Program-made: the position numbers and the translations under genes | Notes under the pieces: model-generated | Told to the model about the DNA's origin: nothing | The model's database searches: none | What the model saw: only the letters and a program-made list of their open reading frames with translations | Shown here: positions 1-46,103 of the stretch, piece by piece | Position numbering within the stretch: position 1 is the first letter of the stretch | Layout of the letters: every line of letters starts with the position of its first letter | NCBI RefSeq assembly: GCF_007097205.2 | Contig: NZ_VJYK02000006.1 | Coordinates: 1 to 46,103, forward strand | Direction: 5' to 3' | Source of the DNA: Streptomyces alkaliterrae | GTDB taxonomy: Bacteria; Actinomycetota; Actinomycetes; Streptomycetales; Streptomycetaceae | Length of the DNA stretch: 46,103 bases

Positions 1-32
1 CTCCCGCCCCACGCGCCGCCGAGGAGAACCCC

Positions 33-1208
33 GTGGACGAAGTCCTGCGCGACATTCGCGGTCGTGAGGCGTTCCAGCAACCCCACTGGCCCGACCGGGA
101 GGAGGCCGAGCGGGTGGGCGACGTGCTCGCGGCCGGGCCCGGCCTCGTACGCGCCGAGGACATCCGCGTGTTGCGGGCGGCGCTCGCACGCGTGGTGGCC
201 GGTGAGGCGGTGGTCATCCAGGCCGGTGACTGCGCCGAGGACCCGGCCGAGCGGACCCGGACCGACGTCTCCCGCAAGGTCGCCCTTCTGGACGTGCTCG
301 CCGGCACTCTCCGGATGAACGCCCACAAGCCCGTCATCCGCGCCGGCCGCATCGGGGGCCAGTTCGCCAAGCCGCGTTCGGCCGGGACGGAACTGGTGGG
401 CGGGGTCCAACTCCCCGTCTTCCGCGGGCACATGGTCAACCGCCCCGAGCCGGACCCGGAGGCCAGGCGCCTGGACCCGCGACGCATGCTCGGCTGCGCC
501 GAAGCGGCGAAGGACGTCCTGGGCCACCTCGGCTGGCAGTCCGGTTCCGCACCGCGCGACCCTCTCGGGCCCCCGGTGTGGACCAGCCACGAAGCGCTGC
601 TCCTCGACTACGAGCTGCCGATGCTCCGCAGAGACGAACAGGGCAGGCTGTATCTCGGTTCCACGCACTGGCCCTGGATCGGGGAGCGGACCCGGCAGGT
701 GGACGGCGCGCACGTGACGCTGCTGGCCCGCGTGAGCAACCCGGTGGCCTGCAAGGTGGGCCCGACCATGGAACCGGACGAGTTGCTGGCCCTGTGCGAG
801 CGCCTGGACGCGGCTCGCGAACCCGGCAGGCTCAGCCTGATCGCCCGTATGGGGGCCGACCTGGTCGCGGAACGGCTCCCCGGCCTGGTCGAGGCCGTCC
901 GCGGCGCCGGCCACCCGGTCCTCTGGCTGACGGATCCCATGCACGGCAACACCGTCAGGGCACCCGACGGCAACAAGACCCGGCGGGTGCGGGACGTCGA
1001 GCGGGAGGTGCGGCTCTTCCAGGAGGCGGTCGCCGCCGCCGGCGGCGTGTGCGGCGGTCTGCACCTGGAAACCACGCCCGACCACGTCACCGAGTGCGTC
1101 GGGGACGACGCCGCACTCGACCACGTCGGCGACAAGTACCTGACGTTCTGCGACCCCCGGCTCAATCCCGACCAAGCCGTCTCCGTGGTCTCCAACTGGA
1201 ACACCTGA
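33..1208 (+). CDS. phzC: PhzC, type II (plant-like) DAHP synthase
   Basis: Condenses phosphoenolpyruvate and erythrose-4-phosphate to DAHP, feeding extra shikimate flux into the phz pathway. The 391-residue product shows class II DAHP synthase signatures in order: [61 protein letters not shown] and [15 protein letters not shown]. The length fits PhzC of pseudomonads (about 400). The GTG start follows a GAGGAG Shine-Dalgarno. It is the first gene visible, with phzD 22 nt downstream, so it belongs to the phz operon; the operon promoter and any phzA/B lie left of the window. A cluster-borne copy presumably escapes aromatic amino acid feedback, but that is family knowledge and not visible here. 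Identification is secure because phzD, phzE, phzF and phzG follow in order. Confidence 0.95.
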
Positions 1209-1230
1209 CGCAGGCACAGAAAGGCTGAGC

Positions 1231-1854
1231 ATGGCCGGACTTCCCCCCATCGCGCCGTACGTGTTGCCGACGGCGGACGACCTGCCCGCCAACACCGCCC
1301 GGTGGGCGCCCGACCCCGACCGCGCCGTGCTCCTCGTCCACGATATGCAGCGGTACTTCCTGGCTCCCTTCCCGGACGGCATGCGCGACACCCTGGTGAG
1401 CAACGCCGCTGAGCTGCGCGACCGGTGCGCGGCGCTCGGCGTCCCGGTGGCCTACACCGCTCAGCCCGGAAGCATGACCGAACAGGAACGCGGCCTCCTC
1501 GCCGACTTCTGGGGCCCGGGCATGCGACGGGACGCGAGCGACCGGGCGGTCGTGGAGGCCTTGGCCCCCCGCGACGACGACTGGCACCTGACCAAGTGGC
1601 GGTACAGCGCGTTCCACAACTCCCCGCTCCTGGAACGGATGCGCGCGGCCGGCCGCGACCAGCTGATCGTCTGCGGGGTGTACGCCCATGTGGGCGTCCT
1701 GATGACGGCGGTCGAGGCCTTCACCCACGACATCCAGCCGTTCCTCGCCGCCGACGCCGTCGCCGACTTCGACGAGCGGTACCACCGGCTGGCCCTGGAG
1801 TACGCCGCCGCACGCTGCGCGATGGTGACCTCGGCCAAGGAGGTCTTCGCATGA
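1231..1854 (+). CDS. phzD: PhzD, isochorismatase-family ADIC hydrolase
   Basis: Hydrolyses the enol ether of 2-amino-2-deoxyisochorismate (ADIC) to trans-2,3-dihydro-3-hydroxyanthranilate (DHHA) and pyruvate. It has 207 residues, the usual PhzD length. Asp38 lies in [10 protein letters not shown] and Lys122 in [10 protein letters not shown], the same positions as the catalytic residues of Pseudomonas PhzD. The GVYAHVGV segment occupies the place of the nucleophile-cysteine loop of related hydrolases; PhzD lacks that cysteine, as here. ATG start with AAAGG upstream. The stop overlaps the phzE start (ATGA), so the two are translationally coupled. DHHA is the last intermediate common to phenazines and several benzoxazole or anthranilate-type natural products. 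Confidence 0.96.
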
Positions 1855-3731
1855 GCGCCACTACCGGCGACCTCCTCGACGCCGTACTGTCCGGCCGCCA
1901 GGGGGCTTTCGGCCTGCTGTACCGGCCGGAGGCGGCCGGCCCCGGCATGCTCGACGTCCTCGTCGGTGATCTCGGGACGCCCGCGACACTCGCCGACATA
2001 CCGCTGCCCGACGTGGCGGACAACGGCGGCGCGCGACACGAGGTGCTTGCCCTCATCCCGTTCCGGCAGATTTCCGAGCGCGGCTTCGCGGCCCCCGACG
2101 ACGGAACGCCACTCGTCGCGCTGACCGTGACCGACCAGGAGCGCATCCCGCTGGAGGACGCTCTCCGGCGCATCCCGAACGTGCCCACGCGGCTGACCGG
2201 CGAGTGTTTCGACCTCGACGACGAGCAGTACGGAGAGCGGGTCCGCAGCGTAGTCGACGAGGTGATCGGTACGGGCGAGGGCGCGAACTTCGTGCTCAGG
2301 CGGTCCTTCACCGCCACCATCGAGGACTACGGACCGCACAGCGCTCTGGCGTTCTTCTCCCGGCTCCTGCGGCGGGAGGCGGGGGCCTACTGGACGTTCT
2401 TGATCCACACGGGGGAGCGCACGCTTGTCGGGGCCTCGCCCGAGCGGCACGTCAGTCTCGACGGCGGCACCGCCGTGATGAACCCGATCAGCGGCACCTA
2501 CCGCTACCCGGCCGCGGGCCCGACCCTGGACGGCGTCATGCGGTTCCTCGGTGACGGCAAGGAGGTCGACGAGCTCTACATGGTCGTCGACGAGGAACTG
2601 AAGATGATGGCCCGGATCTGCGAGGGCGGCGGCCGGGTCAAGGGCCCGTACCTCAAGGAGATGGCCCGCGTCGCCCACACCGAGTACCTGATCGAGGGGC
2701 GCACCGGGCACGACGTCCGCGACGTACTGCGCGAGACCATGTTCGCCCCCACGGTGACCGGCTCGCCGTTGGAGAGCGCCTGCCGGGTCATCGACAGGTT
2801 CGAGCCGAAGGGGCGCGGCTACTACAGCGGTGTCGCCGCACTCATCGGGCGTGACCGGCACGGTGACCGCACCCTGGACTCCGCGATCCTCATCCGGACA
2901 GCGGACATCAACGCGGTGGGCCGGGTGGAGATCGGTGTCGGGGCCACGCTCGTACGCCACTCCGATCCCGCCCAGGAGGCCGCCGAGACCCGGGCCAAGG
3001 CGGCCGGACTGGTGTCGGCACTGGAGTCCGGCGGCGTCGGGGGTTTCGCGAGCCATCCGGAGGTGCGGTCCGCCCTGGCGCGGCGCAACGACCCCATCGC
3101 GGACTTCTGGCTGCGCGGCACCGACGACCGGCTCGACCCGCACCCCTCGCTCGCCGGTCGCCGGGTGCTGGTGGTCGACGCCGAGGACACCTTCACCGCC
3201 ATGATCGCCGGCCAACTGCGTTCCATGGGCCTTGAGGTGGCCGTGCGCCGCTTCGACGAGCAGTACGTCGTCGCGGACACCGACCTCGTCGTCATGGGCC
3301 CCGGGCCCGGCGATCCAGCCGACACCGGCCACCCGAGGATCGGCCGGATGCACGCGGCGGTACGCGAACTGCTCGAAGAGCGCCGGCCCTTCCTCGCGGT
3401 CTGCCTGAGCCATCAGGTGCTCAGCCTGGCCCTGGGCTTCGAGCTGTCCCGGCTGTCCGTCCCGAACCAGGGACTCCAACGGGAGATCGACTTCTTCGGC
3501 TCCCGCGAACGCGTCGGGTTCTACAACACGTTCGCCGCCCACAGCGCGGACGACAAACGGGAGGCCGACGGGGTCGGGGTGGTCGAGGTGAGCCGCGACC
3601 CCGTCTCCGGAGAGGTCCACGGGCTGCGCGGACCGCACTTCATGAGCATGCAGTTCCACGCGGAGTCGGTGCTCACCCGGGAAGGACCGCGCATTCTGGC
3701 CGGCGCCCTGCGTGCCGTGTCCGACCTGTGA
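1851..3731 (+). CDS. phzE: PhzE, ADIC synthase (chorismate-utilising domain fused to glutamine amidotransferase)
   Basis: Converts chorismate plus glutamine-derived ammonia to 2-amino-2-deoxyisochorismate without eliminating pyruvate. The 626-residue product has the two-domain PhzE layout. Residues about 1-420 form a TrpE/MST-type domain ([53 protein letters not shown]). Residues about 440-626 form a class I glutamine amidotransferase with nucleophile Cys518 in AVCLSHQ and the His603/Glu605 pair in MQFHAES. Start chosen at the ATG overlapping the phzD stop, with AAGGAGG just upstream; a longer upstream reading frame only overlaps phzD and has no support. The end overlaps a GTG just before phzF. 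Length and order match classical phz operons. Confidence 0.96.
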
Positions 3732-3754
3732 CGAGAGAGGAGCAAGAGATTCCG

Positions 3755-4591
3755 ATGCACTCCTACGTGGTGGTCGACGCGTTCGCCACCGAACCGCTCA
3801 AGGGCAACCCGGTCGCCGTGTACTTCGACGCGGACGACCTGACCACCCGGCAGATGCAGGCCATCGCAAGGGAGATGAACCTGTCCGAGACCACCTTCGT
3901 GCTCACGGCCCGCCACGGCGGCGACGCGCACGTGCGGGTCTTCACTCCGGTCAACGAGCTGCCGTTCGCGGGGCACCCGATGCTGGGCACCGCCATAGCG
4001 ATCGGTCAGCGCCGCTCCCTGGACCAGCTCAAACTGGAGACGGCCATGGGAGTCATCCCCTTCGAGCTGGACCGGACGGAGGGTGTGGTCACCGCGGCCT
4101 GGATGCAGCAGCCCGTCCCCTCCTGGGAGCCCTTCGACCGGCGGGACGAACTCCTGGCCGCACTGGGAGTGACGGACACCGCCTTGCCGGTGGACATCTA
4201 CCGCAACGGGCCGCGCCACGTCCTCGTCGCACTCCGCGGCGTCGACGAACTGTCCGCGCTCACTCCCGACCACCGCGCCCTGTCCGCGTTCGAGGACATG
4301 GCGGCCAACTGCTTCGCGGGGAGCGGCACCACCTGGCGCAGCCGGATGTTCTCGCCCGCGTACGGCGTCGTCGAGGACGCGGCCACCGGCTCCGCCGCCG
4401 GACCGATCGCGATCCACCTGGCCAGGTACGGGCAGGTCGACTACGGGCGGCGCATCGTCATCACGCAGGGCGTCGAGATGGGCCGACCATCCCCCATGCA
4501 CGCGCTCGCCGAGGGCACCGGGGAACAGGTCACCCGTGTCGAGGTGGGCGGCGACGGTGTCATCGCGCTCGAAGGGACGCTGCGGCTGTGA
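3755..4591 (+). CDS. phzF: PhzF, DHHA isomerase
   Basis: Isomerises DHHA to the unstable aminoketone that normally dimerises, with PhzA/B, to the phenazine skeleton. The 278-residue product, the same length as Pseudomonas PhzF, starts MHSYVVVDAFATEPLKGNPV. It keeps catalytic Glu45 in NLSETTF, the PVNELPFAGHPMLGT motif and the second-lobe EDAATGSAAGPIA motif of the diaminopimelate-epimerase fold. I chose the ATG that aligns with known PhzF N-termini and has GAGAGGAG upstream; an in-frame GTG 27 nt earlier overlaps the phzE stop and is a possible alternative. A phzF argues for a phenazine-type or aminocyclohexenone product and not merely DHHA or 3-hydroxyanthranilate. Confidence 0.95.
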   Translation: MHSYVVVDAFATEPLKGNPVAVYFDADDLTTRQMQAIAREMNLSETTFVLTARHGGDAHVRVFTPVNELPFAGHPMLGTAIAIGQRRSLDQLKLETAMGVIPFELDRTEGVVTAAWMQQPVPSWEPFDRRDELLAALGVTDTALPVDIYRNGPRHVLVALRGVDELSALTPDHRALSAFEDMAANCFAGSGTTWRSRMFSPAYGVVEDAATGSAAGPIAIHLARYGQVDYGRRIVITQGVEMGRPSPMHALAEGTGEQVTRVEVGGDGVIALEGTLRL

Positions 4592-4681
4592 CCGGTCGCC
4601 ACCCCGCAGCCCCCCGTCCACGCAGCCATCCGCCCCCGCAGCGACGAACAGAGCCCGCGCACCGGAGTGAGGAAGTAGAAC

Positions 4682-5329
4682 GTGAGCAGCAGCAGGTCGG
4701 AGAGCATGACCGCGACCGTCGAGGTCCCCTTCCCCGAGTTCACCGATCCACCGGCCGGCCCGCTCGAGCTGCTGCGCGAGTGGCTTGACGACGCGGCGTG
4801 CCACGCGGTCCGCGAGCCCCGCGCGCTGGCCCTCGCCACCGCCGACGCCCGGGGCCGCTCCTCCAGCCGCGTTGTCGTGGTCAGCCGGCTGACCGGTGCC
4901 GGGCTGGTGTTCCTCACCCACGTGGGCAGCCGGAAGGGGCGCGACCTGGCGGTCAACCCGTGGGCATCGGGCGTGCTGTACTGGCGGGAGACCGCACAAC
5001 AGGTCTGTGTGGCCGGCCCGGTCCACCGACTGACCGCCGCGGAGACCGAGGAGTTGTGGCGGGCCCGCCCGGTCTTCACCCACGCCATGACAACGGCCTC
5101 CCGGCAGAGCGAGCCGCTGGGCGGCGTCGCCGAGGTGGAGGCGCTGCGCCGCCGCGCCGGTGAACTCGCCCTCGGCGGGCGGCCCCTTCCCTGCCCCGAG
5201 ACCTTCGCCGCTTACGAACTCCGCTTCGACAGCGTCGAGTTCTGGGCCAACGGCACCGATCGGCTGCACGAGCGGCTGCGCTACGAGCGGGACGGCGAAC
5301 GTTGGCGCGTCGAACGGCTCCAACCCTGA
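4682..5329 (+). CDS. phzG: PhzG, FMN-dependent oxidase of the pyridoxamine-phosphate-oxidase family
   Basis: PhzG enzymes oxidise the reduced tricyclic or hexahydrophenazine intermediates toward aromatic phenazines. The 215-residue product has the PNPOx split-barrel pattern: ALATADARGRSSSRVVVV, then LVFLTHVGSRKGRDLAVNPWASGVLYW (FMN and subunit interface) and a C-terminal segment ending WRVERLQP. Length matches PhzG (about 214). The GTG start follows GAGGAAG; an internal ATG 24 nt later is an alternative. A 90-nt gap separates it from phzF and holds nothing I recognise. Without phzA/B in view, the possibility that it acts on a monomeric aminocyclohexenone cannot be excluded. Confidence 0.93.
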   Translation: MSSSRSESMTATVEVPFPEFTDPPAGPLELLREWLDDAACHAVREPRALALATADARGRSSSRVVVVSRLTGAGLVFLTHVGSRKGRDLAVNPWASGVLYWRETAQQVCVAGPVHRLTAAETEELWRARPVFTHAMTTASRQSEPLGGVAEVEALRRRAGELALGGRPLPCPETFAAYELRFDSVEFWANGTDRLHERLRYERDGERWRVERLQP

Positions 5330-5394
5330 GAAACACGGCCACCCCTGAGCCGTCGGTCCTCTCGAACCCTCCGAAGCGGAACGCGAGAACACCC

Positions 5395-7002
5395 ATGAAC
5401 GCAGACAGCACCCTCCTGCACTCCGGCTTCCGGGCCTCGGTCCGGCGGTTCCCGGACAACGCCGCGCTGTCCCTGAACGGCGGGACCTGGAGCTACCGGG
5501 AGCTGGACGGGCTCGCCCGGCTCTGGGCGTCGGCGCTCACGACCCTGGAGAAGCGGCCCCGGCGGGTCGGCGTGCTCGGCCACCGCAGCCTGGTCACCTA
5601 CGCGGGATTCCTGGCGGCGCTGTACGCCGGGGCGACCGTCGTGCCGCTCAACAAGAAGTATCCGGCGCACCGCAACCGCGAGATCCTGGAACGCGCCGAG
5701 GTGGACGTCGTCCTGGCGGACCCGGGCGCACAGTCCCAACTGCCCGCTCTCCTCGACGGCATGGCGGACGCCCCCGGCGTCCTGCTGCCGGAGAGCGACC
5801 AGGCGCCCGCCCCGCTCGCCGACCGGGCGCGGACGCTGACCCGTGCGGATCTCGACACCTGCCAGCCGCTGGCCGAGCCGGTCGCCGCCGACGGCGCCGA
5901 CACCGCCTACCTGCTGTTCACCTCCGGGTCCACCGGCCGGCCGAAGGGTGTGCCCGTCACCCACGCCAACGCGGCCGCGTTCCTGGCCGTCAACGCCGAC
6001 CGGTACGACTTCACCGCGGACGACCGCTTCACCAACACCTTCGACCACACCTTCGACCTGTCGGTCTTCGACCTGTTCATGGCCTGGGGCAGCGGCGCCC
6101 GCCTGGTCCCGATGGACACCTCCGACCTGCTGCGGCCGCTGGAGTTCGTACGGGAGCACCACATCACCGTGTGGTTCTCCGTGCCGTCCGTGGCGATGTT
6201 CCAGGACCGGCGCGGAGCACTGGAACCCGGCAGTCTGCTGTCACTGCGCTGGAGCCTCTTCTGCGGCGAGGCGCTGCCCGTGTCCACCGCGCGGGCCTGG
6301 CAGGCGGCGGCACCGGGCTCCCGGCTGGAAAACCTGTACGGGCCGACGGAGGCTACGGTCGCCTGCCTGGTGCACCGGTGGGACGACGCGACGTCCCCGG
6401 ATCTCGCGCTCAACGGAATCGTGCCGATCGGCTCGCCCTACCCGGGCATGGCGGCCGCGGTCCTGGCCGAGGACGGCAGCCCGGTGCCCGACGGGGAGAG
6501 CGGCGAACTCTGCCTCTCCGGCGCCCAGGTGTTCGAGGGCTACCTCAACGCGCCGGAGCTGACCCGGGCCGCCTTCCACACCACAGTGTCGCCGGACGGC
6601 GAGGTGAGCCGCTGGTACCGCACGGGAGACCTGGCACGACGCACCCCGCGGGGCGAGTACCGCTTTGTCGGCCGCCTCGACACCCAGGTCAAGATCCTCG
6701 GCCACCGGGTCGAGACGGGCGAGGTCGAGGCCCATCTCCTCCGGAGGGAGGGCGTCGCGCAGGCCGTCGTCGTCGCGGTACCCGGGGAGGACGACACGAC
6801 GGTCCTCGCCGCGGTGCTCGCCGGTGACGACCTCGACGTGGAGGAGACGGACGAGAGGCTGCGGGAGACCCTGCCGCCCTACATGATTCCCCTCACCTAC
6901 CACGTCGTGGACGCCTTCCCGCTCAATTCCAACGGCAAGGTGGACCGTCGGGTGCTGCGCGAGCAGGTCGTCTCGGGGCTGCTCGAACCGATCCTGCTGT
7001 GA
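5395..7002 (+). CDS. Free-standing adenylation domain (amino-acid/DltA-like ANL ligase)
   Basis: Activates a carboxylic acid as an acyl-adenylate and transfers it to a carrier-protein phosphopantetheine. The 535-residue protein has the adenylation core motifs: A3 LLFTSGSTGRPKGVP, A4/A5 region FDLSVFDLFM and LYGPTEA, A7 YRTGD, A8 GRLDTQVKILGHRVE, and A10 NSNGKVDR with the catalytic lysine. The aspartate in FDLSVFD is the residue that usually binds an alpha-amino group, so an amino acid or beta-amino-acid-like substrate is likely; DHHA or a DHHA-derived acid is an inference from position. There is no fused carrier domain; the lone carrier protein at 11650 is the obvious partner. The ATG start is weakly preceded by GAGAAC. 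It is in the phz operon. Confidence 0.85.
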   Translation: MNADSTLLHSGFRASVRRFPDNAALSLNGGTWSYRELDGLARLWASALTTLEKRPRRVGVLGHRSLVTYAGFLAALYAGATVVPLNKKYPAHRNREILERAEVDVVLADPGAQSQLPALLDGMADAPGVLLPESDQAPAPLADRARTLTRADLDTCQPLAEPVAADGADTAYLLFTSGSTGRPKGVPVTHANAAAFLAVNADRYDFTADDRFTNTFDHTFDLSVFDLFMAWGSGARLVPMDTSDLLRPLEFVREHHITVWFSVPSVAMFQDRRGALEPGSLLSLRWSLFCGEALPVSTARAWQAAAPGSRLENLYGPTEATVACLVHRWDDATSPDLALNGIVPIGSPYPGMAAAVLAEDGSPVPDGESGELCLSGAQVFEGYLNAPELTRAAFHTTVSPDGEVSRWYRTGDLARRTPRGEYRFVGRLDTQVKILGHRVETGEVEAHLLRREGVAQAVVVAVPGEDDTTVLAAVLAGDDLDVEETDERLRETLPPYMIPLTYHVVDAFPLNSNGKVDRRVLREQVVSGLLEPILL

Positions 7003-7046
7003 ACGAGGACGGCCACGGTCAGCACGGACGGAAAGGGACACCCCCC

Positions 7047-8447
7047 ATGCACCCCATGGACCCCATGGACACTGCCGCTGCGGCCGCGCTGCGCGAGCGG
7101 GTACGCGGCGACGTGCTGCTCCCGGGCGACGAGGGCTTCGCCGCCGGATGCGCGGGCTTCCAGACCGCCTACCGGCACCGGCCCGGGGTACTGGTCCGGC
7201 CGACCGGAGCCGACGACGTGGCGGCGGCCGTGGCGCACGCGGCCGCGCACGATCTGCCGGTGGCGGTCCAGGCGACCGGCCACGGCCTCGCCGCCGCCAC
7301 CGACGGAGGCATGCTCATCACTACCGCCTCGCTGTCGGAGGTGGCGGTCGACCCCGCGACCCGGACCGCCCGGATCGGCGCCGGCGTCCGCTTCGCCGAA
7401 CTCGTCGACGCCGCCGCCCGCTACGGCCTGGCCCCGCTCAACGGCTCCTCGCCGAGCGTCGGGGTCGTCGGCTACGTCCTCGGCGGTGGCCTGGGCCTGC
7501 TGGCGAGGGAGTTCGGCTACGCGGCCGACCGGGTCGTCTCCGTCGACCTCGTCGGCGCCGACGGCCGGTTGCGCACGGTCACTGCCGACAACGACCCGGA
7601 ACTCTTCTGGGCACTGCGCGGCGCGGGCGCCAACTTCGGCGTGGTCACCGGCATGGAGATCGGCCTGGTGCCCGTCACCCGACTGTACGGCGGTGAACTC
7701 GTCTTCGACCTGGCCCGGACACCAGGCCTGCTCTCCGCGTACCTCCGCTGGACCAGGACGCTTCCCGACACCCTCACCTCCTCGGTCTCGCTGCTCGACT
7801 ACCCCGACCTGCCGGTTTTCCCCGCCGAGCTGCGAGGACGGCACGCCGCACATGTCCGCGTCGCGTACAGCGGCGACTGCCGCGCGGGCGAGGAACTGGT
7901 CGCTCCGCTGCGCGCCCTCGGCCCCCGGTTGTCCGACACCGTCGCGGAGATGCCGTACACGGAGTGCGGCGCGATCTACAACGACCCTCCCGTGCCGCAC
8001 GCATACCAGGGCGACAACGTCCTGGTGAGCGACCTCGACCCGCGGCAGGCCGATCAGGTTGCCGAACTGGCCGGGCCGGCCGCGAGCGTGCCCTGTGTGC
8101 TCGACGTCCGCCACCTGGGCGGGGCGCTCGCCCGGCCGCCCGCGGTGCCGAACGCCGTCGGCCACCGCTCGGCCCGCTACCTCGTGCGCGTCCTGATGCC
8201 GCTGATGGGAGCGACACCCGACCGGATACTCCCGACCCGGGACAAGGTGCTCGGCGTGTTCGCCGCGGACACCGTCACGGGCCGCTTCCAGAGCCTGGTG
8301 TACGGCGGCCTGGCCGACGGCGCCCCCGCGAGGCCGGCCGAGGACTTCTGGGAGCCTGCCGACCACCGACGGCTGACTGTGCTGAAGGCCGCCCTCGATC
8401 CGGCGAACATGTTCCGCTTCAACCGCAACATCACTCCCGGCGGTTGA
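7047..8447 (+). CDS. Berberine-bridge-type FAD-linked oxidase
   Basis: Flavoenzyme of the PCMH/VAO fold, predicted to oxidise a hydroxyl, amine or ring C-H of a pathway intermediate with oxygen as acceptor. The 466-residue product has the FAD domain with AVQATGHGLAAATDGG, where His79 is the likely 8-alpha covalent FAD ligand. The GSSPSVGVVGYVLGGGLG loop follows, then FWALRGAGANFGVVT and a C-terminal berberine-bridge segment ending PANMFRFNRNI. The second covalent cysteine of bicovalent members is absent. I chose the ATG after GAAAGGGA; a GTG overlapping the previous stop lies 48 nt upstream. The N-terminus carries a short repeated HPMDPMD run. It is the last gene of the phz operon and overlaps a convergent gene by 17 nt. 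Confidence 0.85.
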   Translation: MHPMDPMDTAAAAALRERVRGDVLLPGDEGFAAGCAGFQTAYRHRPGVLVRPTGADDVAAAVAHAAAHDLPVAVQATGHGLAAATDGGMLITTASLSEVAVDPATRTARIGAGVRFAELVDAAARYGLAPLNGSSPSVGVVGYVLGGGLGLLAREFGYAADRVVSVDLVGADGRLRTVTADNDPELFWALRGAGANFGVVTGMEIGLVPVTRLYGGELVFDLARTPGLLSAYLRWTRTLPDTLTSSVSLLDYPDLPVFPAELRGRHAAHVRVAYSGDCRAGEELVAPLRALGPRLSDTVAEMPYTECGAIYNDPPVPHAYQGDNVLVSDLDPRQADQVAELAGPAASVPCVLDVRHLGGALARPPAVPNAVGHRSARYLVRVLMPLMGATPDRILPTRDKVLGVFAADTVTGRFQSLVYGGLADGAPARPAEDFWEPADHRRLTVLKAALDPANMFRFNRNITPGG

Positions 8448-8808
8448 CCGGGCGCCGGGTCGGGCCCGGCGCGGCCGGGCTGCCCTCCGCCGCTCCGAAG
8501 TCCGCGAGGAACGGCAGAGCCATGCCCGGCCCGACGGCCGCCTCCACGTCGAACCACGCGCGGAAATCCACCGGATGGCCGATCGCTCCCGCCGGACTCC
8601 GCGGGAGTACCGCGCTTCTTGCCGCCTCCTCGGACTCCCATACAAGAACCGCTCCCCACCGCCCGGAGGACGGGTCCGAGATCCACACCTTGAGCAACAG
8701 CCCGGGTATGTCCCTCCAGTACTTCTCCTCGTCCCGGACGAAATCCCGGAGCGTATCCGGGCTCTCCTCCGAATCTGTGAGATCCCACCACGCCACCATC
8801 GCCTTCAC
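8431..8808 (-). CDS. Small YdhR-type/dimeric alpha-beta-barrel protein
   Basis: Product of 125 residues beginning VKAMVAWWDL. The N-terminal 95 residues (VPGLLLKVWISDPSSGRWGAVLVWE-like core, then FDVEAAV) resemble the small ferredoxin-like fold annotated as YdhR or antibiotic-biosynthesis-monooxygenase-like protein in many Streptomyces genomes. These proteins have no established universal reaction; some take part in quinone or polyketide modification. The GTG start follows GGAGGGGAG. The gene is convergent with the FAD oxidase and divergent from the EhpF-like gene, so it sits alone between two operons. The ORF extends upstream in frame, but without a comparable Shine-Dalgarno. Its role in the pathway is unknown. 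Confidence 0.7.
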   Translation of the reverse strand: MKAMVAWWDLTDSEESPDTLRDFVRDEEKYWRDIPGLLLKVWISDPSSGRWGAVLVWESEEAARSAVLPRSPAGAIGHPVDFRAWFDVEAAVGPGMALPFLADFGAAEGSPAAPGPTRRPVNRRE

Positions 8809-8904
8809 CGGATTCTCCCCTCCACCTCGCGTTCGCCCCGCGGCCTGGCCGCTGCTCAGGGCCACGGGACATCCCCACCCTCTCACCGAGCGCCACCGGA
8901 CGAT

Positions 8905-8959
8905 TGAGTAGCCACTACTCAGGAACCCTCGCCGGCCCGGTGATCGGATGAGGATCACC
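8905..8959. promoter_or_regulatory. Two inverted repeats in a divergent promoter region (putative operators)
   Basis: The 180-bp gap between the divergent small gene and the EhpF-like gene holds two perfect inverted repeats. TGAGTAG-CCA-CTACTCA spans 8905-8921, and GGTGATC-N7-GATCACC spans 8939-8959. Both lie 30-85 bp upstream of the GTG at 8989. Their placement fits regulator binding sites controlling the long operon. Which regulator binds, the LysR at 21973 or another, is not shown by sequence. Confidence 0.5.
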
Positions 8960-8988
8960 ACGACGTGTTGAGGTCATCTGGAGGACGA

Positions 8989-10089
8989 GTGAGGCCCACC
9001 GACCTGTCGATTCTGGACCTGCCGCATCACGCGGACCCGGACCCCGACGAACTCGTCCGGGCGGCGATGGAGTGGCATTTCCATCCGGAGACCGGCTCTC
9101 CCTTCTGGCTGGAGCGGGCCAGGAGCCTCGACTTCGATCCGCGTGCCGACATCGCGGGCCACGCCGATCTGCGGCTCTTCCCCAACGTCGCCAACGAACT
9201 GCGGGACGTGCCGGTCGCCGACCTCGTGCCGCGCGGCTACGGCGAACGCCCGGACGTCGTCGGCGTCTTCGAGAGCGGCGGCACCACGGGCGCCCCCAAG
9301 CGCGTGGTCTGCCCGGCGGACTGGCTGGAGAAGCTGGTCGGTTGGAGCAACGCCAACCTGGACGTCCACGGCTTCCCACGAGGTGTGGACTGGCTGGGCA
9401 TCACCCCCTCCGGCCCGCACGTCGTCGGGGAGATCTTCCGCCGCTCGGCCCGCACCCACGGCCGCTACGGCTTCCAGGTCGACCTCGACCCGCGCTGGGT
9501 GAAGCGGCTGGTCGCCGAGGGGAAGGGCGGGCAGGCGGACGCCTACGCGGAGCACGTCGTCGACCAGGCCGCGCACATCCTGCGGACCCAGGACATCGGC
9601 GTGCTGACGGTCACCCCGCCCCTGCTGGAGCGGATCGCCCAGCGCGAGGAACTCGTCGAACTCGTCAACAAGAAGGTGCGGGCCATCCGCTGGGGCGGCA
9701 CCCAGATGGATCCGGACACCGCGGCCCTCTACCGCACCGAGATCTTCCCGTCCGCCGTCCTCTACGGCCACTACGGCAGCACGATGATCCTCGGCATCGC
9801 CGGCCAGCGGCACGGCGGACCGCCGGGTGAGCCATGCGTGTTCGACACCTTCTCCCCGTACATCACCTTCCAGGTCGTGGACCCCGCCACCGGCGAGGCG
9901 GTCCCGTACGGCGAACGCGGCCAGGTCGTGATGCACCACGTCAGCAGGGCCCTGCTGCTCCCCAACAACCTGGAGCGCGACACCGCGACCCGGGTGCCCG
10001 CGCCGGAAGGCCGCATCGGCGACTCCGCCGCGGACATCGCACCGGTCGCACGCTTCGACGACGAGGACGTCATCGAGGGGGTCTACTGA
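8989..10089 (+). CDS. EhpF/LuxE-like acyl-adenylating protein (phenazine-carboxylate activator-like)
   Basis: The 366-residue product resembles the truncated ANL/PaaK-like family that includes LuxE and EhpF of the griseoluteic acid cluster. It has the nucleotide-binding ESGGTTGAPKRVV loop, LGITPSGPHVVG, IRWGGTQMDPDT and YGHYGSTM. It ends without the usual C-terminal lid domain, as in EhpF. In phenazine pathways such proteins activate a ring carboxylate for reduction by the partner LuxC/EhpG-type reductase, which here follows with an ATGA overlap. GTG start with GGAGG eight bases upstream; this is the first gene of the second operon. The carboxylate activated could be phenazine-1,6-dicarboxylate or a DHHA-derived acid. 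The family is fairly sure; the substrate is inferred. Confidence 0.82.
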   Translation: MRPTDLSILDLPHHADPDPDELVRAAMEWHFHPETGSPFWLERARSLDFDPRADIAGHADLRLFPNVANELRDVPVADLVPRGYGERPDVVGVFESGGTTGAPKRVVCPADWLEKLVGWSNANLDVHGFPRGVDWLGITPSGPHVVGEIFRRSARTHGRYGFQVDLDPRWVKRLVAEGKGGQADAYAEHVVDQAAHILRTQDIGVLTVTPPLLERIAQREELVELVNKKVRAIRWGGTQMDPDTAALYRTEIFPSAVLYGHYGSTMILGIAGQRHGGPPGEPCVFDTFSPYITFQVVDPATGEAVPYGERGQVVMHHVSRALLLPNNLERDTATRVPAPEGRIGDSAADIAPVARFDDEDVIEGVY

Positions 10090-11486
10090 TGGCAAGCCCG
10101 CAGCAGGAGAACCAGCCGCAGACCGGGCCGTCGATGCTCGACGCGCTGGGACCCGGCGGCCCCTACCGCACCCGGACCCGCCAGCAGGTCGCGGACGTGA
10201 CCGGGGCGGTGGTGGCCGAGCTGAGCCTGGCGCCGGCGCTGTTCGTCAACCGCACGATGAAGGCCCTGCGGGCGGCGGCGCCGCTGCCCGCGGCCGACCG
10301 CGCGAGCGCCCTCGCCCGTGCCGCCGAACTGTTCCGCACCGCCACGCTCGGCGGCCTGACGCCAGGTGAGTACGAGGCCTCCGTCAGCCGCGTGTCGGGC
10401 CTGCCGATCAGCGACGTACGGGTGGCCACTCAGACCTGCGCCGAGCGGGTCTCGCACTCCTACCGCAGCGTCCAGCTCGCACGCCCCGCCGGCGCCGTCG
10501 CCGACTGGCGCGACCCGCTGGTCCGCTCGAGCCAGGCCGTCTGGACGCGCCGGGGCGACGTCCTGGCCGTTCACGTGCCCGGCAACCACCCGGGCACCCA
10601 CGGGTTCTGGCCGGAGGCGCTCGCACTCGGCTACCGCGTCGCCGTACGCCCGTCCGCCCGGGAACCGTTCACGGCGCACCGGCTGGTCCTCGCGCTGCGC
10701 GAGGCCGGATTCGGCGACGACCAGGTCGTGTTGCTGCCCTGCGGTCACCAGGCCGCCGATGCCCTCGTGCGCGGCGCCGACCTGGCCTACGGCGGAGACG
10801 AGATCATCCGCCAGTACGCGGACGACCCCGGGGTGCTCTCCCTCCAGCCTGGCCGCTCCAAGATCCTGCTCACCGCCGACACCGAGTGGCGGGACCACCT
10901 CGACATGATCGTCGACTCGGTGCTCCGGCACGCCGGCAGCGGCTGCGTCAACGCCACCGCCGTGCTCGTCGAGGGCGATGCGGCTCCGTTGGCCGGTGCC
11001 GTCGCCGAACGCCTCGCCGTGCTGCCCAGCCTGCCGCCGCACGACGAGAAGGCCCGGCTGCCCGTCCAGAGCGTCAAGTCCGCGCGGGCGATGGAGAGGT
11101 TCGTGCTCGACCGCGCCGCCGGAACCCGCGCCTGGCTCGGCGGCACCGGCTTCGTCGACGAACTCGGTGACGGCAGCGCCGTCCTGCGCCCGGTCGTCCA
11201 CCAGGCCGATTCCGCCCAGGCACCCCAACTCGGCACGGAGGTCCCCTTCCCGTGCGTGTGGGTCGCGCCGTGGAGCCGGGAGGACGGCTGCGCGGCGTTG
11301 CGCGACACCCTCGTGCTCACGGTCGTCACCGAGGACCATGCCCTGGTCCAGGAGTTGATCGACGAACCCACCATCAGCAACGTCCACGTGGGCAGCCACG
11401 CGACGCACTGGCACCGGCCCGGACTGCCGCACGACGGGTATCTCGGCGAGTTCCTGATGCGGAGCAAGACCGTCGCGCACGTCTGA
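10089..11486 (+). CDS. EhpG/LuxC-like acyl-CoA (acyl-thioester) reductase
   Basis: The 465-residue protein belongs to the aldehyde dehydrogenase superfamily, acyl-CoA reductase (LuxC) branch. It shows VHVPGNHPGTHGFWPEALALGYRVAVRPS in the nucleotide-binding half and the catalytic Cys286 in SGCVNATAV. Paired with the preceding EhpF-like protein it should reduce an activated aromatic carboxylate to an aldehyde, as EhpF/EhpG do in griseoluteic acid biosynthesis. The start codon overlaps the upstream stop, so the two proteins are coupled. The aldo-keto reductase at 15457 could carry the aldehyde or a related ketone on to an alcohol. Alternatively the pair could release a carrier-bound acyl chain as an aldehyde. 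Confidence 0.8.
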   Translation: MASPQQENQPQTGPSMLDALGPGGPYRTRTRQQVADVTGAVVAELSLAPALFVNRTMKALRAAAPLPAADRASALARAAELFRTATLGGLTPGEYEASVSRVSGLPISDVRVATQTCAERVSHSYRSVQLARPAGAVADWRDPLVRSSQAVWTRRGDVLAVHVPGNHPGTHGFWPEALALGYRVAVRPSAREPFTAHRLVLALREAGFGDDQVVLLPCGHQAADALVRGADLAYGGDEIIRQYADDPGVLSLQPGRSKILLTADTEWRDHLDMIVDSVLRHAGSGCVNATAVLVEGDAAPLAGAVAERLAVLPSLPPHDEKARLPVQSVKSARAMERFVLDRAAGTRAWLGGTGFVDELGDGSAVLRPVVHQADSAQAPQLGTEVPFPCVWVAPWSREDGCAALRDTLVLTVVTEDHALVQELIDEPTISNVHVGSHATHWHRPGLPHDGYLGEFLMRSKTVAHV

Positions 11487-11535
11487 AGCGAACCGTTGAA
11501 GCGGACCAGTGAAGCGGACCGGTGAAACGGGCCGG
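11484..11535 (+). repeat. Four tandem copies of a 13-bp unit with a stop codon in every frame
   Basis: Four consecutive 13-mers begin at the stop codon of the LuxC-like gene: TGAAGCGAACCGT, TGAAGCGGACCAG, TGAAGCGGACCGG and TGAAACGGGCCGG. Because 13 is not a multiple of three, successive TGA triplets fall in all three frames and then repeat. The gap continues with an AT-richer stretch (about 11565-11580) before the carrier-protein gene. Confidence 0.85.
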
Positions 11536-11649
11536 CGCTCACCATAACCGCGTCTTCTGCCCGCGTCGGCAGTATTTATTGGACTAATCCGGATGGTCGG
11601 CCGATGATCGCATGAGTCGCCGAACAGGCGAGTCAATGGGAGGAGTGGC

Positions 11650-12015
11650 ATGAATCCCGCGCCCCGTCAGAGGCCACCGGAGAGCGAAATCACACGTGTC
11701 GTAGCCGAGATATGGTGCGAGGTTCTGGGCGTCTCCGAAGTCGCGGTGGACGACAACTTCTTCGATCTCGGCGGGCATTCCGTTCTGCTCCAGATGGTTC
11801 AGGACCGGCTGGCCCGGCGAACGGGGAAGAGCGTCGAACTCATCGATCTTTTCAATCATCCGACGGTCCGTTCTCTCGCGCGCCACCTCGACGGCGAGGA
11901 GGGCAACGCGCCCGGAGGTGCGCGAAACCGTTCCGCGGGTCGGGTGAACCGCCTCGGGAACCGCAGGGCCCGTCTCGGCGCGAACGAACCTCGACCCCGG
12001 GGGACTCAGCCGTGA
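11650..12015 (+). CDS. Free-standing peptidyl/acyl carrier protein
   Basis: Carrier protein of 121 residues. Residues about 10-85 are a phosphopantetheine-binding domain with the motif DNFFDLGGHS; Ser44 is the attachment site. The GGHS context is typical of NRPS-type carriers, so the free adenylation domain at 5395 is its likely loader. The last 35 or so residues are an arginine-rich, probably disordered tail, unusual for a discrete carrier; it may be a docking element for the following PKS protein. ATG start with GGGAGGAG. The stop overlaps the GTG start of the KS-AT-ACP gene. A 163-bp gap upstream, including the 13-mer array, may hold a separate promoter. Confidence 0.9.
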   Translation: MNPAPRQRPPESEITRVVAEIWCEVLGVSEVAVDDNFFDLGGHSVLLQMVQDRLARRTGKSVELIDLFNHPTVRSLARHLDGEEGNAPGGARNRSAGRVNRLGNRRARLGANEPRPRGTQP

Positions 12016-14678
12016 ACAACGCGGAGCCCGAGGCCGACACCGGGGAATTCATCGCCGTCATCGGAATGGCCGGGCGTTTTCCGGGAGCCGCGGACATCGA
12101 CGATTTCTGGGCCAATCTGGCTGCGGGCACGGACTCGATCACCCGTGAGGCGCCCAGAGTGATTCCGGGTGGCGCGGCCGACGGCGGCGACCTGACCTAC
12201 GTGCCCTCGCGCGGGCGCCTGGAGGACGCCGAGTGGTTCGACGCCGCCTACTTCGGCTACTCCGCGAGGGAGGCGATGCTGATCGACCCGCAGCACCGGG
12301 TCTTCCTGGAGTGCGCGGTCGCCGCTCTGGAGGATGCGGGCCAGGACCCCGACCGGTTCCCCGGCGCCGTCGGCGTCTACGGCGGATCGACCGAGACGTC
12401 CTACGCGCGGGCGCTGTTCGCGCGGCGCGAGCGGCTCGCGGGCGTCACCGAGGACGACATCCTCCTCGGCACCGCGCCCGACTTCCTGGTGGCCCGCACG
12501 GCCGAGCGGCTGGGTCTGCGCGGCCCCGCCGTGGCCGTGCAGTCCGCCTGCGCCACCGCCCTGGTGGCCGTCCACACGGCGGGTCGCGCCCTCGTCGCCG
12601 GCGACTGCGACATGGCCCTCGCCGGTGGTGTCGCCGTCCACGTCCCGCCGAAGAAGATCACCTGGAACGGCCCTGACGGAACCCTGGCACCCGACGGCGT
12701 CTGCCGGGCGTTCGACGCCAGGGGCGAGGGCACGGTCGCAGGGAACGGCGTCGGAGTCGTCGTCCTCAGGCGGCTGTCGGACGCGCTCGCCGACGGCGAC
12801 CACATCCGCGCGGTGATCCGCGGCTCCGCCGTCACCAACGACGGCTCGGCCAGGGTCGGCTTCACCGCGCCCAGCGTGGCGGGCCAGGCGGCGGCCGTCC
12901 GCGAAGCCCAGCTCGCCGCGGACACCGACGCCCGCACCATCAGCTACGTGGAGGCCCACGGCACCGCGACTCCGCTGGGCGACCCGATCGAGGTCGCGGC
13001 GCTCACCCAGGCGTTCCGCGCCGACACCGACGAGCGGGACTTCTGCCTCCTGGGCTCGGTGAAGACCAACATCGGCCACACGGACGCGGCCGCCGGCGCG
13101 GCCGGTCTCATCAAGACGGTCCTGGCGCTGGGCCACCGCAAGATCCCGCCGAGCCTCCACCACACCGAGCCGAACCCCCGGATCGACTTCGCCACGAGCC
13201 CGTTCAGCGTCGTGACGGAACTGCGGGACTGGGTCCCCGCGGGCGCCACCCGGCGGGCCGGCGTGAGTTCGTTCGCCGTCGGCGGTGTCAACGCCCATCT
13301 GGTCCTCGAAGAGGCCCCGGAGCGGCCGTCGCGGGAGTCCGAGCGCCGCGCCCACCTCCTGGTGCACTCCGGGCACACCGAGCAGGCGCGTGACGCCCGG
13401 CTCGACCGGTTCGCGTCCTGGCTGTCCGGCGGCGACGGCGGGCCGGAGGAGCCGCCGTCGTACGCCGACATAGCCTGGACCCTGCAGACCGGACGCCGCG
13501 AGCACCGCCACCGCGCGTTCACCGTCGCGGTTGCCGGCGACGCAGCCCCACACGACCCCGTTCTCTCCACCGAACCCCCGCGCGAGCGGCCCGTCGTCTT
13601 CCTCTTCCCCGGCCGGATCGGTCCGGCCGAGGCCTGGCGGCTGCATGTCACGGAACCCGCCTTCCGGGAGGCGTTCGACACCGTCCTCGACCTGGTCGGC
13701 GCCGGACTCGCCCGATCCGTGCGGGAGCTGGCACGCGGGCTGGCCAGGCCCGGCGACCCGGTGGTGCGGGACACCTACGTCCTCGCGTTCGAGTACGCCC
13801 TGGCGGAGCTGTGGCAGCGGTGGGGGATACGTCCCGCGACCGCGTTCGGCAGCGGCGTCGGCGGCCTCACCGCGGCGGTTGTCACCGGGTCCCTTCCACT
13901 CGCCGGTGCGCTGCGGCAGATCGCCGAATCCGGCACCCGCGCCGACCCGGCGGCCGCGCTGGACGCGCTGCCCGACGACCCCGAGCGCGTCATGCTCGAG
14001 GTCGGCGCCGGTGCCGCCCTGACCACCGAGGCCGCCCGCCGGTCGGCGAACGCCTCCCGGCGCCTCCTGGTCGCCTCGCTGCCCGACGTCGACGACGGCG
14101 CCGACGCCCTCGCCGTCCTCTACCGCGCGCTCGGCCGGCTGTGGCTCTCCGGCGCCGCGGTCGACTGGGCGGGCGTGCACGACGGCGAACGCCGCCGCAG
14201 GACGCCGCTGCCCACCTATCCGTTCGAGCGTCTGCCCTACCTGGTGCGGCACCCCGCCGACGACGCGTGGACACACGGCGGTGCCCCGGAAATCCGCACC
14301 GGGGACGGGAAGTTCCCCGCGGCGGACGACAGGCCGGGCACCGGGGAAGCCGTCGGCTCCGCCCCCGCCGTCGCGGCGGGCGACAAGAGCGGATCGCACG
14401 CTCCCGACCGTCCGGCCGACGACACCCCGCTCGGCCTGGTGCTGCACCTCTTCGGCGAGGCCCTCGGGCTGAGCGACGTCGAACCCGACGAGAGCTTCTT
14501 CGAACTCGGCGGCGACTCCCTCGTCGGAGTCAAGGTGCTCGCCAGGATCCGCGAGGTCTACCGGGTCGACATCAAGATGCGCTCGCTGTTCGCGGCGGCC
14601 ACCGCCACCGACCTGGCGGAACTGATCGAGCAGCAGCTCGGCGGCCGGGACGGGAGCACGAAGGAGGAAGCCGGATGA
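12012..14678 (+). CDS. Type I PKS protein: active KS, vestigial AT, ACP
   Basis: The 888-residue protein has three parts. Residues about 12-440 are a ketosynthase with a complete triad: Cys180 in VQSACATAL, His316 in EAHGTAT and His356 in NIGHTDAAAG. Residues about 525-750 resemble an acyltransferase with its middle deleted; the GHSxG motif reads GSGVG, so the serine nucleophile is lost (Gly615). Residues about 800-875 are an ACP with Ser836 in ELGGDSLVG. It cannot load its own extender and would need an AT in trans. The protein at 16541 is a paralogue with an intact AT and dead KS, the natural partner. GTG start overlaps the carrier-protein stop; the end overlaps the thioesterase start (ATGA). 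There is no KR or DH domain. Confidence 0.88.
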   Translation: MNNAEPEADTGEFIAVIGMAGRFPGAADIDDFWANLAAGTDSITREAPRVIPGGAADGGDLTYVPSRGRLEDAEWFDAAYFGYSAREAMLIDPQHRVFLECAVAALEDAGQDPDRFPGAVGVYGGSTETSYARALFARRERLAGVTEDDILLGTAPDFLVARTAERLGLRGPAVAVQSACATALVAVHTAGRALVAGDCDMALAGGVAVHVPPKKITWNGPDGTLAPDGVCRAFDARGEGTVAGNGVGVVVLRRLSDALADGDHIRAVIRGSAVTNDGSARVGFTAPSVAGQAAAVREAQLAADTDARTISYVEAHGTATPLGDPIEVAALTQAFRADTDERDFCLLGSVKTNIGHTDAAAGAAGLIKTVLALGHRKIPPSLHHTEPNPRIDFATSPFSVVTELRDWVPAGATRRAGVSSFAVGGVNAHLVLEEAPERPSRESERRAHLLVHSGHTEQARDARLDRFASWLSGGDGGPEEPPSYADIAWTLQTGRREHRHRAFTVAVAGDAAPHDPVLSTEPPRERPVVFLFPGRIGPAEAWRLHVTEPAFREAFDTVLDLVGAGLARSVRELARGLARPGDPVVRDTYVLAFEYALAELWQRWGIRPATAFGSGVGGLTAAVVTGSLPLAGALRQIAESGTRADPAAALDALPDDPERVMLEVGAGAALTTEAARRSANASRRLLVASLPDVDDGADALAVLYRALGRLWLSGAAVDWAGVHDGERRRRTPLPTYPFERLPYLVRHPADDAWTHGGAPEIRTGDGKFPAADDRPGTGEAVGSAPAVAAGDKSGSHAPDRPADDTPLGLVLHLFGEALGLSDVEPDESFFELGGDSLVGVKVLARIREVYRVDIKMRSLFAAATATDLAELIEQQLGGRDGSTKEEAG

Positions 14679-15448
14679 CCGGCGACAGCACCACCCGCAC
14701 CGGTTCGGCGGCCGTTCTCCGGTCCCGCTGGCTCTCCAGCCGCAGACCCAGGACGGACACCACGCTCGACCTGTACTGCTTCGCCCACGCGGGCGGCTCG
14801 CCGGGCGAGTTCCTGCGCTGGTCGGCGGAGCTGCCCGGGATCCGGCTGTGGGCGGTCAGACTGCCCGGCCGCGCCCCGCGACAGGAGGAGCCGCCCTACA
14901 CGCGGATGACCGACCTGGTCACCGACCTCGTCGAACAGGTCGACTTCGGCTCCCGGGAGTTCGCGTTCTTCGGCCACAGCCTGGGCGCCCTGATCGCATT
15001 CGAGACGACCCGGGCCCTTCGCCGGGCCGGCCTGCGCCAGCCACGCCGGCTGTTCCTGTCCTCCATGAGGCCACCGCCCGTCACCACCAGCCGCGGCACC
15101 CGACTGCTCTCGGACGAGGAGCTGTTGACCGAGCTGGAACGACGCTGGGGAGCGCTGCCGCAGGCCGTACACGAGGAGCCGGAGCTGAGAACGCTGGCGC
15201 TGAACCAGCTGCGCGCCGACGCGGCACTCGCCGAGAGCCACGAGTACCTGCCGGAGGAGCCGCTGGACGTCCCCCTCACCGCGTTCGCCGGTGATCAGGA
15301 GGACCCGGGTCAGCTCGGTTGGCACGTCCACACCCGGGCCGCCTTCGACAGCCACGTCCTGCGCGGCGGCCACTTCTACTTCCGCGACCCCGAGCAGCAG
15401 CACGCCCTGCTGGAACTCGTCCGCGGCGCACTCGACACGGAGAGCTAG
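14675..15448 (+). CDS. Type II thioesterase
   Basis: Alpha/beta-hydrolase of 257 residues typical of discrete PKS/NRPS editing thioesterases. It shows YCFAHAGGSPGEFLRW, the nucleophile elbow FFGHSLG with Ser102, and the late GGHFYF histidine. Such enzymes strip aberrant acyl or acetyl groups from carrier proteins; some release products. The start overlaps the stop of the KS-AT-ACP gene, indicating coupled expression with it. The operon has no fused terminal TE, so product release could also use this protein or the LuxE/LuxC-like pair. Confidence 0.92.
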   Translation: MTGDSTTRTGSAAVLRSRWLSSRRPRTDTTLDLYCFAHAGGSPGEFLRWSAELPGIRLWAVRLPGRAPRQEEPPYTRMTDLVTDLVEQVDFGSREFAFFGHSLGALIAFETTRALRRAGLRQPRRLFLSSMRPPPVTTSRGTRLLSDEELLTELERRWGALPQAVHEEPELRTLALNQLRADAALAESHEYLPEEPLDVPLTAFAGDQEDPGQLGWHVHTRAAFDSHVLRGGHFYFRDPEQQHALLELVRGALDTES

Positions 15449-15456
15449 GACCACGT

Positions 15457-16512
15457 ATGCGTTACACGACCTTCGGCCGTACCAGCGGCCTGCGCGTCTC
15501 CGAGTACGCGCTGGGAACCGCCAACTTCGGCACCCTGTGGGGCGGAGGTGCCAGCCGCGAGGAGGCCCGCAAGATCTTCGACCGCTTCGCCGAGGCGGGC
15601 GGCACCTTCGTCGACACGGCCGACAACTACCAGATCGGCGAGTCGGAGAAGCTGCTCGGCGAGTTCCTGCTCACCGACCGGGACCACTTCGTGGTCGCCA
15701 CGAAGTTCACGCTGGGAGCCGGGCGCGCCCGCGTGTCCGAGACCGGCAACAGCCGCAAGAACATCCGCCGGTCGGTCGAGGCCAGCCTCAAGCGCCTCGG
15801 TACCGACCACATCGACCTGTACTGGGCTCACCTGCCCGATTCGGTCACCCCCGTGGAGGAGATCCTCTCCGCGCTGGACGACCTCATCCACGCCGGCAAG
15901 ATCCTCCACGCGGGGCTGTCCAACTTCCCCGCCTGGCGGGTGTCCCGGGCGGCCACCATCGCCGAACTGCGCGGACTGACCCGCCTGGCCGGCGTCCAGT
16001 TCGAGTACAGCCTCGCCGAGCGGGGCGCCGACCGCGAACTGCTGCCGATGGCCGAGGCCCTGGGCCTGGGCACCGCCCTGTGGTCACCGCTCGGTGGCGG
16101 GCTGCTCACCGGCAAGTACCGGCAGAGCCCCGACGGCAGGCTCAGCGACTGGGAGGGCCAGGCCATCCGGGTCGAGGATTCCGAGCAGCGCACCAGCACC
16201 GTCGACACGCTGCTGGCCGTGGCCGAGGAGTGCGATGCCTCCGCCGCCCAGGTCGCCGTCGCCTGGCTGCGGGAGCGTGCCGCCCGTACGGCCACCACGA
16301 TGGTGCCCGTCATCGGGCCGCGCACGGTCGACCAGCTGGAGCAGTACCTCGGGGCACTTCAACTCGAACTGGACGACGCCCAGTTCGACCGGCTGGAGGC
16401 CGTCAGCGCGCTCCGGCCGGGACAGCCGTACGAGCTGATCTCCGGACACCGTGACGCCGCGCTGGGCGGCGAGAGCGCCCGCTTCCTCAGCCACCCCGTA
16501 CCCGTGGCCTGA
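15457..16512 (+). CDS. Aldo-keto reductase
   Basis: NADPH-dependent reductase of 351 residues. The AKR tetrad is visible: Asp in FVDTADNY, Tyr in DNYQIGESE, Lys in VVATKF and His in LYWAHLPD. Cofactor-binding elements (LSNFPAWRVSRA, LWSPLGGGLLTGKY) follow. It starts nine nucleotides after the thioesterase stop, with AGGA upstream, and is part of the same operon. The PKS proteins lack a ketoreductase domain, so this enzyme is a candidate to reduce a beta-keto group or the aldehyde made by the LuxC-like protein. The substrate is not determined. Confidence 0.88.
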   Translation: MRYTTFGRTSGLRVSEYALGTANFGTLWGGGASREEARKIFDRFAEAGGTFVDTADNYQIGESEKLLGEFLLTDRDHFVVATKFTLGAGRARVSETGNSRKNIRRSVEASLKRLGTDHIDLYWAHLPDSVTPVEEILSALDDLIHAGKILHAGLSNFPAWRVSRAATIAELRGLTRLAGVQFEYSLAERGADRELLPMAEALGLGTALWSPLGGGLLTGKYRQSPDGRLSDWEGQAIRVEDSEQRTSTVDTLLAVAEECDASAAQVAVAWLRERAARTATTMVPVIGPRTVDQLEQYLGALQLELDDAQFDRLEAVSALRPGQPYELISGHRDAALGGESARFLSHPVPVA

Positions 16513-16540
16513 CGGCACCGGGCCGAGCCGAGGACATGAC

Positions 16541-19500
16541 ATGGAACAGGAAGGGAGGCCCGGCGGCATGACCGAGGTCGAACCGGCCGGAGCGGACGCC
16601 CACATCGCCGTCGTCGGAGTCGCGGCGCGCTTCGGGCCGGACGCGGCCCCCGGCTCGCTCCGGGAGTGGCCGCCCGTCCCCGGCTCTCAGCCGGGGGAGG
16701 CGGCGGCCGACCCGCACGCCTTCGACCACGGGTTCTTCTCAGTCTCGCCGCGCGAGGCCGTCGTCCTCGACCCGCAGCAGCGCGTCCTGCTCGAGTGCGC
16801 CCACCACGCGCTGGAGGACGCCGCCCACGACCCGACCCGCGGGGACGCCGTCGTGGGGGTCTACGCGGGCGGCGCCACCACCGCGCACGCCGCCCGGCTG
16901 CGCGCCCGCCCCGACCTGCTGCCGCACGTCGACGACCGGCAGATCCGAGCCGCCACCGGCGCCGACTTCCTCGCCTCGCGCATCGCCTACAAGCTGGGGC
17001 TGACGGGACCCGCCGTCTCCGTCCAGGCCGCGTCGGCGACGGCGCTGGTGACCGTGCACACCGCTGTGCAGGCTCTGCTCGGCGGCGAGTGCGACGTCGC
17101 CCTCGCCGCCTCGGCGACGGTCGGCACGGCCGAAGGGACGCGGGACGGCTTCGGCTGTGCCGTTCTTGTGCTCAGGCGGCTCCCCGACGCGTGGGAGAAC
17201 GGCGACCGTATCCACGCCGTCGTGTGCGGTACGGCCGTGGGCAGGGGAGGGGGCGGCGAGTCCGCGGAGGCGGGCCGTGCCCGGATCACCGCTGACGCGC
17301 TGTCGGTGAGCGGCGTCGCCGCGGACACCGTCGAAGCCGTGCACGCCCCGCCGGGAGTCGGCGTCACCGACACGGCGCCCGCGGCGGCCACCCTCGTCCA
17401 GGCCGTACTGGCCGGGTCGGGAGCCCCTCTCCGCACGGCGGTGACCGCCTCCGGCGTCTTCGGCACGCACGCCTGCGTAGTCCTCGCGGGGCCGCCCGCG
17501 CCGCCCGCGCCGCCCGTGCCGACCGCTCCGGCCGGGACGAGCGCGGCGGATCCGCGGGGCTGGCAGCTCCTGCCGTTCTCCGCCAAGTCACCCGCCGCAC
17601 TGGCCGAGACGGCCGCCCGCCTCGGCGACCACCTCCGCTTCACCGAGGGCGCGGCCGCGCTCCGGGACGTGGCCTGGACCCTGCAGAGCGGCCGAACTCC
17701 CTTCCCGCACCGTGGATTTGTCGTCGCTCGGGGCTCCGGGGAGGCGGCGTCCGCGCTCGCCGGGATCGGAGCAGACCCGCAGAAGGAGAAGGCCCGCCAC
17801 GCCACCGGCGAGGCGCCGCCCGTCGTCTTCACCTTCCCCGGCCACGGGGGCCAGCACCTCGGCATGGGACGCGCGCTCTACCGCTCGGACCCGCGGTTCA
17901 GGCAGGACGTCGACAACTGCGCCGCGCGCGTGCGGACGGAGACGGGCGTCGACCTGCTGGCCGTTCTGAACCCCGAGGGGGAGGAGGCCGAGGAGGCGGC
18001 ACGACGGGAGCTCGAGGACCCGACCGTCACCCAACTCGCCGTGTTCGTCCTCGAACACACGCTGGCCCAGGCCCTCATCCGACGGGGCGTACGTCCCTCG
18101 GCGGTCGTCGGTCACAGCCTCGGCGGCTACGCCGCCGCCTGCGTCGCCGGCGTGTTCTCCCTCCCGGACGCCGTCAGGATGGTCGTCACCCGCGTCCGGC
18201 TGCTGCGGAGCCTGGCCCCGGGGGCGATGGCGGCCGTGCGGATGACCGAGGCCGAACTGCTGCCGCTGCTCCCCGAGGGCGTGGGCATCGCGGCCTTCAG
18301 CGGCCCCGACCAGGTGACCGTCTCGGGGCCGCGCGAGGCCGTCACCCGCTTTGTCGAGGAGTACGCGGCCAAGGGCCTGGAGGTGCGTCTCCTGCACATC
18401 CCCGGCGCCGGCCACTCCTCGTTGGTCGACCCGGTGCTCGACGAGTACGCCGAGTTCCTGGGCGGGATCACGTTCCACCCGCCCGCGATTCCCGTCGTCT
18501 CGGACACCACGGGCACCTGGGCCGAGCCCGAGGAGATCACCAGCCCGGCCTACTGGTGCCGGCACATGCGCCAGGCCGTGCGCTACCACGACGTACTGGA
18601 CACGCTCAACTCGGTGGAGGGCGCCGCACTGGTCGAGGTCGGCCCCGGCACCACACTCACCGCGCTGGCCCGTCGCCACCGGGAGCTGCGCCGCGACCAC
18701 CTGATCCTGCACAGCCTGCCGCATCCCAAGGACGAGACGCCCGATCCGCAGGTCCTGCTGTCGACGATCGGCGCGCTGTGGGCCGCGGGGACGGACGTGC
18801 GCTGGCCCGCGCTGCACACCGTGGAGAAGAGCCTTTACGAACTGGGCGAGATGCCGCCTCTCGGATCCGTCCCGCCGCAGATGTACGCGTCCCTCATCCG
18901 GCAGGACCGCTTCGGCGAGCCGGAGAAGGCGTTCGCCACCGAGGTGGTGGACACACCCAGCCCCGGCCGCGGCCAGGTGCTCGTCTGGGTGATGGCCGCG
19001 GGCATCAACTACAACAACGTGTGGGCGGGGCTCGGCCGCCCCATCGACGTCATCGCCGCCCGCCGGAAGCAGGGGGAGCCGGAGGACTTCCACATCGGTG
19101 GTTCCGAAGGCGCGGGCGTCGTGTTCGCCGTGGGCGAGGGTGTGAGCGGCGTCGCCGTCGGTGACCACGTCATGCTCTCGGGCGCCCAGTGGGACGAGAC
19201 CGCCCCCGACATCCGCCTCGGCGGCGACCCGACGCTCTCACCCACCATGCGGGCGTGGGGGTACGAGTCGAACTACGGCTCGTTCGCCCAGTTCGCACTG
19301 GTCCGGGACTACCAGTGCCACCCCAAGCCGAAGAACCTCACCTGGGAGGCCGCGGCCGCCTTCATCCTGACCGGCGGCACCGCCTACCGGCAGCTGTTCG
19401 GCTGGGCTCCCAACACGGTCCAGCCCGGTGACCCGGTACTGATCTGGGGCGGTGCCGGAGGTCTCGGCTCGATGGGCATCCAACTGGCCCGCAACGCGGG

Positions 19501-20065
19501 CGGACTACCGGTAGCGGTGGTCTCCAGCGAAGAGCGCGCGGAGTACTGCCGGCGCCTGGGCGCGGTCGGCACCGTCAACCGCCGCGAGTTCGACCACTGG
19601 GGCCGGATGCCCGACCTCGAGGACGCGGCCGCGTTCGGCGCCTGGATGTCCAGGGTGCGGCTCTTCGGCCGTGCCTTCTGGGAGGCCCTGGGCGAGCGGA
19701 GGGCACCGAAGGTGGTCCTCGAACACAGCGGTCAGGACACCATTCCGACCTCCATGTACCTGTGTGACAACGGCGGCATGGTCACCATCTGCGGCGGCAC
19801 CTCCGGCTACGCCGCCGACGTCGACCTGCGGTTCCTGTGGATGCGGCAGAAGCGGCTGCAGGGATCCCACGGCTTCAACCAGGCCCAGTGCCGCGCCGTG
19901 ATCCACCTCGTCGCCTCCGGGCAGGTCGACCCCTGCCTCTCCCGGGTCTTCGGCTTCGAGGAGATCGGCGAGGCGCACCAGGTGATGCACGAGAACCGGC
20001 AGCCGCCCGGCAACATGGCGGCGCTTGTCAACGCGCCCCGGCCCGGGCTCACCACGCTCGCCTGA
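16541..20065 (+). CDS. Type I PKS fusion: degenerate KS, active AT, crotonyl-CoA carboxylase/reductase-like domain
   Basis: The 1,174-residue protein has an unusual order. Residues about 20-330 resemble a ketosynthase, but the cysteine is Ser165 in VQAASATAL, and the EAHGTGT and NIGH histidine motifs are gone. Residues about 425-735 are an intact acyltransferase: FTFPGHGGQHLGMG, nucleophile Ser526 in GHSLG, and GAGH (622-625) where malonyl ATs have HAFH and methylmalonyl ATs YASH. Residues about 771-1174 match CCR: NYNNVW, WGYESNYG, LIWGGAGGLG, FLWMRQKRLQGSH. CO2-binding residues of characterised CCRs are largely kept (Asn in NYNN, Glu909, His1110; Phe replaced by Tyr908). There is no carrier domain. 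The KS remnant shares ATALV-VHTA and other stretches with the 12012 protein. Start ATG chosen; an ATG 27 nt later with GGGAGG is equally plausible. Confidence 0.85.
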   Translation: MEQEGRPGGMTEVEPAGADAHIAVVGVAARFGPDAAPGSLREWPPVPGSQPGEAAADPHAFDHGFFSVSPREAVVLDPQQRVLLECAHHALEDAAHDPTRGDAVVGVYAGGATTAHAARLRARPDLLPHVDDRQIRAATGADFLASRIAYKLGLTGPAVSVQAASATALVTVHTAVQALLGGECDVALAASATVGTAEGTRDGFGCAVLVLRRLPDAWENGDRIHAVVCGTAVGRGGGGESAEAGRARITADALSVSGVAADTVEAVHAPPGVGVTDTAPAAATLVQAVLAGSGAPLRTAVTASGVFGTHACVVLAGPPAPPAPPVPTAPAGTSAADPRGWQLLPFSAKSPAALAETAARLGDHLRFTEGAAALRDVAWTLQSGRTPFPHRGFVVARGSGEAASALAGIGADPQKEKARHATGEAPPVVFTFPGHGGQHLGMGRALYRSDPRFRQDVDNCAARVRTETGVDLLAVLNPEGEEAEEAARRELEDPTVTQLAVFVLEHTLAQALIRRGVRPSAVVGHSLGGYAAACVAGVFSLPDAVRMVVTRVRLLRSLAPGAMAAVRMTEAELLPLLPEGVGIAAFSGPDQVTVSGPREAVTRFVEEYAAKGLEVRLLHIPGAGHSSLVDPVLDEYAEFLGGITFHPPAIPVVSDTTGTWAEPEEITSPAYWCRHMRQAVRYHDVLDTLNSVEGAALVEVGPGTTLTALARRHRELRRDHLILHSLPHPKDETPDPQVLLSTIGALWAAGTDVRWPALHTVEKSLYELGEMPPLGSVPPQMYASLIRQDRFGEPEKAFATEVVDTPSPGRGQVLVWVMAAGINYNNVWAGLGRPIDVIAARRKQGEPEDFHIGGSEGAGVVFAVGEGVSGVAVGDHVMLSGAQWDETAPDIRLGGDPTLSPTMRAWGYESNYGSFAQFALVRDYQCHPKPKNLTWEAAAAFILTGGTAYRQLFGWAPNTVQPGDPVLIWGGAGGLGSMGIQLARNAGGLPVAVVSSEERAEYCRRLGAVGTVNRREFDHWGRMPDLEDAAAFGAWMSRVRLFGRAFWEALGERRAPKVVLEHSGQDTIPTSMYLCDNGGMVTICGGTSGYAADVDLRFLWMRQKRLQGSHGFNQAQCRAVIHLVASGQVDPCLSRVFGFEEIGEAHQVMHENRQPPGNMAALVNAPRPGLTTLA

Positions 20066-20109
20066 GCGGCACTCCGCCACGCACCCGCTGCCCCGACGAA
20101 CGGACGGCC

Positions 20110-21882
20110 ATGAGTAGTGATCACCCCAGGCTCGGACGCGAGCCGCTGCCCCTGCCCGCCATCCTGGCCCGACATGCGGAACAGACCCCGGACGCCGTCG
20201 CCTACGTCCATCTCCGTGACGGCGAGGAGATCGGCGAACAGGCCACCTACGCCGAGCTGTCCGCCGACGTCCGCACCCGCGCCGCCGCCCTCGCCGGGCT
20301 CGCCGCCGGCCGGCGCAGCGCGGTGCTGGTGTACCCCAACGGCCTGGAGTTCATCCGGGCCTGGCTGGCCTGCACCGCGACCGGGATCAAGGGAGCGCCC
20401 CTCCAGGTGCCGAGCCGCCGGCAGGCCGTGCGGCGGCTGCGGACCGTCGCCGACGACGCGCGCACCACACTGGTGCTCACCACCCGCGAGGTACGCGACC
20501 GGGTACTCGACGACTTCGCCGGGCTGCCGGAGCTGGACGGGCTGGAGTTCGTCGCGACCGACGGACTCCGGCCCCCGGCCGCCGGGACCGCGTCGCCCGA
20601 GCCGGCCCTGTCCGACGTCGCCCTGCTCCAGTACACCTCGGGCTCGACCGGTGATCCCAAGGGCGTCATGGTCACACACGCCAACTTCTGGGCGAACGCG
20701 TCGGAGATGGACGAGCTGTGGCCGTTCGCCGAGGACGGGTCCGTTGTCTCCTGGCTGCCGTTCTTCCACGACATGGGGCTGCTGCTGGGGGTGGTGCTCC
20801 CGCTGTGGGCCGGCCGGCCGGCGTACCTCATGGGCCCCGAGGCCTTCGTCCGCCGTCCGGCCCGCTGGCTGGAGGCCCTGTCCCGCTTCGGCGGCACCCA
20901 CGCCGCGGCCCCGAACTTCGCGTACGACCTGTGCGTCCGGGCGGACGGTCCGCGTGGTCCGCTCGACCTGTCGCGCTGGCGGGTGGCCATCAACGGGGCG
21001 GAGCCGGTGCGAGCGCACACGGTCGCGGAGTTCACCGGCAAGTTCGCGCCGCACGGCTTCGACCCCAAGGCGATGTGCCCGGGGTACGGACTCGCCGAGT
21101 ACACCCTGAAGATCAGCGGCAGCCCCTCGGACGTCGAACCCGGGCCCCTTGTCGTGGACGCGCACGCGCTCGGCTCCGGCAGGGTCGTGCGGGTCACCGA
21201 CGACGCCGACGGAGCCCCCGGCACGGCCACCGTCATGAGCTGCGGCCACACGGTCGCCGACGCCCGCGTGCGCGTCGTGGACCCCCGCACGCTCAGGGCC
21301 GTCGGGGACGACGAGGTCGGCGAGATCTGGGCGTCCGGCCCCTGCGTGGCCGCCGGCTACCTCGGACGTGAGGAGGAGAGCGAGCGGACCTTCCGCGCGC
21401 GCATCGTCGACGAGGAGGACGAGGGACCGTTCCTGCGCACCGGGGACATGGGCTTCGTGCGGGGCGGCGAGGTGTTCGTCACCGGACGTCTCAAGGACCT
21501 GATCATCGTCAAGGGGCGCAACCACTACCCCCAGGACCTGGAGCACACGGTCGAGAACAGCCACCCCCTGCTCCGCCCCGCCTCCTCCGCGGCCTTCGCC
21601 GTGGACGACGGCGAGCGGGAGGCCGTTGTCGTGGTGGTCGAGGGGGACCGGCGGATTCTCACCTACGCCAGTGCGGACGAGGTGACCGCGGCGGTACGCG
21701 GGGCGCTGCTCGAACACCACCGGATCGAGGTGGCCGACGTCGTGCTGATCCGCCGGGGAACGCTGCCGAAGACCACAAGCGGCAAGGTCCGCCGCCGGTC
21801 CTGCGCCCAGCGGTACGCGAGCGGGGACCTCGCCCGACTCGGTGAGCCGCGCCCGGCCGCCGGGAGCTTTGCGGCGACCTGA
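20110..21882 (+). CDS. Fatty acyl-AMP ligase (FAAL)
   Basis: Activates a fatty acid as acyl-AMP and loads it on an ACP without a CoA intermediate. The 590-residue protein has the ANL P-loop LLQYTSGSTGDPKGVMVTH and the FAAL-typical WLPFFHDMGL, GLAEYTLKISG, FLRTGDMGF and GRLKDLIIVKGRNHYPQDLE, ending with LPKTTSGKVRRR. The HDMGL and GRNHYPQD signatures separate FAALs from CoA ligases. ATG start 44 nt after the KS-AT-CCR gene; last gene of this operon. Together with the CCR-like domain it suggests that a fatty acyl chain is built into the product, for example an alkyl side chain. The chain length cannot be read from sequence. Confidence 0.88.
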   Translation: MSSDHPRLGREPLPLPAILARHAEQTPDAVAYVHLRDGEEIGEQATYAELSADVRTRAAALAGLAAGRRSAVLVYPNGLEFIRAWLACTATGIKGAPLQVPSRRQAVRRLRTVADDARTTLVLTTREVRDRVLDDFAGLPELDGLEFVATDGLRPPAAGTASPEPALSDVALLQYTSGSTGDPKGVMVTHANFWANASEMDELWPFAEDGSVVSWLPFFHDMGLLLGVVLPLWAGRPAYLMGPEAFVRRPARWLEALSRFGGTHAAAPNFAYDLCVRADGPRGPLDLSRWRVAINGAEPVRAHTVAEFTGKFAPHGFDPKAMCPGYGLAEYTLKISGSPSDVEPGPLVVDAHALGSGRVVRVTDDADGAPGTATVMSCGHTVADARVRVVDPRTLRAVGDDEVGEIWASGPCVAAGYLGREEESERTFRARIVDEEDEGPFLRTGDMGFVRGGEVFVTGRLKDLIIVKGRNHYPQDLEHTVENSHPLLRPASSAAFAVDDGEREAVVVVVEGDRRILTYASADEVTAAVRGALLEHHRIEVADVVLIRRGTLPKTTSGKVRRRSCAQRYASGDLARLGEPRPAAGSFAAT

Positions 21883-21972
21883 CGCCGACCACACGCGGAG
21901 TTGACACAACTGCCGTTTACCTGGACCGAATTGACGCGCTCGGCGGCGGGCCGGGAGATCTTCGCCGGTACG

Positions 21973-22863
21973 ATGAAACGCATGGAGCTGCGCCAGTTGG
22001 AGTACTTCGTGGCGGTGGTCGAGGAGGCCAGCTTTACCAAGGCGGCCGCGCGGGTGTTCGTGACCCAGCCGTGTGTGAGCGCGCAGGTCAGACGGCTCGA
22101 ACGCGAACTGGGCCAGGACCTTCTCGACCGCGGCGGCCGGTCGGTGCGGACGACCGAGGCGGGAGCGGCGGCACTGCCCCACGCCCGCGCGGTACTGGCC
22201 GCGATCGACGGACTTCGCGGAGCCGTGGAGGACCTGTCCGGCCTGGTGCGCGGACAGGTGGTCCTCGGCTCGGTGCCGTCCTCGCCCTCCCTGCGGCTTC
22301 CCGACCTCATCGCGGAGTTCAGCGAGAAGTACCCGGCGGTGGAGATCTCCCTCGTCGAGGGCACGACGGACAGGCTGGTCGAGTCCGTGCGCTCCGGCCG
22401 CGTCGACGTCGCGATCATCGGGATCTCCGCCGAACCGCCGGCCGGCCTCGACACCGCGGTGATCGCCGACGAGCCGCTGATCGGCGCCGTCGGCCACGAC
22501 CACCCGCTGGCCCCCAGCGCCGCGATCGCCGTCGAGGAGATCGAGGGCCACGCGCTGATCTGCCTGCCCGAGGGCAGCGGACTGCGCGCGGCGGCCGACG
22601 CCGCGTGGGCGGCCGCCGGGGTCAAGCCGCGGGTCGCCTTCGAGGCCGGCGACCCCCGCGTGCTGGCGCAGCTCGCCGCCCGCGGTCTCGGCGTGGCCAT
22701 CCTGCCCGAGCGGTTCGTGCTGTCCCGGCCGGAGGAACTGCACCCCGTGGAGATACACAGCCCGCATCTGCGTGCCGGTCTCGCGCTCGCACGCCGGTCC
22801 GGCGGCCGCATCAGTCCGGCGGCCGACGTGCTGCTGGCGCACGCCCGCAACATGCTCGGCTGA
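21973..22863 (+). CDS. LysR-family transcriptional regulator
   Basis: DNA-binding regulator of 296 residues. The N-terminal winged helix-turn-helix reads LRQLEYFVAVVEEASFTKAAARVFVTQ; it is followed by a periplasmic-binding-protein-like effector domain (VVLGSVPSSPSLRLPDLIAEF, VAIIGIS, GLGVAILPERF). Start uncertain: ATG at the given position, or nine nucleotides later giving MELRQLEYF, the commoner LysR N-terminus. The frame also extends to a TTG 72 nt upstream. It is same-strand with FAAL (90-nt gap) and cydA (56-nt gap), so it may control the cluster or the cydAB pair. The effector could be a pathway intermediate, which is inference. Confidence 0.9.
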   Translation: MKRMELRQLEYFVAVVEEASFTKAAARVFVTQPCVSAQVRRLERELGQDLLDRGGRSVRTTEAGAAALPHARAVLAAIDGLRGAVEDLSGLVRGQVVLGSVPSSPSLRLPDLIAEFSEKYPAVEISLVEGTTDRLVESVRSGRVDVAIIGISAEPPAGLDTAVIADEPLIGAVGHDHPLAPSAAIAVEEIEGHALICLPEGSGLRAAADAAWAAAGVKPRVAFEAGDPRVLAQLAARGLGVAILPERFVLSRPEELHPVEIHSPHLRAGLALARRSGGRISPAADVLLAHARNMLG

Positions 22864-22919
22864 GCGGTCCGCAGCCACCGGCAGCAAGCCCCCCGTCCCC
22901 TTCCGTCGGAAGCGCCGCG

Positions 22920-24200
22920 TTGAACGTCGTCGACCTCGCCCGCCTCCAGTTCGCCGTGACCGCCACGCTGCACTTCCTGTTCGTGGCGCTCACCCTCGGA
23001 CTGGTCACCGTCGTCGCGTTCCTGCAGACCAGGGCGCTGCGGACGAAGGACCCGGAGCGGCGCTCCCTGCGCATGCGGCAGGTCCGCTTCTGGGGCGGCC
23101 TCTACGTCGTCAACTACGCGCTCGGCATCATCAGCGGCCTCGCGCAGGAGTTCCAGTTCGGACTCAACTGGTCCGGCCTCTCCCACGTCCTCGGCAACGT
23201 CGTCGGCGCCCCGCTCGCCATCGAGACGATGGTCGCGTTCTTCCTGGAGGCGACCTTCCTCGGGCTGTGGGCGTTCGGCTTCGGGCGGGTACCTCCCCGC
23301 GCCCACCTGGCCCTGATCTGGGGCGTCGCCTTCACCGCGTACGCCTCCACCTTCTGGATCATGGTCGTGAACGGCTTCATGCAGCGACCGGTCGGCTACG
23401 AGATGCGCGACGGCACGGCGCACGTCACCGACTGGGGTGCCGTTGTCACCAACGGGGCCACCTGGTACGCGATCGTCCACATCGCCGGCGCCGTGACCCT
23501 TCTCGCCGGATTGTTCATGACCGCCGTCAGCGCCTACCACCTGCGACGCGACCGGGACATCGGCTTCTTCCGCCCCACGCTGGTGCAGGGCTCGCTGCTC
23601 GCGGGAGCGGGCGCACTCGTCACCACCGCGGCCGGAGTGGTCCACCTGGTCGCACTCGACGACTACCAACCGGAGAAGTACGCCGTGGTGATGGGCGCCA
23701 CCGGCGCGGAACTCGACCGGGCGCGGGACGCCGCGGCGGCCGCCTACGGCACGGGTGACTGGCTGCCGCCGGTGTGGGTCGGCGTCGCCTCCCTGCTGAT
23801 GCTGCTCATCGGCCTCCTGCTGGTCGTTCTGGTCTGGGTCCCCGCCACCGCCGTGCGAGGCGCGCCGCCGGGCGCGTCCCTCGCCCGGCGGCGCTTCAGG
23901 CTGAGGCTGCCGGCGGTACTGCTGCCCCTGGGCTTCGTCGCGATGATCTGCGGCTGGCTCAGTCGCGAGGTCGGCCGCCAACCGTGGATGGTCACCGGCG
24001 AACTGACCGTCCGGGAGGCGATCGGTGACGTCTCCGTCGGGGGAATGCTCGCCTCGTTCCTCGCCTTCACCTTCGTACTCGGCACGCTCGCCGTCATCGA
24101 CTGGGTGCTGATCTGCCACTACGCGCGGCGCGGACCGGACGCCGGACTGCTCGGCGACGAGGACCTGTTCCCCGCCGGGCCCGTACGCGCGCTCGACTGA
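22920..24200 (+). CDS. cydA: Cytochrome bd ubiquinol/menaquinol oxidase subunit I
   Basis: Membrane subunit of the bd-type terminal oxidase, which oxidises quinol and reduces oxygen without proton pumping. The 426-residue protein has about nine hydrophobic helices and starts MNVVDLARLQFAVTATLHFL, with an early haem-ligand histidine. It keeps FQFGLNW, WAFGFGRVPPRAHL, TFWIMVVNGFMQRPVG, a second histidine in AIVHIAGA and the GRQPW motif. It is short relative to E. coli CydA because the Q-loop region is reduced, as in many actinobacteria. The TTG start is inferred from the N-terminal match; its Shine-Dalgarno is weak. The bd oxidase tolerates inhibitors of the bc1-aa3 branch, so a cluster-linked copy may be a self-protection device. 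Confidence 0.9.
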   Translation: MNVVDLARLQFAVTATLHFLFVALTLGLVTVVAFLQTRALRTKDPERRSLRMRQVRFWGGLYVVNYALGIISGLAQEFQFGLNWSGLSHVLGNVVGAPLAIETMVAFFLEATFLGLWAFGFGRVPPRAHLALIWGVAFTAYASTFWIMVVNGFMQRPVGYEMRDGTAHVTDWGAVVTNGATWYAIVHIAGAVTLLAGLFMTAVSAYHLRRDRDIGFFRPTLVQGSLLAGAGALVTTAAGVVHLVALDDYQPEKYAVVMGATGAELDRARDAAAAAYGTGDWLPPVWVGVASLLMLLIGLLLVVLVWVPATAVRGAPPGASLARRRFRLRLPAVLLPLGFVAMICGWLSREVGRQPWMVTGELTVREAIGDVSVGGMLASFLAFTFVLGTLAVIDWVLICHYARRGPDAGLLGDEDLFPAGPVRALD

Positions 24201-24213
24201 CGGGATATCTGCG

Positions 24214-25191
24214 GTGGACGTCTTCTGGTACGCCCTCGTCGGCCTGCTCCTCGCCGGCTACCTGGCCCTGGAGAGCATCGACTTCGGGGTGGGGATGCTG
24301 CTTCCGCTCGCCCCCTCGGAGGCCGGCCGTGCGCGGGTACGCCGCACCATCGTGCCGCTGTTCCTCGCGAACGAGGTGTGGCTGGTGGCCTTCGTCGGGC
24401 TGCTGTTCGGCGCGCTGCCGCTGCTGGAGGGGAAGTTGCTGTACGCCCTGCGGCTGCCGCTGCTGGCCCTGCTGACCGCCTGGTTCCTGCGCGACGCCGC
24501 CCTGTGGTTCCGCGGCGCGCATCCGGGAGCCGCCTGGCGGCGGACGTGGGACGTCGTACTTCCCGTCAGCAGCCTGGTGCTCGCCGCCGGCTGGGGCGCC
24601 GTACTGGCCGCCCTGGTACGGGGGTTGTCCACCAACGGCGGCGGACACGCCGTGCTCACCGCCACCGACCTGCTGCACCCCTTCGCGCTGCTGGGCGGGT
24701 GCGTGACCGTGGCGGGCAGCCTTCGCCAAGGGGCGCTCTTCACCGGCCGCGCCGTCCCGGGGGACAGCGTGCACGCCGTGCGGCTCGGAAGGGTCCGCCG
24801 GGCCGCCACGCCAGCCCTGCTCGTGCTGCTGCTGCTCACCGCGGTCGTCGGCGCGCTCACCACCGGCGCGCCACCGGCCGTGGCCGGTGTCGGCGCACTC
24901 GCCGCCGTCTGCGTCCTCGCCTCGGAGGCGTCGCTGAGGAGCGGCCGCACGTTCTCGGCGCTGCTGTTCGGGGCCGTGCCGTTCCTCACCGCGCCCCTGG
25001 CGGTGGGTGCCGCGCACGGCACCACCGTGCTGGCCACCCGTTCGGGAGCGGGCGAACTCGACCTCCCCGAAGCGATCGCCGACGCCGCCTCACTCCAACT
25101 GCTGGCGGTGACCGTACTCCCCGTGTTCCTGGTGGTGATTCCCGCACAGGTGTGGATCTGGCGCGTCTTCGCTCCCACCGACCGCGCATAA
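24214..25191 (+). CDS. cydB: Cytochrome bd oxidase subunit II
   Basis: Partner of CydA, 325 residues with about eight to nine hydrophobic segments. The N-terminal pattern (ALVGLLLAGYLALESIDFGVGMLLPLAP) is the CydB signature, followed by the LFLANEVWLVAFVGLLFGALPL segment. The GTG start lies 13 nt after cydA. No cydC or cydD haem-assembly transporter gene follows, unlike many actinobacterial cyd operons; assembly would depend on genes elsewhere. The stop is TAA, and no clear terminator is seen in the 69-bp gap to the next gene. Confidence 0.88.
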   Translation: MDVFWYALVGLLLAGYLALESIDFGVGMLLPLAPSEAGRARVRRTIVPLFLANEVWLVAFVGLLFGALPLLEGKLLYALRLPLLALLTAWFLRDAALWFRGAHPGAAWRRTWDVVLPVSSLVLAAGWGAVLAALVRGLSTNGGGHAVLTATDLLHPFALLGGCVTVAGSLRQGALFTGRAVPGDSVHAVRLGRVRRAATPALLVLLLLTAVVGALTTGAPPAVAGVGALAAVCVLASEASLRSGRTFSALLFGAVPFLTAPLAVGAAHGTTVLATRSGAGELDLPEAIADAASLQLLAVTVLPVFLVVIPAQVWIWRVFAPTDRA

Positions 25192-25260
25192 GGAATCGTT
25201 CTGCCGCGATAAACAGGGCTTCTTGGCCGGCCGGACACCCCTTCGGTACTCTGGAAGTCA

Positions 25261-25916
25261 TGGCCAACCGGGGACAACTGCATCCAGAATCCGAGATCCG
25301 CGCGGCGATCGCGGCCGAACGCCGGGAAATCGCCGCCGTACTGGATGAACTGCCGGGCCGCGCATGGGACGAACCGTCGCTGTGTACGGGCTGGCGCGTT
25401 CGTGAGGTCGCCGCCCACATGTCCCTGGGGTTCCGCTACTCCTTTCCCAAGCTGGCCGGGGAACTCGTCAAAGCCCGCGGCAGCCTCGACCGCATGACCG
25501 ACCGGTGCGCCCGCAGGGACGCGGCGGAGTTCTCCACCACCCAACTGGCCGGTTTCCTCAGGGACAACGCGCACCACCCCTGGAAGCCGCCCGTGGGCGG
25601 CATCGTCGCGGCACTCGGCCACGACGTCGTACACGGCCTCGACATCACGGTTCCCCTCGACGTCGACCGGAGGATCCCCCGGGATCGGCTGCGCATGCTG
25701 CTCTCCGCCGTCGACCCCAAGTCCGTCAGGTTCTTCGGCGCCCGACTCGACGGCGTCGAACTGCGGGCGACCGACCTCGACTGGACGTTCGGCGCCGGAG
25801 CGCCACTCAGCGGCAGCGCGCAGGACCTGCTCCTCGTCACCTACGGCCGGAAACTTCCCTCCGGCCGCCTCGACGGGCCTGACGCGGGCCGTTTCACCCT
25901 CCCGAAGGCGAACTGA
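25261..25916 (+). CDS. DinB/mycothiol-dependent maleylpyruvate isomerase family protein
   Basis: Protein of 218 residues of the TIGR03083-type DinB-like four-helix family. The N-terminal bundle shows TGWRVREVAAHMSLG, and a second metal-binding motif is LGHDVVHGLDI; the three histidines are the expected metal ligands. Some members use mycothiol as cosubstrate for isomerisation or detoxification, and many are uncharacterised. ATG start preceded by GGAAG. A weak -10-like TACTCT at 25247-25252 suggests its own promoter. Its position behind cydAB and before sugar genes makes a stress or detoxification role plausible but unproven. Confidence 0.8.
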
Positions 25917-26005
25917 ATTCCCCTCCTTCTCTTTCTTGACATTGCCTGACGGCGATTTGAACGGCCTTCCCTTGACGTCAATTCCGGCGGCGAACAAGCT
26001 GATCG

Positions 26006-26039
26006 CGGAATCGCTTTTCCGGTGTCGGTGACGCCGGAA
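26006..26039 (+). promoter_or_regulatory. Leader hairpin with an alternative pairing, upstream of a tiny ORF
   Basis: TTCCGGTGTC-GGT-GACGCCGGAA (26017-26039) can form a 10-bp stem with one G-U type mismatch. Its left arm can pair instead with CGGAA at 26006-26010. The segment lies in the 158-bp gap after the DinB-like gene; the same gap also holds the 10-bp palindrome TTGACGTCAA (25972-25981). It may be a folded 5' leader of the sugar-reductase transcript. No riboswitch class is recognised. Confidence 0.35.
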
Positions 26040-26074
26040 CGCCTCGACTGTCGGCAGGAGAAGGAGGATCGCCC

Positions 26075-26140
26075 ATGACCGCGTCCCAGGAGAGTCACAC
26101 GGGACCCAGGGCGCCGCACACCTCAACGGCCCGCCGGTGA
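26075..26140 (+). CDS. Tiny leader ORF (21 codons) coupled to the sugar reductase
   Basis: An ATG six nucleotides after a strong AGGAGAAGGAGGA Shine-Dalgarno opens a 21-residue frame (starts MTASQESHTG). Its TGA overlaps the GTG start of the next gene (GTGA). The peptide is hydrophilic, rich in Thr, Ser, Arg and Pro, with no recognised motif. It could serve only to deliver ribosomes to the downstream start, which lacks a good Shine-Dalgarno of its own. Alternatively the reductase protein has unusual leader-dependent translation. Coding status is inferred from the ribosome binding site and overlap alone. Confidence 0.45.
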   Translation: MTASQESHTGPRAPHTSTARR

Positions 26141-27066
26141 GCGCGCGGACGGTCCTGGTGCTCGGGGCCACCGGTTTTGTGGGGCGGCACGTGTGTGCGG
26201 CCTTCACCGCCGCCGGACACCGTGTCGTCGCGGTCGCCCGAACCGCGGTGGACGGGCTGGCCGCCGCCCGGTTCACACCGCTGGACCTCGCGCGAACCCC
26301 CGCCGAGGACGTCGCCCGGCTGCTGGAGGAGGAGCGGATCGATGTGGTGGTCAACTGCATCGGCAGCATCTGGGGCGCACCACCCGAGAAGATGGTCGAG
26401 CGCTGCACCGCGCCGACACTGCGGCTGCTCGAAGCCCTGGCGGTGACGTCCCGGCGCCCCCGGCTCGTCCAACTCGGCTCCGTCCTGGAGCAGGGCTCGC
26501 CCCCGGCCACCGCCTACGGGCAGGCCAAGCTGGCCGCCACCGAGGCCGTGCTGCGGGCCGACGCCCGCGGCGAGGTCGACGCCCTCGTCCTGCGGGTCGC
26601 CAACGCGGCCGGCCCCGGCACCCCCGAGATCAGTCTGCTGGGGCAGGTCGCCGCCCGGCTGAAGGAGGCGGCAGGTCGAGGTGAGAGCGCGCTTGTCGAA
26701 CTGACGGCGCTGCGTGCCCATCGTGACTACGTCGACGTACGGGACGTCGCCGACGCCGTCCTGGCCGCCGCCGGGTCCACGGCCACCGGAGAGGTCGTCG
26801 GCATCGGACGCGGCGAGGCCGTTCCCGTGCGTTCGCTGGTCGACGACCTCATCAGGATCAGCGGGGTGCCCGCCCGGATCGTCGAGAGGGAGGCCGGGCC
26901 CGCGCGGCCCAGGACCGACGACTGGATCCAGGTGGACGTCACACCGGCGCGGCGGGTCCTGGGCTGGCGCCCGCGCCGCTCCCTGGAGGACGCGCTCCGG
27001 TCCTTCTGGGCCGACAGCGGCGGCGCGGCCGCCGTCGGCCACCGGGTCGGCGGGGCCCAGCGGTGA
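26137..27066 (+). CDS. NAD-dependent epimerase/dehydratase family; probable dTDP-4-keto-sugar reductase
   Basis: Extended short-chain dehydrogenase of 309 residues. It has the N-terminal nucleotide motif VLGATGFVGRHV and the catalytic TAYGQAK (YxxxK), then HRDYVDVRDVADAVLAA, typical of sugar-nucleotide enzymes. Similar proteins in angucycline clusters (UrdR/LanR type) reduce the 4-keto group of a dTDP-2,6-dideoxy sugar. The adjacent UrdGT2-like glycosyltransferase and the dTDP-glucose genes at 42665-44557 support that role. The start is the GTG overlapping the tiny ORF stop. The 2,3-dehydratase and 3-ketoreductase normally needed are not in the window. Confidence 0.8.
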   Translation: MSARTVLVLGATGFVGRHVCAAFTAAGHRVVAVARTAVDGLAAARFTPLDLARTPAEDVARLLEEERIDVVVNCIGSIWGAPPEKMVERCTAPTLRLLEALAVTSRRPRLVQLGSVLEQGSPPATAYGQAKLAATEAVLRADARGEVDALVLRVANAAGPGTPEISLLGQVAARLKEAAGRGESALVELTALRAHRDYVDVRDVADAVLAAAGSTATGEVVGIGRGEAVPVRSLVDDLIRISGVPARIVEREAGPARPRTDDWIQVDVTPARRVLGWRPRRSLEDALRSFWADSGGAAAVGHRVGGAQR

Positions 27067-27145
27067 CCCGCGCCTGGCGCCCGTCAAGTCTCCGTCCGCG
27101 GGCCGGTAGGGGCCCGCGCACCTTCCACGAAGGGTTCACCACGCG

Positions 27146-28276
27146 ATGAGAGTTCTGTTTCTCGGTGCCGGAAGCGCGGCCACCATCTACGGCCTGACCC
27201 CGCTGGCGACCGCCGCCCGCAACGCCGGCCACCAGGTCATGATGGCGGCCCCGCGCAACGTCCTGCCGGACATCGCGGCCCTGGGCCTGACACCGTTCTC
27301 CGTCACCTCGACTCCGATCCCGCACTTCAGGACAAGGGACCGGGCCGGAAACCCGGTGACCGTGCCCGACAACGCCGTGGAGGGCCGGCTCTTCACCGGC
27401 GGATGGTTCGGCCGGCTGGCCGCGGCCAGTCTGGAACCGCTGCTGGAACTGGCCGAGGACTGGCGCCCGGACCTCGTCGTCGGTGGCACGTTGACCTACG
27501 CGGCGCCCCTGCTCGCGCACCGGCTCCAGGTGCCGTACGTGCGACACGCCTGGGACATCAAGGACTTCGACGGCATCGACCCGGGAGCGGACCGGGAGCT
27601 GCGGCCGGAACTCGACGCGCTCGGCCTCGACCGGCTGCCCGACCCGGACCTGTTCGTCGACGTCAGTCCGCCGAGCCTGCGCCCCGCCGGCGCGCCGCCC
27701 GCCCAACTGATGCGCTGGACGCCGGTGAACCAGCAGCGTGAGGTCGAGCCGTGGATGTACACCCGCGGTGAGCGGCGCCGGGTCGTCGTGACGGGCGGCA
27801 GCCGCGGTCTCAACTTCGACTTCGTCAAGGCCATGGTGGAGAAGGTCTCCGCCCTCGGCGTGGAGGTCGTGGTGGCGGCGCCGGAGGAACTCGCCGCGAA
27901 GCTGCGCGACCAGTTGGACGGCGTCCGCGCCGGATGGATACCGCTGGACGTCGTGGCACCCACCAGCGATCTCATCGTCCATCACGCGGGAGGCGTCACC
28001 AGCCTCACCGCACTGCACTTCGGCGTCCCGCAACTCGCCGTCATGGAGTCGCAGGACAGCGCCTCGCACGGTGCCGCTCTCGACCGCGTCGCCGACCTGG
28101 GCGCGGGACGCACCCTCTATCCCGCCGAGTTCACCGCGGAGCGCGTCGGGGCCGCCTGCCGCGACCTGCTGGAGAACCCGTCCTACGTGCGGCAGGCGCG
28201 CGCGCTCTCCGAGGAGATGGCCGCGCTCCCCTCGCCGTCCGAGGTGGTCGGCGCCCTGGAACGGCTCGTCGCGTGA
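27146..28276 (+). CDS. GT-B glycosyltransferase, UrdGT2-like (probable angucycline C-glycosyltransferase)
   Basis: Family 1 glycosyltransferase of 376 residues. The N-terminus (LFLGAGSAAT, LTPLATAARNAGHQVMMAA) and segments such as FTGGWFGRLAAASL, RPDLVVGGTLTYAAPLLA, PGADRELRPELDALGL and PLDVVAPTSDLIVHHAGG strongly recall UrdGT2, the C-glycosyltransferase that attaches D-olivose to the angucycline core. HHAGGVTSLTALHFGVPQ is the nucleotide-diphosphate-binding motif. ATG start 79 nt after the ketoreductase. It links this stretch to the angucycline genes from 36 kb on. C- versus O-linkage is inferred from recalled similarity, not proven. Confidence 0.85.
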   Translation: MRVLFLGAGSAATIYGLTPLATAARNAGHQVMMAAPRNVLPDIAALGLTPFSVTSTPIPHFRTRDRAGNPVTVPDNAVEGRLFTGGWFGRLAAASLEPLLELAEDWRPDLVVGGTLTYAAPLLAHRLQVPYVRHAWDIKDFDGIDPGADRELRPELDALGLDRLPDPDLFVDVSPPSLRPAGAPPAQLMRWTPVNQQREVEPWMYTRGERRRVVVTGGSRGLNFDFVKAMVEKVSALGVEVVVAAPEELAAKLRDQLDGVRAGWIPLDVVAPTSDLIVHHAGGVTSLTALHFGVPQLAVMESQDSASHGAALDRVADLGAGRTLYPAEFTAERVGAACRDLLENPSYVRQARALSEEMAALPSPSEVVGALERLVA

Positions 28277-28338
28277 GTCCGGCGCACCGCAGGACCGACA
28301 GAGCGACCAGTCGAAACGACAGCAGAAGGGAACCTCAC

Positions 28339-28803
28339 ATGAGTCGCAGCAAGCGCACCGCCGGCGTGGCCCTCGCGGCCGGTGTCCTCGCGGCCTCGAT
28401 GCTCTCCGCGTGGCCCGCCGCCGCCGCACCGGCCACCCACTCCTCACCGGTCGGCTGCTGGAAGGCGCAGGCCATCGAGGGCGACAGGCCGCCCGCGGAC
28501 GTGGAGATCAGGTTCAACGCGGACCGGACGCTGAAGCTGACGGGCCCGCGCGACGAGGACGGCGCCCCGTACTTCGAGGGCACCGGCGACTGGGCGCCCC
28601 GGGCCGGCGGCGCCTTCCGCTTCACCGTGCGCCACCCGCTTCCGTTCGGGACTCCCGCGGAGGCGCGCTCCTCCCTCGAAGGCGCTCTCTCCTCCCACCG
28701 CGCCTTCTCCGCCAGTGGGTTGACCCACTACCACTACGACGACGGCCGGGTGGAGGGGCCCAGCGGCATCAGGATGACCGGGACACGCGTCTCCTGCGGC
28801 TGA
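28339..28803 (+). CDS. Secreted protein of unknown function
   Basis: Product of 154 residues with a clear Sec signal: basic MSRSKR, hydrophobic AGVALAAGVLAASML, and a cleavage-like AAAAPA near residue 34. The mature part (about 120 residues) has two cysteines, one near its start (VGCWK) and one three residues from the C-terminus, which could form a disulphide. It is rich in polar beta-type segments (VEIRFNADRTLKLTG, FRFTVRHPLPFG). I do not recognise a family. It follows the glycosyltransferase by 62 nt with AGAAGGG before the ATG, and a strong terminator follows it. A lipocalin-like or ligand-binding extracellular role is possible but only a guess. Confidence 0.7.
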   Translation: MSRSKRTAGVALAAGVLAASMLSAWPAAAAPATHSSPVGCWKAQAIEGDRPPADVEIRFNADRTLKLTGPRDEDGAPYFEGTGDWAPRAGGAFRFTVRHPLPFGTPAEARSSLEGALSSHRAFSASGLTHYHYDDGRVEGPSGIRMTGTRVSCG

Positions 28804-28823
28804 CCGCACGGAGCGCACGCGAC

Positions 28824-28862
28824 CGCCGGGGGCGGGGGCAGCCGAGGCCCCCGCCCCCGGCG
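28824..28862 (+). terminator. Strong GC hairpin terminator
   Basis: A 16-bp perfect stem with a seven-base loop (core arms CCGGGGGCGGGGGC and GCCCCCGCCCCCGG) starts 21 nt after the secreted-protein stop. It lacks a T-tract, as is common in Streptomyces. It should end the sugar-gene transcript before the SoxR-controlled promoter. Confidence 0.85.
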
Positions 28863-28899
28863 TCGGCCACCCCACCCCGGAGGCGTCAGAACTGCCTTG

Positions 28900-28919
28900 A
28901 CTTCAAGACGACTTGAAGT
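28900..28919 (+). promoter_or_regulatory. SoxR-box-like operator upstream of the ABM/MFS genes
   Basis: Perfect palindrome ACTTCAAG-ACGA-CTTGAAGT. Its core TCAAG-N4-CTTGA is the same as in the E. coli soxS operator. TTGACT at 28897-28902, overlapping the left arm, can serve as -35, which is the usual MerR/SoxR geometry; the -10 is poorly defined. It lies 66 bp before the ABM gene, and soxR itself is 2.6 kb away in the convergent orientation. Confidence 0.75.
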
Positions 28920-28985
28920 GTGAGCCTGAGTGTCGGTCGGCGGTCCGCGCCGGCCCGTGAGGACGCACTCCAGGAGGAGACCCCG

Positions 28986-29678
28986 ATGAGCACACCGCTC
29001 AGCCCCCTGCCCGTCATCGGCCGGGACGACTGCGGCATCGCCGTACTGGGCCGCTGGGTGACCGCCGGCCCCGACGACCAGCGCTCGGTGGCCGACGCCT
29101 GCCTCGCCGCGTGGGCCGAGGTGCCCTGGCCGGAGGGCCTTCTTGCCGTCAACTGCTTTGTCAGCACCAATGGTGACACGGTCCTCACCTACGAACAGTG
29201 GTCGGGTGAAGCGGAGTTGCGTGCGTTCGACGGCGCCGGCGACACCGCGGGGCGCGAGGCGGTCGACCGGCGGATCGCCGCGGCCGCCGACGCCGAACGC
29301 TTCGAACCCTTCGTGTGCGCGCTGCACCGCAGCAGCGTGATGGACTCGCGCAGCGTGCCGACGTGCGTCGTGATCACCACGTTCCTCTTCGACGAGGCGG
29401 AGACGGCGCGCGCCTGGTCGGACGCGATCTGCCATGCCGACGCGGCCCAGCCCGAGCCCACCCCCGGCGGCATCTCCCGCCACTTCCTGCTCAGCTCCGA
29501 CGGCACAGAGGTGCTCAACTACTCGGAGTGGCTGGACGAGGAGTCCCACCGCGGGTTCCTGGAGAACCCGGTGCAGACCCCCGAGTGGCGGAAGGTCGAG
29601 TCCTTCACCGGCCTGACCCACGGGCCCGGCCGGCGCTGCCTCCCCTACGGGGGCCTCACCGCGCCGCTCGCCCGGTGA
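28986..29678 (+). CDS. Tandem antibiotic-biosynthesis-monooxygenase (ABM) domain protein
   Basis: Product of 230 residues with two ABM-like ferredoxin folds. The first is about residues 15-110 (DACLAAWAEVPWPEG, VLTYEQWSGEAELRAF). The second is about 120-215 (CVVITTFLFDEAETARAWSDAI, HFLLSSDGTEVLNYSEWLDEESHRGFLE). ABM proteins oxidise aromatic polyketides or quinols without a cofactor; a monooxygenase of this general kind belongs to the S. coelicolor SoxR regulon. The ATG start has GGAGGAG upstream. It is placed behind the SoxR-box palindrome and 19 nt before the exporter, so a detoxifying or tailoring role for a redox-active product is likely. Confidence 0.85.
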   Translation: MSTPLSPLPVIGRDDCGIAVLGRWVTAGPDDQRSVADACLAAWAEVPWPEGLLAVNCFVSTNGDTVLTYEQWSGEAELRAFDGAGDTAGREAVDRRIAAAADAERFEPFVCALHRSSVMDSRSVPTCVVITTFLFDEAETARAWSDAICHADAAQPEPTPGGISRHFLLSSDGTEVLNYSEWLDEESHRGFLENPVQTPEWRKVESFTGLTHGPGRRCLPYGGLTAPLAR

Positions 29679-29697
29679 ACCGCACACCGCCACGACG

Positions 29698-31347
29698 ATG
29701 GGATCTCGCGTGACCACAGCTGCTCCTCCCAAGGCCGGGAGGCGGGAGTGGATCGGACTGGCCGTCCTCGCCCTGCCCACCCTGCTCCTGTCCATGGACC
29801 TGAGCGTCCTGTACCTCGCGGTTCCGCAACTGAGCGCGGACCTGCGGCCGAGCAGCGCCCAACTGCTCTGGATCATGGACATCTACGGATTCCTGATGGC
29901 CGGTTTCCTGGTCATGATGGGAACCCTCGGCGACCGCATCGGCCGCCGTCGGCTGCTGCTGATCGGTGCCGCCGCCTTCGGCGCCGCCTCGGCGCTCGCG
30001 GCCTTCTCGACCAGCGCCGAGATGCTGATCGCCACCCGCGCCCTGCTCGGCATCGCCGGCGCCACGCTCGCGCCCAGCACCCTGGCGCTGCTCCGCACCA
30101 TGTTCCACGACCCCAAGCAGCGCACCGCCGCCATCGGTGTGTGGACCGTGTGCTTCTCGGCGGGAAGCGTGTTGGGCCCGCTGGCCGGCGGTGCTCTCCT
30201 CGCGTACTTCTGGTGGGGATCGGTCTTCCTGATCGGCATTCCGGTCATGCTGCTCCTGCTGGTGGCCGGACCGGTCCTGCTGCCGGAGCACCGGAACACC
30301 TCGGCGGGCCGGGTCGACCTCCTGAGCGCCGCCATGTCCGTGGTGGCCGTCCTCGGTGTCATCTACGGCATGAAGGACGTCGCCGCACACGGGCTCGGCC
30401 CGACCGGTGTCCTCGCCGTCGTCGGAGGGCTCGCGGTGGGGGCCCTGTTCGTCTACCGGCAGAAGCGGCTGGCCGATCCGCTGCTCGACCTCGGCCTGTT
30501 CTCCACCCCGCGCTTCGGTCCGGCGCTCGGGATCATGGGACTCGCCGTCCTGGTGATGTCCGGCACCCTCTTCTTCGTCGCCCAGTACCTCCAGCTCGTG
30601 CGCGGCCTGACGCCGCTGCGAGCCGGGCTGTGGATGATGCCGATGGCCTTGGGCGTGGTGGTCGGTGCCGCGGTGACGGCACAGGTCATCCGCAAGGTCC
30701 GTCAGCCGGTTGTCATGGGAGCCGGCCTGCTCGTCTCCTGCGGTGCCTTCTTCCTCCTCTCCCGAATGGAGACCGACTCCCCGATCGTGCTGTTCGTCGC
30801 CGGGGTCTTCTGCATGTCCTTCGGTGTCGCCCCGGTGATGATCCTCGGTCTGGAACTGGCCGTCGGGTCGGCCCCGCCGGAGCGTGCGGGCGCGGCGTCG
30901 AGTGTCGCCGAGACGGTTCAGGAGTTCGCCCTGGGCCTCGGGGTCGCCGCGATCGGCAGTATCGGGACCGCGGTATACCGAAGCGAGGTGGAAGGCGCGC
31001 TCCCGCCGGGAGTGCCCGCGGACGCCGCCCGCGACGCCCAGGACACACTCGGCGGCGCGGTGAACGCCGCGGAGGAGCTGTCCGGTGGGGCGGGGGAGGC
31101 GCTGCTCGAGGTGACGCGGGCAGCGTTCACCCAGGGACTGCAGACCGCCGCCACCATCTGCGCCGTCCTGGTGGCCGTCGGCGCCCTGGTCACGCTGACC
31201 GTCCTACGGGGCATCGGCGGGCCGCGACCGGCGGCGACGGAGAAGACGCCCGAGGAGCCGGACCGACCGGCGGAGTCCGGGCCGGAGGAACCCACCCCCG
31301 TCCACGCCGGCCGGGAGGACGGCTACCCGGCGGAACGCCGCGAGTGA
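29698..31347 (+). CDS. MFS drug exporter, DHA2-type (14 transmembrane segments)
   Basis: Membrane transporter of 549 residues with about 14 hydrophobic helices. It shows the MFS loop GTLGDRIGRRRLLLIG after helix 2 and the motif-C-like GSVLGPLAGGALL in helix 5. The C-terminal 35-40 residues are a hydrophilic Pro/Glu-rich tail. It is similar to actinorhodin-type and other proton-driven antibiotic exporters. It is in the same transcript as the ABM gene under the SoxR-like box, so export of the redox-active metabolite and self-resistance are the inferred roles. The start is ATG; a GTG 12 nt later is an alternative, and neither has a strong Shine-Dalgarno. Confidence 0.9.
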   Translation: MGSRVTTAAPPKAGRREWIGLAVLALPTLLLSMDLSVLYLAVPQLSADLRPSSAQLLWIMDIYGFLMAGFLVMMGTLGDRIGRRRLLLIGAAAFGAASALAAFSTSAEMLIATRALLGIAGATLAPSTLALLRTMFHDPKQRTAAIGVWTVCFSAGSVLGPLAGGALLAYFWWGSVFLIGIPVMLLLLVAGPVLLPEHRNTSAGRVDLLSAAMSVVAVLGVIYGMKDVAAHGLGPTGVLAVVGGLAVGALFVYRQKRLADPLLDLGLFSTPRFGPALGIMGLAVLVMSGTLFFVAQYLQLVRGLTPLRAGLWMMPMALGVVVGAAVTAQVIRKVRQPVVMGAGLLVSCGAFFLLSRMETDSPIVLFVAGVFCMSFGVAPVMILGLELAVGSAPPERAGAASSVAETVQEFALGLGVAAIGSIGTAVYRSEVEGALPPGVPADAARDAQDTLGGAVNAAEELSGGAGEALLEVTRAAFTQGLQTAATICAVLVAVGALVTLTVLRGIGGPRPAATEKTPEEPDRPAESGPEEPTPVHAGREDGYPAERRE

Positions 31348-31384
31348 CACGAGGCCGCCGCGGCGGCGCGGGACCGTGACCGTC

Positions 31385-31425
31385 GAGGCGGTCGCTCGGC
31401 CGGTGTCCGGCCGAGCGACCGCCTC
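31385..31425. terminator. Bidirectional terminator between convergent genes
   Basis: A perfect 19-bp inverted repeat (GAGGCGGTCGCTCGGCCGG and its complement) with a three-base TGT loop lies between the MFS gene and convergent soxR. Its symmetry suits termination in both directions. The gap also has short GCTGACGGT repeats near 31474-31491 with no evident role. Confidence 0.9.
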
Positions 31426-31502
31426 CCGGCGTGCGGGGCGTCGCGCCTCGGGGGCGGTCGGCGGCTGAGGGGGCTGACGGTGCTGACGGTGCTGAGGGGG
31501 CG

Positions 31503-31958
31503 TCACCCTCCGGTGAGCCGGGTGGGTCCCTTGCCCACGTGCCGGTGGATGTCCCCCGGGTTGACCAGCGCGCAACGTCCCAGGGACAGACAGCCGCAGC
31601 CGATGCAGGAGGTCAGGTCGTCCCGCAGCTCCTCCATCTGCTTGATACGGGTGTTGAGGTCCTGCCGCCACAGCTCGGACACCCGCGCCCAGTCCTCGGG
31701 CGTGGGCGTCCGCTCGTCGGGCAGCAGCTTCAGGGCGGCACGGATGTCCTCGAGTGCGATGCCCACCCGCTGCGACGCCCGGACGAACGCGACCCGCCGC
31801 AGCATGTCCCGGCTGTAGCGACGCTGGTTCCCCGAAGTGCGGCGGCTGGAGATCAGCTGCTGCTCCTCGTAGAAGCGCAATGCGGACGTAGTCACTCCGC
31901 TTCGTTCGGCGAGTTCACCGACGGTCAGTTCGCTTGCCTTGCGTGGTAAGAGCGTCAT
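31503..31958 (-). CDS. soxR: SoxR, redox-sensing MerR-family regulator
   Basis: Activator of 151 residues with an N-terminal MerR helix-turn-helix (LTVGELAERSGVTTSALRFYEE) and the SSRRTSGNQRRYSRDMLRRVAFVRASQRVGI segment characteristic of SoxR. A dimerisation helix follows. The [2Fe-2S] cluster motif CIGCGCLSLGRC has Cys118, Cys121, Cys123 and Cys129. Streptomyces SoxR responds directly to redox-active metabolites such as phenazines and quinones. The fourth codon (31947-31949) is TTA, so translation should depend on the bldA tRNA. Convergent with the exporter, divergent from the response regulator. The TCAAG-N4-CTTGA site at 28900 is its likely target. Confidence 0.95.
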   Translation of the reverse strand: MTLLPRKASELTVGELAERSGVTTSALRFYEEQQLISSRRTSGNQRRYSRDMLRRVAFVRASQRVGIALEDIRAALKLLPDERTPTPEDWARVSELWRQDLNTRIKQMEELRDDLTSCIGCGCLSLGRCALVNPGDIHRHVGKGPTRLTGG

Positions 31959-32228
31959 ACCGACAACCTAGACGTTCACCATGGCGGCCCCGCGTCCGGT
32001 GGTCTTCTCCACGGCGGACCGGCCGGTCGAACGGGTGTTTTTGCGACCTTTGCGGGCGGTCGTCTTCACCACATCGCCCTAAGCGGAATCCGACCTTTAC
32101 TCAACCTCTCTTCGTATCCGCTTTGCATGCCTCGTACCGGGTCGTTTGAGGTTTGACGAGTGCGCGCGGGGGCTTGTAGGTTCGTAATGAGGCTGGACTA
32201 CAGCCGAGCTGACGAGCTAGGGGGAAAA
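31959..32228. promoter_or_regulatory. Divergent promoter region of soxR and the response regulator
   Basis: This 270-bp gap is visibly less GC-rich than the genes. Toward the regulator, TTGACG (32153-32158) and TAGGTT (32177-32182) are separated by 18 bp, a good sigma-70-type promoter about 45 bp before the start. CGACCTTT occurs twice (32044-32051 and 32091-32098) and could be part of a binding site. No SoxR-type palindrome is seen here. Confidence 0.55.
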
Positions 32229-33005
32229 ATGAACCGGACTTCCAGCTGTGTCTTAGAGCCCCGTATAACCGCTTCCCGTAACCCGGGGGGACGCCCGGTG
32301 GAACCGGCGGGGGCGGTGCGCCCCTCGCTCGGTGGGCCCGGCGGGTCGGGCTGGCGGGTCCTGGTCGTCGAGAGTGACGTCGACGACGCCGAGCCGCTCG
32401 TCAGCGGGCTGCGCCGGCACGGCCACGAGGTCGAGACGATCACCAGCGGGCGCGCGGCCCTCGAGGCGTACGAGGACGCCGACCTCGTCCTGTTGGATCT
32501 CGAACTGCCCGACCTGGACGGCCTCGAGGTCTGCCGGGCCATCCGCACGGCCTGCGACGTCCCCATCATCGCGGTCACCGCTCGGGGTACCGAACTCGAC
32601 CGGGTGCTGGGCCTGCAGGCCGGGGCCGACGACTACCTGACCAAGCCCTACGGCTTCCGGGAGCTGATGGCCCGGGTCGAGGCGGTCATGCGTCGGGCGC
32701 GTCCGCAGGCGTCGCCGCCCAGCGTCATCAACCACGGGCCCCTGCTCATCGACACCGCCTCGCGTGAGGTGACCCTGGAGGGGCGGCGGATACCGATGAC
32801 CCGCAAGGAGTTCGACCTGCTGTGCCTCCTCGCGGCCAATCCCGACACCGTCATCCCCCGCAAGCGGCTGATGCAGCAGATCTGGGGAGACTCCTGGTCC
32901 CGTAGAACCGTCGACACGCATGTCAGCACCCTGCGCAACAAGCTCGGTGCGAGCAGCTGGGTCATCACCGTTCGAGGTGTCGGCTTCCGTCTCGGCCACG
33001 GATAA
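32229..33005 (+). CDS. Orphan OmpR-family response regulator, JadR1-like pathway activator
   Basis: Regulator of 258 residues. A Pro/Gly-rich extension (about 41 residues) precedes a receiver domain (42-155) and an OmpR winged-helix domain (about 165-258: RKEFDLLCLLAANPDTVIPRKRLMQQIWGD, then VDTHVSTLRNKLG). The receiver keeps Asp90 in LLDLELPD, Thr in AVTARG and Lys in TKPYGF. The acidic pocket reads ESD (48-50) where canonical regulators have two adjacent acids, so phosphorylation may be non-canonical as in JadR1. No histidine kinase is nearby. Codon 9 (32253-32255) is TTA, predicting bldA dependence. The ATG lies five bases after GGGGGA. JadR1-type regulators activate angucycline clusters; this one abuts the type II PKS genes. 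Confidence 0.9.
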   Translation: MNRTSSCVLEPRITASRNPGGRPVEPAGAVRPSLGGPGGSGWRVLVVESDVDDAEPLVSGLRRHGHEVETITSGRAALEAYEDADLVLLDLELPDLDGLEVCRAIRTACDVPIIAVTARGTELDRVLGLQAGADDYLTKPYGFRELMARVEAVMRRARPQASPPSVINHGPLLIDTASREVTLEGRRIPMTRKEFDLLCLLAANPDTVIPRKRLMQQIWGDSWSRRTVDTHVSTLRNKLGASSWVITVRGVGFRLGHG

Positions 33006-33041
33006 TTTACCCGTTCTTCAACAAGTGGAAAAGGCGCACGC

Positions 33042-33070
33042 CGGGCTGCGGTGGCAAACCGCAGCCCGGT
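33042..33070 (+). terminator. Terminator after the response regulator
   Basis: A perfect 12-bp stem CCGGGCTGCGGT / ACCGCAGCCCGG with a five-base loop begins 37 nt after the regulator stop. Confidence 0.85.
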
Positions 33071-33320
33071 GACGGCTTCCCGACGCGGCCTTGTGAATTC
33101 GAGAATGACTCGAAACACCGTTCCGTGGATCGACATTCCCGAAGTGTTTGTCAGGTGCCTGGCAAACTTCCGAAACCGGAACGTGCTCCGGGGAAACGGG
33201 CTGGTTGCCTGTCGCCACTCGGCGGCGAATTCCTCCTCGGCCGTGCGCCAGGCGTCGGCCGTGCGACAGAGCGGAGTGCCCGGCCTGCCGCGCCAGGCGC
33301 CAGGCCGGGTCACGGGGCAC
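33071..33320. other. Intergenic stretch between convergent genes
   Basis: No convincing gene is seen. Near its right end CCCGGCCTG and CAGGCCGGG (33279-33287, 33301-33309) can form a 9-bp stem with a 13-base loop, a probable terminator for the oxidoreductase fusion on the minus strand. TTCGAG-N5-CTCGAA (33099-33115) is a further small palindrome of unknown meaning. Confidence 0.5.
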
Positions 33321-35654
33321 TCAGGCGGCGCGGCGGGCGATCACGAACCGGGGGTGGCCCTCGCGGTCCGTGTGGCTGGTGACCGCCTCGAAACCGGCCG
33401 CGCGCACGATCTCGATCACCGCGTCGGCCAGGGCGTCGTAGTGCTCGATGGCCAGCACGCCGCCTCCCGTGAGGAGTCGGGCCGCGGTGGCGGCCACCGA
33501 CCGCACCGCGTCCAGCCCGTCCCAGCCGGAGCGGATGGCGCCGGCGGGCTGGTGCGTCGCCAACTCCGGGATCAGGTGGACGTGGTCGGGAACGTTCGGC
33601 GGAGCCGCGGTGACCAGATCGACCGTGCCGTCGAGGCCGGACAGCAGATCCGGGGCGGCGATGTCGCCCCGGACGAAGTCGAGCTCCGCTTCGACGCGGT
33701 CCTTCAGGCCCTCGGCGTTGCGCTTGGCCCAGTCGAGCGCCGTGGCGCAGACGTCCACTCCGGTGACCACCGCCGCCGGGCGCAGCGCGCCGACGGCCAG
33801 CGCGACCGCTCCGGAACCGGTGTAGAGGTCGACGACCCGCGGGTGGTCGGAGCCGCAGCGGGCAAGCGCCTCGGTGACCATGGCCTCGGTCCGGGTGTGC
33901 GGGACGCGTACACCGGCGCCGACCGCCAGCTCCAGATCGAACAGCCGGGCTCGACCGGTCAGGTACTCCAGCGGCTCGCGTCCGGCGCGGCGACCCACCA
34001 GCATCCAGAAGCCCTGCGCGTCCTCGGCGCTCATCGGAGCGTCGAGGTCCGGGTCCTCCCCGGGCAGTACGTGGGCGGCCAGCGTCAGCGCGTCGGCGCG
34101 CGGCGTCGTCACCCGTGTCGCTGTGAGGAGTTCGGCCGCGCGGCGCACGTGGTCGCCGACCGAGTCGGCCGCCGGCGGGCCTGGCTTGCCGAACCTGGCC
34201 CGGCAGTTGTCGTAGTACGTCTTCAGCCACAGGGCGATCTGAGGCTCCATCCGGGCAGCCGCGAGCAGGTCGGGCTGCGGGGTGAAGTCCGGGTCGAGCT
34301 CCTCGGCCCACTGCGCGTAGATGGGCTTGAGGCCCACGTCGAAGAACTCCTGCCAGCCGGTCGGCACGTTCCAGTGCTGCTCGTAGCCGGTGGCCAGGGT
34401 GTGCTCGACGGTGGTGTCGAGAACGGCCTCCCGCGACATGCCGCCCAGGGGCGCCCGCTCCGGGGCGAACGGCTCGAGGTCCAGCTCCGGCTCGCCGCCG
34501 AGCATCCGCGCCGCGAACTCCTTGGCGAGCAGGGGCGAGAGGAAGAGCCCGTCGCGGTAGGTGCCGGTCATCATCCAGAGCCCCCTGAGCGGGGTCTCGC
34601 CGAGCAGCGGGAAGCCGTCGAGGGAGATGGGCCGGTTGCCCACGTTGATGCCGCTGACCGCGCTGCTCCACAGGTTGCGCCGGGTCTGCCGGTGGGCGCA
34701 TTCGAGCAGGAACAGCAGATCGCCCATCACCGGGTCGGCCATCGGCTGCGGAGTGATGATGTTGGTCGCGCCGACGTACACACGGCCCGCGCCTCGCGGC
34801 ACGATGTGCAGGCCGCACGCGAAGGCCCGGTTCGGTGTCCGGATCACCGACTCGGGCTGCGTCCCGTCCTGGGTGGTGACCACGGCGGAGACGCCGTAGC
34901 CGGCCACCAGCCGGGGGATGCAGTCGCCGAGCCCAGGCACCGAGTCGACCAGGGTCTGGGTGCCCACGCCGCCCGCGAGCAGGACCTGTCCGGAGGTCAG
35001 GGACGTGCCGTCCTCGAGTACGACGCCGCGGGACTGGCCGTCGTCGCCCAGCACGGAGGCGGCGTGGCCGTCGATCAGGGTGACGCCGAGGTCCCGTGCC
35101 GTCTGCTCCAGCCTGAGCAGCAGCCTGCCGGAGTCCACGGCGTGCTCCCCGGGGATGTGCAGCGCCTGGAGGGGGCGGCTGTTGGGATCGGGGTCGAGCC
35201 AGCCGACGTCCGACGGGTCGACCGTCTCGTACGGCTCGTCGTGCTTCTCAAGCGTCGCTCGGATCGCGTGGAAGTTGTCGGTGTCGATGCCCGCGGTACC
35301 GACGCTGTTGAGGAGGACCGTCGTGCCGTTCGCGGTGAGGATGTCACGTCCGTCCGACAGCCCGCCCGAGATGCTCTCCAGCCATTCGGGCCACAGGTCC
35401 TTGGCCCGGAGGTCGAGAGCGAACTTGGTCTGCCCGTAGGTGTTCTCCACCAGGGTGGTGGTCACCTCGCCGAAGCAGCCGAGCATCGCGCCGGCCGCCG
35501 TCGAGGCCGCGTACGGGCGGTGTCGGGGGCCGACCAGCGCCACCGAGGCGCCGCGGCGGGCGAGCTCGACGGCGGCCGAGGAGCCGAGCGCGCCGTTGCC
35601 CACGACGATGACGTCGTACCCGGTCGGCCTGCCGTGTTCCGAGACATGTGTCAC
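33321..35654 (-). CDS. Fusion: DAO-type FAD oxidoreductase with a PrmC/HemK-like methyltransferase
   Basis: The 777-residue protein has two unrelated domains. Residues about 10-420 are a DAO-family flavoenzyme: DVIVVGNGALGSSAAVELARRG (FAD GxGxxG), a substrate half, and a C-terminal FAD segment around WMMTGTYRDGLFLSPLLA. Residues about 525-777 resemble PrmC/HemK glutamine methyltransferases: a helical start (TPRADALTLAAHVL), RAGREPLEYLTGRARLF, VPHTRTEAMV and the SAM motif VDLYTGSGAVALAVG. The catalytic NPPY is changed to APPN, so release-factor methylation is unlikely. A linker of about 100 residues joins them. The GTG start follows AGGAG; upstream codons in frame lack support. Divergent from the PKS genes. 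Substrate unknown; it may oxidise and methylate a nitrogen- or oxygen-bearing intermediate. Confidence 0.8.
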   Translation of the reverse strand: MTHVSEHGRPTGYDVIVVGNGALGSSAAVELARRGASVALVGPRHRPYAASTAAGAMLGCFGEVTTTLVENTYGQTKFALDLRAKDLWPEWLESISGGLSDGRDILTANGTTVLLNSVGTAGIDTDNFHAIRATLEKHDEPYETVDPSDVGWLDPDPNSRPLQALHIPGEHAVDSGRLLLRLEQTARDLGVTLIDGHAASVLGDDGQSRGVVLEDGTSLTSGQVLLAGGVGTQTLVDSVPGLGDCIPRLVAGYGVSAVVTTQDGTQPESVIRTPNRAFACGLHIVPRGAGRVYVGATNIITPQPMADPVMGDLLFLLECAHRQTRRNLWSSAVSGINVGNRPISLDGFPLLGETPLRGLWMMTGTYRDGLFLSPLLAKEFAARMLGGEPELDLEPFAPERAPLGGMSREAVLDTTVEHTLATGYEQHWNVPTGWQEFFDVGLKPIYAQWAEELDPDFTPQPDLLAAARMEPQIALWLKTYYDNCRARFGKPGPPAADSVGDHVRRAAELLTATRVTTPRADALTLAAHVLPGEDPDLDAPMSAEDAQGFWMLVGRRAGREPLEYLTGRARLFDLELAVGAGVRVPHTRTEAMVTEALARCGSDHPRVVDLYTGSGAVALAVGALRPAAVVTGVDVCATALDWAKRNAEGLKDRVEAELDFVRGDIAAPDLLSGLDGTVDLVTAAPPNVPDHVHLIPELATHQPAGAIRSGWDGLDAVRSVAATAARLLTGGGVLAIEHYDALADAVIEIVRAAGFEAVTSHTDREGHPRFVIARRAA

Positions 35655-36094
35655 AGGGAGAACTCCTAGAGTGGGTAAAGCCGTTGCCGAAGGCGCGGTG
35701 GCCGACATCGTGGGCATGAGAATTCCCGTTCGTCCAATAGGTTTGCCGACTGGCGGTCAGAAGGAATCCTTATGCGGGCGTCCCGGAGAGAGGGGCCAAC
35801 CGGTGTGCAGCGGGTGCCACTCGGCGAGTTGGCAATCCCGTGGAGTGTTTCCGACGTTCTCCTGAAGTTTCTCGGAGAGCCGCGCACAGTACCTGTCGAA
35901 CCCTGACCTCCGCCTGGCCGGAAGGCACTTGAAGAGCGGCTGGGAGTAGACGAGGCTCTTGGGGAACGGTCCAGCTGATTGCGGGATTCCCTTTCCCGTG
36001 CTTCCCCGGAGCCTCCGTCATTCGACAGGCGACGTCATTCATCCGGGCACCGCGCGCGGCATCACCGAGAAAACCTGTTGTGGAGGAGAGACGC
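35655..36094. promoter_or_regulatory. Divergent promoter region before the type II PKS operon
   Basis: This 440-bp gap between the divergent fusion gene and the cyclase has lower GC content than its flanks and several short T- and A-rich runs. I see no gene with a good ribosome binding site and no long palindrome. It must carry promoters for both directions and is the natural target for the JadR1-like regulator. No -35/-10 pair is clear enough to place. Confidence 0.5.
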
Positions 36095-36421
36095 ATGCAC
36101 AGCACTTTGATCGTGGCTCGGATGGACCCCGACGCGAGCGTCGACGTGGCGAAACTCTTCGCGGAGTTCGACGCCGGCGACATGCCGCATCGCATGGGTA
36201 CTCGGCGACGCCAACTGTTCTCGTACCGGGGCCTCTACTTCCACCTTCAGGACTTCGACTCGGACAACGGCGGCGAACTCATCGAGGAGGCGAAGTCCGA
36301 CCCGCGGTTCGTCCGGATAAGCGACGACCTCAAGCCGTTCATCCAGGCGTACGACCCGGCGACCTGGCGCTCGCCCGCGGACGCCATGGCGAACCGCTTC
36401 TACCACTGGGAGTCGGCGTGA
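36095..36421 (+). CDS. Angucycline-type polyketide cyclase (TcmI/JadI/UrdF family)
   Basis: Small dimeric ferredoxin-fold cyclase of 108 residues that closes late rings of the type II polyketide. Features include [21 protein letters not shown] at the start, [24 protein letters not shown] in the middle, and the C-terminal [17 protein letters not shown] typical of this family. The ATG start has GGAGGAGAG. The stop overlaps the KS-alpha GTG (GTGA). First gene of the core operon; the cyclase / KS-alpha / CLF / ACP / KR / aromatase order matches urdamycin, landomycin and jadomycin clusters. Confidence 0.92.
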
Positions 36422-37689
36422 CCGAGCGACGGGTTGTCATCACGGGCATGGAGGTCCTGGCACCCGGCGGAGTCGGCACCGAGAGCTTCTGGAACCTCCT
36501 GAGCGAGGGGCGGACCGCGACGCGCGGCATCACCTTCTTCGACCCCTCGCCGTTCCGCTCCCGGGTGGCCGCGGAGATCGACTTCGTCCCCGAGAAGCAC
36601 GGGCTGAGCCCGCAGGAGGTCCGGCGCATGGACCGCGCCGCCCAGTTCGCGGTGGTCGCGGCGCGCGGCGCGGTCGCCGACAGCGGCATCGAACTCGAGG
36701 GGTACGACCCGTACCGGGTGGGTGTCACCGTCGGCAGCGCCGTCGGCGCCACGATGGGTCTCGACGAGGAATACCGGGTGGTCAGCGACGGCGGCCGGCT
36801 GGACCTCGTGGACCACAGGTACGCCGTCCCGCACCTCTACAACTACCTCGTCCCCAGCTCCTTCGCCGTCGAGGTGGCCTGGGCGGTCGGCGCGCAGGGG
36901 CCGAGCACGGTGGTGTCCACGGGCTGCACCTCGGGGATCGACTCGGTCGGCCACGCGGTGGAGCTGATCCGGGAGGGCTCCGCCGACGTGATGGTCGCGG
37001 GCTCCTCGGACGCCCCCATCTCGCCGATCACCATGGCCTGCTTCGACGCGATCAAGGCGACCACGCCGCGGCACGACGAACCGGACCGCGCCTCCCGCCC
37101 GTTCGACGGCACGCGCAACGGCTTCGTCCTGGGCGAGGGTGCGGCGGTCTTCGTCCTGGAGGAGTTGGACGCCGCCCGCCGGAGAGGGGCGCACATCTAC
37201 GCGGAGGTCGCCGGGTACGCCACGCGCAGCAACGCGTACCACATGACCGGGCTGCGACCGGACGGCGTGGAGATGGCCGAGGCCATCCGGGTCGCGCTGG
37301 ACGAGGCGCGGATGGACCCCGAGGAGATCGACTACATCAACGCCCACGGCTCGGGCACCAAGCAGAACGACCGGCACGAGACAGCCGCCTTCAAACGGAG
37401 CCTGGGCCGGCACGCCTACCGGACCCCGGTCAGCTCGATCAAGTCGATGGTGGGGCACTCGCTGGGCGCCATCGGCTCCATCGAGATCGCGGCCTCGGCG
37501 CTCGCCATGGAACACAACGTGGTCCCGCCCACCGCGAACCTGCGGACGCCCGACCCCGAATGCGACCTCGACTACGTCCCGTTGACGGCCCGCGACCAGC
37601 TCACCGACGCGGTGCTCTCGGTCGGCAGCGGCTTCGGCGGCTTCCAGAGCGCCATGGTGCTCGCCCGACCCGAGAGGAGTGCGGCATGA
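36418..37689 (+). CDS. Type II PKS ketosynthase alpha (KS-alpha)
   Basis: Minimal-PKS condensing enzyme of 423 residues that elongates the poly-beta-keto chain on the ACP with CLF. The nucleophile is Cys170 in [11 protein letters not shown]; the histidines lie in [14 protein letters not shown] and [14 protein letters not shown]. It begins [18 protein letters not shown], using a GTG that overlaps the cyclase stop. The end overlaps the CLF start (ATGA), so the heterodimer partners are translationally coupled. Overall pattern is typical of aromatic polyketide synthases. Confidence 0.97.
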
Positions 37690-38900
37690 GTACGAGGGTG
37701 GTGGTGACCGGCCTCGGCGTGGTGTCCCCCAACGGGTTGGGCACCGAGGACTTCTGGGCGGCGACCAGGAGCGGGAAGAGCGGCATCGGCCGCATCACCC
37801 GGTTCGACCCGTCCCGCTATCCGGCGCGGCTCGCCGGCGAGATCCCCGGCTTCGTCGCCGAGGAGCATCTGCCCAACCGCCTGCTGCCGCAGACCGACCG
37901 GATGACGCGGCTCGCGCTGGTGGCGACCGACTGGGCGCTCGCCGACGCGGGCATGGTGCCCGAGGACCTGCCCGCTTTCGACATGGGCGTGGTGACGGCC
38001 AGCCATTCCGGCGGTTTCGAGTTCGGCCAGAACGAGCTGCGGAAGCTGTGGAGCCTGGGCAGCCGGCATGTCAGCGCGTACCAGTCGTTCGCCTGGTTCT
38101 ACGCCGTCAACAGCGGCCAGATCTCCATCCGCAACGGGATGAAGGGGCCCAGCGGCGTTGTCGTCAGCGACCAGGCCGGTGGACTGGACGCGGTGGCGCA
38201 GGCCAGGCGGCAGATCCGCAGGGGAACGGCGCTGATCGTGTCCGGGGCGGTGGACGCCTCCATCTGCCCGTGGGGCTGGGTGGCCCAGCTCGCGGGGGAT
38301 CGGCTGAGCACCAGCGAGGAACCCACCCGGGCCTACCTGCCCTTCGACGGCGAAGCGCGCGGCCACGTGCCCGGTGAGGGCGGGGCGATCCTCATCCTCG
38401 AGTCCGAGGAGGCGGCCCGGGTGCGCGGCGCGAGGATCCACGGCGAGATAGCCGGCTACGGAGCGACCATCGACCCGCCGCCGGGCAGCGGTGGCGAGGC
38501 CGGACTGCGCAGAGCGCTGGAGACAGCCCTGGCCGACGCCGGGGTGCGGCCCGAGGAGGTCGACGTGGTGTTCGCGGACGCCGCCGCGATCCCCGAACTG
38601 GACCGCACGGAGGCCGACGCCCTCAACACCGTCTTCGGCCGGGGCGCCGTCCCGGTCACCGCGCCGAAGACCATGACCGGGCGCCTCTACTCGGGGGCCG
38701 CGCCGCTGGACCTCGCCGCTGCCTTCCTCGCCATGGCGGACGGCCTCATCCCGCCCACGGTCAACACCGAACCGCTGCCCGAGTACGGCCTCGATCTCGT
38801 CGGCCCCCAGCCGCGACCCGCCGAAGTGCGTACGGCGGTGGTACTCGCCCGGGGCCAGGGCGGCTTCAACTCCGCGGTGGTCGTGCGCGCCCCGCGCTAG
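37686..38900 (+). CDS. Type II PKS chain-length factor (KS-beta/CLF)
   Basis: Catalytically inactive partner of KS-alpha, 404 residues, which helps fix chain length and chain initiation by malonyl-ACP decarboxylation. The active-site cysteine is replaced by Gln163 in [11 protein letters not shown], the CLF hallmark. The N-terminus is [18 protein letters not shown]. Expected chain for an angucycline is a decaketide, but that is inferred from context and not from the sequence itself. Translation is coupled to KS-alpha by an ATGA overlap. Confidence 0.96.
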
Positions 38901-38944
38901 GACCTGCCCGGCGGACACATCGAATACGAAGGGATCAACTTCAC

Positions 38945-39214
38945 ATGAGCACCAAGGAATTCACCCTCGACGATCTCAAGCGGATCCTGCGCGACAGCGC
39001 CGGCGCCGACGAGGCGGTCGACCTCGACGGCGACATCCTCGACGCCGGGTTCGAGGAGCTCGGCTACGAGTCGCTCGCCCTCCTGGAGACGGGCGGGCGC
39101 ATCGAGCGGGAGTTCGACATCACCCTCGACGACGACGTGCTGGTCAGCGCCCCCACCCCGCGCACGCTGATCGCGGCCGTCAACAACCTGCTCGGTACGG
39201 ACGTCGCCGTCTGA
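38945..39214 (+). CDS. Type II PKS acyl carrier protein
   Basis: Acidic carrier of 89 residues. The phosphopantetheine serine is Ser43 in ELGYESLALLE; the usual aspartate before the serine is glutamate, as in several aromatic-PKS ACPs. It carries the growing chain for the KS-alpha/CLF pair. ATG start with AGGGATC upstream. A 44-nt gap separates it from CLF. Confidence 0.96.
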   Translation: MSTKEFTLDDLKRILRDSAGADEAVDLDGDILDAGFEELGYESLALLETGGRIEREFDITLDDDVLVSAPTPRTLIAAVNNLLGTDVAV

Positions 39215-39293
39215 CGCGCCACCCCCGTGACCCCCGGGCGCGTCGCCGCGCTCGGCGGGTCGACACGCCCCACACGTGAGGAGAAGAAGGACC

Positions 39294-40079
39294 ATGACAG
39301 AGCAGAACAAGCGCGTCGCCCTTGTGACCGGAGCCACCAGCGGAATCGGCCTGGCCGTCGCCCGGCTCCTCGCGGAACAGGGCCACCGGGTCTTCATCGG
39401 CGCCCGCACCGCCGAGAACGTGGCGACCACGGTCAAGCAGCTCGCCGCCGCGGGCCTGGAGGTCGACGGCGCGGCGGTGGACGTCCGGTCCGCCGAGCAG
39501 ATCAGGGACTTCGTCCAGGCGGCGGTCGACCGCTTCGGGACCATCGACGTCCTCGTCAACAACGCCGGTCGCAGCGGTGGCGGCGTCACCGCCGACCTCG
39601 CCGACGAGCTGTGGGACGACGTCGTCGACACCAACCTGAACAGTGTCTTCCGGATGACCCGCGAGGTGCTGAACACCGGTGGCATGCGGAGCAAGGACCG
39701 CGGCCGGGTCATCAACATCGCCTCCACCGCGGGCAAGCAGGGCGTGGTGCTCGGCGCCCCCTACTCCGCGTCCAAGCACGGCGTCGTCGGCTTCACCAAG
39801 GCCCTCGGCAACGAGCTCGCCCCGACCGGGATCACCGTCAACGCGGTGTGCCCCGGCTACGTCGAGACGCCGATGGCCGAGCGGGTCCGGCAGGGCTACG
39901 CGGCGGCCTACGACACCACCGAGGACGCGGTCCTCGCGAAGTTCCAGGCGAAGATCCCGCTCGGCCGCTACTCCACGCCCGAGGAGGTCGCCGGCCTGGT
40001 CGGCTACCTGGCGTCCGACACCGCCGCGTCCATCACCTCGCAGGCGCTGAACGTCTGCGGCGGCCTCGGCAACTTCTGA
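39294..40079 (+). CDS. Type II PKS ketoreductase (C-9 type)
   Basis: SDR-family reductase of 261 residues that reduces the C-9 carbonyl of the nascent polyketide with NADPH. It has TGATSGIGLAVA (cofactor), NNAGRSGGG, the catalytic serine in NIASTAG, and YSASKHG with the Tyr-Lys pair, then PGYVETPMAERVR, typical of ActIII/UrdD-like enzymes. ATG start after GAGGAGAAGAAGG. It is followed by the aromatase gene 36 nt on. Confidence 0.94.
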   Translation: MTEQNKRVALVTGATSGIGLAVARLLAEQGHRVFIGARTAENVATTVKQLAAAGLEVDGAAVDVRSAEQIRDFVQAAVDRFGTIDVLVNNAGRSGGGVTADLADELWDDVVDTNLNSVFRMTREVLNTGGMRSKDRGRVINIASTAGKQGVVLGAPYSASKHGVVGFTKALGNELAPTGITVNAVCPGYVETPMAERVRQGYAAAYDTTEDAVLAKFQAKIPLGRYSTPEEVAGLVGYLASDTAASITSQALNVCGGLGNF

Positions 40080-40115
40080 CCCACCCGACGTCGACCGAAC
40101 ACCGGAGCAAGTGAC

Positions 40116-41051
40116 ATGACTACCCGCCAGGTCGAGCACGAGATCACCGTCGAGGCCCCGGCCGCCGCCGTCTACCGGCTGATCGCCGAGGTGGAGAACT
40201 GGCCGCGGATCTTCCCGCCCACCATCTACGTCGACCACCTGGAGAGGGGCGACAGGCAGGAGCGGATACGGATCTGGGCCACCGCCAACGGCGAGGCGAA
40301 GAACTGGATCTCCCGCCGCACGCTGGACCCGGAGAACCTGCGGATCACTTTCCGCCAGGAGGTCTCCACACCGCCGGTCGCCGCGATGGGCGGCGCCTGG
40401 ATCGTCGAGCCGCTGTCCGGGAGCACGTCCCGGCTCAGGCTGCTGCACGACTACCGGGCGATCGACGACGATCCCGCCGGACTGAAGTGGATCGACGAGG
40501 CCGTGGACCGCAACTCGCGCTCCGAACTGGCCGCGCTGAAGACGAACGTCGAGTTCGCCGTGGCCTCGGAGGAGATCACCTTCTCCTTCGAGGACTCGGT
40601 GCGGATCGACGGCTCCGTGAAGGACGCCTACGACTTCGTCAACGAGGCCGGGCTGTGGGCGGAGCGGCTGCCGCACGTGGCCTCCGTCCGCTTCGGCGAG
40701 GACACCGACGGCCTGCAGTCCCTGGAGATGGACACCCGCGCCAAGGACGGGTCCACCCACACCACCAAGTCCTACCGGGTGACCTTCCCGCACCACAGGA
40801 TCGCCTACAAGCAGGTCACCCTGCCCGCGCTGATGACCCTGCACACCGGCTACTGGACGTTCGTCGAGGACGGCACCGGCGTGACCGCCTCCTCGCAGCA
40901 CACCGTCGTCCTCAACACGGCCAACATCACGAAGATCCTCGGCGCGGACGCCACGGTCGAGGACGCCCGCTCCTACGTGCGGAACGCGCTCAGCACGAAC
41001 AGCCGTGCCACCCTCGGCCACGCCAAGGACTTCGCCGAGAGCAGGCGTTGA
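40116..41051 (+). CDS. Aromatase/cyclase, two-domain SRPBCC type
   Basis: Didomain aromatase/cyclase of 311 residues. Two START-like halves are visible: residues about 1-150 (VEHEITVEAPAAAVYRLIAEVENWPRIFPPT) and 155-311 (FSFEDSVRIDGSVKDAYDFVNEAGLWAERLPHV). It aromatises the first ring of the C-9-reduced chain, as UrdL/JadD/ActVII-type proteins do. ATG start with GGAGCAAG. The stop (TGA) overlaps a TTG that could also serve as the start of the next gene. Confidence 0.94.
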   Translation: MTTRQVEHEITVEAPAAAVYRLIAEVENWPRIFPPTIYVDHLERGDRQERIRIWATANGEAKNWISRRTLDPENLRITFRQEVSTPPVAAMGGAWIVEPLSGSTSRLRLLHDYRAIDDDPAGLKWIDEAVDRNSRSELAALKTNVEFAVASEEITFSFEDSVRIDGSVKDAYDFVNEAGLWAERLPHVASVRFGEDTDGLQSLEMDTRAKDGSTHTTKSYRVTFPHHRIAYKQVTLPALMTLHTGYWTFVEDGTGVTASSQHTVVLNTANITKILGADATVEDARSYVRNALSTNSRATLGHAKDFAESRR

Positions 41052-41053
41052 CC

Positions 41054-42559
41054 GTGCCCACTCCCGTGCTGGAGACCGAGGTCCTGATCGTCGGAGCGGG
41101 CCCCGTCGGACTGATGCTCGCCGGTGAACTGCGCCTCGGCGGCGCCGAGACGGTCGTCCTGGAACGCCTTGCCGCACCGACCACCGAGTCCAGGGCCTCG
41201 ACGCTGCACGCCCGCACCATGGAACTGCTGGACAGCCGCGGACTGCTGGACGCTCTGGGCACCCCGCCCGACGAGCCCCGGGGGCACTTCGGCGGGGTGC
41301 CGCTCGACCTGCGGCTGCCCAGCCCCTGGCCCGGCCAGTGGAAGGTGCCGCAGACCCGCACGGAGGCACTGCTGCGGGACTGGGCGCTCGGGCTCGGCGC
41401 GGATCTGCGGCGCGGCCACGAGCTGCGGGCGGCGCGCTTCGCCGACGACCACGTCGAGGCGGTGGCGGCCGGGCCCGGGGGCCGGTCGCTGCGGGTACGG
41501 GCACGCTTCGCCGTGGGCTGCGACGGGGAGCACAGCACCCTGCGCCGACTCGTGGGAGCCCCGTTCCCCGGACGCGAGGCGAGCCGGGAACTGCTCCGTG
41601 CGGACGTCGCGGGGATCGACGTACCGAACCGACGCTTCCAGCGGCTGGACCGGGGCCTGGCCATCGCGGCGCGCCGCGCCGACGGGATCACCCGGATCAT
41701 GGTGCACGAGTTCCAGGCCGGCGCCCGGCGCCGCACCGCGGAACCGGAGTTCGCCGAACTCGCGGAAGTCTGGAAGCGGGTCACCGGAGAGACCGTCGAC
41801 CACGGCACCCCGGTGTGGGTGAACTCGTTCGGCGACGCCAACCGGCAGCTCGCGAACTACCGCCACGGCCGGGTGCTGTTCGCCGGCGACGCCGCCCACC
41901 AGCAGATGCCCATCGGCGGCCAGGCACTGAACCTCGGACTGCAGGACGCCGTCAACCTCGGCTGGAAGCTCGCCACCGAGGTCAGCGGACGGGCCTCCGC
42001 GGGGCTCCTGGACACCTACCACGCCGAGCGGCACCCGGTCGGCCGGCGGGTGCTCGCCGACATCAGAGCCCAGGCGCACCTGCTGCTCGGCGGACCCGAG
42101 GTCGAGCCGTTGCGCACACTGCTGGCCGAGCTCATCGACGAGCGGCCCGAGGCCCGTGCGCACCTGGCCGGCATGATCTCGGGCCTCGACATCCGCTACG
42201 GCGCCGACACGGCTCCCGGTGACCCGCTCCTCGGCGCCCGGCTGCCGTACACCGAACTCCAGGGCGTGCACGGCGGAATGAACACACGCGACCTGCTGCG
42301 GACCTCCGGCCGCGGCCTGCTGCTCGACCTCGCCGGCGACGCGGCCCTGCGCACCGCGGTGCGGCCGTGGGCCGACCGCGTGGTCACCGTGACCGCTCGG
42401 CCGGCCCCCGACGGGCCGCTCGGAGCGGCCCGCGCCGTCCTGGTACGGCCGGACGGACACATCGCGTGGACCGGCGCGACCGGTGGGCCGGAAAACGCGC
42501 TGGGCGACTGGTTCGGAAAACCCGAACCCGCGCGCGTCGGCCGCTCTGACAAGAATTGA
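41054..42559 (+). CDS. FAD-dependent aromatic oxygenase (PgaE/UrdE type)
   Basis: Class A flavoprotein monooxygenase of 501 residues that hydroxylates the angucyclinone core. The FAD motifs are VLIVGAGPVGLMLAGELRLGGAETVVLE, the DG motif GCDGEHSTLRRLVG and GRVLFAGDAAHQQMPIGGQALNLGLQDAVNLGWKLA; a thioredoxin-like C-terminal domain follows (residues about 400-500). GTG start chosen; a TTG six nucleotides upstream overlaps the aromatase stop. The second oxygenase at 44629 is a paralogue (both contain GPxGLMLAGELRLGGA). Members of this family do 12- and 12b-hydroxylation or ring-opening steps; the exact site here is unknown. Confidence 0.92.
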   Translation: MPTPVLETEVLIVGAGPVGLMLAGELRLGGAETVVLERLAAPTTESRASTLHARTMELLDSRGLLDALGTPPDEPRGHFGGVPLDLRLPSPWPGQWKVPQTRTEALLRDWALGLGADLRRGHELRAARFADDHVEAVAAGPGGRSLRVRARFAVGCDGEHSTLRRLVGAPFPGREASRELLRADVAGIDVPNRRFQRLDRGLAIAARRADGITRIMVHEFQAGARRRTAEPEFAELAEVWKRVTGETVDHGTPVWVNSFGDANRQLANYRHGRVLFAGDAAHQQMPIGGQALNLGLQDAVNLGWKLATEVSGRASAGLLDTYHAERHPVGRRVLADIRAQAHLLLGGPEVEPLRTLLAELIDERPEARAHLAGMISGLDIRYGADTAPGDPLLGARLPYTELQGVHGGMNTRDLLRTSGRGLLLDLAGDAALRTAVRPWADRVVTVTARPAPDGPLGAARAVLVRPDGHIAWTGATGGPENALGDWFGKPEPARVGRSDKN

Positions 42560-42664
42560 CATCGCTCTGACCTGACGGCCCTTGAATCCGTCAAGTAGGC
42601 CGAGAAAGCTGGTCATTGGTCTTCTCGACCACGACCCAGCAGATAATGCCTGGAGGCAGGGACC
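42560..42664 (+). promoter_or_regulatory. Probable promoter/leader of the deoxysugar genes
   Basis: This 105-bp gap is AT-richer than its flanks. It holds TTGACA at 42556-42561, the short palindrome CTTGA-ATCCG-TCAAG near 42581-42595 and a -10-like GATAAT at 42642-42647. No -35/-10 pair has ideal spacing, so the start point is uncertain. GGAGGCAGGG is the ribosome binding site for the next gene. Confidence 0.45.
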
Positions 42665-43534
42665 GTGAAAGGGATCATTCTGGCCGGTGGCCACGGAACA
42701 AGGCTGCAGCCGATCACTCTGGGAATGTCCAAGCAGCTGCTCCCGGTATACGACAAGCCAATGATCTACTACCCGCTCTCGGTGCTGATGCTCGCGGGCG
42801 TGACCGATATCCAGATCATCTCCTCCCCGCGCGATCTGGAGGGTTTCCGGCGGCTGCTGGGAGACGGTTCGGATTACGGGCTGCGGCTGACCTATGCGGA
42901 ACAGGAAGAACCGCGCGGGCTCGCCGACGCCTTTCTCATCGGGGCCGACCACATCGGTGACGACCCGGTGGCGCTGGTACTCGGTGACAACATCTTCCAC
43001 GGCCCCGGATTCAGCGCCCTGCTCCAGGAAGCCGTGACGGACGTCGACGGCTGCGTGCTGTTCGGCTACCCGGTGCGCGATCCCGAACGGTACGGAGTCG
43101 GCGAACTGGACGACGAGGGCAGGCTGGTCTCCCTGGAGGAGAAGCCGGCCCGACCCAGGTCGAACCTCGCCATCACCGGGCTCTACTTCTACGACAACGA
43201 CGTGGTCGACATCGCGAAGAACCTGCGTCCCTCACCGCGCGGCGAACTCGAGATCACCGACGTGAACCGGATCTACCTGGAGCGCGGCAAGGCGGAACTC
43301 GTGTCCCTGGGAAGGGGCTTCGCCTGGCTCGACACCGGAACGCACGACGCGCTGACCGAGGCGGGCCAGTACGTGCAGATCCTGGAACACCGGCAGGGCG
43401 TCCGCATCGCCTGCATCGAGGAGATCGCCTGGCGTATGGGATTCATCGACCGCGAGGCCTGCCACCGGCTCGGGAAGCGGCTCGCGAACTCCTCGTACGG
43501 CCGATACGTCATGGAGATCGCCGCGACCGGCTGA
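42665..43534 (+). CDS. rmlA: Glucose-1-phosphate thymidylyltransferase
   Basis: Makes dTDP-glucose from glucose-1-phosphate and dTTP, the first deoxysugar step. The 289-residue product has the full RmlA signature: GIILAGGHGTRLQPITLGMSKQLLPVYDKPMIYYPLSVLM, then VLGDNIFHG, EEKPARPRSN, YFYDNDVVDIAKNLRPSPRGELEITD and the WLDTGTHDAL segment. GTG start after GGAGGCAGGG. The dTDP-glucose 4,6-dehydratase follows 33 nt later. A cluster-borne copy supports glycosylation of the angucycline by the UrdGT2-like enzyme at 27146. Confidence 0.96.
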   Translation: MKGIILAGGHGTRLQPITLGMSKQLLPVYDKPMIYYPLSVLMLAGVTDIQIISSPRDLEGFRRLLGDGSDYGLRLTYAEQEEPRGLADAFLIGADHIGDDPVALVLGDNIFHGPGFSALLQEAVTDVDGCVLFGYPVRDPERYGVGELDDEGRLVSLEEKPARPRSNLAITGLYFYDNDVVDIAKNLRPSPRGELEITDVNRIYLERGKAELVSLGRGFAWLDTGTHDALTEAGQYVQILEHRQGVRIACIEEIAWRMGFIDREACHRLGKRLANSSYGRYVMEIAATG

Positions 43535-43567
43535 CCGGCCCGTCGCTCGTCCAGTTCGGAGCGTGTC

Positions 43568-44557
43568 ATGAGAATCCTGGTGACCGGCGGCGCCGGCTTC
43601 ATCGGCTCGCACTACGTGCGAGCACTGCTGGAGGGGCGGTACGAGTCGACGCGGAACGTCGACGTCACCGTCCTGGACAAACTCACCTACGCGGGCAACC
43701 GCGCCAACCTGCCCGCCGCGCACCCGCGCATGACCTTCGTCCACGGCGACATCTGCGACCGGGCGCTGCTGCACGAACTCCTGCCGGGACACGACGCCGT
43801 GGTGCACTTCGCCGCGGAGTCCCACGTCGACCGGTCGGTCGCGGGAGCCGCGGAGTTCGTCCGGACCAACACCCTCGGCACCCAGGCCGTGCTCGACGCC
43901 GCCCTGGCCGCGGGCGTGGCGCGCGTCGTGCACGTGTCCACGGACGAGGTGTACGGCTCGATCGAGGACGGCTCCTGGACCGAGGACTGGCCGCTGCTGC
44001 CCAACTCGCCGTACGCCGCGTCCAAGGCCGGGTCCGACCTCGTCGCCCGCTCCTACTGGCGCACCCACGGCCTCGACGTCTCCGTCACACGCTGCTCGAA
44101 CAACTACGGCCCCTACCAGCATCCCGAGAAGCTCATCCCGCTGTTCGTCACCAACCTGCTGCGCGGCGTCCCGGTACCCGTCTACGGCGACGGGCTGAAC
44201 CGGCGCGAGTGGGTGCACGTCGACGACCACTGCCGAGCCGTCCACCTGGTGCTGCTGCGCGGCGGACCCGGCGAGATCTACAACGTGGGCGGCGGCAGCG
44301 AGCTGACCAACCTGGAGGTGACCGAGCGGATCCTCGAACTCTGCGGCGCCGACCGCTCGATGGTCAGGCACGTCACCGACCGCAAGGGGCACGACCTGCG
44401 CTACTCCCTCGACGACGCCAAGATCCGCGAAACGCTCGGCTGGGCGCCGCGGACGGGCTTCGAGGACGGACTCGCGGCGACGGTCGCCTGGTACCGGGAC
44501 AACCCGAGCTGGTGGCGGCCCGTCCGGGACGCCGCACCGGCCGCCGTCACCGCGTGA
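43568..44557 (+). CDS. rmlB: dTDP-glucose 4,6-dehydratase
   Basis: Converts dTDP-glucose to dTDP-4-keto-6-deoxyglucose, the branch point to 2,6-dideoxy sugars. Extended SDR of 329 residues with ILVTGGAGFIGSHYVRALL, FAAESHVDRSV, VSTDEVYGS (catalytic Asp/Glu) and YAASKAGSDLVARSY (Tyr-Lys), then RCSNNYGPYQHPEKLIPLF. ATG start after GGAGCG. It pairs with rmlA; later enzymes (2,3-dehydratase, 3-ketoreductase) are expected beyond the right end of the window. Confidence 0.96.
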   Translation: MRILVTGGAGFIGSHYVRALLEGRYESTRNVDVTVLDKLTYAGNRANLPAAHPRMTFVHGDICDRALLHELLPGHDAVVHFAAESHVDRSVAGAAEFVRTNTLGTQAVLDAALAAGVARVVHVSTDEVYGSIEDGSWTEDWPLLPNSPYAASKAGSDLVARSYWRTHGLDVSVTRCSNNYGPYQHPEKLIPLFVTNLLRGVPVPVYGDGLNRREWVHVDDHCRAVHLVLLRGGPGEIYNVGGGSELTNLEVTERILELCGADRSMVRHVTDRKGHDLRYSLDDAKIRETLGWAPRTGFEDGLAATVAWYRDNPSWWRPVRDAAPAAVTA

Positions 44558-44628
44558 GGACCACGGACGGGCGCGGCCACGCACGGCGAACCGCGCCGGA
44601 CCACCAACACAGACAGGAGGGGACGTTC

Positions 44629-46103
44629 GTGGACACGGACGTGATAGTCGTCGGGGCCGGGCCCACCGGACTGATGCTCGCCGGTGAGCTGCGCCTGGGC
44701 GGGGCGCGGGTGATCGTGACCGAACTGCTCGAAGCGCCCACCGGGCAGTCACGGGGACTGGGATTCACCGCCCGCGCCATGGAGACCTTCGACCAACGCG
44801 GCCTGCTGCCCCGGTTCGGCGACCTGGAGACCAGCCCGCTCGGCCACTTCGGCGGCGTCCAGTTCGACTACACCGCGCTCGAGGACGCCCACTTCGGAGC
44901 CCGGGGGATACCCCAGTCGCAGACCGAGGCCGTCCTCGAACAGTGGGCCACCGAACTGGGCGCCGACATACGCCGCGGCTGGGAACTGCGCGACCTGACC
45001 GACCACGGCGACGGCGTCCGGGTCACCCTCGCCACCCCCGAAGGCGAGAAGCACCTCACCGCCGCCTACCTCGTCGGCTGCGACGGCGGCCACAGCGCCG
45101 TCCGCAGGGCCGCCGGCTTCGACTTCCCGGGCACCCCCGCCACCCGGGGCATGTACCTCGCCGACGTCGTCGGCTGCGGCCTCAAGCCCCGCTTCCTCGG
45201 CGAGAAGCTGCCCAACGGCATGGTGATGGCGGCCCCGCTCGGCGAGGGCGTGGACCGGATCATCGTCTGCCCGCACGGCACCCCGGCCCGCGACCGCGAC
45301 CAGGCCGTCACCTTCGAGGAGGTCGCCGAGGCCTGGCGGCACATCACGGGAGAGGACATCTCGCACGGCCGCGCCGAGTGGGTCAGCTCCTTCACCGACG
45401 CCACCCGCCATGTCACCGAGTACCGGAGGGGCCGGGTGCTGCTCGCCGGCGACGCCGCCCACATCCACCTCCCGGCCGGCGGCCAGGGGCTGAGCACCGG
45501 CGTACAGGACGCGGCCAACCTCGGGTGGAAGCTGGCCGCCGAGGTGACCGGCCGGGCGCCGGAGGGCCTGCTCGACACCTACCACGCCGAGCGGCACCCG
45601 GTCGGCGCGCGGCTGCTGAGCAACACCCGCGCCCAGGGCCTGGTGTTCCTCGGCGGGGAGGAAGCCGACCCGCTCCGGGAGCTGTTCACCGAACTCCTCA
45701 CCCATGACGGAGTCCGGCGGCACCTCGCGGGCTCGGTGAGCCACCTCGACATCCACTACCCCCTCCCCGGCGGCGACCACCCCCTGCTCGGCCGCCGCCT
45801 GCCGCCCCGCGCCCTGCGCACCGCGGAAGGAGCCACCACCACGACCGCGCTGCTGCGCCACGGACACGGCGTACTGCTCGACCTCGCCGACGACGCCGAC
45901 CTCCGCCGGACCGCCGAGCGGTGGAAGGACCGGGTGGTCGCGGTGACGGCGTCCGCGGACCCCGCCGACACCCGCACCGACCCGTTCACCGGCACGGCCG
46001 CCGTCCTCGTGCGGCCCGACGGCTACGTCGCCTGGACCTCGACCGACGACCAGCCCGTCACGGACGCACTCGAGCGCTGGTTCGGGCCGGCCGCGCAGAG
46101 CCC
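44629..46103 (+). CDS. Second FAD-dependent aromatic oxygenase, cut by the window end
   Basis: An open frame of 491 codons with no stop before the window ends. The GTG start lies five bases after ACAGGAGGGGA. It encodes VIVVGAGPTGLMLAGELRLGGARVIV (FAD), CDGGHSAVRRAAGF, and GRVLLAGDAAHIHLPAGGQGLSTGVQDAANLGWKLA, then the thioredoxin-like C-terminal domain up to TDALERWFGP. Paralogue of the oxygenase at 41054. In related clusters a second oxygenase may be a stand-alone enzyme (JadH, LanE-like) or the N-terminal part of an oxygenase-reductase fusion (PgaM, UrdM, LanV-type). The frame is still open where stand-alone members usually end, so a fusion is possible but undecided. Confidence 0.9.
   Translation, partial: MDTDVIVVGAGPTGLMLAGELRLGGARVIVTELLEAPTGQSRGLGFTARAMETFDQRGLLPRFGDLETSPLGHFGGVQFDYTALEDAHFGARGIPQSQTEAVLEQWATELGADIRRGWELRDLTDHGDGVRVTLATPEGEKHLTAAYLVGCDGGHSAVRRAAGFDFPGTPATRGMYLADVVGCGLKPRFLGEKLPNGMVMAAPLGEGVDRIIVCPHGTPARDRDQAVTFEEVAEAWRHITGEDISHGRAEWVSSFTDATRHVTEYRRGRVLLAGDAAHIHLPAGGQGLSTGVQDAANLGWKLAAEVTGRAPEGLLDTYHAERHPVGARLLSNTRAQGLVFLGGEEADPLRELFTELLTHDGVRRHLAGSVSHLDIHYPLPGGDHPLLGRRLPPRALRTAEGATTTTALLRHGHGVLLDLADDADLRRTAERWKDRVVAVTASADPADTRTDPFTGTAAVLVRPDGYVAWTSTDDQPVTDALERWFGPAAQS

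Follow-up and report, generated by a model that had tools for sequence, protein, structure and literature searches.

A flavin (DAO) domain and a PrmC/HemK-fold methyltransferase (MTase) are fused in one chain encoded within a 46,103-nucleotide stretch of Streptomyces alkaliterrae DNA (from now on the window). The fusion is confirmed as real, and the likely role of the protein, as judged from its sequence and structural model, would be N-formimidoylation of an amine together with methylation by the diverged second domain. Computed directly were homology, fold and catalytic residues, the recurrence of fusion and adjacency, and the contexts of the clusters; the activities, the order in which they act and the acceptor are what we infer. 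The components of the fusion are of known kinds, their combination is apparently undescribed, and no description of a DAO-MTase fusion was found in the literature searched.

Results

The gene and its recurrence

Analysis of the reverse strand revealed a continuous open frame at 33321..35717 with 0 internal stops and a GC3 of 0.92 across the frame of the fused gene, typical of a high-GC3 coding bias. The start codon at 35654 was accepted since this GTG has an AGGAG ribosome-binding site just before it and since homologues are 776–780 aa long, with which the 777 aa of the window protein agree (Table 1). Pfam identified DAO (E 3e-39), PrmC_N and class I methyltransferase domains, and Pfam and NCBIfam both place DAO N-terminally and the PrmC-type methyltransferase C-terminally; the NCBIfam scores were below the equivalog cut-offs for ThiO (TIGR02352, 127.6 bits, cut-off 250.8) as well as PrmC (TIGR03534, 163.8 bits, cut-off 199.1). 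An earlier note, made from the letters alone, had proposed a single 777-residue chain with these two parts, which is supported here; its placement of the gene near phz genes, with a type II PKS operon running divergently from it, also holds.

Full-length fused homologues were found in 11 other genomes or contigs, some of the G-coded genomes possibly being the same species as named ones. At 66–78% identity these are G124 (the nearest, 78%), Streptomyces spp. HNM0574 and WZ.A104, G622, G724, G583, Nocardiopsis kunsanensis, N. xinjiangensis and Saccharopolyspora kobensis, and a second fused type is present at 49% identity in S. gelaticus and Streptomyces sp. ISL-96. Because fused homologues recur in this many genomes, a merger of two genes by sequencing or assembly, which the earlier note had left as an alternative, is ruled out. 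In phylogenetic trees two separate fusions were seen, each close to unfused adjacent gene pairs, and on this reading of the trees DAO and MTase genes that stood next to each other became fused on at least two occasions. In Lentzea the DAO and MTase genes overlap, stop over start.

Table 1. Features of the fused gene and of its surroundings in the window
Feature	Position	Strand	Basis or remark
Phenazine core: class II DAHP synthase, phzD, phzE, phzF, phzG	33..5329	+	
Stand-alone amino-acid adenylation enzyme beside phzG	5395..7002	+	TIGR01733 369 bits, cut-off 317
Streptophenazine-like side-chain genes	8989..21882	+	
MFS exporter	29710..31347	+	
JadR1-like response regulator	32316..33005	+	
Fused DAO-MTase gene, 777 aa	33321..35654	-	GTG start with AGGAG
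PrmC/HemK-fold methyltransferase domain, residues 497-776	33327..34166	-	Model; TIGR03534 163.8 bits
APPN, residues 684-687, at NPPY catalytic-loop position	33594..33605	-	Alignment
SAM-binding motif DLYTGSGA, residues 609-616, kept	33807..33830	-	Alignment
DAO domain with Orf1-type C-terminal helical extension, residues 1-489	34188..35654	-	PDB sequence match; model fit
E425 (Orf1 E426, required to form NOS)	34380..34382	-	Alignment; role PMC10156733
R367 (Orf1 R368, glycine site)	34554..34556	-	Alignment; role PMC10156733
R341 (Orf1 R342, glycine site)	34632..34634	-	Alignment; role PMC10156733
C280 (Orf1 C281, cysteine carrying the glycine-imine N-O-S adduct)	34815..34817	-	Alignment; role PMC10156733
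Mayamycin-like angucycline operon	36095..46101	+	Gene order vs mry

The flavin domain resembles an amidine synthase

The best PDB sequence match of the flavin domain was Orf1 of BD-12 ('N-formimidoyl fortimicin A synthase', E 4e-126), compared with E 1e-15 for the best glycine oxidase. When the AlphaFold model of the fused protein (mean pLDDT 85) was fitted to Orf1 (7xqa), a Z of 51.5 was obtained over 474 residues (rmsd 1.9, 45% identity), the fit spanning residues 15–489 and including a helical C-terminal extension of ~100 residues, while glycine oxidase 4ysh gave Z 39.9 over 361 residues and ThiO Z 37.2. In Orf1, glycine is oxidised at the FAD, held on C281 as an N-O-S (NOS) adduct and passed to an amine as an N-formimidoyl or N-iminoacetyl group, C281 and E426 being essential for the transfer and R342 for the oxidation of glycine (PMC10156733).

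The window protein shares with Orf1 the FAD domain, the helical extension, the NOS cysteine and glutamate, the glycine-site arginines and F316; its T297, N298 and F315 match Orf1 residues probed by mutation or structure. It differs in being fused to a methyltransferase and in having Gly at the Orf1 acceptor positions E312 and E434 (the identity of E312 is taken from PMC10156733, as the aligned Orf1 chain is the E312A mutant); several Orf1 acceptor residues are not conserved. Since the catalytic residues are kept and these acceptor positions changed, Orf1-like chemistry on another acceptor is likely. The contexts differ as well, streptothricin for Orf1 of BD-12 and phenazine/polyketide or 4-aminophenylalanine (PAPA) type for the fused relatives. 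Altogether, the flavin domain very probably makes a glycine-derived amidine. The earlier description of it as glycine-oxidase-like holds for a FAD domain using glycine but misses the match to a group-transferring enzyme with a NOS cysteine; that a nitrogen-containing group is tailored, as was also proposed, is very likely.

Several other arrangements of related DAO genes were observed. Tandem DAO gene pairs are present in Kribbella, Kibdelosporangium and Actinosynnema (L043, L046, L054, L057), with Ser or Ala replacing the NOS cysteine in the second copy. A conserved Streptomyces cluster (L004, L063-L068), present also on an S. finlayi plasmid, combines a stand-alone Orf1-like DAO with RidA, truncated hemoglobin, NRPS, GMC oxidoreductase and methyltransferase genes, and on an Agrobacterium plasmid (L005) an anthranilate-synthase-like gene and a flavin monooxygenase lie close to a 40% DAO homologue.

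The methyltransferase domain and its catalytic loop

The second domain has the PrmC-type two-domain fold, the model matching PrmC (2b3t) with Z 30.1 over 270 residues (rmsd 2.5, 27% identity). Like the PrmC/HemK (glutamine-N5) methyltransferases it combines a PrmC N-terminal part with a class I MTase fold and has the SAM motif; it differs from them in its score below the equivalog cut-off and in the replacement of NPPY by APPN. A separate, standard PrmC-like gene is found in the same genome (L002).

In PrmC-type enzymes the Asn of NPPY is important for the methylation of an amide or amine. An altered loop was found solely in the two copies from phenazine/polyketide clusters (APPN in the window, VPPN in G124), both of which have lost the Asn as well as the Tyr; the other fused copies examined have NPPY, and all relatives outside phenazine clusters have NPPY or NPPF. 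The APPN reported earlier is accordingly present, but as a hallmark of the fusion it is ruled out. For the MTase domain, comparison of the window with G124 gives a dN/dS of 0.34, inside the range of other pairs, and the confidence of the AlphaFold model is low at residues 688–711, directly after APPN. With the changed loop, these two copies may act on a different target (perhaps O or another N) or be less active; the new substrate that the earlier note read from APPN is possible, but methyl transfer may also have been lost. On balance we lean towards an active methyltransferase in the window copy.

Relatives in 4-aminophenylalanine-type clusters

A search for other fusions and their cluster types, as the earlier note had suggested, gave mostly PAPA-type contexts in addition to the phenazine cluster of G124. 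Aminodeoxychorismate (ADC) synthase is encoded in 14/14 of the non-phenazine loci examined in which DAO and MTase occur together, as one gene or as neighbours, and most of these loci also harbour a chorismate mutase, a prephenate-dehydrogenase-like gene and an aminotransferase. The acceptor pathway in most relatives therefore appears, by gene content, to be of the PAPA type. Cassettes of the PapA/B/C type (as for pristinamycin and chloramphenicol), which form the context of nearly all DAO-MTase relatives, are absent from the window, and no PAPA genes were found in the stretches examined of the window and G124. Four loci (L037, L038, L039, L055) have DAO without MTase and much the same gene set, and one PAPA-type cassette (L138, G177) has the MTase and no DAO in the stretch examined. 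Since DAO-only and MTase-only loci share the gene set, DAO and MTase are separable, both acting around one scaffold. Literature searches on formamidine together with aminophenylalanine, and on PapM and pristinamycin, found little or nothing.

Two further proteins were seen in such clusters. In S. adustus (L040:9302-10558) the PrmC-like MTase has a C-terminal extension resembling chorismate mutase (by eye, from the alignment), another fusion within the same pathway. A protein of ~1000 aa with a beta-propeller (PD40) and an amidohydrolase part (L029:12421-15507 and relatives) is conserved next to DAO-MTase in many PAPA-type clusters.

The gene neighbourhood in the window

The window has counterparts of both the streptophenazine (spz/spn) and the mayamycin (may/mry) clusters, which adjoin as they do according to the literature in CNB-091, LCY30 and CS-7; in the published texts consulted on these clusters, no DAO-MTase gene is described. 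The side-chain genes comprise a LuxE/LuxC-like pair, ACP, KS, TE, AKR, KS-AT-ER and FAAL, and the angucycline operon a cyclase, KSa, KSb, ACP, KR, ARO, two FAD oxygenases and two dTDP-sugar genes. The glycosyltransferase search gave no mayamycin cluster closer than 59% identity. The fused gene is flanked on one side by the JadR1-like regulator and on the other by the angucycline operon, from which it diverges, and an MFS homologue adjoins most fused DAO-MTase genes. By gene order only, the adenylation enzyme beside phzG is a candidate counterpart of Spz15; its specificity residues, compared with a PheA reference, gave no recognised glycine code. Cytochrome bd oxidase genes lie within the phenazine cluster (window 22920-25191) and also in that of G062, possibly for self-protection.

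In G124 the fused gene is co-directional within a phz/PKS cluster with an MFS gene at its end and DUF2397-2399 genes behind it, and no angucycline, type II PKS or amino-sugar genes were recognised among the annotated neighbours in the stretches examined. Given this setting of the G124 copy, the fused gene was assigned to the phenazine side, which it probably serves rather than the angucycline cluster; an allegiance to the angucycline, as first suggested, is not the best reading. The fusion is accessory and dispensable for a streptophenazine-like scaffold, as G062, which has a streptophenazine-like cluster, gave no match to it at E 1e-60. The DUF2397/2398/2399 genes directly after the G124 phenazine cluster (L061:14396-17361 and L084:1665-2963) are Wadjet-like defence genes.

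Discussion

We favour, with some reserve, a bifunctional tailoring enzyme in which Orf1-like amidine formation and a fused SAM methyltransferase act on the same substrate. Glycine would be oxidised at the FAD site of the flavin domain and parked on C280 as an N-O-S adduct, which the amine of the substrate would attack to give an N-formimidoyl (formamidine) or N-iminoacetyl group, and the PrmC-fold domain would methylate the same substrate, either at the amine or at the new amidine. For the window and G124 the acceptor pathway would be phenazine/polyketide; it includes a free-standing amino-acid adenylation enzyme, which may form an aminoacyl ester as acceptor in streptophenazine strains. That a streptophenazine esterified with an aminoacyl (glycyl) group offers its amine as acceptor is a tentative proposal and rather unlikely. 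N-formylglycyl esters of streptophenazines, dependent on Spz15, have been reported (PMC9150181), and N-formylglycyl compounds were found in CNB-091; as a speculation, hydrolysis of an N-formimidoylglycyl ester could yield these N-formylglycyl esters. A complete single-chain formamidine factory, with N-formimidoylation from the NOS adduct, methylation of the resulting amidine, a loop repurposed from NPPY to [AV]PPN in the phenazine branch and N-formylglycyl groups as hydrolysed formamidines, seems improbable to us. An amidine is an isostere of the Gln amide methylated by PrmC.

Other explanations concern each of the two domains. The FAD domain could be an ordinary ThiO-like glycine oxidase fused to a methyltransferase, yielding only glyoxylate, imine or H2O2 and perhaps releasing an amine in the manner of the oxidase CmiS2; it belongs to the DAO Pfam family, shares the fold and the glycine-site arginines with ThiO/glycine oxidase and CmiS2, and matches the glycine oxidase, ThiO and CmiS2 folds at Z about 37–40. 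These enzymes are, however, without the NOS Cys/Glu and the helical extension and match the window protein much more weakly than Orf1 does, by sequence as well as by fold; in the ThiO-like oxidase of the S. alkaliterrae genome the NOS-cysteine column holds Arg and no residue aligns to E426, and the ThiO score of the window protein stays below its cut-off. A plain glycine oxidase is thus disfavoured and we regard it as very improbable. For the MTase domain of the window and G124, a catalytically dead structural remnant, with amidine formation alone being of importance, is doubtful but deserves consideration: the loss of Asn and Tyr from both phenazine copies and the low model confidence after the loop point towards it, against which stand the intact SAM motif, a constraint like that of other pairs, and the derived Asn common to both copies, which a change of function fits equally well. 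In the ancestral clusters the MTase could instead be a PapM-type N-methyltransferase of the 4-aminophenylalanine arylamine, independent of any amidine. The cassette of G177 with MTase and without DAO in the stretch examined, together with the chorismate-mutase-like extension in S. adustus, makes this plausible, while the lack of PAPA genes in the window and G124 stretches examined argues against it, and we hold it to be a reading of some weight that falls short of probable.

As to the cluster served, the fused enzyme could tailor the mayamycin-like angucycline, e.g. by adding an N-formimidoyl group to its amino sugar, much as Orf1 relatives modify aminoglycosides. Its place between regulator and angucycline operon, the angolosamine-type amino sugar of mayamycin as a possible acceptor, and the action of Orf1 on streptothricins are all consistent with this. 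The G124 gene, however, belongs to a phenazine cluster, and no type II PKS or amino-sugar genes were recognised among its annotated neighbours. The published mry cluster has only three genes (mry18-20) between cyclase and C-glycosyltransferase where the window has six, and the main text on mry mentions no DAO or PrmC-like enzyme. We consider the angucycline an unlikely target compared with the phenazine.

Orf1-type NOS chemistry is so far characterised from aminoglycoside-like antibiotics. Clusters with DAO only, with MTase only, with adjacent genes and with the fusion all exist in nature, so that the sequence of the steps is open to testing, and RAFACGLH...LATGYE together with a PrmC-like domain offers a sequence handle for mining amidine tailoring. 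The presence of the Orf1 catalytic residues, on one chain with a methyltransferase, in clusters for aromatic amines and phenazines suggests that glycine-derived amidines may be a wider, unrecognised tailoring group.
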